DNA from: Lepraria neglecta
Taxonomy: Eukaryota; Ascomycota; Lecanoromycetes; Lecanorales; Stereocaulaceae
Reading direction: 5' to 3'
DNA: 64,000 nt
NCBI GenBank assembly: GCA_033220425.1
Contig: CM065647.1
Coordinates: 1,116,001 to 1,180,000, forward strand
Part shown: one piece after another, positions 1 through 64,000 of the stretch
How positions within the stretch are numbered: the stretch's first letter is position 1
Layout: each line of letters opens with the position of its first letter
Program-made: the position numbers and the translations under genes
Notes under the pieces: model-generated
Database searches by the model: none
The model's input: the letters and a program-made list of their open reading frames with translations, nothing else
What the model was told of the DNA's origin: nothing

Positions 1-693
1 AAAGTATAAATTTTATTAATAGTTAGTAGAATTCCTAGGATTTATAACTAGTATAGAAGGTATTAGTATAAGCCTAGAGAAAATCAAAGCTATAGCTAAA
101 TAATCTATACTATAGAATATTAAAGTAGTATAAAGCTTCTTAGAATTTACTAACTTTAATAGGAAGTTTATTAAAGGCTACTCTAAGAAAGTACTACTAC
201 TAATAAATATTACTAAGAAGGATATTAGATTTATATAGGGAAAAGACTAATAGAAAGTACTTAATATATTAAAGAAAGTATATATAGATCTACTAGTACT
301 CTATACCTTTTAAGTAAACGAGCTAGCTTATATTAAAATAGATATATCGGATCTTATAATTAGAGTATACCTATATTAAATAAAGAACTAAAAGTAGTAT
401 CTATTTATCTACTATTTAAGAAAGATATTAGTAGTAGAGTAAAACTATAATATATATAATAAAGAACTACTTACTATAGTTTATATACTATAGAATTAGC
501 GAGTATATATAGAAAGCTACTTAGATCTAACTATCTTTATAGATTATAAGAACCTTCTTAATTTTATAATAATAAAAGAATTAAATAGAAGGTAGGTTTA
601 ATAGTTAAAACTATTAGGTTAATATAAGTTTAAGATAACCTATACCCTAGAAAAGGATAATAGTTAAGTAGATACCCTTAGTAGGTAATTAGA
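1..693 (+). pseudogene. Ty3/Gypsy pol fragment (RT end to RNase H)
   Basis: This stretch runs parallel to about 47255-47945 of element C: end of reverse transcriptase, connection and RNase H. The relic of the RNase H end is readable near 600-690, where the frame gives LLG-YKFKITYTLEKDNS-like residues and then the equivalent of DTLSR. Many in-frame TAG/TAA codons stand where Q or W is expected, the RIP signature. The fragment enters from outside the window and is cut at 693 by the end of element A; its continuation is not found on A's other side. No function is expected. Confidence 0.85.
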
Positions 694-1200
694 TGTTACG
701 AACCGTGCGTATCGGTATCGTATATAGATTGATTCTTAATAGGGATAGAGGTACAATAGGGCAAGAGTATAAAGCAGGCTTCAAGTGATACTAAGCGGGT
801 CTAGTATATAATTAGATAATATATATTCAGTGTCTAGCCTAAGAGATCTATCGTATATAGTAAACAATAAATAGGAAGTTAAGCACGATACTCTAAGTAG
901 TAAGTAGTACTCTATATATATAGATATACGAAATCCATGCCAAGTATTCCTGATCGCACTGATCGCACTAATCGTATCTGCGCTCATTACGACTACTGCG
1001 CTTATCGCTTAATATACCAAGCCTTCCTGATCGCACTGATCGCCCTGATCGCATCTGCGCTTATTGCGACTACTACGCTTATCGCTTAACATACTAAGCC
1101 TTCAGGGTCTATCCGAGTCGGATACCGATTCGTCGACTCGAACTATAATAGGCGCTATACTCTATAAGCGTATCCCTGATTATATTTCCTGATTATAATA
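694..1200 (-). repeat. 3' LTR of element A
   Basis: 507-bp LTR paired with 6934-7442. It contains two tandem units of about 77 bp (941-1017 and 1018-1093), each with gatcgcactgatcgc-like motifs, in the U3 part, and a CCGAGTCGG site at 1113-1121. The R/U5 part (about 700-930) is shared with the LTRs of B, C and D. Confidence 0.9.
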
Positions 1201-1760
1201 TTAGCTCCCTCTCCTAGATTTCTTGTCCTAAGAAACTATCTATCCTTTATACTATCCCGATATACTAAATATTTAGATAAACCGACCGTCCGCCGAACGG
1301 TACTAGCTAGTAAGCTAAACGAAGTTATTATACGGCTATACTCCCGATATATTACTAGCGGCAAATAGTATCTAATAGGTACGGGGTCCGATAGGTATTC
1401 TAACTATATAGGTAGCGATAGGAAATACGACCTTATAGTATCGCCTCTTAAAATATATTATATCGAGATAGAATAAAAGGAGGTATAGTTATAGTTAAAA
1501 AATATATATAAAGAGCTTAAGGATTATATATAAAAATTAATAGAGGAATCTATATATCTTTAGACTACGCTAATATATCTTTAGATATAGTATAAATATC
1601 TTAAAAATAAAAAACGGAAGGTTATAGACTAAGAGATATAGAATATTAAGGAGTTAGAAGAAGACTAGTAGTCTATCCTAAGTATTCCTAACGACTAGAT
1701 ATTTAACGTCTCGTCCGAACAATTTAGCTTCCTAGCTAGAACTAATTAGTCCTCCTTCCC
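1201..1760 (-). other. 3' untranslated part of element A with polypurine tract
   Basis: This is the region between the chromodomain relic and the 3' LTR on the minus strand. A purine-rich run (reverse complement of 1201-1214) directly adjoins the LTR and is the likely plus-strand primer site. It matches the corresponding 3' stretch of element D (about 62750-63280). I see no coding sequence in it. Confidence 0.6.
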
Positions 1761-4700
1761 GATTGTTCCCGGAACTCCTATAGAAGGTCCTAGTAGTTGC
1801 GGAGGTTCCTAAGAGGTTCCCAGGTATTTTCGGTATCGTTATACCCTTTCTATTTAACTAGATATTTCTAATTAACCTAATTTAGAATCCTCTTAACCTC
1901 GAACTCTATTTCTTCTTTAATATTATAATAAAATATTTCTTATAGTAGTATACTTAAGTCTACTAGTTCTAAGAGTAAGATATAGAATACCGGATATACC
2001 TTAGTATTAGGTAGAAGCTCGAGTTTATAGTTAATAGGTCCCTTTACCCGTTTAATTAAAAATAGTCTAACCTTAATATAATCTAGTTTCTTACTTAGTC
2101 TTATTATTCTTATATTTTTTATTAGGAGATATACTTTATCCCCCTCTTTTAGCTAAGGAATATTCTTTCTTTTCTTATTAACCTATTCCTTTAACTTACT
2201 ATTTAAGCTTTTAATAGACCTTTATATATCCTTATATAAATTCTTAAACTCTTCTACCTTAACTAAGGCTTTTTCTATATTAGGTCCTTTTCTTAGATCT
2301 AGAAATATATTTATATTCTTTCTATAGTTAGTAAAGAATAGTATTAATCTTATTATATTTAATATCTTATCGTTATACGCTAATTATACTATTAGAAGTA
2401 GTAAAACCTAGTTATTCTATTTCTAGTTTACGTAATATCTTAAATATACTTCTATTATTTAGTTTGTACGTTTAGTTTATCTATTAGTCTATAGATAGTA
2501 TATCGTTAATATCCGAAGTTTAGTTCTAATTACTACTATAATCATTCTCTAGTAGTTAGAAGTAAATAATTTATCTCTATTGGATATTATCGAATATAGT
2601 ATACTATAATCTCTTATTAGTCTATCGAGTAGTATAAAGGCTAACTAATCTACTTTATAGGTTTCTTTGAATAGTATTATAATTATATACTTTATTAACT
2701 TATCTATAATAACTATAATTAAGTCGAAGATATTTTATATAGCTGGATCCTTTAATAGTAGTAGCTTAACTATAAAGTCTATTATAATATTATCCTATAG
2801 TAACTCTAGTATAGGAGTAAACTATATTTATCTATACTTAGTATATTATATAGCTTTATTCTACTAGTACTCGATATATTCCTTAATATATTATTTAACG
2901 CGCGCTCGAAGCTTTAGTACTATATATCCTTATCCTAGGAGTTCTATAGTCTTAGATACCCCTAGGTAACCTTGTAAAGGGTTATCGTAGTAATCTCTAA
3001 TTACTTCTTTAACGTATATATTAGGCAAGTAGGTCTTATCCTAGTATTTAAGTAATACTAAATCCTATTAATCCTTCCTTAGATTTATTATAAATATATT
3101 ATTATTATAGGCCTTTACGATCTTATTAGTTATATTAGGTCCTAATATATAAAGGGTTATAGCTAATACCTAGTATAGTACTAATAATCTATCCGTCTCC
3201 TTCTTTAGGATTAGTTATTCTATAATATTCTTTTCTACTATATAGTCTAATCGTTAGCTAAGGGTATCTACTCGACTATTATCCTTTCCTAGAATATAGG
3301 TTATCTTGAACTTATATTAACCTAATAGTTCTAACTATTAAACTTATCTTCTATTTAGCTCCTTTATTATTATAAAGTTAAGAAGATTCTTATAATCTGT
3401 AAAGATAGTTAGATCCGAGTAGCTCTCTATATATACTTACTAGTTTTATAATATATAAACCACGGTAAGTAGTTCCTTATTATATATATTATAGTTCTAT
3501 TCTACTACTAATATCTTCCTTAAATAGTAGATAACTAGATACTACTTTTAGTCTTTTATTTAATATAGGTATACTCTAATTATAAGGTCCAAGGTACCTA
3601 TTTTAATATAGGCCGATTCGTTAGCCTAAAAGGTATAGAGTACTAGTAGATCTATATATACTTTCTTTAATATATCGAATAATTTCTATTAGTATTTTCT
3701 CTATATAAATCTAATATCCTTTTTTATAATATCCGTTAGAGGTAGTACTTTCTTTAAGTAACCCTCGATAAACTTCCTATTAAAGTTAGTAAATCCTAAG
3801 AAGCTTTATACTACTTTGATATCCTATAGTATAGACTATTCTACTATAGCTTTAATCTTGTCTAGGCTTATACTAATACCTTCTATACTAACTATAAATC
3901 CTAGAAATTCTACCGACTATTAATAAAATTCGTACTTTTCTAGTTTAAGGAGAAGTTTTACTTATAATAGGTATCTAAGGACGTTCTATATATAAAAAAT
4001 ATAGTCTTCCTTATTCTTAGAATAAATTAGTATATTATTAAGATACGCTATCGCTATTCGATCTAAGTATACTTATATAATATTATTAATAAGTATTTAG
4101 TAGGTTACTAGTACGTTAGTAAGTCTAAACGGTATTACTAGATATTTATAGTAGCTATATCTTATTCGGAAGGTAGTTTTCTATTCTTCGCCTTCTTTTA
4201 TCTAAATTAGATTATATATACCTCTAAGATCTAGTTTAGTAAATATCCTTGCTTTTCTAAGCTAATTCTATAGCTCGCCGATATTAGGTAAAGGGTATCT
4301 ATTCTTAATTATAATATTATTTAACTTTCGATAGTCGATATATAGTCTTAGGTTTCTATCCTTCTTTAGTACAAAGAGGATTAGGTAACCTACTAGTAAT
4401 TTAGATTCCTGAATAAATCCCTTTTTAAGGTTCTTATTAATATACCTATAAAGTACCTTAAGTTCCTTTTCTAATAATATATAAATAGGTCTAAATATCG
4501 GCTATTTACTAGGTTCGAGTTCGATCTTATAATCCTATAGCTAGTATCTAGGTAATACTTCTATATTCGTCTCTTCCTCGAATAAGTATACCTACTTACT
4601 ATAATCCCGAGGGATAGAGAGTATATTAGTTCCTCCCTTATCTCTTACTTTATTATCCTACTAACCTTTACTAGTAACTATAGAGTTAGACTACCTTTTA

Positions 4701-5330
4701 GTACTATCCTTATATAAAGCTAAGGTAATATATACCTCGACCGGTCTTCGGTTTAACTTCTTATCTACTATTAAATACTACTAATATATAGGTATAATCC
4801 TGGTAATATTACCGGATTAATCTATCTTAAGTACTCCTCGAGCCTAATCGATTATTAGATTATACTTCTTTAACTAAGGTATTCCTAAAATTATATAATA
4901 GATAGCTATCCTAATAATATTAAAGGTAATCTCCTTATAGTAGCGCTAAATTATAATAGGTAACGAAAGTATCTCTTTATCTACCTTTCTTATTAATAGT
5001 ATTAACCTATTAGCTATCTAAAGATTATACTACTACGACTTCTTTCGAGTTAGTATTCTAGTTATTTATACTAAGTCTCGTGAGATAAAGTTTCTAGTAG
5101 CTCTAGAATCTATTATTGCAACGGTCCGCTATCCGTTAATAATTACTAGTATCTTTATATATATATCGTATTGCGCGGAATATAGATATTATTTAGGGGT
5201 TAATATATTAATCTCCTTATAGCTACCTCTACTATAAGGGATTACTCTTTTCCCTATATAGGGAGGAATCCTATAAATTATTTCTCGAACTTATATTTCT
5301 TATAGTTATTGTGTAAATATATATACTATT
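1760..5330 (-). pseudogene. Element A pol relic (PR-RT-RNase H-IN-chromodomain)
   Basis: Read on the minus strand through RIP stops, the order is protease (I-D-S-R at about 5100-5127, from an expected D-S-G), RT, RNase H, integrase and a C-terminal chromodomain (about 1760-1960). The RT catalytic motif expected as YLDD reads YLNN at 4034-4045 (both Asp to Asn by G-to-A), so the enzyme would be dead even without the stops. The chromodomain places it among chromoviruses, whose chromodomain steers integration towards methylated-histone chromatin. The nearest relatives in the window are B, C and D. Confidence 0.85.
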
Positions 5331-5399
5331 ACTATAGATAGTATTAGTTTATATCTAGACTCTAACGTCTTATTTAGTTTTAATAGTAAGCCTCTTCTT

Positions 5400-6900
5400 C
5401 GTCCTTCTTATATAGAAAGTAACTTAGTTATTATTTTCTTACTAAGTACTAAGGATATCTATTATCCTTATACTTATAGTACTAGTAATTACTATAGAAT
5501 GATTTTATTAGAACTCCTAGTTCCTTTCTATAGTTAATTCTATAATAGTTATAACTATTTTCTATATATTATCTCTAGTAGACTTCTTTATATTTAGGGT
5601 AATAGTAGTTACTCCTAAAGTCTAAGATACTAAAGTTATTCTAGAATTCTTTTAGTCTTTCTTCCTCTAAGTATTCCTTTCTCTCCTTAGATATAGTAGA
5701 TCTAGGTTCGAGTATTATCGGTAGTTCTTTTCCTTTAATTATAACCTTCTATTCTAATTCTTCCTTATTCTAATCCTATTTAGGTTACTTTCCCTAAGTA
5801 TTACTACTATCCCTAACGTATAGCTTTTCTATCTAAGTATTAGCTTTATTCGTAAAGCTATCGTTAGAGAACTCCTTATCTCCTAAGTTAGATTCTCTAT
5901 CTAGTTACTAACCGTAGACTTCGTTCTATATTAGTAAGATTCTACTAGAATTACTATCCTGGTCTCGTACCTTTTCTAGTACGTTTAGCTACTATCGATA
6001 TACTATATTTTTCGACTTATAGTCTCTAGTAAAGTAGCCCGGTTTACTATAGCTATAATACGTAAGTATTTTCTTTCTGCCCCCTTACTACTTCTTACCC
6101 CTAGCTAGCCCTCTAAAGGCTTATTTACCTTTTCTCTCTATAAAATCCAGTTCTATTAGTACTAGTCTATAAAGGTTATATTCTTTATATCCTAGGTAAT
6201 AGCTCTTCGATTTAGTAAAAAAGCTTGAGTATCCTATTCTACTAACTCCTCTATTATACCTTTTCTCTATAATCCTTTTAAATAGCTTATTATTAATTTT
6301 AATTACTTCTTTAATTAGCTTATTAAGGGTATCTAAGATAATCCCTAACCTTATAAATTTGTCCTTAATATTATCCTTTAGACCTCTTCGGTATATAGTT
6401 ATTAATATATTATTATCCTAGTTAGTCTTCGCTATATACTATTAAAACTAAGTTGAATACTCCGATATAGACTTCTTCTAAGTTAAGTACTAGATAGTTT
6501 ATATTACTATATTAAGTTTATTAGACGATCCGAATATATAGTAGATTTCGAGTCTAAATATAGCTATACTCTCTATCTACTACTTAATTTCTATATTATT
6601 ATTATCTTCTAGTTCTTCTATATACTTCTTTAGGAATAGGTTAACCTACTTCTAGACTCTTCTACGTAAGTAAGTAATAGCGAAGGTTAGATATCGCTAA
6701 GTAGGTATATAGTCCCCCTAGAAAGCCAGGTATAAACTAACCTAAGATAGCTATCCCTCGAGCTTATCTCTTTCTCTATAGTATAAGTTAGGCTAGGCTA
6801 TCTTAATATATCTACTAGTTCCTTTATTAATAGTCGGGCGTCTCTATTATTATTATCCGCTCCCTCCTAAGGAACTTAGGGTATTAGCCCTAGGGTCTCT
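5400..6900 (-). pseudogene. Element A gag relic
   Basis: This is the minus-strand relic between protease and 5' LTR, colinear with the gag of C (44290-45500) and D. A degenerate CCHC zinc knuckle lies at about 6030-6075, with cysteines turned to tyrosine (TGC to TAC type changes) and the K-P-G-Y-F core kept. The frame is full of stops. In the live element it would form the virus-like particle and bind its RNA. Confidence 0.75.
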
Positions 6901-6933
6901 TAGTATAGTACTTATCCTTAAGGGTACTTAAAG

Positions 6934-7442
6934 TATTATAAATACGTCGCGTACCGTATATTATATATAGATTATTCTTACTAGGGATAGAGATATTACT
7001 ATATAAGAGGTAAAGTAGGCTTTAATAGATACTAAGCGAGTCTAGTATATAATTAGATAATATATATTTAGTATCTAGCCTAAGAGATCTATTGTATATA
7101 GTAAATAATTAAATAGTAAATTAAGCACGATACTCCAAGTAGTAAGTAGTACTCTATATATATAGATATACGAAATCTATACCAAGCATTCTTGATCGTA
7201 CTAATCGCACTAATCGCATCTGCGCTTATTGCGACTACTGCGCTTATCGCTTAATATACCAAGCCTTTCTAATCGCACTAATCGCCCTAATCGCATCTGC
7301 GCTCATTGCGACCACTACGCTCATCGCTTAATATGCCAAGCCTTCAGGGTCTATTCGAGTCGGATACCGATTCGTCGACTCGAACTATAACGGGCGCTAC
7401 GCTCTATAAGCGTATCCCTGATTATATTTCCTAATCGTAACA
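6934..7442 (-). repeat. 5' LTR of element A
   Basis: Direct partner of 694-1200, with the same tandem 77-bp U3 units (about 7182-7333) and the same conserved R/U5 part. It ends in cgtaaca at 7436-7442. Differences between the pair are mainly transitions. Confidence 0.9.
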
Positions 7443-8990
7443 TTTCGATAGGACTTTATAGATCGGGTACTACTAGTTCTTCTTAATCCTAGTAATCAAT
7501 ACTTGTTCCTTATAGTCGGCTATTATTCCTGAAACAAGAGAGTAGTATTACCGAGTAAAGCCATCCGTATATATAATTAGTATACCTGATTCCGATAGGT
7601 ACTCTAATACTATAAGGCTAACTATTAGCTGGAGTTCTATCCCTCTATACTTAGCCTAAGTACTTATATTTTAGTATAAGTCCTATTGCGGTATAGTATA
7701 CCTTATACTTTAGGTACTCGGCGTACTTAGTTACTATCTTGACTACTAGTATTATACCTAGCAGCACGAACCCCGGCCGAGTTTAGCTTATACGCGTCGC
7801 TTTATCTAGGTTACCGACTATTAGATAAATAGGCTATACGGATAGGGTACTATAATACTATATAAGTACTATTTTATTAGTAGACAATAAGAGTAGTATC
7901 GTCGTTACTCTATCTAGTAGTTTCTCTTATATCTTCTACTACTAGTTACTAGTATATATCTCGCTCTATAACCGGTCGTTATTAGTATTAAATTACTAAA
8001 TCGGTATATATACTAAATAGTCTTAAAAGGGCCCGTGTCCTAGAAGGAACTATACTATATTAATTACTTTTCGAAAGCGTATAGTATATTCTAGTAACTA
8101 AGCCCTAATAATATCCGAGCGAATAGTAAAGGATTCCTCGAGCTAATAATTATCTTCGATCCTCTATAGGACTACTTCTATATTGCCTTACCATTCTTCT
8201 ATAGAACTAAACCCGCAGTATAGCCGAATTACTTATAAGTCTAGGTTCTTGGCGAGGTCGTTTACGCCCCCTTTAGAGCACTTATTTCGGAAGAGCCATT
8301 AGGCTATTATATACTAGGTTTCACTCTTAAAGGGGTAGTAAAGATTATTAGGGTCAGGGCCTTGTACGAATATATCTACCTTTTCGATATCGGTAATTAG
8401 TTCCCTAGCCTACTTGCCCGTCGCTACCTAATATATTATAATTCTAATCGATAAGGACGTTAATCGAGTGCTAGATATCTATAGCGTAATTGGGAAGGCG
8501 TTTATCGCGGGTTCGATAGGTATCTATCTTCGTTAGTACGTCTTATTAATAGTAATAGCCTTTACTAATAGCGGGGGTTACTAGGTCATCCTCTTCTACC
8601 GTAGGGACTAATATTAGTCTATTTTCGTTTATCTCGTTATTATTAATATTAATATCTATACCTAGATAGAGGAGTACTTAATCCTCTCTTATACTAATAG
8701 CTTTATCGTAAACTATTCGCCTTCTCTTTATACTATATACTATAAGGTATTTATTAATATAATATATAAATACTAAGTTATTACCGGACTTGGAGATAAA
8801 CCCGTAGGCTTTATATTATCTAGTTATAGTAGAGGGGTCTTTAGTAATAGAAAGTCGCTATAGAAAGCTATCTTTCTTCCTATCGCCTATAGAGGAATAT
8901 AGAAAGTATACTAAGTAAATAAAGAATTAGTACGCGATACCTTTAGGAGGGTTTGGGCCCTAAAGTACTAGCGTAAGTTCCTAGCCTAGG
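7443..8990 (-). pseudogene. Plavaka-type transposase fragment (P2), truncated by element A
   Basis: The minus strand reads GILIIYTDGFTR (about 7555-7595) followed by GIIADYKEQVLIT (about 7480-7525). These correspond closely, in order and spacing, to KGILIIYIDGRIRR and GDYEEQVLIT in the P1 transposase (28940-29060). The segment is the catalytic-core region typical of fungal Plavaka transposases (CACTA-like DNA transposons). The part C-terminal to it is missing because element A abuts at 7443. The N-terminal half towards 8990 is too damaged to follow motif by motif. It is transcribed away from the plus-strand relics W, X, Y and Z, the same plan as in P1. Confidence 0.75.
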
Positions 8991-9040
8991 TACTTAGCCT
9001 AAGTTCTTAGCCTAAGCTCTTGGCCTAGGTATCTAATAAC
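8985..9040. repeat. Short GC-rich direct repeats (cttagcctaag / cttggcctagg)
   Basis: Four to five imperfect copies of an approximately 12-bp unit, cttagcctaagt or cttggcctaggt, lie between the minus-strand transposase relic and plus-strand relic W. They resemble the AGCTTGGCC arrays at about 10250, 19950, 22250, 24160 and 50550. The position between divergent genes would suit a shared promoter. Confidence 0.5.
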
Positions 9041-9129
9041 TAGCACTTCTATTACTATCCCGGATTCGGTTATCCTAGTATAGAGAGTATATATAATATA
9101 TATTCTATACCCTCTCTTCGTCTCTAGAC

Positions 9130-10040
9130 CTATATATAGCTACTACTATAGACGATTTCGCCCCTCCGAATCTATTCCCCGCCGTTACTTTCGAGAACTC
9201 TACCTAGTTCTAGCCTCCCTATCTAGAGATCCCTTCTAATTAGAAAGATATTAACTATATCAATACGGTATTTTTTCAACGGCATTAATAGTATATATAC
9301 GCTATTCTAGGGATACTGTCGATAGTCTCTAAGACTTACTACCTTCTACCCGAGTAGCGAGGAGAGCTAAAGCCTCTAGTAGAGTAGCTATATATAGATC
9401 TGCAGTTTAGGTTAAGCGGTAATAACTAGGATCGACTAAATATAGGCCTAAGGGAAGAGTATTTATATAGGAGGATTTATATCGAACTAAGTATAAAGGA
9501 TTTAAGCCTTAAGGACGATCTCTTTAAAGAGTTAGAACTATCTCTCTACGCGAATAGTACTAGGATAGGTTCGCTAGAGATAGACTATAAGAGTATATCG
9601 TTATTAACGGCTTTATTATTAGAAGTCTTCCTATCTAGCCCTCCTCTACTACCTTCGATACTAATAAGCCCTTCTCTACTATATCCTAGCGCTCCTCTAC
9701 TATCTTCGATACCGCTATAGTTCTAGTCGACCTTAAAAAAGAGAAGGTATAATTTAAGTCCTCTATCGGTACTAGGCTTAAGCCCTAGATTTAAGCCTCT
9801 TTATAATACTAGGAGGCTAGAAACGGAAAGACGATAGTAGTTGAGATAGAGAGAAGACTCTAGAAACTATAGAACTCGATAGTATAGCTAACCTGGCTAA
9901 ATACGCATATACCGGACGGCTATATAGTTGTCTATAGTATAATTTATATTGGTATTTCGTATATAGACGATTAATAAACAAAGTTGGTTGTGAAGGGATA
10001 GTAAATAGAGTAGTTACTGCTATTAGAAGATATTAAAGAT
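9130..10040 (+). pseudogene. Relic W: unrecognised plus-strand gene of the old Plavaka locus
   Basis: A plus-strand frame from about 9154 stays readable to about 9870 with few stops, all of RIP type. It is rich in Leu/Ser/Pro repeats (SSPPLLPS, ISPSLLYPS-like) and basic near the end (KKRRYNLSP). A second frame continues it to about 10040, so an intron or a frameshift lies between. I recognise no domain. It lies head to head with the P2 transposase and upstream of the first GC-rich array, as the first cargo-like gene of that locus. Confidence 0.4.
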
Positions 10041-10239
10041 ACTATAAGTAATATAGAATATAAGTAGTTATATTAGATTAGGGTATTATTATACTATTTA
10101 TACTTCTAGTATAATTATATATTTTATATCGGCGTTAGTCCTTAGCTTAAGTAGCCTAGATAGTTCTAGTATAAATATATATTATATCGAATCGAATCTA
10201 ATATTTATAAGGAACGCTATTATTTATAGGAATAAGGTC

Positions 10240-10370
10240 GTCGCTCTAGATAAGCTCGGCCTAAGACCCAAGCTAGGGTTTCGCTTTAGGTAGGCCTTAG
10301 CTTGGCCCCCGCTTGGCCCTCGCTTAGCCCTAGCTTGGCCCAAGCTCCGCCCTAGCTCCATTCAGAATAC
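10240..10370. repeat. GC-rich array 1 (AGCTTGGCC / AAGCTCCGCCCTAG units)
   Basis: Overlapping imperfect units built from gcttggccc and aagctccgccctagc, in the orientation opposite to arrays 2 and 4. About 370 bp around it (10060-10430) is also similar to 22090-22420. CA/TG dinucleotides survive here better than in the flanks. Confidence 0.7.
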
Positions 10371-10850
10371 ACGATGGCGATATTACCTCTATCTCTCGTA
10401 ACCAACGTCTCTACAATACGCTATATTATATTAGCCTAAAGCTCGTGAACTATTTATAACTATTTAGTACTCTCGTCTAGAGGATCGGATACTAGGCTCC
10501 TTATATAAATTTGCAAATAATACGATAGTCTTAGCGTATAGAATTTTCAGTAAATTTATAAATAAAGTCGTTACCTACTATCTTCTTTCGTACTATTCTA
10601 TCTCTTCTTATTAATCTTAGATAATACTAGCTACCTTTATCTACTACTAACGCTACTTATATTCTAATTCGACGATATTTACTAGATAATATAGTATCTA
10701 CTATTACTAAGCTTAGATAAGCCTAATTACTTATCCCTTACCTTTTATATCTTAGCCCCTTACCTCGTATACTATATTAGGCTTCTAAGGCTTCGACTAG
10801 AGTTAATAGCCTCTAAGATAATTTACTAAGATATATATTATAAGTGGCCT
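10371..10850. other. Interval between array 1 and relic X
   Basis: AT-rich, strongly RIP-mutated sequence. Its first 60 bp match the stretch following array 3 (about 22345-22420). I see no readable frame beyond short fragments; it may hold the 5' part of relic X. Confidence 0.4.
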
Positions 10851-11389
10851 GTAATTCGTAGATAACGCTATCTAAAATAGAGTATAGAGGAACTAGATAG
10901 TATAGCTAGAGCTAGCGATTAGAGTAGCCGGTTTACTAGAGCTAGAAGACAGAACCGTTCCTAATTACTAATCTACTAACTAAACCAAGTCGACTACGAT
11001 TACTAAAAAATAGGTATAATAATTCGCTAATAACTTAAATACTAACCCGAACGCTACTGACGAGTAGAAACTCTAGGCCGGGAAAAGCCTAGTCTCCTAC
11101 CTAATCTTAGAGAAGCGACTTAGGGTTAAACCTAACTCCGAAGCAAAATCTAAGTATAGAAGAATAGCTATATCGGAGTATTCTAGATTGATATCTGCGT
11201 CTATTATACCCTTACCGGCCGTCTATAAAGGGCTAGTTCAACCTATCAGCGAGCTAGGGATTATTATTCGCCGTAGTCGTCCCGATAGTAGCTACTAGTA
11301 TACCTATAGTATCGCTATACTGAAACACCCCGGAGTTTAGAAGTTAGAGTCCTAATTAGATATTAGTAACCTCTTATTTATAGTATTAC
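10851..11389 (+). pseudogene. Relic X, 5' part (interrupted by G2)
   Basis: A plus-strand frame gives EKRLRVKPNSEAKSKYRR, then SIIPLPAVYKGLVQPISELG and IAILKHPG-like stretches, with TAG/TAA at likely Q/W sites. It runs straight to the 5-bp duplication attac (11385-11389) at the G2 border and resumes at 18785. The family is not recognised. Its position downstream of a Plavaka-type transposase and upstream of a SNF2 relic makes it a cargo gene of the old locus by inference. Confidence 0.5.
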
Positions 11390-11533
11390 TATCACGAAGC
11401 GTTTCGCGGGCAAGCTTCTTGCCAAGCGAACTAGTACTATAGCGGCTTAGCTTAGCAGTAGAAAACCGAGCTTCGCTCGACAATAAGAAGAACAAGTTTA
11501 CCACCCCTCAATACAGTTAGGATCTATGTGATA
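11390..11533 (+). repeat. 5' LTR of G2
   Basis: 144 bp, tatcacgaagcg...gtgata (originally tgtcac...gtgaca). It includes the short inverted motif aagcttcttgcc. It differs from the 3' LTR by a few transitions only. Confidence 0.93.
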
Positions 11534-12000
11534 ATATAGTAGCAACGGTCGTTTTTGACACCAATTGATTATTAAAGATCCAGGAGTTCCTCTACCAGGC
11601 TTAGTTAGAAGCTATATCACGTTATTTCGATAATTCCTTACCAAAATTCTTCCGCCCTGTACTCGTCACCTTACCATTCTACGGTAATATACCGATAACT
11701 ACTACTCGACTTCGGTAGACGTCGAGTTCTCTTCCCAGGAACCGTCAATAGCAGTCTATAGACTCTTTAGCACTATCGAATCAGTTCGATAAACCTATAC
11801 CTGCTAACTCAGGTGCCTTAATAAAACGCCTAATAAGTTCCAGCGACGTTCCTTTCAAGTATCCAGAAATCTTCTATATTACAGGCTTCAGCCTCCTAGA
11901 AAAATCTATACTACCCGAATTCCTAAGGATACTCGACAAGCTTAGCTTTCGGAGCTACTACCGTAGCTTCCTCGTTATCGATAAGGTCGTCTACCCTTAT
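11534..12000 (+). other. G2 leader / upstream of gag
   Basis: Region between the 5' LTR and the first clear gag frame. It should hold the primer-binding site, but I could not match one to a tRNA end. Part of it may already be gag coding. Confidence 0.4.
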
Positions 12001-14200
12001 TACTAGGGATACGGTTATTCTCGCCTTCCAACTTGACGAATTCATCCAGATAGCTTACGTATTCAGTAATTCGGTCAGTGATTCTACTCGACAAGCTATT
12101 ACCGAGCTGGTAACGCATAATTTTCGTCCTGCCCAACCAAATTATATTACCATTTCAGCGAGAGACGCCCGTACTAGGCAGAGATCTCAGTTAGTCAAGC
12201 CACCTAACTTCCTAATAGACTAGGCCGTCGACAGGGCAGCTTTTAGGAGTACCCTTACTACTTTTAAGCGGGACGCCCGAAGCCTACTCCGCCTACAAGA
12301 TCCTCCGTTAACAGGGAATACCCTACTAAGGTCTCCTTCGGATATACCCGGAGTAGAATTAATAGCGTTGAATTCATCGAATCATTTAATACAAGTAACC
12401 TCCGCCGAGGAAACTATTTACTATAAGCCGATTAGACCTTAGTTACCAGATTCTCGCTAACAGGATCCTTAGGCTATAGCGGACCTTAACGATCCAATTC
12501 TCCAGCGAATTATTCAAAACGCTATTAATACGGGCATTCAGCGTTACCAAGAAACCTAGTGACAGAACCCTCCGATACCAGGCCTACCGGGTCTACCGGG
12601 TCTATAAGGTCCTCTAGGGACCGACGGAGCGATTAATAGTAATAGTAGTTCTTCTAGGTGGAATCCGGCAGAACTTGGATTCTTCGACCCTTTCTATAAC
12701 GGTAAATCTATTCATTCCGGCGACCTTACTATTGATTCCTCGCATAACAAAACGTACTTTAGGGATATTTATCTGTTTATTAAACGAGCTAAGGACCTTG
12801 TCACAGTTAGAGGTACTATAGTCCGTGAGAATTTATGGATAAGTCTACGGGGAGACGCCTTGGAATAGTATACCGTAGTCCTTTCCGAGGTAGAGAAACG
12901 CCTTGTCAAGTACGGAGCCAATGACGCAGATTTGGCAGAATGGGTTCGGGTTCTTCTCGATAGATTCGGGGAGCCGTTATATATTATAATCGACGCTATC
13001 CTTAAGGAGCGGTATACTATTAAAGATATAGCTTCTTACCGGGAACCACGCGAATACGCCTAAAAGATTCTACGGTCTTATAAAGATGCTGGTTTGGCGT
13101 CAGTAAAGAATCAACTCGATATTATCTACGCGGGCCTCGATTCAGATCTTAGGCGTGATATTAAGAGACCTACGGATGATTCAATACTAAATATCTTCCT
13201 TAAGGATATAGATGACTGTAAGCACGACTGGTAGGTATACGCAGCCAAGAATAGGAGAAGTAACGTAGCCGGAGCGTCCGGCGCGTACTCAGGAAATCGA
13301 CAGGCTCGATTTCAGGATGCCAGAGGTAATTATAACCAGTTTCAGTCTTATTAACCAGCGCCTATTTATAGATAGCCGCCTTATTTCAGTCATTAACCAT
13401 TTTCGCCTGGGTATACCCAGTAATAGCAGGGTGCTTAGTAGTCTTTCGGTCAACCGTCTTTTCAGCGTCAATTTTACAGCCTAAATGCTTACTTAACTCA
13501 GCTACAGACACAGTACGGCTAATATAGCCAACAACCAAGCACCCAGCCTCGGCAATCTCAAGGATTGCTAGTTCCTCGACAGCCCTTACAAATCACCGCG
13601 CCGCCAAACGGGTCCGCTTCTATACTGATATAAAATCGCCTACTACCTAGGGCTCCATTTCCAAGAAGAGACGACCGCGGTCGAGGATTCCAGAAGCCCT
13701 GGCAGCAGAACTTTGGGCCTCGCAGAGTATTAGCCTATTAAGCTTCGGTTGAAGACACTGTCGACCCTTCAGCTACAGAGAATTCTAATACTCTAGAAAA
13801 TGCCTCCGACAATCCTGCCTACAGCTTGTCAAGTCAGGAACAAGATACTAAGTCCGAGCCGTACTACTACGCCGGCCAAGATGAGAATAGGAACGATATC
13901 TACTATAACGAGTCGGGCTTCCCGGACATGCCTAACGACCACTTTTCAGGATTCGTCGGCATCGAGACGTACTGCCGACACTGCCACGAGTCATTTCCGT
14001 CGAAAACTAAGCTTTACAAGTATCTTCGTGCAGGTTATCAGCGACTAGATACTAAGGATTCAGTAGACAAGAATTCGTCCCTCGCTAAGATTCCGGTTAA
14101 AAGTAACCTTACCGCTGCCGAGGAATCGATAGCGTTAATCTCGAAAATCATAGAGTCTATAGCCTCCTCTAAGGAACTCGGCAACGGTTTTACCTTCTAG
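12000..14200 (+). pseudogene. G2 gag region with C2H2-like finger
   Basis: The frame is readable from about 12600 with only scattered TAG stops: GFFDPFYNGK, YLFIKRAKDLV and ADLAEWVRVLLDRFG are typical of the fungal Gypsy capsid domain (about 12660-13000). A Q/Y/P-rich linker follows (13280-13640). An uninterrupted stretch (13826-14200) contains C-R-H-C...K-L-Y-K-Y-L, a C2H2-like finger with later ligands changed to Tyr (about 13970-14040), in place of a CCHC knuckle. The frame is shared with pol, so a Gag-Pol fusion is likely. Stops make it non-functional. Confidence 0.85.
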
Positions 14201-16710
14201 AGCTAGACCTATACTATAGTGCTTGTCAGGCTATTACGCGACGCCAAGGACGAAGAAGTTTGCGCTGATACGGGGTACGGAGTTACGCTTATTAATCGAG
14301 CTTGGCTAATATTAACGTTGCCGGAAGTTAAGATCTAGAAAATAGCTTCGCCCTTAAAGGTACGCGGAGTAGGAAATTCCAAATACAAGACGTCAGAATA
14401 CGTCACTATCCTAATCTACCTCCTAGGCCTTTCTGGCGAGGAGAAGGTCCTAGTATATATCCGAAGGGAATTATATCTTGTTAACAATCTCCGGGCGAAG
14501 ATACTTATTAGTAATAATATCCTCGGGCCTGAGAGATTTATTATCGATATTATAGAGTGAAACGTATATATCGGCTCTTACCAAACTACCGTTTCAATCT
14601 TAGTACGATAACGGGGTGAATTTACCCGGAGAAATATCCACGTTAAGGCAGCTTTAGTTATACCTCCCTGCAGTGAGATAATAGTGCCTATAAAGCCTAT
14701 CGAGCTTCCTGAAGATCGAGACTTTCTATTCGAACCGACAACCTAAATAAATCTTGTACTATTCGCCTACCTCGTCGATTACTAGATGACTTCTATCCTA
14801 GTAAGGAACGAATTAGACTCGCCTATTTAGCTTCTACGAAGGTATAAGCTCGGTAACGTCTCCGAAGTTAGCTATAAGAATTACTTTATGGCAGAGATGG
14901 ATCTAGAGGTAGTAATAATACCGCCTACGGAAGAAAATCCGGCGGCCAGCCAGAAATTTCCCGCAAATTTCTTAGGCGTCTCTTCCGTACCGACGCCGTC
15001 GATTTCTAGGCCGTCGTTTTCTAGGCTGCGTTACCCGGAAACCGTCCTCCCAAATGGTATCACCGTCTACGGCAGCGCAGAAGAAACCCAGGCCTTATCG
15101 GACCTTATTATAAGTTTTCCCTTGCTATAGACGGATAGTAGGTTTATTAAGGTCCCCAAAGAAGAATAGATAAAGTTACGGCTTCGCGACGACTAGTAGA
15201 CGAAAATTTCGGGCAGAGCGAAAATCTACCCTTTAGGTATTAACGACCGGGAGGTAGTTAATAAGACCTTCGACGAGCTTTACCGGCAGGGTAGACTTAA
15301 CTAGATAGCCTCCGCAACGCCATTCTCTTACCCCGTCTTTATTATCTGGAAGATACTACCGAATAGGGAGAGAAAAGGCTATACTATTATCGATATTAGA
15401 GGTCTTAATAATCTTATAGTCCCTGACGCTTATCCGGTACCGCTACAATTAGAAATTGTCAGTTCACTAATAGGATGTACCTATATCTTAGTGCTAGACG
15501 CTTTATCCTTCTTTTACCAATAGCGGGTATATCTAGATTACCGGTATATATTGACAGTCGTTTCCCACCGGGGGCAGGAGACTTTCCGCGTGCCAATTAT
15601 AGGCTATATAAATTCAATAGCTTATATTCAACGCCAGATCGATAAGATTCTCCGCCCACTTAAACACATATATATATATATCGATAACATCGTTTCTGGC
15701 GGTAAATCGTTCCAAGAATATCTCTAGTAACTACGAGAACTCTTCCAGCTTTTCACTAATTATAATATTTCTATTTCGCTAATAAAGGCCTTTCTCGGCT
15801 ATCCCGACGTGAATCTACTCGGCTAGAAGGTTAACTTATTCGGACTAATTTCTTTAGAGGAGAAACTCCGAGCAATTAGTCGATTAATATTCCTAAATAC
15901 TCTTAGTGATCTAGAATACTACTTAGGTCTAACTGGATACTTGCGGCAATACGTCCACTTTTACGCCCAGCTTGCTAAGCCGCTACAAGAGTTGAAAACG
16001 ACGCTTCTCAAGGATTCGCTATCTAATACTAGAAGGCTTCGAAAATCTTACTCCTCTAGGAAGCAACTTTCAGATCCTTCGGAAGCTTAGCTGGCAAGTT
16101 TCGAGCTTTTACAAGCCGCTATATCGATACCGTCGATTCTCGTACACTTTACGTCCTCACGCCGACTATAGATCGACCTTGACGCCTCCAAAGAATTCGG
16201 TTTCGGCGCTATTATATTCTATGTAAGAGGTGATAAGGACTCCGCCAAGTGGCCGTCTCGCCTTAACATAGAACCTATTCTTTTCCTGTCGAGACTTTTG
16301 ACCGCCGCCGAGAAGAACTACTAGCTAACTAAGCTAGAAATCGCAGGGTTCGTATGGGTGATAAAGAAGGTCAGATATATGGTCGAGTCATCTAAAATGC
16401 CCGTCAGGATTCAGACAGATCACTCAGTAATTCCGGACCTCCTAAAGTAGAATTCAATTATATCGACAACGTCGACCATGAGACTAAATGTTAGGCTTGT
16501 CCGTGCCTCCTAGTACCTGCGCCAATTTAATATCAACGTCAGGCACAAGCCTGGAAAGGAGTATATCGTTCCTGATATATTATTAAGACTCGCCAGTCTT
16601 AACGACTCCAAGCTTCCCGAAGACTACTCGGAGCTAGACGCGCTTTTTACCGCCGCGTTAGTGGAAATAAGCTTAGAGTTCTATAGTAGGGTACTGCAAG
16701 GCTATTAGTA
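14200..16710 (+). pseudogene. G2 protease, reverse transcriptase and RNase H
   Basis: The frame continues from gag. The protease active site D-T-G is intact at 14267-14275. An open stretch at 14888-15130 carries the linker before RT, with NGITVYG. RT motifs follow: SYPVFIIW, YTIIDIRGLN, YPVPL, and the catalytic box at 15677-15688 reads Y-I-D-N (expected YIDD, the second Asp lost by G-to-A). RNase H begins with IDLDASKEFGFGA (about 16170-16210) and keeps QTDHS (about 16420) and the NINVRHKPGKEY end (about 16530). A few TAG/TAA stops, mostly at expected W or Q, inactivate it. Confidence 0.92.
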
Positions 16711-16849
16711 GGATTCCTTCTGGCAGAAAATCGGAAAACAAGTCGATAATAATTTCGCACTTGGCGAGGACGCCGTCTTTCTTCCTTTCAGTAGGGGGAA
16801 GTACCTAGTACCTATAGACGCAGACCCATATTTCGGCCCTCGCCTAGTC

Positions 16850-18390
16850 GATACTATCGATACCCGTAGTACCCGAAATTCGCCTCCGCAGAAACATGAT
16901 AGTGCTGAGGATTCTAACGCTGTTAGTTCCTAAGACTTCGCCAAGAAGGCTTCTCTAGGCGAGTTACTCTTTTATATCGATAGAATCTCGGGTTCCTAGC
17001 GACTTTGTATACCTTCTTCGGTAGTTAAGGACGTACTGGCGATAGCTTATAGTGACGGTCACCCGGGCTTTCAGAGGTGCTTCGAGATTATTGCATCCTT
17101 ATAGTATATTCATAGTCTTACGTGTCAACTACGGGACTATATCAAGCACTGCCCCGAATGCCTTATCCTTTAGACTCGCCGACATCCTCCCTATAGGTAC
17201 CTGCAGCCAATAAGCTCGCTACTAGTACCGTTCTATACGCTGATAATTGACTTTATCCTAGCTCTGCTAATCTCCCAAAGGTCGTTCGACGCCGCAATAT
17301 CAGTATTATACAAATTTACTAAGCGAATTATACTTATCCCCGGCAAATCTACCTGGTCAGCTACCGAATAGGCCTCAGCGCTTTTAGACCGTCTCGATAT
17401 CGCTGACTAGGGTATTCCAAAGGTAATAATCACAGATCGGGATCCCAAATTCTTGTCTGAACTGTGGAATGCCATCTTCAAAAGGCTCGGCGTCGAGCTA
17501 CTCTATTTAACCGCTTATTATCCGTAAATAGACGGTGCTAGTGAGCGCACTAATCAGACGGCTGAGATTGCATTACGGTTCTACTTATATACGCTCGACA
17601 AGCCGTCTATATGGCTAGAAACGCTGCCTAGAATCTAGGCTATACTGAATAACTCGTCGAGTGGAACTTCAAGTTCGAGCACTCCGAACGAAATTGCCTA
17701 TAGTTTTACGCCGAACAGACCGCTGGACCTACTTCAGCTCCCGGCTAATATTAGCGTCGACCATTTTACAGCGCGCTTGAATGTAATCGACGCCATCGCT
17801 TTTGCTTAGATATCGAATAAACTCTACTATAACCGTCGACACCAGCCGATGTTCCTGAAGGTTAGTAAATTCGCTCTTCTCCGCCTATACAAAGGCTACT
17901 AGATCCCATCAACGGCTGGTATTACTAAGAAGCTTACGCAGTAATATATAGGACCTTTCGAGGTGCTCGAACGTATAGGAAAGCTCGCGTATAAGCTAGC
18001 TATTCTAGACTATTAGAACGTGTATCTAGTCTTTACGATTACTCAACTGGAGCCCTACCTAGATCCTGCCGAGGACCTATATAGACGCCCTCGACCTGAT
18101 CATCCCCTAGCAGTTTCGGTCGACAACGAGTCCTTCGAGGTCGAGAGGTTACTTAATAAGCGTGTAGTCAAGAAAGGACGGGGTTTCTCTACCTAGTACC
18201 TACTATGATAGAAAGGATATAGTCCTGAGTTCGATTAGTGGTACACTATTAAGAATCTCGGAGATATAGGAGAACTTATTAAGGACTACGAGGAGGAGTC
18301 CGCTAGGATTTAATAATCGTTAGCGTCGATTGACGCGCCCTAGGAACGCTTAGTGCCTTCGCTAAAGCCTCCGAGGAAATATAGTTGACT
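16850..18390 (+). pseudogene. G2 integrase with C-terminal chromodomain
   Basis: The same frame gives the HHCC zinc domain (SDGHPGFQR...H...HCPEC, about 17040-17160). The DDE core follows, with Asp in LIIDFIL (about 17249), ITDRDPKF (about 17437) and Glu in ASERTNQT (about 17540). After PFEVLERIGKLAYKL and QLEPYL comes a chromodomain, FEVERLLNKR...KGYSPEFDQW (about 18125-18300), and the frame ends near 18390. The catalytic triad appears intact, but there are several RIP stops. The chromodomain is a standard targeting module of chromoviruses. Confidence 0.92.
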
Positions 18391-18640
18391 AAGGAATTAT
18401 TGATAGAAGAAAGTCGAGTATAATTACTCTACGGAATATTGAGGATAACTCAGCACCTAGCCGATGTTACTATATATAATTTTCGATACCGTTAACGTGA
18501 TACTACTACAGACTCTTACTGATATCTTTCGGGCGCCTATTAGCTATTCTTAGCGCCTTATAGTAGCTTAGAAGGAGCATTTGTTAGCTAGCTAATCGCT
18601 CGACGTAGTCGCCGAGCTTTCTTCGCGTTTAGTGCGATAT

Positions 18641-18784
18641 TATTACGAAGCGTTTCGCGGGCAAGCTTCTTGCCAAGCGAACTAGTACTATAGCGGCTTA
18701 GCTTAGTAGTAGAAAACCGAGCTTCGCTCGACAACAAGAAGAACAAGTTTACCACCCCTCAATACAGTCAGGATCCATGTGACA
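18641..18784 (+). repeat. 3' LTR of G2
   Basis: 144-bp direct partner of 11390-11533, ending in gtgaca and followed by the attac duplication. Confidence 0.93.
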
Positions 18785-19941
18785 ATTACTCGAACTCCTT
18801 AAGGCCGATAATCTTATAAAAGATAGTAATAAATACTTAGTTACTAGGCTACTTAAGACCCTAAAGCCTATTATAAACGACCGATATCTCTATAATACTA
18901 TTCGGTATATATAAGGCCAGCGACGCTGCGAGAATCTCTTTTAGATCCTTTTACCGGTAGCGGAAGGCCGGATTAGCCTAGGTATATAATTCTTTTCTAT
19001 ATAATATCGTAGCTAAGCTAATACTATAATTAGATCTATATCTCTCTTCCTACTATCTCTTAAAATTATATAAGTTAAATAAGGAGAAATCTAGGCTAGT
19101 CTCGTCTAAGGTATAGGCGTCTAAAAAGAAAGCTCCTTCGTCTAAAGGAGATAGTCGGGTAATAGGGTATATAGAAGGCTTATAGGCAAAGGATAGTAGG
19201 TTATTATAATCATCCTAGACCTATATAGTACTTCGCGATTAACGTCTCTAGGGTCTAGAAAAGCTAAGCTACTATTATACTAAGGTTAATAGCCGAGAAC
19301 TCTATCCCTACGAAAGGATCCCTCTAGTAAAGATAATAAAGATACTATCTATCCTCCCTCGCGCTGTATACGCCGTATACGTCGTACGGGCCGTTCCTTA
19401 TCCTTTAATCTAGATTATAATATAAGTAGTAAGGAGGGGAGTAAAAAAGAAAATAAGAGCGCTCCGTAGTTATTAATCGTAATACTAAAGCTACTAGAGT
19501 CGCTATTTAGTATAAAGAATATAACTATTAACGAGGATAACGCTATAGTTAATAATAAAAGCTCGATTTTTATAGATAATAGCGAGGAGGAGGATAATAA
19601 TAATCCTAAAGCCCTATAGGAAAATTATATATCGTATCTACTAAACTTGGCTATTGGCTAACGTTTCATCTAGATTTATAGCGATATAGAATTCCCCGCT
19701 TTACAAGTAGTAGGACAAGGATAACTAGGTTCGAGATTATAAAATTATCGGATATCTACCGAACAAGACCGATTAAGCTATTATAGTCAAGATTATTAGC
19801 CTCGAGGTTACCCTATATAAATATTAACTTATCGCGGGTTTCTAGATAATTTTCTACGAGAGGGGCGAATGTAAGGGAGGTTAGCTTACTAATAATATAG
19901 AACTAGGTAAGGTATATACCCTTCTGCGTACCTAGGTATAA
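18785..19941 (+). pseudogene. Relic X, 3' part
   Basis: Joins the 5' part at 11389 in the same direction: ELLKADNLIKDSNKYLVTRL and then RYIQGQRRCENLFQILLP-like residues. It continues with many stops to about 19941, directly before array 2. Near the end YERGECKG and NNIELGKVYTLL are readable. No family is recognised. The break at 11389/18785 is fully explained by G2 and its target duplication. Confidence 0.5.
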
Positions 19942-19995
19942 AAGCTTGCGCCGGGCTTAGGCCAAGCTAGGGCGGAGCTTAGGCTAACTTAGCCT
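19942..19995. repeat. GC-rich array 2 (GGCCAAGCTAGGGCGGAGCTT)
   Basis: Units ggccaagct and agggcggagctt in the orientation opposite to arrays 1 and 3, immediately after the end of relic X. Confidence 0.65.
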
Positions 19996-20029
19996 ACTCT
20001 AGATATTCACTAAGCTTTTCGTCTACTAT

Positions 20030-22062
20030 TTCGAGATATTCCTAGATATTATATAGTATAAAATCGATATATCGAGAGTCAAGAATAGCGAAATAGCTTA
20101 TAAATACTATCGACCCTCGGGGGAGAGCTATAAATAGCCAAGTAATATCGTCTATCCCGGCTAGCCTGATCTACCCTTTCCCTATCTATATATAGAAACC
20201 TTATATATCTCTTAGCTCAAGCCGAAGCGCGGGCCTATTCTTTTAATCATCCCTCTAGGAAATATTAGTATATAGATTAACGAAATCTATAAGACGTTTA
20301 GAAAAGCGGGGGGAAATACAAGGTCAAGATTATCCTAATCTAGAACTAGGCCCCTCTCGCCCTAAAGTAATACTAATTTAATTATAAAAGGGACTATAAT
20401 AATATTATTATAGGCGATAACTAGAAGCTAAAACTAGGATAGACTCGTATCTTCTATATTATAACTCTATAGTCTTATAAGAAACTTATAAATGAAAATC
20501 TATCGAAGACGTAGGTCTAAATTATAGGAAAAAAACGAATAGAGAGAAAATTCAATAGTTAATATAGGGTATATTATAGCCGTAATATCTTTAACGAAGC
20601 CTATAGATAGAAAAACGCTACTACTAATATTATAATATTTATTAGGGGACTTAACGATAAATTCGCGGATCTTAGAGATACTAACTTCGGCGAATATCCG
20701 GGCTTCTATAACGACGACCGACTATATAAATAGTTCCTCTTAGGGACACCTATTAATACCTCCCCCGGCGACTTTATAGGTTCTATATCTTACCTTAAGT
20801 AACCGAGCTAGTCGAAGAAGGACGAATTCTAATACTATAATTATAGATTAGCGTTTATAGAGAGATAGGGAAAGGCGTTTATAAGCTATCTAAATATAAA
20901 TAATAAAGGGTAGTAGGAGAAGACTATTACTAAAAAGAGAAACGAGCTTTTAGAGGCGGAAGAGTATTTCCCTAAAACGCTACTATTATTTCTAATTAGA
21001 CGAACCGATAAAACCCTACTATTTAGTAAGGAACTACTTAAGCTACCGGACCTATATATAAAAATAGTAGAATATACTACCCCGCCGCCGCTGAAGACCA
21101 AGATCTAGGATATCTATACCTAGATTATTAACGACCTTACTAAGGAGCGAGAGAAGATATAGAGGGACTAGATAAAGAATAGCTCCCTAGGTATAGCTCC
21201 GCTCTTAGCGAATAAAACAGTCCTAATATTAATATATCGCTTACGCGTACTAGCAGATCTACTAGGTATAGTAGACTTGGTCAGGGTATAGCGTTTAGTA
21301 TATATATTTAACGAAGCGCAGAAGATGAAATAGTAGCTGAATAATAAGAAATCTCTATAGTATAAGCGAGTTACTAAGGTCTATAAAGGGAGTAGTAAGG
21401 TTACTTTCCTAGAGAATCTCCTTATACGAATACTCCCTTCTAATAAGAAGTTAGTATATATAACCGACTTTCCTATTATCGCGGAACTACTCTCTCTAGT
21501 ATATTCGTCTTCTTCTAAAGTATATTCCTACTCTATATCTCTACTATCTTTACCTCTATTCCCTCTTAATAAAGTATCTCTCTATATTAAAGATAGATTA
21601 CTAATACGGCTATAGTATATCGAGAGAGTATTATATATTATAGTCGGCTTTTTCTATAGTAGGACCAAGCTAGGGATACGTAAAGCCCTAGTAGATGGCT
21701 TTTAGGAGTATCTCGACCCTAATAATAATAACCTCGCCGAGCCTAAATATAAGTAGGACTTCCGGCTATATATTCTAATAGCGGTAACGGGAGTTATAGC
21801 TATAGAATTCACACTTACTATAGCTAATAACCTTATTAAGTTCAATATCTATTACTCTTTAGGGATAGATAGGTAGATATATAAGAGAATATATCGGATA
21901 GACTAAAAGCGGGAATATACTATATAGAAGTTTCTCTAAGAAGATTCGCCGGATAAGAAGGCCGTTATAGTAAGGGTAGAGAAGAAGTTAATATTTATTA
22001 ATAAGGTATACGAATTAAAGCCTGAAGATATTAAGATACTAGATACGGGTATTGATATATAA
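20030..22062 (+). pseudogene. Relic Y1: SNF2-type helicase/ATPase of the old Plavaka locus
   Basis: The helicase motifs appear in order on the plus strand. Motif Ia is PILLIIPLGNIS (about 20240-20280). Motif II is IFNEAYR at about 20586-20610 (DEAH with D to N and H to Y by RIP). Motif III is WFLLGTPINTSPGDFIG with the W as TAG (about 20730-20780). Motif IV is KKLVYITDFPIIAELL (about 21445-21490). Motifs V/VI are IEFTLTIANNLI and RIYRIDQKREYT (about 21800-21925). The Walker A box is too altered to claim. SNF2 ATPases translocate on DNA and remodel chromatin. It lies downstream of relic X and upstream of a truncated second copy, Y2. The assignment rests on motif order, not on a database search. 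Confidence 0.72.
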
Positions 22063-22242
22063 GAGGTTACTAGCCTAATTCGGTACTATCGGCGCCAAAC
22101 CCTGTAATTTAGTATATCAATAGCGGTTAACTCTATTAGAAGTAGCCTATACGGTTCTAATACGAATAGATATCGAATCGAAACCAATATCTATAAGCTA
22201 TATTATTATTTATAGGAATGAGGTCGTCGCTATAGATAAGCT

Positions 22243-22345
22243 TGGCCTAAGACCCAAGCTAGGGTTCCGCCCCAGGTCGTCGCTAGCTCCGCTACTACTT
22301 GGCCTAAACTGCGCCCTAGCTTGGCCTAAGCTCGGCCCCAGCTCC
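22243..22345. repeat. GC-rich array 3
   Basis: Same orientation and unit order as array 1 (gcttggcc, aagctcggcc, agctccgcc). It lies within a longer 10060-10430 / 22090-22420 duplication. Confidence 0.7.
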
Positions 22346-22489
22346 GCCTATAATACGCGGTAGCGATATTACCTCTACCTCTCGTAATTAGTATCTCTGC
22401 AAGTAGCTATACTATATAGTAGTTAATTAACTTGTTCAAGATCATTAAATTAATAGCTAATACTACTAACTTTGGCTAAGAAGCTTAGA

Positions 22490-24130
22490 TAGTTAATAGA
22501 CCTAGTCTGCTCTAGCTAGACTTAACTATATACTCTCTCTAGAATTTAAAGATCTCGTATACTTATAGCCGGAAGTAGAAGATTAGTCCTATACTATTAA
22601 CTATCTATCGGAGAGATATTATAATCTAGGCTATATAAGGCTTTCGAAGAAGATCGGAAAAACTTCAAAATTAATATTATACTTTCTAGAATAACTATAC
22701 TAGCTACCTGAAGTAGTACTAGTATTTAGTAGCTAAAGACGTTTATAATATCGTTATTAACGAGGATTACAAACCGAAGCTAGAGTAAACGTATATACTC
22801 TATACTACGGCTCCAAATTTATATAAAATAGTTATAGAATCGAATATATATAAGCCCTAGACAGTATAAACTAGAGTAGATAGTACGTCGCCTACCTTCT
22901 CTAATATACTACTACTACTATTAACTAATTTACTAGGGATCTTAAAAGACAATTCAAAGACCTTACCCCTAGTACTTATTTAAACCTTCTAGGCTTCTAT
23001 AATAATAACCGAATATTTAAATAGGTCCTCTTAAGAATACCTATAGATACCTCCCTTAGCGATTTAATAGGTTCTATAAGTTATCTACGGCGATCCGGCT
23101 AGTTATAGAAGAAATTTAAATACTATAAGAACTAATAAGTATTTATAGAGAGATAGAGAGGTATATTTAAGAACTATTTAAATATTAAGGAAAGAGAGTA
23201 GTAGGATAAGACTATTATCTAAAAGATAACTAAGCTTATAGAGGTAGAAGAGTATTTACCTAAAATACTACTATTATTTCTTAACAGACGAATCTATAAA
23301 ACCCTACTATTTAGTAAGGAACTAATTAGGCTATTAGACCTATATATCTAACTAGTATAATATATTATCCCCTCGCCGCTGAAGGAAAAGATCTAGGACC
23401 TCTATACCGGCGTTATTAAGGACTTTACTTAAAAGCGAGAGAAGGCTAAAAGGACTAGGTTAAAGGTAGCTTAAATAGACTAGCTTCGCACGTAGGCAAT
23501 TATATAGTACTTAGGATAGTAAATCGACTACGCGGTCTAGCGGATTCGCTAGATATAGTAGACTTAGTAAGAGAATAGCGATTAGCCTATACGATTAGCG
23601 AAGGGTAGAAGTTAAAGTAGTATCTAGACGATAAGACCTTTCTATAGTATAAACGAGCTACTAAGCTCTACTAATATAGCGGCAAGGTCAAATTCTTGGA
23701 GAAGCTTCTTACGCGATATCTTACTAGTACTAAGAAGTTAATATATATAACTAATTTTCTAGTAGTAGCGGAACTATACTCTCTAGTATATTCGACTCCT
23801 AAAGTATATTACTACTCTGCGTTCTAGCCGTCGTCACCTTTATTCCCTCTTAATAAAGTATCTCTCTATATTAAAGATAGATTGCTAATACGGCTATAGT
23901 ATATTAAGAGTATCTATCTAAAGACCGGCTTATTTCGCGTAGCAATAGAAATAATACGATATACTACTCTAATAGACTACTTTCAAGAGGATCTAGATAA
24001 TAATATTAGTAACCGCGACGGGCTAAAATATAAGTAATCGTCTTGGCTAAATATTATACTACTAATAATAGGAGTTATAGTAATAGAATATATATTTACT
24101 AATATAAATACTATTATATATTCTATCAAC
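22490..24130 (+). pseudogene. Relic Y2: second, truncated SNF2-like copy
   Basis: Colinear with Y1 over its middle and later part: GFYNNNRIFK and RIPIDTSLSDLIGSISYL (about 22990-23090) match GFYNDDRLYK and GTPINTSPGDFIGSISYL of Y1. The Y1-like stretch FPLNKVSLYIKDRLLIRL also recurs (about 23840-23900). It stops near 24130, around motif V, before the RIYRIDQ motif VI, so it is a partial duplicate. It is more strongly mutated than Y1. Confidence 0.65.
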
Positions 24131-24154
24131 TAAAATAATAAGGGCCTAAATATA

Positions 24155-24245
24155 CTTAGATAGAGCTAGGGCGGAGCTTGGGCCAAGCCGGGGCCAAGCC
24201 GGGCTAAGCCGGATTAAGCTAGACCGAGTCGGCTAATACTAGGCT
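24155..24245. repeat. GC-rich array 4
   Basis: Units gagctagggcggagcttgg and ccaagccgggg, oriented like array 2, directly after relic Y2. Confidence 0.7.
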
Positions 24246-24359
24246 ATTAACACGCTAATAACCCTTTGTTTTAATCTACTATTCTCGCTATTTCTTATAC
24301 CTATATATCCTTTATATCCCAATTATATTTTATATCTAAGTTTATTAATATCGGCTCCC

Positions 24360-25748
24360 GTCTACTCTATATAATTAGTATAGCTTATAGTAAGAGAACA
24401 ACGGCTAGAGAGTAGGAGAAGAAGTATATAGTCTATCGAGTATATATTTCCTTCCCTATTACTTTAAGACTAATAGCGTAAATAAGGACTACTATAGAGA
24501 CTAGGGTAATATATCTAGTAATAGTAACGATATTCGGTAACCTAGTAGTAAACGATAACGAATAAATAATAGATATAATAGTCTAGAGAGGGATATCTAC
24601 GCGCCTCCGCAAATATAACGTATAGTATCTATACCTATCTATAGTTTATATAGCGCGAAATACCTTAGCTAACTAGTTATAGTCGTTATCCTCCTTACTA
24701 AATATATATAAGAGGCCTTCTACGTCGCCAGCGCCCTTACCTTCCTCTTAGAACTAGTTATCCTATAACTCTCGCTCTAAGATATCCTCGACCTCCTACT
24801 CTCGCTCTATAGTATCCTCGAGCTCCTCTTCCTTAATATATATATTATCCCTCTATTATATAGAGATATAGCTTCTCTAGGGAAAAATAAATAGGAGGCC
24901 TAGCTATACGTCGACTAAGGTATATAAACCTGTAATAGATTAGGCCAAGTACTTTATAAAGGCTACTATTATAAGTAGTTTAGATATAGGAGGCTACTCG
25001 CTATAGCCAAATATTTACTAGAATATACTACTTAGTAAACTAATAGGCAGGATATAGAGAAAGCTGGCTACTAATCTTAGTTAAGTACTAGGTTATAGAG
25101 ATACCGATATAAAGAAGACCCTAGAATAAGAAGAGGCGCGAATTATATATACTTCTACTTCTATAGATACAAGAATTATACTAATACGATATAGCTCTAC
25201 GACTATATCGGTAACTTTAGGGGATATATAATAGAGAAGGTACGAGAGATAGTTCGCTACTATTATAGCTTCAATAAGTAGAGAGATCCCTATAGATTTA
25301 TAGTAGACTTATTAAAAGATAATCATTTCGCCTATTAGGACGAGATATAGATTCGTATTATCCCCGATACGCGTCTACTACTAATAAATATATACTAGGG
25401 TAAAGGTAAAGGCTATTCCGATATTATCGTTAAGGCGATTAGCTCTATTTTCTTTAGGAATTAGAAGGATAGCTTTAGTCGAATAAGGTTAACTAAATAT
25501 ATATTTAACCCTATTACTAGGAGGACTATTATAACGGTTACAACGATAATTAGGTATAGTATTAGGGAATATAAATATAGAGAGAAGAGAATAATTAAGT
25601 TCGAGGGACCGGCGGTAGATAGTAAGTAGGATAATATCTAATAATATATAATAAATATAAACTAATAGTATCTAAATATATAGAAACGTTCTAAAGACTT
25701 AATTCCTGGTAGAATATCGTCCCTCCGAGTAGATAGGAGAAAATCCAA
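24360..25748 (+). pseudogene. Relic Z, 5' part (interrupted by P1)
   Basis: A plus-strand frame with RIP-type stops, clearest from about 25040: YKEDPRIRRGANYIYFYFYR, then YDYIGNFRGYIIEKVREIV, DPYRFIVDLLKDNHFAY and GKGKGYSDIIVKAISS. The acidic stretch at 24700-24850 suggests a low-complexity N-terminal part. I do not recognise the family. The frame is cut at the aa duplication of P1 (25747-25748), resumes at 43007 and is cut again by element C. It is the last gene of the old Plavaka/SNF2 locus. Confidence 0.5.
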
Positions 25749-25767
25749 CATCGCGCTTTCCCAAAAG
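25749..25767 (+). repeat. Left TIR of P1
   Basis: catcgcgctttcccaaaag, 19 bp, perfect inverted match to 42988-43006. The outer 17 bp recur at both ends of the two 616-bp MITEs. Confidence 0.93.
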
Positions 25768-25905
25768 TTGCTGGGAAATCCCGAGTTGCCGAGCGCGCCG
25801 GTAGGGCTGACAGTTACGTTCAGCGGAATTAGCAACTCAATATTACTGACAGCATCAAATCAGCTCGATCTGCAACTCAATACTACTAATTTAACGATGT
25901 TAGGT

Positions 25906-26035
25906 CAGTTAGCAATTAGATATTACTGTTAGTATAATGTATAACCAATTAGCAATTAGATATTACTGTTAGTATAATGTCTAACCAATCAGCAATTAGA
26001 TGTTACTGTTAGTATAATGTCTAACCAATTAGCAT
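25906..26035. repeat. Three 40-bp tandem repeats plus a partial fourth
   Basis: Units start at 25906, 25946 and 25986, with core agcaattagatattactgtt; a partial fourth starts at 26026. Differences between units are mainly transitions. Confidence 0.9.
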
Positions 26036-26547
26036 GTCCATTATACGTTCAGCCAGCTATTAGCTCAATCAATAATACAACGCTACTAATATATAGCTAC
26101 CAGTTTTCTTTTATTATAATTGATTACTTCTTATATAGTCTATACATTTCTACCAATTAGTAGCTGTATATCTTCTATACAAGATGTAAGTAGGTAGTCG
26201 AATCTAAATAAAGTCTTCTATATATACAATCCGTTTGAAATATAGCTACTACCGACAGCTCCTTTAGTATATAAAAGCTCGTTATTAGTAATATCAACAC
26301 AAGTTTAACTCGCGCTTATACTAATCCTTCTTTAACTTCTTCACGGGTTATTTAACCACGCTTTCCTCGATTCTATAATAACCTATTATCCGCTAATCCG
26401 ACTATATCTTCTACTCCTTATAATTCGAGTAAATAACCGAGATAGAGAGTTGCGACGCCTAGTTACTGAACTGTTAGCGGCACCTGGCAAAACTCTAGTA
26501 GATCAGGGGCGTATATATTTCGCCCTTTTTTGCCCTTGTCCGATTAG

Positions 26548-26645
26548 TATCCGACTCGGGTTTTACACTATCCGAGTAGTGTCTGACTCGGGTTTTACAC
26601 TATCCGAGTAGTGTCCGACTCAGGTTTACCCTATCCGAGTCGGAT
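26548..26645. repeat. 32-bp tandem repeats with CCGACTCGG / CCGAGTCGG sites
   Basis: Units at 26569-26600 and 26601-26631 with a partial unit on each side; core tatccgagtagtgtctgac. The outer copies contain the near-palindromes CCGACTCGG (26551-26559) and CCGAGTCGG (26634-26642). Confidence 0.85.
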
Positions 26646-26703
26646 GAATATTTGGCTAGACGTTTCTTAATATTTCTTCTCGTAGTTTACGGTCTCGTCG
26701 CTA

Positions 26704-26930
26704 TTATTTCAGCAAAGTATCGCTATAGATGCTTAATATCCGACGAATTTGCTCCCTGTCTTCCCCGATAGACTTTATATACGATACCGCGAGCTTAATA
26801 ACCTCCCTACTCCTCAGCTTACCGAAGTACCCGAATATTAGTAACGTGCGAGGGCCGTAGACTCGATACTAAAGCAAGCAAATATTATACGCGCAAGACA
26901 CTATATAGCCTACTAACGTGATATAGCTAT
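26704..26930 (-). pseudogene. Readable minus-strand C-terminal exon or small gene in P1
   Basis: The minus strand reads YGPRTLLIFGYFGKLRSREV, then IKLAVSYIKSIGEDREQIRR, and ends at a TAA (26704-26706). The only internal stop is one TAG at a likely Gln site. It could be the last exon of the transposase or a separate small gene. I do not recognise it. Confidence 0.45.
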
Positions 26931-26999
26931 AATTAAATATGCCGAAGAGAGGATTAATACCGCTACGGTAATTAAAACTATAGGTTAGTTCTTTATATT

Positions 27000-29900
27000 A
27001 GAGGTTTTCCTTAAGACTAAAGCCTTGACTTTAGATACGGCGAGGGCAGTCAGTAGCAGTATCTCTTCCGCTCTATCGACCTAGATATATTTATAGTATT
27101 ATCTCTCTTCCTTTTAATAGTTTTTACTTAGGTTTATAGCGTTGCCTAAGAAGGATTTAGTAGGAATTTGGCGTAGATTCGTCGCGCTGCCTTAGAATTA
27201 TTTGTTAGGAATTTGGGGTAATATATTATAGTATATTAGTCCTAGTCGATAAAACTGTTAATATAGAATATCTCTTTTCCTCTAACCGTTCCCGGTACTA
27301 GATAAGTACTTCGCTTAATATTTAGTAGTCTATAGAAGCGGCGAGCGCCTATCGTTCGAGGATTAAGTATAAGCGATACCCGTGCCTTTTCAACTTCGAC
27401 TATTCTATAGTAGTCTTATACCTACTCTAGATATTAATAATCAAAGACTTCTATAAGGGCAGCCTATATACGAGTAGGTCGTTACTTAAAGTCCCTGTTA
27501 CTAAGATCCTTTACCTCTACGACGACCAAGACCTTACTAACTAACTTTCCCTCCTATATAGTTTCCGGGTTTTAACTCTTATAGTCTTATTCTCGGACCT
27601 ATATATAATCTCTACGCTAGGTAAAATACTGCGAATATTTATAAGGTCTATAGACTACTAAATCCTTATAGAGACGTCCTAAATCAGATAAGTCCTCTCC
27701 TATAGTCTTCTAATATACGAGGCCCGAATAGATATAGACCGGGTAGCTCTTAACCCAGCTACAGTCTGCCTCCCTTCTATCGATATCTAGGTTCGAGGTT
27801 ATACTACCTCTGCTTAGCGTTTTCGCTCGGTGCGCCTTAAGAAACGCAGCCAGGCTTTAGAGAAACCTAGCTATATTCAGCCATTCAGCTATATCTCTCG
27901 CCGTTCGCCAGTAACGACTATCGTATTTATATAGGTGTCTTAATATATAGCGCTCTTCCGCGTCTACTCGCTATCCTAGTTAGTATAGATCTAGAAGGAC
28001 CCCGGCCTTTATACTTTTCTCGTCTTCTTGTTTTCTCCTCTAACTAAGTAATATAGGCTTCGTCTCTTAGAAATTTTTAATATTCTATATAATTATTAAC
28101 TTGATATAGCGTTCGTTATATTCTATTAATTGCTTCTAGTAATCCTTATACTTATTTATTTGGTTATAGTAATTCTTTAGTAATATCGGATATACCCTTT
28201 CCGAGGCTTAGGTGCTATATCTATCTAGCGGACTATAGTATCTAATTATATTAATATAATAACTGATACTATGGAATTTGGGAAAGTTGAAAGTTTACTC
28301 GCCCGTTTTCTTATTAACTGGCCTATATTTTTAAAATACCTCCTTAAGTAGATCAATCCTTTCCAACGCTACGTTTATATATTCTAGTATCGCTTCGTTA
28401 TAGGATTAGTATCTTATAAGTATAATAAAGTCAACGATAGCTCGTCCTGTATATAGTATATCTAGGTTTTTTTCGGATAATAGAGGAGCGAAGACGGGTA
28501 TTATAATCCGTAATATCTCTTTACTCTCCTCTCCTATCTATTAGCTCAGCTTACTAAACTCCCGAAATCGCCTTAGCTTAGTAAATTTAGGTATAGCTCG
28601 AAACCGGGCGTCGATTAAGGCTTATACCTTAAGCTTTATTCGTCCCTCTCCGATATACTCTCTAAGCCAGTCTAGGAGGTAGTTTAATAGCCCTTTAACC
28701 ATTAATTAGTATAATATATTAAATATCTATAGTTAGTAGACGTTAACTGCGAAGTGGCCGTCTATAAAGTTGGGCCGGTTATATACCATTATATCTAGTA
28801 ACACCCTAGGCGTATTCTTATCATACGTTTTTTGTATCTATAACTACTCTATAGTCTATTTAGGTATTCGCTTTAGATATAGTTTTTCAGGATATAGTCG
28901 TTCCTATTCATTTAGCGGTACTAAGTAGACCGGATAGTATTTACCGCTCTTGATCGAGGTTATTAAAACTTGTTCCTCGTAGTCGCCTAGTATAGATACG
29001 AGTATTAGGTAGTATCGTCGTATTCGTCCGTCTATATATATAATAAGGATCCCCTTCGGCGCTAGCTCCTTAAGTACTTTAAAAGAATATTATTAGTATA
29101 TTAAGTAAGATCCGTATTTCGGCCGGCTTACCCTCGACTATAAGCCCTATAGCGTAGTAATACACCTCGGCTTTCACACTATTATAGACTAATAGTACCA
29201 GTCCAAGCAATATCATCCCCGGCCGAACCTATACCCGCTGAATACCTCGATCGAGGTTACCAATAGTAATATAGACTGGCCACGCCTATTAATCTCCGTA
29301 TATCCGTAATAAATAGGTCTTGTCTAACGATATTATAACCGGTACTACTATTAAGCTATCAGGGAGCTTATCTTATATCTCCTACTACTAGCGGGCTATA
29401 TATATCTTACTAACGATTAGACCCCCGTCGAGGTTTCGCTGGCGTATTAGTATATAGTTAATACTCGAATTAAAAGGTTTATATCCGATAAGAGTTCGTA
29501 TTATACCTATTATATCGAAGTAGAGTATATAATATATTCTAGTCGTCTCGTCCGGTTGAATCAATAGGATACTAAACGCTTGCCGAGACTATCTACTAGT
29601 AGTAGCAGAATACTTTATAGTATATAGCTTGGCTTTTAGTTATAGAGCGCTATTAAAGCTACAGGGTCCGTGGAAAGGTCGTAATCGAGTATCTTTGAAG
29701 AAATTGTCTATTATACCGCTAGATAGTCGGGCGTTATATATCTATAAAGCTAGGGTATAATCAGCTTCTAAATAGAAAGGGTGCTAGTCCAGGTTCGACT
29801 CGGGTATTAACTCGGATATCGACTCAGATAGGGGCATGGACAACGACTCGGCTAGGGTTATATCCTCTTCCTCTAAAGGCCTCCCGGTACCTTACTCCTA

Positions 29901-30311
29901 TAGGTAGTACTCTATAGAGCTAACGGTCAAGGTAGAGATAGTACCTATAGCACTTGACGCCGTTATTAACTTCGATTAATCGAGTACTATATCTAGCTTA
30001 TCTTACTAGTACCAGATCTCGTTAGTAGAGTCGGTAAGTTCAAGCAATCGCCCTAGAGTATCGTTATCTATTAAAATAGTCAGGTCCTCCTAGAGGACTT
30101 ATCTACCTTCGCCCTTACGGGGACTATCACCGATCACGTCGACCTCGTCTCTTTAGCGTTTATTAATAGGGCCCTCGACTTTATCTTCGTCGAGGCGTAC
30201 CTATCTCCTACGCGTCTAATTAGGGTCCCGGCCCTTACAGCGTGGTAGATACCTAGTTAGGCCGCTTCCGCTGCTACACTGCTTCTGGTAACGTTTACAC
30301 TATCGATCCAT
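27000..30311 (-). pseudogene. P1 transposase, Plavaka type
   Basis: About 1100 codons on the minus strand, read through RIP stops. The ATG at 30309-30311 is followed at once by a C2H2-like finger (C-x-R-Y...C-S-S-G-S-G-L-T-R-Y-L-x-x-C, about 30237-30302). The catalytic region follows: KGILIIYIDGRIRR (about 29035-29065), GDYEEQVLITSIKSGKYYP (28940-28989), a DGHFAVNV block (28741-28762), GLLNYLLDWL, and KLRRFREFSKLS with a GEESKEILRIIIPVFAPLL block (about 28480-28600). The FNFPKFHS...YYINIIR block is near 28270. These blocks and their order are those I know from fungal Plavaka transposases. A longer C-terminal part to about 27000 is readable but not assigned. It cuts and rejoins the TIR ends of P1 and probably its MITEs. 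Confidence 0.82.
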
Positions 30312-31150
30312 CTGGCTCAGGCGTAATATAGAGGTATTATTATCGAGATCAACGCGTCTAGGCAGGTATTAGTAAATATATTCGCTACTAGATCCTTCAA
30401 GCTAACCCGCTATAGGTTAGGATAAATCTATCCTTACGTCGCCTTATATAGCCTGTTTTTAACCGTTACTATCAATTAAATTACAATATACGTATAGTAG
30501 AGTATCGTCCTATAGAAGGCGTTGATTAATAGATAGTTTAAGGGGATTTTCTTTCTATACGATATATTTAATAAATACCCCGGTTACTTATCTTATTAGG
30601 AAATATAATTAGTTATAAACCTTGTAGTATATACCCCTGTTACCAAAATATACGTCCGAGTCGAACTTGGATTATTTTTATAATAGAGTACTTAATTAAG
30701 ACTTATATTTCGAAGAACGGAAGAAGAAATCTAATTAATCTTTACAAGCAGATAATAAGTTTTAATACTCTATCTTTACTAGATATTAGATATTAAGTAT
30801 AAAGCTAGATATAGTACGTTTAAAATCAGCTGTTCGCTTTCTACGTACTATATATATATAAGTTCCGCTTTTAATCAATATCTTTATCTATTATATTAAA
30901 GCTCGCTACTTTCAATCTTTCGATAGCTAAACTTACCTACTTATAACTACTCTAATATACTATTCTATAGAGAAGGGTCTATATCGCCCAATTATATTAA
31001 GTATTAAACTATTTCGTAACGTATTTACCTTACTAGTATTATATTTACTAACTACCGACCAATCGCTATTATAAATAAAAACCTAGTATAGACCCTACTA
31101 GTCGTATTACCCGCTTTATCCCTCCAACTCAGCGAAGAATCCTTAACTTC
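30312..31150. promoter_or_regulatory. Divergent intergenic region of P1
   Basis: About 0.8 kb between the transposase start (minus) and the first SNF2-like gene (plus). It is AT-rich with no readable frame and holds gtccgagtcg near 30655. As the only space between divergent genes it should carry both promoters; no specific core element could be defined. Confidence 0.4.
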
Positions 31151-34100
31151 TCCCTATTTTATTCGTCCTATTATTATTCTTCTTATTATAGATATATTAG
31201 AATCATCTATAGTATTATCTAATATAGCCGGTCCTTCTCTAAGCGACCCTCAGGTCGATATAACGCCAGAGCCTGCGCCAACCGAGGCCAATTTCTATAC
31301 GCTTATTAGCAGGCCAAAGTCTAGTAATCCGCCTGGAATCCCATGGAACCTCCCCAATATCTATAGAGGCTTACAGTATAGTAATAGCTTGTTTAATACC
31401 CTCCGTCAAGTACTTAAAGACCGCCTATAGGGTATCGCTATTTGGGGCGAAAATCTTCGAGGTTCTAGCCAGGACTTTACTAAGGTCCTCAACTCCGTTA
31501 CCACTAACTTCATTCTACCCGACTATATACTACCTTTTAGAGACGAAGCAATATATATACTCGTAAGACTACTTAATAAAGTACCTAGAGTAGCTAACCG
31601 ATATACTAGTAAACGACCCTTAGAGGAGTCTTATAACTCGTTTAGTTTAAAAAAGCCTAGATATAATAATACCCGTGCTAAGTAACCCGATTATACTAGA
31701 CTATTCTTCGTACTAGCTCTAGCCCTAGACAATACCTACCCGCCTTATATCATCCTTAGAATCGGTTATACGCGCGATAATAAATTCTATCTTGTCTAAC
31801 TACGGTATATTATACGTAATACTTCGCTTACTAATACTAACTAGCTCTAGGACTAACTCAGTTATGATGCTCTAATCTAGTTCCTAGAAACCAAGAAATT
31901 CTAGACCGCCGAAGATAATGCCCGGGGGAGTACCCTTATCTATATATCCAATAGGATTATAGAGGTAACTACAAACAAAGATCTACAAAATGCCATCCGC
32001 GATATATATTCACGTGGTTACTAGCGCTACGAGCTTTATATTGTACGAGGGGCACTCCGTTAGTTATACTACGTCAATCAATAGTTAGGATATTAACTAA
32101 TAGGTGTAATAGTATCTATCGAGGGCAATACGGCCCATCCAAATTAACCTTACCGAGGTAGTTTTACCCTCTCCTACCGCTTAAAATATTCTTCTCTTAC
32201 GGTAGGACCTAAAGGGAAAACCCCTAATATATAGGATCCTCTAGGCAAAGACCCTACTACCTCTTCTACCAAACCCTCTACCCTAAAGCCTTTCGTCGAT
32301 CCTTCCCTTCTTACTAATAAGTATACTAGTCCGTCTACCGGGAATCTAAAGGAGCCTATAGATATTAGCTCTAGCTTAGATAGTAGTAGTAGTATAAATA
32401 ATAAGGAAGAGAATAATAGAAAGGAAGGGGATTTAATAGATAAGGACGAGTAGAAGGCGTTATAGATCAATAAGGCCTATATAGGTAGGACTCCAGGGTT
32501 ATATAATATCAAGATAGATAGGGTAGTAGTAGCTAGAGTAGCTACGAAAGATATAGAGGTATTAGAATAGGAGGATCGCGACAGGATATAAGTGCTTTAG
32601 CCTCTACCTTATTATTTGCTTACTACTAAATACTACCCTAGCGTTAATATAACCAAGGTAGAGGATCGTCCGCAATAGTCTCAGAAAACGTAGTAGTATA
32701 TAGAGTTATTATTCCAACTGCAGAAGGGAAACCAGTCTATTAAGAATATACGAACCCTCCGTAGGTTATTATCTATTGTAGCCCCTAACGGCAAGATAAA
32801 AAAGATTATACTATATATTTATTAACTCTACTGCGCTGCTTGGATACGCCGGCGTATTTACTAGCAGGGGGGTATTAATAGGGACGATCCCGGCTTTAGT
32901 AAGGTTCGTATCTATTTCTAGCTTTTAATAAAACCTACTATCAACTCGGACAATACTAACGTCCGACTCGAACTAGACTCTAACGATTTTTGTTATATAT
33001 ATCCTCGAGTATTAACTCTCCTTATAATAGCGCGAGGTTTTCGAAATACGTAAGTAGGATTATAAAAATCTCGAATAGTTTAAAGCGTCAATCTATTATA
33101 CTAAGTATCTCCTACCCTCGAAATTAAAGGTATAGAGCGGTAATAATATATATCCCTCTGCTAATAAATAGGATATCGGTTATCTATATATCGAGAAAAG
33201 CGCCGCCTATTTAACTAGCGTACCGAAGCAAGGTATTATTCTTATTATCGTACTAGCGAAAGTAATAGGTAACTAGTTACAAGAGTAGACGAAGATAATC
33301 GATACTTAATATCTAATATTGAAGCTACGGTGCTTCTATACCTATATAGATAAAATATATAATAATATTAACGCTACCCTACTTATATCGGAAAATACTA
33401 AACTACTTTGATATAAAAAGGATAGAAAACCTAAACCTGGATAGGAGTATATTCTACTCCTTACGACTAAGGGCTCGTATAATAGGTATATTAAGGAAGT
33501 GCTATAGGACTCTAAGTCTCTATTCATCTATAACTTCCGTATTAGCTAGATCTTTATTAACGAATTCTATAAGACAAGGATAGTAAAGGGTGAATATCCT
33601 AAGATAGTCCTTGGTATTAAGGATGAGATTAGTACCTAAGTCCTAGTAAAAATACTAGAGGATAACGAGAACGAGTAGAATACTATAGATGATCGGCGTA
33701 TGAAAATATACCGATCATCTTTGCCCTGGGTGTAGGGTTTCTCCGCTACACCGTGGACACGCGACCTAACTAACTACTCGGCTATAATCTATATAATCGA
33801 GTAGCCTTAGTAGTACGCTATTAAAGAGTATTAATATATAACTTATAACGAAGTCGAGGTTGTTAGGAAACTAACCGCTAGCTACCGAAAGCGAAAGAAT
33901 CCGGTTAATAAGAGCGAGAATAATAAGAATATCGCAGATATAAAGGCTATCTTAAACTCTATCGAAATTAAGCGGACACCTATAACTATAGATATTAATA
34001 GGACTACCGAGCTTATTAAGCTACCTCCGTACGAGGCTCGTCATATTATATACTTACTTAATCTAGAGTAAAAGGCAGCTCTTCGCGCTGAGGATTAGAG

Positions 34101-35030
34101 GATCTAAGATATAGCAAAAGCCGAATATACTAGAGAATATATAATTACTCGCAAGGCTGGCAAGGAGATACCTACGCTAGCGATTAATAACTACTTTAAA
34201 CGCGCCTATAAGCTACGCGCTGCCACTATTATCCCAAGCCTTCTAGAATTCTCTCGGCGTAACTACCTTACTCTTACTTAGGACGAGCTTAAAGGGGGGC
34301 CTTCATATAACGGCGGAAAGGGTCGTATAGATTTTACAGAGTTAGCTGGCCTGATATAGAATTGGGCCAAGATGCCGCTAGATAGTATTTATACTAAACA
34401 TATCGATGAACTCACCGGTAATACACCGAATTTAGTAAAACTTAAAGAGTTGATCGGCTTACTAGGGGAAGATATCTACGGGTAACTAGAGAAACTGGTT
34501 ATATTCACTAGTTCTCCTATTATTATATATATTCTGGCGGTAGTAAGTCTATATCTCTTCCGCTGTTCTACCTTGACCTTATACTAACCTTGCTCTAGTA
34601 GTTTAAAAAGCATTTTCCTAGTAAATAGCTATAGTATAGCTTAACCGTACCTTCCGAGAAGCGAGATAAGTTATATATATAGCTATTCTAAGAAGAGGAT
34701 GATAAGCGCTTCCTTATCTCTACGAAACGTATCCTTAGAACTAGTATTACCCTGACCCGTATATTTAGAAGTATAAATATAGATATAGACTGGATATAAT
34801 TCTATAATATTTAGTATAATAGGCGGGTAGTTCGGTTATCTCAGCGAAATCCAAAGATATATAACTACTACTTTATTATAGACGATGAATATAGAGTAGA
34901 TTAGAAGGTATTATTTAAATAGAGCAGAGATAATATAACAAGGCAATAGGCGTATAAATAAGCTAGATATTTCTAGCTAAGTAATGGCGCGCTTTTACGG
35001 GTTTCTTTTCTTCTGCTTAGCGGTACTTTA
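31150..35030 (+). pseudogene. P1 SNF2-type ATPase, copy 1
   Basis: An N-terminal part of about 300 codons (31237-32100; PGIPWNLPNIYRGLQYSN and TNFILPDYILPF readable) is of unknown family. The helicase motifs follow in order. Walker A survives as EKS (GKS with G to E) at 33193-33201. Motif Ia is LIIVLAKVIGN (33265-33300). Motif II is IFINEFYKTR (33550-33580; DEFH with D to N and H to Y). Motif III is GFSATPWTRDL (33737-33766). Motif IV is KLVIFTSSP (34491-34517). Motif VI is RRVVRLSQRN (34822-34853), in another frame. SNF2 enzymes move along DNA and shift nucleosomes, so a role in opening chromatin for transposition is an inference. A partial second copy lies at 36740-39480. Confidence 0.78.
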
Positions 35031-35734
35031 ACTTCGTATAAGATAGATATAAGACTCTTATTACCCTTCTATAGTAATATTAAATCTAATCTATACTGGT
35101 TCGGGAAGACTTGAAAGTACTTAGATTACTAGCTATTCCCCTTTGCTTTCTCCTATCTTTAGTAGATATTTTATACTATAGTCTTCCTTGAATATCCGCC
35201 ACTAAAATCTAGATATACTATATACTTATATACTAAATACAAGCTGTAGGTAAAAGGGAATATAATTTATAGCCCTAACTTGCTAGATTATAATCGTATT
35301 TAATACGAACTATATACGCTACTATACTCCTTTATAACGTATTGTCTTAAGTTATAATCTTCCTTATAATACCCTTCTATTAATATAGACTCTTTTAACT
35401 AAGACTATTATTAAATAAAGGGAGAAACCTACTCGAAAGTCAAGTAGTTATACCTATACTCAATATAGATACTATATAGGGAATAGCCTACGCGTCGAAT
35501 AATATCGAGTATTAGATAGTATTCGAGTCGGATAACTCTCGATATCCGAGTCGAATAGCGCTTGATATACTTGGCGTTCGAGTCGGATATCGCTTATTAC
35601 ACGCTAATTACTATAGGCTTAGTACGGAATTATTCTTTATATATTATATATCGACCTCTTAATCCTTTCCTATACTCCTTTCTCTTACTACTAATATATT
35701 AATCGATACTCTATACCTTATATATATACCCGCT
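35031..35734. other. P1 interval after SNF2 copy 1
   Basis: Strongly AT-rich with no frame I can support. Three CGAGTCGGAT / CCGAGTCGAA sites sit close together at about 35522-35585, just upstream of the next gene, possibly its promoter. Confidence 0.4.
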
Positions 35735-36690
35735 ATAGAATACTAGTACAAGCCCGCAGCCGTCGCCGCCGACGTTTTCCCCTCCTCTCTAGCCTCTTTA
35801 CCTTCTACCGAATTCTATAAAAATACTAACCCCAGGAATTGGACGGTCTCGGTTATTTCGCGTAGCCTTATAGTCGAATAGGCCTACTATAAGGAGATTC
35901 GAGTAGTATTAAAGAAAGAGATAGAAAGGAGATATATCGTTAGTACGTCCCTAGGGACACCGGAGAACCAGGCTAAACTCGGCGAGGCCTTACAGTAGTT
36001 GGAAATAGTATTTCCCTCCGTTTTTATACCTAGAATCCCCTAACCCTAGCTAGAGAGTTATAAATTAGGTATAGCCAGAAAGATTAATAATACCTACAAT
36101 TACTATCGTAATCGTAGAAGGCGTACTATACCGTCTCTCTCTACGGATAGTACTCTATATATAGCGCGTCCGCTTACCTTCGATAAAATAGGATTCTATA
36201 TCCGGTCGATAGAGATAATAGCGAATATACTTTTCTTTGCCTCCGATATTATTAAGGAGAAAAAACCTCTAGCTAGTATTATATTAGACGAGATCGAATT
36301 TAGAATATTTAAAGAGGTCTTATACGAGGACGGTATCTATAACGGCTTAACTGACCGAATTCTTTATTATATTAGTAAAAACGATATTAAAGTTGATTAT
36401 ACTCGCAAATTCAAGGTGGCTACCTTATAGATATATAATATAGGCGAGAATCCTATCTCGTTTTATATTAAGACGCGCCTGCGAGGTATATATCTTATAC
36501 TTTACTTCGATCGCGCTCCTACTAACTATACTCTAGTAAAACGGCGGGCCCGCGTGAAATATTGAATAATAGGTATACCTCACGTCCGTTTCCGCGGTAT
36601 ATTAGTAAACCTAGTTAATTACAGTACGCCGATACTACTAAATTATATACTCTAGTATTCTTCTTCGTTCTAACTTAGTAAAGGGCCTCT
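35735..36690 (+). pseudogene. P1 unrecognised gene, unusually well preserved
   Basis: One plus-strand frame of about 315 codons with only a few stops, all at likely Gln/Trp. The start is probably ATA at 35735 (ATG after G-to-A). Readable stretches are FPSSLASLPSTEFYKNTNPR, VLKKEIERRYIVSTSLGTPE, RNRRRRTIPSLSTDS, KPLASIILDEIEFRIFKEVL and ENPISFYIKTRLRGIYLILY. The basic RNRRRR patch could be a nuclear signal. No domain is recognised. It sits between the two SNF2-like copies. The lighter damage compared with its flanks is notable. Confidence 0.55.
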
Positions 36691-36739
36691 ACTTCTTTAT
36701 ATTTCATTCTTCCTATTATTACTATCCCTATTATACCTC

Positions 36740-39480
36740 TATATAACCTTACCGGGCTAGATATTCTTCTCTTATAGTATAACCTAAGAATATAACCTAT
36801 AATATATAGAATCCTCTACGCGAAGACTCTACTACCTCTCCCGCTAAATTCCCCGCCCTAAAGCCTTATGAATTCTCCCCCTTAATTAAGTAAGCCTACT
36901 AGTATTTCCTACCCGGCCTCTAAACGATCCTATACTTACCCGTTCCGATATAAATAATAGTAGCTATACTAGTAATTAGGAAGAGAAGGAGTAAGAGGAG
37001 GAAGGGGATACTATAGAAGAGGACGAGGAGAAGGCGTTAAAGGTTAGCAAGGCCTATAATAGCAGGGTTCCGAAGTTATATAATATTAAGATAGGTAGGG
37101 TAGTAGTAGCTGGAGTAGCTACGAAAGATCTAGAAGTATTAGAACAGGAGGATTGTAATAGGATATAAGTACTTCAACCTCTACCTTACTATTTGCTTAC
37201 TACTAAATACTACTCTAGTATTAATATAACCAAGGTAGAGGACTATCCGCAATAGTCTTAGAAAACGTAGTAGTATATAGAGTTATTATTTCAGCTATAG
37301 AAGGGAAACCGGTCTATACAGAATACACGAAACCTCTATAGGTTATTATCTATTATAGCCCCTAACGGCAAAATGAAGAAGATCGTACCGTTCATTTATT
37401 AGCTATACTATACGGCTTAGATAAGATAGTAGGCTTTCTAATAGGCGGGAGCTATCTATAGGCGAGATTCTAGTTTAGGGATGTCTAAACTAAATTATTG
37501 CTTCTATCAAGGACTCTAGTCAACTCGAACAATACGGATGTTCGACTCAGGCAATACTAACGTCCGACTCTATCTAGATCGAAATCTATATATACAAAAT
37601 TATCTAATAATTCGAAACGTCGTCTTATTATAATAAGCATCTCTCGCTAGAGAGATTAAAGCCACGGAGTTATTAAGATATATATCTATCGGCTCACAAA
37701 TAGAATGTCAGTTATCCGTATATCAAGAATAGCGCCGCCCGGAATATTAGCGTAGCGAAGTCAGGTATTGTTCTTACTATTATACTAGCGAAAGTAGTAG
37801 GTAATTAGTTACGATAGTAGACGAAGATAATCGATATAAAGCGGACGCTATACACTTAAGATATCTCTGGGACTACCGATCTGGTATGACTACCTCCCTA
37901 CAAGATTCGTTATATTATATACCCGCCTTCGCTAGTATAAAATATAGCTCTTCGCGCCGAGGATTAAAGGATCTAAGACGAAGCGAAAGTAAAATATACT
38001 AGATAATATATAATTGCTCGCAAGGCTAGCAAGAGGATACCTGCGCTAACGACTACTAACTACTTCAAACATGTATATAAACTACGCGCCGCTACTATAG
38101 TCCCAAGCCTTCTGGGATTCGCTCGGCTCGATAACCTATCTCTATATACGGATAAGCTCGAAGGGGGGATTTATATAACGGCGGCGAGGGTCGCACGAAC
38201 TTTGCAGAGTTGGCTAATCTAAGAGAAGACTAGACTAAATACCCGCTAGCTAGTATCTATATCTATTATATCGAATATTTTGTTAATAATAGTCCGAAGT
38301 TAGTTATATTAAAGGATTTAATTATTAAACTAAAGGAGGATATCGTCGGAAGACCGCAACAACTATCTATAATTACCAAGCTATCTACTACTATATATAT
38401 TCTGGCGATAGTAGGTCTATAGCTCTTCCGCTATTTCGTCTTGGCTTCGCACTAACCTTACTCTAGTAGTTTGAAAGGTATTATCCTAATAAATGACTAT
38501 AGCGTAGCTCGGCCTTACCTTCCGGGAAACGAGATAAATTATTCATATAGATATACCAAGGAGACAACTATTATCACTTTGTTCCCCCTACGAACTACGT
38601 TCTTAAAACCGGTATTACCCTTACCCGTACCTCTAGAAGCGTAAATATAGATATAGACTGGATAAAGTACTATAGGATTTAATACTATAGGCGAGTCATT
38701 CGGTAGTGATAGCAAAGATAGAAGGTATACGAGTATAGTATATTTCTAGATGAGGCAAAGGGATCTTAATTCAATTATTATCTAGATAGGTAGATAGAAA
38801 GCTCTTAGTAAGAGTAGGTATAATATAATAGAATCAACCTATAGGTATTGCCAGCAGCAAATTTGAGGACTAGTTTAAATATTATAAATAGTAGACCCCG
38901 TCGTTCGAATTAGAGACTAGAGAAACTATACTATTCAACTCAACGTTACCGAGATAATATTTATATCCTAGAATCCCGCTATAAAGACCTAGCCAATACT
39001 ACCCGCCGCTTTTCCTAATCTAGATTCGTCTTCTCTAACAAATCCAAACGCTGTCACCGCTATAGAGGATATAGTTCCGCCAACTTAATATATATCCGCT
39101 AGTAGAGATTCTCTTTATAGGACGTGTTATGAATAGAAGGAGGTATCTAATCGTTATTAACCAAGCCGAAGAACTAATTCAATCGGTTAAGCTAATAACG
39201 TAACTCCACATCCTACCTATACAACTTAAGAGCCGGCGGCAAAGTATATATTATTAACGTACTGCAGCGAATCCGGTGAGTCCGGCTCCGCATATATTTA
39301 TCGATAGATACTCGAGTAGGTAGTATCTAAGGTCTTAAGGTCCCGGGCCAATAGGGCGGAGGCGGCGTATACTCGTCGAGGATATAGAAGAAACGGCGAT
39401 ATTCGTTATACGTAGGAGAACTATAGCTGGAGATATAGTCCTGGTAGCAACCTATTCGAAAAGGTAGGAAAATTTCGTTC
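36740..39480 (+). pseudogene. P1 SNF2-like copy 2, internally deleted
   Basis: Direct repeat of copy 1: 36755-37860 matches about 32175-33303, and 37850-38740 matches about 33968-34860. Copy 1 bases of about 33303-33968 are missing here, which removes motifs II (DExH) and III. So this copy could not be an active ATPase even before RIP. Downstream of the shared part a plus-strand frame to about 39480 reads YCSESGESGSAY and SKVLRSRANRAEAAYTRRG, perhaps the C-terminal tail of the original gene. Confidence 0.7.
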
Positions 39481-39559
39481 GACTCGGATAGACTTTTATC
39501 CGACTCGGCTAAGTTTCTATCTAACTTAGTTAATAGTCTTTAAGCTAACTCGATTTTAT

Positions 39560-40200
39560 ATTAATATTATATTAATTAAAACAACACGACAATAATACGC
39601 TAAAGAAGCCTATCCCTTTCCGAAAACCTTCGCCTTCTTCCCCTAAGAACCTCGCCCGTCTAGCTACCTATAACTAGCTATATCGTCGTAGATCATACTC
39701 CTTAATACCTTATACCACCTCGTTACTAGTAAAGACCCTTATATATATTAGATAGATAATAGGGATCTTCTAATAATAGCTAAGATAAAGGGAGAATAAC
39801 TAGTAGCTACTAGAAAAGCCTAGGAGACTAAAGCGAACAAGCGAAAGGTACGATTCGAACCGAGTAACTTATTCTATATATTAATATATTAGTAGATTAA
39901 GGCTATTAAAGAAAAGTAGCTAGAATCTAAGAGAAGTACCGAAGGGGACGACGGAGTAGTAGAGCCTAGGAAACGTCGAAGACGTAATAGTAACCTTAGC
40001 GAGGATATCTCTGAAAAAATACGCGAAGAAGAGGTCTCTTTAAAGATAACTAGCGTCGAGGATATCGAAATATCTTCTAATAACCCTATAACCAGCCCTG
40101 CGAAGAGACCAGTGCCTGCTATCGTTATAGGGGTATAACTTCCCTATACTCCTATATTCGGTCTGTTAGATAACTCTATATTTAGGAGACGGAAAAGATA
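39560..40200 (+). pseudogene. P1 unrecognised basic-acidic gene
   Basis: A plus-strand relic: KPIPFRKPSPSSPKNLARLA is followed by a Q/R-rich, probably coiled-coil stretch, then NKRKVRFEPSN and a cluster PRKRRRRNSNL. An acidic tail SEDISEKIREEE follows and the relic ends near 40190. The layout (P-rich segment, helix, basic patch) resembles the C-terminal tail of fungal pogo/Fot1 transposases, but no DDE core is seen upstream, so that is only a possibility. There is at least one frame change. Confidence 0.4.
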
Positions 40201-41400
40201 GGCTTCTCCGTTATAAGTACGATTAGTGTATAATAATAGATATAACCTATTGACCGTATAGCGTAAACAGACGTGGCCGTCGACGTCCAGAATCGATACC
40301 GCATTGTAAAGCGATACGAGTATTACCCAAAAGAAGACCGTAAGTTGCCCATCGACGTCATGCGTATATTTAATACGCTAATATAGAAAGAAGGAAACAA
40401 TATAGAACTATATAATAAAACGAGGTCCTCAAGGGAATATAGATACTAGGAACTACCTACGCAGCTCGGTAAATAATAAATTAGAGACGCGTGTTCATCA
40501 AATATAGCTGAAATAGCCGATGGTACAGGAACAACGAAACCGAACATCTTTATATACAGAGCAGAATGGCCAGCGTGCCGGACGACCTACCTAGACGCCC
40601 CAATAGATAATAACTGATAAGTTCAAATCTGCTAGTAAGAAACATCGAAAATCGAGAGAGAACCTAATTAGCAGACGGAAGGATAAATTAATAGTATATT
40701 TACCTCGGCATATAGGTCTTATAATAACTGATCGTTATAGTCGGTATAATATAAGTAGCGATAGCCAACCCGCACCGCACCACCTATACGGTACAAGCGG
40801 CCGAATTCTAGTACCGCGACTACGGGATGATTATCTAATCCTGACGATCGGGTTCTATCATCTAAAAAGACAAGGCCTAGACTATTATCGACTTCGTTGC
40901 CTATACCTATATATATATCGGATATTGAATCTAAAGACGACTATAAGGAGGTAACTACGGAGGAGGCGGCGGGACCTATCGCTTGGGGTAGTTCTAGGCG
41001 TCGCTAAGCGCAAAGATACTAATCCTCACGGGAATATCAATATATTTTCTACGCAACGAAGCCTATATTCCTCTCCAAGATTATAGGCGGTAATAATACC
41101 AATAGCCTATCACCATGGCTAGAACATAACCCGGTAGCTCTAAGTGACCTTATAATAAGAATATAGAGAGAATAGAAGGCTAAGCTCTAAAGAATAAAGG
41201 GACCTTAAGTTATCGGCGATCCAGATACCTTAGGTAATATACTAACTCCTAAAGAAGCTCGCAAGGTTATCACTCCTAAACCCCTACCTATTTATATAAC
41301 GCCGCGTAATAGCTAATATCTTCGTAGCTTATAGATAGCCTAAGCGAATTCAGAAGTTTTATAATAAGGAAAATAAAATCAACCGTTAAAATGGTAGTAG
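40200..41400. other. P1 interval without a supported gene
   Basis: Sequence with moderate RIP damage. It retains many CA/TG, for example around 40480-40650, but I could not follow one frame for long. It may be the 5' part of the next relic or a separate damaged gene. Confidence 0.35.
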
Positions 41401-42560
41401 AATAGCTATACCTAACAGTCGAGGACCGGAAGAATAATATATCGAACCTACTATTTAATATGTGATTTACTTTCGCGGATCTAGAGAAAGGTACAAGTAT
41501 TCTTCTTTCCTAAATAAGAACGAAATATATAGCTAATAGATCTAAGATAAGGGTTATTTTCTAGTACCGATAATTGTAATAAGTCTATATCGCGTTTTTT
41601 TTCTAATAGAACAAGCGCTATTAGACTCAGGCATAAGAGTATAGATCTATAGAAACCTTTACCCGCTAGTACTATTATTTTCGTTATAATAGCGCTTTAT
41701 TATATATTCGAAGAATACGAATATAGCTCCTATAGGATTAAGAGATAGGACGGTATATTAGTTAGTAGTAAGTCAACCTAATACTCGAAGAACAACCTAT
41801 ATACTAATAATACCTTAAGCTATATTCGAATATATAATAGAGGTATAGTACGATATAGGTGAAATCAAAACGCGGATAGTTACGGGACTACTTTATCGTC
41901 GAATAATAGACTACTACTACACGAATAGGCATAGTAAGAACTGTCGACTACTAGTTACTAATACGTTCAAGGATTCCCTAGAAGATCTGAAAAATCAACT
42001 AGACCTTTAGAGCGTTCTAGAGGAGATAGGAATAAATAATACTAGTATAATAGGCTAAGAAGAAGAGCACGGAAATAATAAAGAATATACGGTATATATA
42101 AGAAGCGATTACAGGTATATATTATCGGCTAACACTGAAATCAAGGCTAAAGAACCATCTCCCGAGGAGGGTCTTAACGAGACCAATTTAGAGTTTAGAA
42201 ACCAGGATAGTTTTTTCGCTTCCCTCACCTTTAGTAATAATTCAGCGGAGATAATAGACATCCAGGTATTTTTAATATGGGACTTCGAGCGTATACGGAA
42301 GGAGGCCGGCCTATAAGTAGATAAGAGTCTTTAGGAAGAGGATTATATTATAGACGTCGAAGAGTAGAGTAGGTTAGTAGAGAGGTGGATTATAGAGGAT
42401 AAAATAGTATATCTAAATATTATTCCAATAGGAGAAGAACCTGAGGACTAGGCTGCTAAGGATACTGCGGAGGGGATAGAGGATAGATCGATAGAGTATA
42501 AAGCTTAGGCGGGAGGAAGCCTGACAGAATCAAGCTGTCAGCAATCGAATATATAGCTAT
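41400..42560 (+). pseudogene. P1 unrecognised gene near the right end
   Basis: A plus-strand frame readable for about 330 codons with few stops. It includes EQALLDSGIRV near 41610 (resembling an aspartic-protease D-S-G box), then GLRDRTVYQLVVSQPNTRR, KTRIVTGLLYRRIIDYYYTN, KEPSPEEGLNETNLEF and an acidic C-terminal third (EEDYIIDVEE, ERWIIEDKIV). The LLDSG box followed by a beta-rich stretch suggests a retropepsin-like fold, but the partner features of a retroelement are absent. Function is unknown; it lies about 450 bp from the right TIR. Confidence 0.5.
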
Positions 42561-42987
42561 TGAACGTATAATATGAAAATAATTATCGTATTATCTTTTA
42601 AAATCGCCTAGCTCGGATAATACTACCTATAGGTTAATTCTGGATAAGATATCTGACTCGAATATACCTACTACAGCGGAGGATATATCCGAACTATCCG
42701 ACTCGGATGACTTCTTATCTACTAATATTGTCGATATACTACCTAAGCGCATATGTTTCGCATTCCGGAACAAATGCGCAATGGTGGCGTTGGTCCACGA
42801 AAGCAACTTTTGATACTAATGTTATAGGCGCCTAGCGCAGCAATTTGAGGTTGTAGATACTACTATCGGCAACCTCGAGTTGCTAATTTGGCTAATTTCT
42901 CGGTCCGCAATCGATATAGGATATAGACCCTAATCGCCATGCGGCCTGCTAATAGCGCAAAACTAGCTGCGACGCTAATAACATAAT
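42561..42987. other. Right subterminal region of P1
   Basis: Non-coding. It holds tccgactcgga near 42700, gttgctaatttgg and gcaacctcgag motifs, and from about 42842 to the TIR the same sequence as the left 165 bp of the 616-bp MITEs in inverted orientation. Confidence 0.65.
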
Positions 42988-43006
42988 CTTTTGGGAAAGC
43001 GCGATG
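42988..43006 (-). repeat. Right TIR of P1
   Basis: cttttgggaaagcgcgatg, perfect complement of the left TIR, followed by the aa duplication. Confidence 0.93.
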
Positions 43007-43777
43007 AACGGGTTATACAAGTAGAAATCGTAGTATATACCCTTATAGACGAGACTGCTAATCCTAAAGAAAACGAATTTATAGATCTATTTATAGATAG
43101 TTTAAGCGATATTAATAACTCTATTCTATATTCTCGTCCTTCTATATAAAGTTAGCGATTAGGTAATAGAGATAATCTAATTAATAGATCTAAGGGCGAT
43201 ATAGATCGGAATAGTTAAATAGTTTATTATTCGATTTATCTTTACCAAGATATATTATTTACTCTTTACTAGGGTATCTCGTTGAACTTAGATATAGTAT
43301 TCAATATAGGAGACGAGGATAGCGGAGGATAGTATAATAATATAAAGGTAATTATTATCCCGATTATCGAAGAAGTAAGTACCTACTAAATATAAGATAC
43401 TAGGGCGATAATATAATAATCCTATCTCTATCGGATCCGATCGATAAGGGAGAAACTTCCGGCGGTATTATATATCGCAAGCCTAATACGAGGTATAGTA
43501 GATATAGATATATATAATAAAACTAGTACTTATAAAAGGTTTATAATTAGGCGACGTACCTAATAAGGAGATTACTAAGGACGATAATATATAAGAGTTA
43601 GATATACTAGCGGACGAATATATAATAAAGGTAAAGGGTACCGACGAGCCACAACGTATAAGGTTAGGGATTATATATACTACGTAGTATAAGAAACTTA
43701 GAGTGAAGAAGGGCTATAGGATATAGTACCGTGCAACGCCAAAGACGCCTCTAGTAGTTATACTCGATGAGACTATA
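43007..43777 (+). pseudogene. Relic Z, middle part
   Basis: Continues Z after P1: TLIDETANPKENEFIDLFID at once after the junction, later ELDILADEYIIKVKG and TPKTPLVVILDET, where element C interrupts it at the ctata duplication. The last codons lie beyond C. Confidence 0.55.
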
Positions 43778-44223
43778 TATTACGAGCCAAGAATATACTA
43801 GGAGGAACGCGCTACGGGCGTACGAGGGAGTATAAGCTTGGTAGGGTCTAGTTTAGACGAATCGATATTCGACTCGTTCGACTCGGATATAGTTTAGACG
43901 AATCGATATTCGACTCGTTCGACTCGGATATAGTTTAGACGAATCGATATTCGACTCGTTTGAATATAGATACTTGGTATGAATTTCCTATTGCTATATA
44001 TAGGAGTACTTACTTACTACTTGGAGTATCGTGCTTAACTTACTATTTATTACTTACTATATACGATAGATCTCTTAGGCTAGGCACTAAATATATATTA
44101 TCTAATTATATACTAGACCCGCTTAGTATCTATTGAAGCCTACTTTATACTCTTACCCTATTATACCTCCATCCCTATTAAGAATCAATCTATATACGAT
44201 ACTAGTATATACGGTTTATAATA
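43778..44223 (+). repeat. 5' LTR of element C
   Basis: 446 bp with three 41-bp U3 units starting at 43851, 43892 and 43933 (core gacgaatcgatattcgactc). The 3' LTR has only two, which explains the 41-bp length difference. Confidence 0.92.
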
Positions 44224-44289
44224 CTTTAAGTACCCTTAAGGATAAGTACTATACTAAGAGACCCTAGGGTATCTACCCTAAGCTCTTTA

Positions 44290-45500
44290 GGAGGAGGAAG
44301 CGGATAATAACGCCCAACTATTAATAAAGGACTTAGCAGATATATCAAGATAGCCTAGCCCGACTTATACTACGGAGAGAGAGATAAGCTCGAGGGATAG
44401 CTATCCTAGATATTACTTTACTTGAAGTTCTAAGGAGACCTTATACCTATATAATAATATCCTACCTTTACTATTACTTACTTATATAGAAGAGCCCAAA
44501 AGTAGGTTAATCCGTTCCTAAAGAAGTATATAGAAGACAACGACGAAGACAGCGAAATCAAATAATAGATAGAGAGTATAGCTATATTTAGACTCGAAAT
44601 CCGCCGTATATTCGGTCCGTTAAACGAAGTCAATATAGTAATACAAACTATCTAGTATATAACCTAGAAGAAATCTATATTAGAGTACTCGACTTAATTT
44701 TAGTAATATATAGTAAAGACTAACTAGAACGACAACGTATTAATAACTATATATCGGAGAGGTCTTAAGGATAATATTAAAGACGAGCTTATAAGGTTAG
44801 GGATTATTATTAATACCCTTAATAAACTAATCGAAGAAGCGATCGAAATTAATAATAAGCTATTCGAAAGGACTATAGAGAAAAGGTATAATAGAGGAGT
44901 TAGCGAAATAGGACGCTTAAGCTTTTTCGCTAAATTAAGGAGCTATTACCTAGGATATAAAGAACGCGACCTCTATAGATATACGCCTATAGAACTAGAC
45001 TTTACGGAGAAGAAAGGTAAATAGGCCTTTAGGGGGCTAGCTAGGGGCAAGAAGTAGTAAGGGGTTAATAAGAAAATACTAAAGTGTTATAGCTATAGCA
45101 AACCGGGCTACTTTACTAGAGACTACAAGTCGAAAAATATAGTATATCGACCGTAGCTAAATATACTAGAGAAAGTACATACCTAGAATAATAGATAGTA
45201 CGCCTAAGGAGATTCTACTAGTATAGGATAAAGTCGAAGAAGATATTAGTTCCTAGTATAATAGGATAACGTAAGAAGAACTTAATAAAGAATCTAAAAA
45301 TAGCGATAACGACTTCACAAGGAAGTTTAACGCGTATATTAGGGAATAATATAGGAACGACCTAAATACTAAAGATAGTAGTAAGGCTTAAGAAGAAAAG
45401 TCTAAGTAGGATTAGAAAGAAAGCAAAATAGATCTAGAGTAGGAAGAAGCCCTTAGCACTTTAGAAGCTAAGTAGGAAGAAATACGACTACCAAGAAGGA
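44290..45500 (+). pseudogene. Element C gag relic
   Basis: Plus-strand relic colinear with gag of A and D. A zinc knuckle at 45085-45126 reads C-Y-S-Y-S-K-P-G-Y-F-T-R-D-Y, i.e. CCHC with only the first Cys kept and the others changed to Tyr. An acidic, lysine-rich tail follows (about 45240-45560). Stops throughout. Confidence 0.8.
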
Positions 45501-45559
45501 TAATATCTAAAACTACTACATCTAAAGAAGAAGAAGAAAGCTCTAAGGAATATATATAG

Positions 45560-48500
45560 CTAGACTATCGGATAGATCGGAATTACCGAGGTTACAAGAG
45601 TATACTATAGGAAGAATATACATCGCTTTACTATATATAGTATAGTATACCGAGAAATATAGCTAAGGGACCAACAAGAATACTACCCTATAGATATAGC
45701 TATTACCACGAATATAAGGAAAACGGATATCTATAGCACCTCGCGACGAAAAGAATATACTAATACTTCCTAGGATACGACAAGGAATAGTTAAAGAGAG
45801 TCATTTACAAATTAAACAATGACCCAAGCGCTAGAGAATACCATTTAATAGAATGGTACGCCTATCTATATAACGACTATAAGAAGTATATATAATCAAA
45901 GTCAAAGGTAGGGTTTCTACTCCTATAAGCGGGAAAAGAGTAATCCTTTATAGTAGGGGTAGCTATAAGGAGATCAATATATTAACCCCAAATAATATCT
46001 ATATTCCGCGCAATACGATATATATATAAAAACACCGGTAATCGTTAACGGATAGCGGACCGTTGCGATAATAGACTCTAGAGCTACTAGAAACTTCATC
46101 TCACAAGACTTGGTATAAATAACTAGAATACCAACTCGAAAGAAGTTATAGTAGTATAACCTTTAGATAGCTAATAGGTTAATACTATCAATAGGAAAGG
46201 TAGACGAAGAGATACTTTCGTTACCTATTATAATTTAGTACTACTATAAGGAGATTACCTTTAACGTTATTAGAATAGCTACTTATTATATAATTTTAGG
46301 AATACTTTAGTTAAAGAAGTACAACCTAATAATTAATTAGGCTCGAGGAGTACTCAAGATGGATCAATCCGGCAATATTACCAGGATTATACCTACGTAT
46401 TAGCAGCGTTTAATAGTAGATAAGAAGTCGAACCGAAGACCGGTCGAGGTATATATTATCTTAACTTCGCATAAGGATAGTACTAAAGGGTAGTCCGACT
46501 CTATAGTTACTAGTAAAGGTTAGCGGGACAACAAAGTAAGAGTTAGGGGAGGAACTAATATACCTTCCGTCCCTTAAGAGTATAGTAAGTAGGTATACTT
46601 ATTTAAGGAAGAGACGAATATAGAAGTATTGCCTAGGTACTAGCTATAGAATTATAAGATCGAACTCGAACCTAGTAAATAGCCGATATTTAGACCTATT
46701 TACGTATCATTAGAAAAGGAACTTAAAGTACTTCGCGGGTATATTAACGAGAACCTTAAAAAGGGATTTATTTAGGAATCCAAATTACTAGTAGGTTATC
46801 TAATCCTCTTTACACTAAAGAAGGACGGAAGCTTAAGACTATATATCGACTATTGAAAGTTAAACGATATTACTATCAAAAATAGATATCTATTACTAAA
46901 TATAGAGGAGCTATAGGATCGGCTCGGCAAAGCAAAGATATTTACTAAACTAGATCTTAGGGGCGTATATAACTTAATATAGATAAAGGAAGGCGAAGAA
47001 TAGAAAACTACCTTCCAAACAAGATATAGCTACTATAAGTATTTAGTAATACCGTTTAGACTTACCAACGCACTAGTAATCTACCAAGTATTTATTAATA
47101 ACGTTATATAAGTATACTTAGATCGAATAGCGATAGCGTACCTCGACGATATACTAATATATTCTAAGAATAAGGAAGAATATATCGAGTATATATAGGA
47201 TATCCTCGGATACCTATTATAAGCGAAACTTCTCCTTAAACTAGAAAAGTACGAATTTTATTAATAAGCGGTAGAATTCCTAGGATTTATAGTTAGTATA
47301 AAAGGTATTAGTATAAGCCTAGAAAAGATTAAAGCTATTACTAAATAGCCTATACTATAGGACGTCAAAGTAGTACAAAGCTTTTTAGGTTTTACTAACT
47401 TTAATAGGAAGTTTATTAAGGGCTACTCCAAGAAAGTACTACCTCTAATAGATATTACTAAGAAGGATATTAGGTTTATATAGGGAAAAGACTAATAGAA
47501 ATTATTCGATACATTAAAGAAAGTATATATAGATCTACTAGTACTCTATACCTTTTAGATAAACGAGCCAGCTTATATTAAAATAGATATATTAGATCTT
47601 GTAATTAGAGTATACCTATATTAAATAAAAGACTAAAAGTAGTATCTAGTTACCTACTATTCAAGGAAGATATTAGTAGCCGAATAGAACTATAATATAT
47701 ATAATAAGGAGCTACTTGCCGTAGTATATATATTATAGAACTAGCGAGTATACGCAGAAAGCTGCTCGGACCTAACTATCTTTATAGATTATAAGAATCT
47801 TCTTAATTTTATAACGATAAAGGAGTTAAATAGAAGATAAGTTCGATAGTTAGAACTATTAGGTTAATATAAGTTTAAGATAACCTATACCCTAGAAAAA
47901 GATAATAGTCGAGTAGATACCCTTAGTAGGCGATTAGACTATATAGAAGAAAAGAATATTATAGAATAACTAATCCTAAAGAGAGAAGCGGACGGATTAC
48001 TAGTACTATACTAGGTATTAGTAGCGACCCTTCGTATATTAGGACCTAATATAACTAATAGGATCGTAAAGGCCTATAATAACGATATACTCGCAATAAA
48101 TCTATAAAAGGATTAGTAGGATTCGGTATTACTTAAATACTAGGATAAGATCTACTTGCCTAATATATACGTTAAGGGAGTAATTAGAGATTACTATAAC
48201 GACCCTTTATAAGGTTACCTAGGAATATCTAAAATAATAGAACTCCTAGAAAGAGGATATATAGCGCCGAGACTTTAGACGCGCGTTAAACGATATATTA
48301 AAGAATATATATAGTACTAGTAGAATAAGGCGATATAATATACTAAGTACGGGCAAATATAGTTTGCGCCTATACTAGAATCACTATAGAATGATATTAT
48401 AATAGACTTTATAGTTAAACTACTACCTTCGAAAGATCTAGCTATATAAGATATCTTCGACTTAATTATAGTTATTATAGATAAACTTACTAAATATATA

Positions 48501-49440
48501 ATTATAATACCTTTTAAAGAAATATATAAGGTAGATTAGTTAGCCTTTATACTACTCGATAAACTAATAAGGGATTATAGTATACTAAAGTCGATTATAT
48601 CCGATAGAGATAAGCTATTTACTTCTAACTACTAGATAACGCTAGTAGTAGTAATTAGAACTAAACTTCGGAGATTAACTATATATTACCTATAGACTAA
48701 CGGGTAAATAGAACGTGCAAATCAAATAATAGAAATATACTTAAGATATTATATAAACTAGAAGTAGGATAACTAGGTTTCGGTACTTCTAATAGTATAA
48801 CTAGCGTATAATAACAAGAAGTTAGATATAACTGGCCTAATACTATTCTTTACTAACTACGGGAAGAATATAAATATATTTCTATAGCCTAGAGAGGGAC
48901 CTAATATAGAAAAAGCCTTAGTTAAGGTAGAAGAGCTAAAGAATTTATATAAGGAAATATAAAGGTCTATTAAGAGCTCTAATAATAAGTTAAAGGAATA
49001 GATTAATAAGAAAAGGAAGAATATTCCTTAGCTAAAAGAGAGGGATAAAGTATACCTCCTAATAAAAAATATAAGGATAATAAGACTAAGTAAGAAACTA
49101 GATTATATTAAGGTTAGACTATTCTTAATTAAACGGGTAAAGGGACTAGTTAACTATAAACTCTAACTCCTACCTAACGCAAAGGTATATCCGGTATTCT
49201 ATATCTTACTCCTAGAGCTAGTAGACTCTAGTATATCTCTCTAAGAAATATTTCACTATAATATTAAGGAAGAAATAGAGTATAAAGTCGAGAGGATTCT
49301 AGATAGAAGAAATTAGTTCTATCTAGTTAAATAGAAAGGGTATAATAAAATAGAAAATACCTAGGAACCTCTTAAGAACCTTGCGGGGAACTATAGGGAA
49401 TATCTATAAGAGTTCTATTAGAGATAAGAGAGAACTAGTC
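45560..49440 (+). pseudogene. Element C pol relic (PR-RT-RNase H-IN-chromodomain)
   Basis: Protease box I-D-S-R-A-T at about 46070-46088 (D-S-G with G to R). The RT catalytic box YLDD is intact at 47139-47150. RNase H ends in YKFKITYTLEKDNSRVDTLS (about 47870-47925). The integrase zinc domain has lost its His/Cys to Tyr (about 48200-48330), and the first core Asp is in IIIDF (about 48400). The chromodomain (EYKVERILDRR...YLVK-x-KGYNKIENT-x-EPL, about 49270-49385) is clear, with Trp codons now TAG. RT is best preserved here of the A-D family, but stops abound. Confidence 0.88.
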
Positions 49441-49972
49441 GAAGCCCTCAGGGGCTTCTAAACTGTCGGGGAGATTGAAATATTTAGACAAGATATTAAA
49501 AGGAAGATTATTAGGTTTAGTAGAGCGGCCTCGTCGCGCTCTACCTCCTTAATATTTAATAGCTTATAATAAACTAATAGGTCTTCCTCCTCTTTAAGCT
49601 TCTTAACTTTATAGTTTAACCTTATAGTATATATAATAAGCTTAGCTTACTTACAGAGCGCTTCGCGAAGCGTAACTATCTTTTTATAACATTTCTTTTA
49701 TATACGGCGAAACTTAGCCTTAGAGAAGGCAAGCTTACAGGATAGCCTAGACGACGTACACTCTACGCACGACTCCGATTCGGCCCTAATACGGCACTCC
49801 TTCTCGCGACGAATATAGTACTTAGACTTCCGCATGACGACGACAGCGGTACTCGAGCTAGCGAGGATACATTACCTTCTAATTGCTAACTTAGATAGGA
49901 TCTCAGGGTTTAGACGAGGTATAAAGGATAGCAGGTTATCCTCGGGACGAGAATTCTGGGAGGGGGAGCTAA
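49441..49972 (+). other. 3' untranslated part of element C with polypurine tract
   Basis: Non-coding 3' stretch. A purine run gggagggggagctaa at about 49957-49971 directly precedes the LTR. From about 49730 the sequence keeps many CA/TG, unlike the rest of C. Confidence 0.6.
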
Positions 49973-50377
49973 TGTTACGAGCCAAGAACATGCCAGGAGG
50001 AACGCGCTGCGGGCGCACGAGGGAGCATGAGCTTGGTAGGGTCTGGTTCAGACGAATCGATGTTCGACTCGTTCAACTCGGATATGGTTCAGACGAATCG
50101 ATGTTCGACTCGTTTGAACATGGATGCTTGGCATGAATTTCCTATTGCTATATATAGGAGCACTTGCTCACCACTTGGAGCATCGTGCTTAACTTACTAT
50201 TCATTACTTACTATATACGATAGATCTCTTAGGCTAGGCACTGAATATATATTATCTAATCATATACTAGACCCGCTTAGTATCCATTGAAGCCTGCTTC
50301 ATACTCTTGCCCTGTTGTACCTCCATCCCTATTGAGAATCAATCCATATACGATACCGGTATATATAGTTCGTAATA
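49973..50377 (+). repeat. 3' LTR of element C, lightly mutated
   Basis: 405 bp, tgttacgagcc...cgtaata, with two 41-bp units at 50046 and 50087. Compared with the 5' LTR, it keeps C/G where the 5' copy has T/A at most differing sites (ggttcagacg versus agtttagacg). Confidence 0.92.
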
Positions 50378-50400
50378 CTATATATAAAAGGCTATAGTAA
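50378..50400 (+). pseudogene. Relic Z, last codons
   Basis: After the duplication the frame of Z continues (YKRL-stop, stop at 50395-50400), so Z ends right after the C insertion. Confidence 0.5.
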
Positions 50401-50644
50401 GTCGCTCGTTGAGATTAGTAAGTAGATATCACTATAGGCGATAATAATGACTTTAAATTACCGTTACCTCGAATATAAGTAGTACTAAATATTTATCGAT
50501 CTCTAGTATAATTATAATTACTATATATAATAAATATAAGCAGAGCAATTTTGCTTAGGCCAAGACTCCGGCCAAGCTGGGCCTAGATTCTATACTAGAA
50601 AGTTTATTCTCTCTAATAAGAATCTCTAACGAAACCGCATTTCC
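50401..50644. repeat. Array 5 and flanking non-coding DNA
   Basis: A short GC-rich run, gcttaggccaagactccggccaagctgggcc (about 50547-50577 with one gap), oriented like arrays 2 and 4, about 150 bp after the end of relic Z. The rest is AT-rich with no frame. Confidence 0.5.
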
Positions 50645-50697
50645 AGCTCGATTAGCTCGAGTAGCTCGAGTAGCTCGAGCAGCTCGACTAGCTCGGG
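50645..50697. repeat. 9-bp tandem repeat (agctcgagt)n
   Basis: About six consecutive units agctcgagt/agctcgact, hardly touched by RIP. Confidence 0.85.
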
Positions 50698-50821
50698 AAG
50701 CCCCTAGCTAGTTATATAGAGGCTCGACCAGCCCCTAGCTCCCGTGAGCTGGCACTTGGGCAGATCGGCCCCTCGCGCCCGAGGCTAGCCCCTTGGACCC
50801 TGAGCCGGTGCTCTCGACTTG
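50698..50821. other. GC-rich non-coding island
   Basis: About 120 bp, much richer in GC and CA/TG than anything nearby, with agctcccgtgagct and other short inverted motifs. It ends where truncated element B begins. No frame is evident. Confidence 0.5.
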
Positions 50822-52620
50822 CTAATGGTATTACTAGATACTTATAGTAGCTATATCTCGTCCGGAAGGCAGTTTTCTATTCTTCGCCCTCTTTTATCTT
50901 GATTAGGTTATATATACCTCTAAAATCCAGTTTAGTAAATATCTTTGCCTCCTCGAGCTAATCCTATAGTTCGCCGATATTAGGTAAAGGATATCTATTC
51001 TTGATTATAATATCGTTCAATTTTCGATAGTCGATATATAGCTATAAGCTTCTATCCTTCTTTAGTATAAAGAGGATTAGATAACCTACTAGTAATTTGG
51101 ATTCTTGAATAAATCCCTTTTTAAGGTTCTTATTAATATACCCGCGAAGTACCTTAAGCTCCTTTTCTAATAATATATAAATAGGTCTAAACGTTAGTTA
51201 CTTACTAGGTTTAAATTCGATTTTATAATCCTATAGCTAATACTTAGGTAATACTTCTATATTTATCTCTTTCTCGAATAAATATATCTATTTACTATAT
51301 TCCTAAGGGATAGAGAGTATATTAGTTCCTCTTATTACTCTTACTTTATTATTCTACTAACCTTTACTAGTAACTATAGAGTTAGACTACCCTTTAGTAT
51401 CGTCCTTATACGAAGTTAAGGTAATATACGCCTTAACTAGTCTTTAGTTCGACTTCTTATCTACTATTGTACGCTATTAATATATAGGTCCGACAAGTAA
51501 GTACCTGTAATCTTCACAGAAGATTACTATAAAAACGGCTATCTCTCGCTTATTTTATACTCGATTTAGAAAATTTAAGGGATATTAGAAAGTACTATAT
51601 TTATAGTATATTTAATATATATAAAGTTAAGCCCTAACCCTAATATATCGAAAGTTATTAAGGGTTAAATATCTAAGTACTCCGGAGGCACTTCGGGGGT
51701 GACTGTAGGGGTAGCTTCAGGGAACTCTACAGGTAAAAACATGTTTTTTAAGCTTTCCTTAGCAAAATCTTAGCCGAATTTCAAAATTCGAACGGTGTTA
51801 GAAAGCGCATGTTTGGTTCCAAAACTTATGAAATTATCTCGGTATTATATAACGTATATAGCGCGAGGCATTACTGCGAAGAAGTTGCAGTACGCATTCA
51901 ACTTTTAATGTTCCAGGGTCCGGGGGCGCCAAGCTCAATGCTTGGCGTTTGCCGAGCTCGCGCTGCCTGCAAAACATGGCGAAAACACTTCCTTTACGCA
52001 TAACTTTTGCGCAAATAGACCGATTTTGAAAATTTCGACGGTATTAGAAAGCGCATGCTTGGTTCCAAAACTTACGAAATCATCTCGATATCACATAATG
52101 TATGTGGCGCGGGGCATTACTGCGAAGAAGTTGCGAGGTGAATTCAACTTTTGGTAGTTGAAGGCGCTAGGCCGAAAAGCGTACTATCAGGGTTGAGGAA
52201 TATAGGGCCATTCTAATTGGCTGCAAGTGCGGAATACCCTCCGAATGTCGCGATATTCTATTATTAGAAGAAAGATATTAGTAATATAACTAAATCGCCT
52301 AATTTCGAGTACTCCTCTTATCTAATCGATTATTAGGTTATACTTCTTTAACCAAGGTATTTCTAAAATTATATAATAGATAGCTATTCTAATAACGTTA
52401 AAGGTAATCTCCTTATAGTAGTACTAAATTGTAATAGGTAACGAAAGTATCTCTTCGTCTACCTTTTCTATTGATAGTATTAACCTATTAGCTATCTAGA
52501 GGTTATACTACTATAACTTCTTTCGGGTTAGTATTCTAGTTATCTATACTAAATCTCGTGAAATGAACTTTCTAGTAGCTCTAGAATCTATTATCATAAC
52601 GGTCCGCTGTCTATTAATAA
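50822..52620 (-). pseudogene. Element B pol fragment (RT start and protease)
   Basis: The minus-strand relic matches A from about 4126 upwards: RT N-terminal part (50822-51487) and, beyond the foreign insert, the protease end with an I-D-S-R box near 52580. RIP stops are throughout. There is no catalytic YLDD box, because the truncation lies upstream of it. Confidence 0.75.
51488..52308. repeat. Low-RIP insert with a 246-bp-period direct repeat
   Basis: Unlike its surroundings it keeps many CA/TG. A block of about 115 bp beginning gaaagcgcatg (about 51795-51910) returns 246 bp later (about 52041-52155), mostly differing by transitions. The sequence gccctaaccctaa (51631-51643) resembles two telomere units. 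No TIR or target duplication was found at the borders. Two small open frames here overlap the repeat and are not credible genes. Confidence 0.65.
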
Positions 52621-52699
52621 TTACTAGTATCTTTATATATATATATCGTATTACGCGGAATATAGATATTATTTAGAGGTTAGCATATTAATATCCTTA

Positions 52700-54390
52700 T
52701 AGCTACTCCTACTACGAGGGATTACTCTTTTCCCTATACGAGGAGGAATTCTACAAGCTATTTCTTAAACTTATATTTCTTGTAGTTATTATATAAATAT
52801 ATATACTACTATTAGGTAGTACTAGTTTACTTCTAGACTCTAGTATCTTATTTAGTTTTAATAGTATATCTCTTCCTCATCTCTTTTATATAGGAAGTAG
52901 CTTAGTTATTACTTCCTTACTAGATACTAAGGGTATCTATTATCTTTATACTTATAGTACTAGTAATTACTATAGGATGATTTTATTAGAACTCCCAGCT
53001 CTTTTCTACGGTTAATTCTATAGTAGTTATAACTATTTTCTATATACTATCTCTAGTAGACTTTCTTATATTTAGGGTAGTAGTAGTTATACCTAAAGTC
53101 GGAGATACTAAAATCGTTCTAGAATTCTTTTAGTCTTTCTTCCTCTAAGTACTTCTATCTCTCCTTAGATATAGTAGATCTAGGTTCAAGTATTATTAGT
53201 AGTTCTCTTCTTTTAATTGTAACCTTCTATTCCGATTCTTCCTTATCCTAATCCTATTTAGACTACTTTCCCTAAGCGTTACTACTATCTCTAATATATA
53301 GCTTTCCTATCTAAGTATTGGCTTCGTTCGTAAAGCTATTGTTAGAGAATTCTTTATCTCCTAAGTTAGATTCTTTATCTAGTTACTAACTATAGACTTC
53401 GTTCTATATTAGTAAGATTCTACTAGAATTACTATCCTAGTCCTATACCTTCTCTAGTATATTTAGCTACTATTAATATACTATATTTTTCGACTTATAG
53501 TCTCTAGCGAAGTAGCCCGGTTTACTATAGCTATAATACGTAAGTATTTTCTTACCCTCGTGCTACTTCTTGCCCCTAGGCGATCCTTTGTAAGGTTTTT
53601 TACCCTTCCTTTCTATAGAGTCTAGTTCTATTAGTACTAGTCTATAGGGGTCGCGTTCTTTGTAACCGGGATAATAGCTTTTCAATTTAGTAAAAAGGCT
53701 TGAGTATCCTATTCCGCTAACTCCTCTATTATACCTCTTTTCTATAGTTCTTTTAAATAACTTATTATTAATTTCGATTACTTCTTTAATTAATTTATCG
53801 AGAGTATTAAGAATAATCCCTAACCTTATAAGCTCGTCCTTAATATTATCCTTTAGGCCTCTTTAGTATATAGTTATTAATATATTATTATCCTAGTTAG
53901 TCTTTACTACGTACTACTAAAACTAAGTTAAATATTCCGATATAAACTTCTTCTAAGTCAAGTACTAGATAGTTTATATTACTATATTAACCTTATTTAA
54001 GGGTCCGAATATACGGCGGATTTCAAGCCTAAACATCGCTATACTTTCTATCTATTATTTGATTTCTATATTATTATTATCCTCTAGCTCTTCTATATAT
54101 TTCTTTAGGAACGGATTAATCTACTTCTAGGCTCTTCTACGTAAGTAAGTAATAGCGAAGGTTAGATACCGCTAAATAGATATAAGGTCTCCCTAGAAGG
54201 CTAGGTATAGACTAACCTAAGATAACTATCCCTCGAGCTTATCTCTTTCTCTATAGTATAAATTAGACTAGGCTATCTTAATATACCTACTAGTTCCTTT
54301 ATTAATAGTTAGGCGTCTCTATTATTATCTACTCTCTTCTAAAGAGCTTAGGGTATTAGCTCTAGGGTCTCTTAGTAGTATACTTATCCT
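52700..54390 (-). pseudogene. Element B gag relic
   Basis: Minus-strand gag region colinear with A and D, with the degenerate zinc knuckle at about 53510-53545 (K-P-G-Y-F core, Cys to Tyr). No open frame. Confidence 0.7.
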
Positions 54391-54405
54391 TAAGGGTACT
54401 CAAAA

Positions 54406-54860
54406 TATTACAAACCGTATATACTAGTATCGTATTATAGATTGATTCTTAATAGGGATAGAGGTATAATTAGATAAGAGTATAAAGTAGGCTTCAAGTA
54501 ATACTAAGCGGGTCTAGTATATAATTAGATAATATATATTTAGTATCTAGCCTAAGAGATCTATTATATATAGTTTAGATACGAAGGTAAATTAAGTACA
54601 ATACTCTAAGTAGTAAGTAGTACTCCGTATATATAGATATACGAAATCCATGCCAAGTATTCTTGATCGTATTGATCGTACTACGCTTATTACGCTTATT
54701 ATTCATAATCGCTTTGATCGTACTACGCTTATTACGCTTATCGCTTTGCACGCCAAGTTTTTAGGGTCCTATCCGAGTCGAATACTAATTCGCCGACTCG
54801 GACTATAACGGGTACTACGCTCCTAAGACGTATCTCTAATTATATTTCCTAATCGTAATA
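54406..54860 (-). repeat. 5' LTR of element B
   Basis: 455 bp, tattacaaacc...cgtaata, with the family R/U5 part. Its U3 has short acgcttattacgctt repeats (about 54670-54750) in place of the 77-bp units of A. Confidence 0.88.
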
Positions 54861-55889
54861 AAACCCCTCTAGCCGCGACTCGACGTATCTTATCTATATA
54901 TATCCTCTCTATAAAATAATAGCCTATAGAATCTACTATTATTATTATATTTTATTCTATATCTCCTTATAAATATAAACCTCTAGCTAAGATATAGAAC
55001 TCTAAATAATACTATAATTATAATAAGAAAGGGTATTTTATTATAGACTACTCTAAGAAGAGGAAGGAGGCTATTTAAGGGATAGGGAATAAAGTAGATA
55101 AAGTAGAGTAGAAAGGATATAGTAATATTAATAAGATAGAAAGCTATTTGGAGTTAGAAAACTAGAAGTCTTTAGGGAAGTTACCCTTAAGGATCTACTA
55201 TTCTTATTATTAGTAGATATTTATAATCTATATAGAAGAAGATTATTTATATACTCTATTATATTATTTACTTAAGGAAAAGAATATTAATCTAAAGCCT
55301 TTACTAATACTAGTACTACTATATATTTATTTATTAATAAGAAAGAAGTATAACTCCTATCCGATTACCTTAATATTATCTCTATACCTCTCGCTAAACT
55401 ATATTACCTCTATAGCTATAATAGTAAGATATAGAAGAAATCTATTATCTATACTATCTACCTTTCTATAAAAGTCTATAATTATCTTAAGTTAACTATA
55501 CCTATACTTATTACTAATCTAGGTAACTAATATATTATCTTTAGTAAGTTATAGATAAATAAATATAAGGTCCTACTCGATATAGCGGATAACTATATTA
55601 TCTTCTTACCTAGTTACTATAATTATACTAGAGCTCTTTAGGCTCGCCTAAAGGCTTTAAAGAAACCTCTACTATTACTTCTATAGTCTAAAGAAAATAA
55701 AGTATTTAATATTACTAAGATTAGTACTACTATATTCTATATATATACTAGGAATTAAAAGAAGTATAATATCTAGTACTTCTCTATAATAATAGCTAAG
55801 ATAGAGAAGACTATCTAGGATAGATCTATACTAGACTAGATCTATAAGGTATTAGAAGTAATAGAGAGGATAATTAGGTAGAAGCTTCC
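54861..55889 (+). pseudogene. Element E: old Gypsy relic, gag/protease part
   Basis: A plus-strand relic with a lysine-rich region and then VLLDIADNYIIFLP (about 55570-55610), matching a retropepsin core (D-T-G with T to I and G to A). It stops at the cttcc duplication (55885-55889) of element D. The RT start continues after D at 63717. It is more diverged than A-D and a different family. Confidence 0.7.
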
Positions 55890-56320
55890 TATTACGATCA
55901 GGAAACATGATTAGGGATGCGCTCAAGGAGCGTAGCGCCCGTTATGGTTCGAGTCGACGAATTAGTATCCGACTCGGATAGACTCTAAAGGCTTGGCAAG
56001 CTAAGTAATAAGCGTAGTAAGCGCAATAAGCGCAGTACGATTAGTGCGATCAGTGCGATCAAGAATGCTTGGTATGGATTTCGTATATCTATATATACGG
56101 AGTACTACTTACTACTTAGAGTATCGTGCTCAACTTACTATTTAATTGTCTACTATATACGATAGATCTCTTAGGCTAGGTACTAAATATATATTATCTA
56201 ATTATATACTAGACCCGCTTAGTATTACTTGAAGCCTACTTTATACTCTTGTCTAGTAGTACCTCTATCCCTATTAAGAATCAATCTATAATATAATACT
56301 ATTACGTACGGTTCGTAATA
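55890..56320 (+). repeat. 5' LTR of element D
   Basis: 431 bp, tattacgatcagg...cgtaata. It holds tccgactcgga near 55962 and gcgatcagtgcgatc motifs as a single unit where A has two. Confidence 0.93.
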
Positions 56321-56379
56321 CTTTAAATACCTTTAAGGATAAGTACTATACTAAGAGACCCTAGGGCTAATACCCTAAG

Positions 56380-57515
56380 CTCCTTAGAAGGGAGCGGATA
56401 ATAATAATAGAGACGCCCGACTATTAATAAAGGAACTAGTAGATATATTAAGATAGCCTAGCTCGATTTATACTATAGAGAAAGAGATAAGCTCGAGGGA
56501 TAGCTATCTTAGATTGGTTTATACCTGGCTTTCTAGGGGGACTATATACCTACTTAGCGATATCTAACCTTCGCTATTACTTACTTACGTAGAAGAGCCT
56601 AGAAGTAGATTAATCCGTTCCTAAAGAAGTATATAGAAGAACTAGAGGACGACGATAATACGGAGATTAAGTAGTAGATAGAGAGTATAGCTATATTTAG
56701 ACTCGAAATCCGCCGTATATTCGGACTATCTAATAAGGTTAATATAGTAATACAAACTATCTAGTACTTAACTTAGAAGAAGTCTATATCGGAGTATTCG
56801 ACTTAGTTTTAATAGTATATAGCGAAGACTAACTAGGATAATAACGTATTAATAACTATATATCGAAGAGGTCTAAAGGATAATATTAAGGATAAACTTA
56901 TAAGGTTAGAGATTATCCTTAATACCCTTAATAAACTAATTAAAGAAGTAATCGAAATTAATAATAAGCTATTTAAAAGGACTATAGAGAAAAGGTATAA
57001 CGGAGGAGTCGATAGAATAGAATACTTAAGCTTTTTTACTAAATCGAAGAGCTATTACCTAGGATATAAAGAATATAACCCTTACGGACTAGTACTAATA
57101 GAACTATATTTTACGGAGAAGAAAGGTAAATAGGCCTTTAGAGGGCTAGCTAGGGGCAAGAAGCAGTAAGGGGGTAGAAAGAAAATACTTACGTATTATA
57201 GCTATAGTAAACCGGGCTACTTTACTAGAGACTATAAGTCGAAAAATATAGTATATCGATAGTAGCTAAACGTACTAGAAAAGGTACGAGACTAGGATAG
57301 TAATTCTAGCAGAATCTTACTAATATAGGACGAAGTCTATAGTTAGTAACTAGACGAGGGATCTAACTTAGGAGACGAGAAGTTCTCTAACGATAGCTTT
57401 ACGAATAAAGCTAATACTCGAATAGGAAAGCTATATATTAGAGATGGCAGCAGCGCTTAGGGAGAGTAACCCGAGTAGGATTAGGATAAGGAAGAATTAG
57501 AATAGGAGGTTATAA
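56380..57515 (+). pseudogene. Element D gag relic
   Basis: Plus-strand gag, colinear with C. The degenerate zinc knuckle at about 57190-57235 keeps K-P-G-Y-F, with all Cys changed to Tyr. The acidic tail is cut by the first MITE at the aa duplication (57514-57515) and resumes at 58132. Confidence 0.8.
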
Positions 57516-58131
57516 CATCGCGCTTTCCCAAAAGATTATATCATTAGCGTTATAGCTAGTTTTGCGCTATTAGCAGGCCGTATAGCGATTAGGGTCTGCA
57601 TCCCATGTCAATTACGGGCCGAGAAATCAGCAGGATTAGCAACTCCGGTTACTATTAGCAACTCCAAGGTAACCAAGCAGCACCCAAAAATCATCCCCGA
57701 AGACATGCGACCGCGCGCAATAATTACGATACTGCGACGCCGTAACTAAACCCCTAGGGTAGCTACGAATATCACCCCCGCGAGAATTTGGGCCCAATCG
57801 CACGATTCCGGGGTCCGTTTTCAGCTGGTGTTAATAGAGCTCTAGGGGAGTCGCTGCCGTCGATAGCGACGATTATAGAAAATCAACATTTTGCTTAGTT
57901 ATTAATCACGTGATTCGCTAAATGCTTGCTAATCCTGCTAATCCTGCTATTAGCAAGCCGGAGTTGCTAAATACGCTGAAATCGCGCTATTAGCGGGCGC
58001 TATTTGCTAATTACGCTGAAATCGACCTATTAGCGGGCGCTATTTACTGATCCTACTAATAGGCTAATCTCAGCCCTATCCGCGCGTCTAGCAAATTAGA
58101 AGTTCTTAGTAAGATTTGGGAAAGCGCGATG
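57516..58131. mobile_element. 616-bp MITE copy 1 (P1-derived)
   Basis: TIRs of 17 bp, catcgcgctttcccaaa, at both ends; duplication aa at 57514-57515 and 58132-58133, checked against the empty site in element B. Its left 165 bp match the right end of P1 (42842-43006, inverted). There is no coding capacity. The interior has repeated gctgatcctgctgat and gcgggcgctatttgct motifs. It is the more RIP-mutated of the two copies. Confidence 0.93.
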
Positions 58132-61100
58132 AATCAAAAGGAAAGAACTACCGATAGTACCCGAACCTAGATCTACTATATCTAAGGAGAGATAGGAATA
58201 CTTTGAGGAAGAAAGGCTAAAAGAATTCTAGAACGACTTTAGTATCTTAGACTTTAGGAGTAACTACTATTACCCTAAATACAAGGAAGTCTACTAGAGA
58301 TAGTATATAGAGAATAGTTACGACTATTATAGAATTAACCGTAGAAAGGAACTAGGAGTTCTAATAAAATTATCCTATAGTAATTACTAGTACTATAAAT
58401 ATAAGGATAATAGATATCCTTAGTACTTAGTAAGAAAATAATAACTAAGTTACTTTCCGCGTAAGAAGGACGAAGAAGAGGCTTACTATCGAAACTAAAT
58501 AAGATATTAGAGTCTAGAAGTAAACTAATACTATCTATAGTAATAGTACGTATATTTGCACGACGACTATAAGAAATACAAGTTCGAGAAATAACTTATA
58601 GGATTCCTCCCTATATAGAGAAAAGAGTAATCCCTTATAGTAGAGATAGCTATAAAGAGATTAATATATTAACCTCTAAATAATATTTATATTCCGCGCA
58701 ATACGATATATATATAAAGATACTAGTAATTATTAATAGATAGCGGACCGTTACGATAATAGACTCTAGAGCTACTAGAAACTTTATCTTACGAGATCTA
58801 GTATAGATAACTAGAATACTAACTCGAAAGAAGTTATAGTAGTATAACCTTTAGATAGCCGATAGGTTAATACTATTAATAGGAAAGGTAGATAAAGAGA
58901 TACTTTTATTACCTATTATAATTTAGCGCTACTATAAGGAGATTACCTTTAACGTTATTAGAATAGCTACCTATTATATAATTTTAGGAATATCTTAGTT
59001 AAAGAAGTATAACCTAATAATTAATTAGGCTCGAGGAGTACTCAAGATAGATTAGTTCGATAATATTACTAGAATTATACCTATATATTAGTAGCGTTTA
59101 ATAGTAGATAAGAAGTCGAACCGAAGATCGGTCGAGGTATATATTACCTTAGCTTTATATAAGGACGGTACTAAAAGGTAGTCTAACTCTATAGTTACTA
59201 GTAAAGGTTAGTAGGATAAAGAAGTAAGAGTTATAGAAGGAACTAATATACCCTCTATCCCTTAGGAATATAATAAATAGGTATACTTATTCGAGGAAGA
59301 GACGAATATAGAAGTATTATCTAGGTACTAGCTATATAATTATAAGATCGAACTTGAACCTAGTAAATAGCCGATATTTAGACCTATTTATATATTATTA
59401 GAAAAGGAACTTAAGGTACTTCGTAGATATATTAATAAGAACCTTAAAAAGGGATTTATTCGGGAATTTAAGTTACTAGTAGGTTACCTAATCCTCTTTA
59501 TACTAAAGAAGGATAGAAGCTTAAGACTATATATTAACTATTAAAAGTTAAATAATATTATAATCAAAAATAGATACTCTTTACCTAATATTGGCGAGCT
59601 ATAGAATCGGCTTAGGAAAGTAAAGATATTTACTAAACTAGATCTTAGAGGTATATATAATCTAATTTAGATAAAAGAAGGCGAAGAATAGAAAACTACC
59701 TTCTAAATAAGATATAGCTACTATAAGTATCTAGTAATACCGTTTAGACTTACTAACGTACTAGTAATCTACTAAGTACTTATTAATAATATTATACGAG
59801 TATACTTAGATCGAATAGCGATAGCGTATCTTAATAATATACTAATTTATTCTAAGAATAAGGAAGAATATATCGAGTATATATAGAATATCCTTAGATA
59901 CCTATTATAAGCGAAACTTCTCCTTAAACTAGAAAAGTGCGAATTTTATTAATAGTCGATAGAATTTCTAGGATTTATAGTTAGTATAGAAGGTATTAGT
60001 ATAAGCCTAGAGAAGATTAAAGCTATAGCGGAATAGTCTATACTATAAGACGTTAAAGTAGTATAAAGCTTCTTAGGGTTCGCTAACTTTAATAGGAAGT
60101 TTATCGAAGGCTACTTAAAGAAAGTACTATCTCTAATAGATATTATAAAAAAGGATATCGGATTTATATAGAGAAAAGACTAATAGAAATTATTTAATAT
60201 ATTAAAGAAAGTATATATAGATCTACTAGTACTCTATACCTTTTAGGCTAATAAACTAGCCTATATAGAAATAGATATCTCGGATCTTATAATTAGAGTA
60301 TATCTATATTAAATAAAAGACTAAAAGTAGTATCTAGTTACCTACTATTTAAGGAAGATATTAGTAGTAGAATAGAACTATAATATATATAATAAGGAAC
60401 TACTTACCGTGGTTTATATATTATAAAACTAGTAAGTATATATAGAGAGCTACTCGGATCTAACTATCTTTACGGATTATAAGAATCTTCTTAACTTTAT
60501 AATAATAAAGGAGCTAAATAGAAGATAAGTTCAATAGTTAGAACTATTAGGTTAATATAAGTTCAAGATAACCTATATTCTAGGAAAGGATAATAGTCGA
60601 GTAGATACCCTTAGTAGGCGATTAGACTATATAGAAGAAAAGAATATTATAGAATAACTAATCCTAAAGAAAGAAGCGGACGGATTATTAGTACTATACT
60701 AGGTATTAGCTATAACCCTTCGTATATTAGGACCTAATATAACTAATAAGATTGTAAAGGCCTATAATAATAATATATTTACAATAAATCTAAGGAAGGA
60801 TTAATAAGATTTAGTATTACTCGAATACTAGAATAAGACCTACTTACCTGATATATATATAGAAGAAGTAATTAGGGATTACTACGATAACCCTTTATAA
60901 GGTTACCTAGGAGTATCTAAGACTATAGAACTCCTAGGACGAGGATACGCAGCGCTAAGACTTCGAGCGTATATCGAATAGTATATTAAAGAATATATCG
61001 AGTACTAGTAGAATAAAGCTATACGATACGCTAAGTATAGATAAATATAGTTTACTCCTATACTAGAATTACTATAGAATAATATTATAATAGACTTTAT

Positions 61101-61822
61101 AGTTAAGCTACTACTATTAAAGGATCTAGCTATATAAGATACCTTCGACTTAATTATAGTTATTATAGATAAATTAATGAAGTATATAATTATAATACCG
61201 TTTAATAAAATCTATAAAGTAGATTAGTTAGCCTTTATACTACTCGATAAACTAATAAGAGATTATAGTATACTAAAATCGATGATATCTAATAGAGATA
61301 AATTATTTACTTCTAACTACTAGAGAACGCTTATAGTAGTAATTAGAACTAAACTTCGGGTATTAATAGTATACTATCTATAGACTAATAGATAAACTAA
61401 ACGTGCAAACCAAATAATAGAAGTATATTTAAGATATTACGTGAACTAGAAATAGAATAACTAGGTTTTACTACTTCTAATAGTATAACTAGCGTATAAT
61501 AACAAAAGGTCGAATATAACGGGATTAATACTATTCTTTACTAACTATAGAAAGAATATAAATATATTTCTAGATCTAAGGAAAGGACCTAATATAGAAA
61601 AGGCCTTAGTTAAGGTAGAAGAGCTTAAGAATTTATATAAGGATATATAAAGGTCTATTAAAAGCTTAAATAGTAAGTTAAAGGAATAGATTAATAAGAA
61701 AAGAAAGAATATTCCTTAGCTAAGAGAGAGGGGGGATAAAGTATACCTCCTAACTAAAAATATAAGAATAACGAGACTAAGTAAGAAACTAGATTATATT
61801 AAGGTTAGACTATTCTTAATTA
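58132..61822 (+). pseudogene. Element D pol relic (PR-RT-RNase H-IN)
   Basis: After the end of gag come a protease I-D-S-R box (about 58760-58780), RT with catalytic box YLNN (YLDD, both Asp lost, about 59828-59839) and RNase H (about 60300-60620). An integrase with the first Asp in IIIDF (about 61090) and a Tyr-substituted zinc domain follows. The frame runs into the second MITE at 61823 and continues at 62439. It is more heavily mutated than C. Confidence 0.85.
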
Positions 61823-62438
61823 CATCGCGCTTTCCCAAAAGATTATGTCATTAGCGTTATAGCTAGTTTTGCGCTGTCAGCAGGCCGTATAGCGATCAGG
61901 GTCTGCATCCCATATCAATTGCGGGCCGAGAAATCAGTAGGATTAGCAACTCCGGTTACTGTCAGCAACTCCAAGCTAACCAAGCAGCAACCAAAAATCA
62001 TCCCCGAAGACATGCGACCGCGCGCAATGATTACGATACTGCGACGCCGCAACTAAACCCCCAGGGTAGCTACGAACATCACCCCCGCGAGAATTTGGGC
62101 CCAATCGCACGATTCCGGGGTCTGTTTTCAGCTGGTGTTGATAGGGCTCTAGGGGAGTCGCTGCCGTCGATGGCGACGATCATAGAAAATCAACATTTTG
62201 CTTAGTCATCAATCACGTGATTCGCTGAATGCTTGCTAATCCTGCTGATCCTGCTATTAGCAAGCCGGAGTTGCTGAATACGCTGAAATCGCGCTGTTAG
62301 CGGGCGCTATTTGCTGATTACGCTGAAATTGACCCATCAGCGAGCGCTATTTGCTGATCCTGCTGATAGGCTAATTTCAGCCCTATCCGCGCGTCTAGCA
62401 AATTAGAAGTTCTTAGTAAGATTTGGGAAAGCGCGATG
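61823..62438. mobile_element. 616-bp MITE copy 2 (P1-derived)
   Basis: Same length, TIRs and orientation as copy 1; duplication ta at 61821-61822 and 62439-62440, checked against the intact site in element C (near 49133). About 94% identical to copy 1 with no indels. At most differing sites this copy has C/G where copy 1 has T/A, so it is the better-preserved one. Confidence 0.94.
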
Positions 62439-62720
62439 TAAACGGGTAAGGGGACCTATTAACTATAAACTCTAACTACTACCTAATACTAAAGTATATC
62501 CGATATTCTATATCTTACTCTTAGAGCTAGCGGACCCTAATACGCCGCTATAAGAGATATTCTATTATAATATTAAAGAAGAAACGGAGTTCAAGGTCGA
62601 GAGGATTCTAAATTAGGTCGATTAGAAATATCTAGTTAAATAGAAAGGGTACGACGATACCGAAAATACCTAGGAACTATTTAGGAATCTTATAAACTAC
62701 TAGGAACTTCTATAAGAGTT
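62439..62720 (+). pseudogene. Element D integrase end and chromodomain
   Basis: Continues pol after MITE copy 2. The chromodomain relic (E-x-E-F-K-V-E-R-I-L...YLVK-x-KGYD-D-x-ENT-x-E, about 62580-62680) has Trp codons turned to TAG. Confidence 0.8.
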
Positions 62721-63280
62721 CCGGGAGCGTTATAGAAGGAGGACCAATCGGTTCTATCTAGGAAGCTAAACTATTCGGACGAGACGTTGAATATCTAATT
62801 ATTAGGAACGCTTAGGATAGACCGCTAGTCTTCTTCTAACTCCTTAATATTCTATATCTCTCGATCTATAATCTTTCGCTTTTTATTTTCAAGATATTTA
62901 TACTACGTCTAAAGGCGTATTAGCGTAGTCTAAAGACGTATAGACTCTTCTATAGAATGAGCTAACTCTTCGCGCGTAGTTTTTAACTATAACTACGCTT
63001 CCTTTTATTCTATCTTAATATAACGTATCTTAAGAGATAATACTATAAGGTCGTATTTTCTACCGCTGCCTATATAGTTAGAATACCTATCGGATCCTAT
63101 ACCTATTAAGTACTACTTGCCGCTAGCAATATATCGGGAATACGGCCGTATCACGACTTCGGTTAGCTTACTAGCCAATACCGTTCAGCGAACAATCGGT
63201 TTATCTAAACGTTTAGTATAGTAGGGTAGTATAAAGGATAGATAGTTTCTCGGGACGAGAAATCTAGGAGGGGGAGCTAA
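62721..63280 (+). other. 3' untranslated part of element D with polypurine tract
   Basis: Non-coding, matching 1201-1760 of A in inverse orientation. The purine run aggagggggagctaa ends at 63280 directly before the LTR. Confidence 0.6.
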
Positions 63281-63711
63281 TATTATAATTAGGAAACATA
63301 ATTAGGGATATACTCAAGGAGCGTAGCGCCTGTTATAGTTCGAGTTAACGAATTAGTATCCGACTCGGATAGACCCTAAAGGCTTAGTAAGCTAAGTAAT
63401 AAGTATAGTAAGCGCAATAAGTGTAGTGCGATTAGTGCGATCAGTGCGATCAAGAATGTTTAGTATAGATTTCGTATATCTATATATACGGAGTACTACT
63501 TACTACTTGGAGTATCGTGCTTAACTTACTATTTAATTGTCTACTATATACGATAGATCTCTTAGGCTAGGCACTAAACATATATTATCTAATTATATAC
63601 TAGACCCGCTTAGTATCACTTGAAGCCTACTTTATACCCTTGTCTAGTAGCATCTCTATCCCTATTAAGAATCAATCTATAATACGATACCGGTACGTAC
63701 GGTTCGTAACA
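63281..63711 (+). repeat. 3' LTR of element D
   Basis: 431-bp partner of 55890-56320, ending in cgtaaca, then the cttcc duplication. Confidence 0.93.
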
Positions 63712-63716
63712 CTTCC

Positions 63717-64000
63717 CTAGGAGTACTATAATCTTATTAATATCTTTAACCGGAGTAAAGTAAAGGAACTACTACTATATTAGTTATATAATTATAAGAT
63801 TAAACTAGAAGCTATAAGGAAGCCTCTTTAGAGTTATTTATACCTAATATCTAGATTTAAGCTCTAAAAGGTAAAGGAGTACTTAGTTAATAACCTTAAA
63901 AAGGGCTTTATCTTACCTAGTATAGCTCTCTATATATTACTAGTCCTATTTATCTAGAAGTATAATAGAAGTCTCCGGTTTTATATTAACTATTAGAAAC
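63717..64000 (+). pseudogene. Element E, reverse-transcriptase start
   Basis: Plus-strand relic reading YLVNNLKKGFILPS and then LFI-x-KYNRSLRFYINY, the conserved start of Gypsy RT (KGFI-x-PS...KKDGSLR...DYR). It continues element E after the D insertion and runs out of the window. Confidence 0.75.

What the first reader, a model, noticed from the sequence alone, without database searches (positions are those of the whole stretch)
25749..43006. A 17.3-kb Plavaka-type transposon with SNF2 ATPase genes and several unknown genes
Seen: a 19-bp perfect TIR, an aa target duplication, a reading frame of the host relic that rejoins across the site, a minus-strand transposase with Plavaka blocks and an N-terminal C2H2-like finger, and divergent plus-strand SNF2 motifs (GKS, Ia, DExH, SATP, IV, VI). 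Most Plavaka elements I know of carry little beyond the transposase. A transposon that brings its own chromatin-remodelling ATPase and at least three other genes would be an unusual multigene DNA transposon. Inference: the SNF2 protein assists transposition or counters silencing.
Basis: partly seen in the sequence, partly recalled or inferred. Interest (0 to 1): 0.92.

Follow-up and report, generated by a model that had tools for sequence, protein, structure and literature searches.

The report
Multigene fungal transposon carrying SNF2 ATPase
A 17-kilobase jumping gene of an unnamed, probably fungal genome carries, besides its own transposase, a chromatin-remodeller-like motor gene and at least two further unknown genes; its copies here are riddled with mutations, and the kind seems to have been announced once at a meeting ("Entons") without a full description.

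Summary
Window 25749-43006 is one transposon of 17,258 bp: perfect 19-bp TIRs, a 2-bp AA target duplication, and 8 (near-)full-length empty sites elsewhere in the genome. Ten other fetched copies are colinear, 17,206-17,261 bp long, and differ almost only by RIP-type transitions. The minus-strand gene is a Plavaka transposase (PF18759). The plus-strand gene is a divergent SNF2 ATPase with at least two short introns; spliced from one genomic copy it passes the Pfam cut-off, and three relatives are 37-80% identical. A second, truncated SNF2 copy lacks motifs II-III. Genes C and E have relatives elsewhere but no known domain.

Two 616-bp non-autonomous elements in the window share both ends.

It is probably not a new class: a 2012 meeting report announced fungal "Entons" (En/Spm-derived, five to six proteins), and a 2013 paper gives them an SNF2 helicase. 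Membership cannot be tested without Enton sequences. What SNF2 does for the element is inference; no intact copy was seen here.

The parts
25749..43006 (.). whole transposon, 17,258 bp
   Evidence: TIRs, TSD, 10 colinear fetched copies elsewhere, empty sites
25747..25748 (.). target site duplication AA, left
43007..43008 (.). target site duplication AA, right
25749..25767 (+). left TIR, 19 bp
42988..43006 (-). right TIR, 19 bp
28139..30302 (-). Plavaka transposase gene (approximate extent, RIP-mutated); PF18759 at 28664-29083 and 29199-29555; C2HC-like finger at 30231-30302 by eye
   Evidence: the finger has no Pfam match
31020..34901 (+). SNF2 ATPase gene (approximate extent, about 1,250 codons read through; the N-terminal part is inferred and holds stops common to all 11 copies); introns 32904-32976 (73 nt) and 34543-34598 (56 nt); motif I 32883-32903, Ia 33259-33273, II 33553-33567, III 33736-33753, IV 34489-34515, V 34743-34757, VI 34821-34847
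   Evidence: P0001 matches 33046-34581
35726..36562 (+). gene C, about 279 codons, no known domain, relatives P0004-P0009
36686..38586 (+). truncated, diverged second copy of the SNF2 gene; lacks the block with motifs II and III
39776..41172 (+). gene D, possible nuclear protein with basic stretches; coding status not tested by homology
   Evidence: read-through only
41855..42448 (+). gene E, 198 codons matched, no known domain, relatives P0010, P0011
57516..58131 (.). 616-bp non-autonomous element, one TIR exact, the other with 2 mismatches, AA/AA flanks
61823..62438 (.). 616-bp non-autonomous element, one TIR exact, the other with 2 mismatches, TA/TA flanks

Best explanation
A once autonomous, multigene DNA transposon of the Plavaka clade (EnSpm-related), probably an Enton, that multiplied to roughly 40 copies and was then destroyed by RIP. 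Shown: the 17.2-kb unit, transposase and SNF2 included, was inserted as a whole with a 2-bp duplication, and its ends are shared with short non-autonomous elements. Inferred: the DDE transposase recognises the TIRs, cuts and reinserts the element; the SNF2 ATPase, spliced from at least three exons, is an ATP-driven accessory that most likely gives the transposase access to nucleosome-covered or silenced ends; genes C and E are further accessory factors. The confidence is for what the element is; for an accessory role of SNF2 in the element's own spread I would say about 0.5.
For: Unit: 11 colinear full-length copies, mean pairwise transitions 7.0% against transversions 0.076%; 8 of 11 with 2-bp duplications; empty sites. 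Linkage: 38 of 42 SNF2-probe matches have the Plavaka probe divergently upstream within 30 kb, 26 of them 5,280-5,305 bp apart; of 40 scored Plavaka places 37 have a first-copy SNF2 match on the expected side within 15 kb, 27 of them at 3,445-3,476 bp; gene C within 25 kb at 38, gene E within 40 kb at 38. Identity: PF18759; PF00176 31.0 bits over a cut-off of 24.9 in spliced read-through of one genomic copy and over cut-off in P0001-P0003. Relatives kept as long open frames elsewhere: P0001-P0003, P0004-P0009. Ends: the 616-bp elements match 130 bp of one end at 85-86% and 62-88 bp of the other at 72-74%. Precedent: PMC3520738, PMC3627910 (passages).
Against: No intact SNF2 copy seen here: the 38 places that cover at least 417 of 513 residues each have 7 or more in-frame stops (84 of 167 candidates scored), so function cannot be shown. 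A second spliced copy stays below the PF00176 cut-off (21.9 bits) and Helicase_C stays below its own. Two profile searches against solved structures (A1, A5) found nothing at 0.1 and 0.01; a single-sequence search found one weak remodeller match (E 0.021). Whether P0001-P0003 lie beside Plavaka transposases in their own genomes could not be seen. Termini are CATCG..CGATG, not the published PlavakaB CATCA..TGATG. Three of 11 copies have no matching 2-bp flanks. Four of 42 SNF2-probe matches found no Plavaka probe.
Confidence: 0.88

Rival explanations
1. Passive cargo: a Plavaka transposon captured a host gene cluster (SNF2 and others), which hitchhikes without a role in transposition.
For: The 616-bp elements show that the cargo is not needed in cis. 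The second SNF2 copy has lost the block with motifs II and III in all 28 second-copy rows that start at residue 303-306, so decay is tolerated.
Against: SNF2 and gene C are kept as long open frames in other records (SNF2 37-80% identical to the query; gene C 46-84% identical to P0004), which suggests long-term selection; the gene set recurs, 34 of 40 Plavaka places having SNF2, C and E nearby. None of this is a selection test.
Confidence: 0.28
2. The SNF2 half is an unrelated nested insertion with ends of its own.
For: Twelve of 38 linked places have a distance other than about 5.3 kb, which nested insertions or deletions can explain; one Plavaka place (C8:2991984) has only the truncated second SNF2 copy.
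Against: Ten fetched copies besides the window have the same length and order; 27 of 40 Plavaka places have SNF2 at 3,445-3,476 bp. The 20.7-kb case (C2:4603743) holds one of the fetched 17.2-kb copies between its two halves, and 20.7 minus 17.2 gives the usual 3.5 kb. The C8 case is about 4.6 kb shorter than the window copy, about the spacing of the two SNF2 copies (4,577 bp), and lacks gene C: it looks like a deletion between the two SNF2 copies (inference).
Confidence: 0.01
3. An endogenous gene cluster duplicated by ordinary segmental duplication, as the similar X3X3R8 repeat of Parastagonospora nodorum was read in 2010.
For: X3X3R8 is described as RIP-degraded, with a tandem SNF2/Rad5-like helicase whose second copy is incomplete (PMC3017866, passages).
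Against: Here TIRs, 2-bp duplications, precise empty sites and a transposase are all present.
Confidence: 0.02
4. Another large mobile element type (Starship, Polinton, Academ-like or a virus-like element).
For: Size and gene number.
Against: Six-frame, unspliced read-through of one copy gave only Plavaka in Pfam at 0.01: no tyrosine recombinase, polymerase or capsid. Scans of viral contigs with the SNF2 and gene C alignments found no relative.
Confidence: 0.01

Closest known systems
Entons (and Intons), fungal multigene DNA transposons: Kapitonov in Arkhipova et al. 2012 (PMC3520738) and Bao and Jurka 2013 (PMC3627910); passages read
   Same: Several conserved proteins, cut-and-paste ancestry, SNF2 helicase; Entons are said to derive from En/Spm, to which Plavaka transposases show recognisable similarity (PMC12730594)
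   Different: No sequence, termini or gene list of Entons turned up, so identity is not proven; the transposase here is of the Plavaka lineage; the host here is unnamed
Plavaka (PlavakaB) transposons, Kojima 2025 (PMC12730594); abstract, sections 3.2 and 4.2 and passages read
   Same: PF18759 transposase, termini starting CATC, 2-bp duplications; some PlavakaB carry an extra gene, a TET/JBP dioxygenase
   Different: Fifth terminal base G instead of A; no TET/JBP match in the copy scanned; SNF2 and genes C and E instead; the term SNF2 does not occur in the paper's text
X3X3R8 repeat of Parastagonospora nodorum (PMC3017866, passages read)
   Same: RIP-degraded multigene repeat with an SNF2-like helicase, an incomplete and diverged second copy behind it, and unknown genes
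   Different: 26 kb, carries a ubiquitin-conjugating enzyme, read as an endogenous gene cluster; no TIR or transposase reported in the passages read
VANC anti-silencing proteins of Arabidopsis VANDAL transposons (PMC10398659, abstract read)
   Same: Idea of a transposon-borne factor against silencing
   Different: Plant element; no relation between the proteins is known to me (recalled, not compared); anti-silencing is reported there and only inferred here
AcademH/KolobokH helicase-bearing DNA transposons (passages of PMC10799480)
   Same: Helicase beside a transposase in fungal DNA transposons
   Different: Other transposase superfamilies; helicases given there as DEAD/Helicase_C (RecQ for Academ in PMC3627910), not SNF2

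Membership tests
Plavaka | PF18759 transposase | tested here: met
   over the curated cut-off
PlavakaB | 2- or 3-bp target duplication | tested here: met
   8 of 11 copies with matching 2-bp flanks; empty sites for the window copy
PlavakaB | termini CATCA..TGATG | tested here: inconclusive
   CATCG..CGATG here: four of five bases agree
[quoted passage not shown]
   H-x3-H is seen in FNFPKFHSISHY (28256-28291); C(2)C could not be read in the mutated copies
TET+ Plavaka | TET/JBP dioxygenase gene | tested here: not met
   no such match in unspliced six-frame read-through of one copy at E 0.01; SNF2 was missed by the same scan, so this is weak
Enton | SNF2 helicase gene inside the transposon | tested here: met
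Enton | five to six conserved proteins | tested here: inconclusive
   four with relatives or a family match (transposase, SNF2, C, E); gene D not tested
Enton | fungal host | tested here: inconclusive
Enton | derivation from En/Spm | not tested
   no tree made; the Plavaka-EnSpm similarity is from PMC12730594
Enton | sequence relationship to described Entons | not testable with these tools
   no Enton sequence found; Repbase not held
SNF2 ATPases | SNF2-rel_dom PF00176 over cut-off | tested here: met
   31.0 bits over 24.9 for one spliced genomic copy, 21.9 (below) for a second; P0001-P0003 over cut-off
SNF2 ATPases | second RecA-like domain (Helicase_C) | tested here: inconclusive
   E 0.067-0.1, below cut-off; motifs V and VI by eye
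SNF2 ATPases | two-lobed RecA fold | tested here: inconclusive
   model pLDDT 36, not usable
transposon anti-silencing factors | removes silencing marks from the element | not testable with these tools
   needs experiment

The most novel reading that the evidence does not exclude
The SNF2 ATPase, with genes C and E, is a transposon-borne module that opens or strips heterochromatin (or helps the transposase handle a 17-kb element in chromatin), i.e. a chromatin-remodeller weapon of a DNA transposon against silencing, kept in Plavaka-clade elements separate from the announced Entons.
Probability: 0.3. Interest if true: 0.82.

Novelty: new member of a known kind. Interest (0 to 1): 0.55.

Why it matters
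Multigene cut-and-paste transposons were announced more than a decade ago, but no sequence-level description turned up in my searches. This element gives ends, target duplication, copy number, gene order, introns and non-autonomous partners for one, and makes it testable whether a DNA transposon uses its own chromatin remodeller. It also offers a reading for RIP-degraded 'gene cluster' repeats such as X3X3R8, and warns annotators that some fungal SNF2-like genes may belong to transposons.

Tried and rejected
Led nowhere: Pfam on unspliced six-frame read-through of one copy showed Plavaka only, no SNF2; the SNF2 match passed the cut-off once the 73-nt intron was spliced out. Profile searches against solved structures found nothing (A1, A5). 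AlphaFold models: SNF2 pLDDT 36, gene C pLDDT 52; the gene C fold search gave no match better than E 0.48. Viral-contig scans with the SNF2 and gene C alignments gave no relative. Pfam matches at E 0.03-0.3 (for instance CoV_NSP10, DUF6848, Ribosomal_S6) are taken as chance. Considered and dropped: a RecQ/Academ relation, an early reading of a GGSKS stretch that turned out to lie across intron 2.

Corrected on re-check: one search counted 38 of 40 Plavaka places with SNF2 within 15 kb, but one of these (C8:2991984) was linked to a second-copy row that I had left in the list; without it the count is 37. The genome searches score only part of their candidates (40 of 98, 40 of 51, 84 of 167), so all copy counts are lower bounds.

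Literature: the library was searched for Plavaka with SNF2, helicase, cargo, Plavaka alone (11 papers hold it, 10 listed), DNA transposon with SNF2, Academ, Enton/Inton as whole words (of the papers listed only PMC3627910 holds both; PMC3520738 writes them in the plural and was found through its reference list), EnSpm or CACTA with SNF2, Kapitonov with SNF2. No sequence description of a Plavaka element with SNF2 turned up; I saw most of these papers only as listings. Subscription journals and Repbase are not covered.
Full report
What is there. The window lies in a 42.0-Mb genome of 11 contigs, unnamed, with very strong depletion of CpA/TpG in most of the window, the mark of repeat-induced point mutation. 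The 19-bp TIR is exact at both ends of 25749-43006 and occurs 69 times forward and 54 times reverse in the genome, none in the reversed control. Among the first 100 of these 123 places, which are the ones listed, I read off 15 plus/minus pairs 17.2 to 18.4 kb apart, the window included. I fetched 10 of the other 14 (the four not fetched are 17.3, 17.8, 18.0 and 18.4 kb). The 11 copies are 17,206-17,261 bp long, colinear, and 91-94% identical. Of 3,426 two-state variable columns 3,384 are transitions, 42 transversions; 13 more columns have over two states. Mean pairwise difference is 7.0% transitions and 0.076% transversions. The copies were nearly identical before RIP, which means a burst of one 17.2-kb unit.

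Insertion. Matching 2-bp flanks are seen in 8 of 11 copies, against 0.085 expected each. For the window copy, the two flanks joined with one AA removed gave 14 matches: 8 run uninterrupted over 591-598 bases at 92-94%, 7 of them over all 598; two shorter ones also span the junction; two lie on one side; two are the window's own flanks.

Transposase. Read-through of the least mutated of the 11 copies (C3) gives PF18759 in two frames, E 1.1e-18 and 2.3e-10. In the genome the family has 84 matches, including the window copy at 28664-29083 and 29199-29555. A C2HC-like finger upstream is visible (30231-30302) but has no Pfam support. Termini CATCG..CGATG and the 2-bp duplication resemble PlavakaB (CATCA..TGATG, 2 or 3 bp; PMC12730594 section 3.2).

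SNF2. The gene runs on the plus strand, divergent from the transposase, from about 31020 to 34901; its N-terminal part is inferred from one long frame that still holds stops common to all 11 copies. Two introns with GT..AG ends and TACTAAC branch-like sites in the window copy lie at 32904-32976 and 34543-34598. Motif I reads DDPGFGK before the first intron and T after it; the codon of its second glycine (GFGK) is GGC in 6 of 11 copies and RIP-changed in 5, the window among them. Motifs Ia, II (FI-D/N-EFH), III (GFSATP), IV, V and a VI-like stretch follow. Spliced read-through of the C3 copy scores 31.0 bits for PF00176, over the cut-off of 24.9; a second, more mutated copy scores 21.9, below it. 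A database search found three relatives, 80, 67 and 37% identical, all marked PF00176. P0001 and P0002 end by reading into what is intron 2 here, so the intron is probably shared. Against: Helicase_C stays below cut-off, the solved-structure profile searches were empty, and the structure model is unusable. In this genome the 38 places covering at least 417 of 513 residues each contain 7 or more stops.

The second SNF2 copy. 31141-34718 is repeated at 36686-38586 with 70-80% identity and internal losses. In the protein search the second copies match about residues 6-88 and again from 303-306 on (28 rows start there), so residues of about 88-304, with motifs II and III, are missing from these. 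It is unlikely to be a working ATPase by itself.

Genes C and E. Gene C (35726-36562) has six relatives; five of them are 46-84% identical to the sixth, P0004; no known domain. Gene E (41855-42448) has two. Gene D (39776-41172) rests on open stretches only.

One unit or two. 38 of 42 SNF2-probe matches have the Plavaka probe divergently upstream within 30 kb, 26 of them at 5,280-5,305 bp; four have none. Starting from the 40 scored Plavaka places, 37 have a first-copy SNF2 match on the expected side within 15 kb, 27 of them at 3,445-3,476 bp; two have it at 15.9 and 20.7 kb; one, C8:2991984, has only the truncated second copy and no gene C. In the 20.7-kb case one of the fetched 17.2-kb copies lies between the two halves, which leaves the usual 3.5 kb. 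The C8 case is shorter than the window copy by about 4.6 kb, close to the 4,577-bp spacing of the two SNF2 copies, and looks like a deletion between them (inference). Gene C within 25 kb is found at 38 of 40, gene E within 40 kb at 38, all three genes at 34 (these limits are wide enough that a neighbouring copy could be counted). No TIR pair flanking transposase alone was seen, but I did not fetch every short TIR pair.

Ends. Two 616-bp elements in the window (57516-58131, 61823-62438) start with the same TIR and end with it at 2 mismatches, match 130 bp of the right end at 85-86% and 62-88 bp of the left end at 72-74%, and have AA/AA and TA/TA flanks. They indicate that the ends suffice in cis.

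Comparison. Arkhipova et al. 2012 (PMC3520738, passages) report Kapitonov's fungal Entons and Intons with five to six conserved proteins, from En/Spm and IS3EU ancestors. Bao and Jurka 2013 (PMC3627910, passages) name an SNF2 helicase in both. I take the element as a probable Enton, not a proven one. A further parallel is the X3X3R8 repeat of Parastagonospora nodorum (PMC3017866, passages): RIP-degraded, about 26 kb, SNF2/Rad5-like helicase with an incomplete, diverged second copy, unknown genes; the authors read it as an endogenous cluster. Whether it has TIRs or a transposase was not tested.

How it works. Shown: moved as a unit, 2-bp duplication, ends shared with short elements, mutated by RIP. 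Inferred: DDE cut-and-paste by the transposase, SNF2 as an ATP-driven accessory. TET/JBP genes in other DNA transposons, some Plavaka among them, are thought to counter methylation (PMC12730594 section 4.2), and VANC proteins counter silencing in plants (PMC10398659 abstract), which makes an anti-silencing role plausible; nothing here tests it. Passive cargo remains a serious rival.

Noticed in passing
L051 3620-4459 (C2:2652122-2652958) and L052 1986-2822 (C2:4058385-4059221): Stand-alone copies of gene C outside the transposon, little touched by RIP, 94% identical to P0004; the first has no stop, the second one. The gene C piece is flanked by about 300-bp direct repeats (L051 3279-3580 and 6779-7084), and the two loci are largely duplicates of each other.
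   Followed up: partly
L051 4573-6713: A 2.1-kb insertion, unclassified, interrupts the sequence upstream of that gene C copy.
   Followed up: no
G000 C3:3982347-3983060: A distant relative of gene C, 26% identical, in a 322-codon frame without stops: possibly a host gene or another family.
   Followed up: no
window 7669-8091, minus, and C5:3423943, C2:5957183, C6:956773, C3:227755 and others: Other Plavaka relics in the genome with no SNF2 (P0001) match listed near them: multigene and simpler Plavaka families may coexist.
   Followed up: no
25749-43006 across 11 copies: Of 3,384 transition columns 1,872 lie in CpA/TpG and 1,216 in CpG context: CpG sites vary a great deal too, perhaps by deamination of methylated CpG besides RIP.
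   Followed up: no
G000 C8:2987718-2993482: A copy that seems to have lost gene C and the first SNF2 copy by a deletion of about 4.6 kb, close to the spacing of the two SNF2 copies.
   Followed up: partly
57516-58131 and 61823-62438: Two 616-bp non-autonomous elements, 94% identical, that share the ends of the 17-kb transposon.
   Followed up: yes
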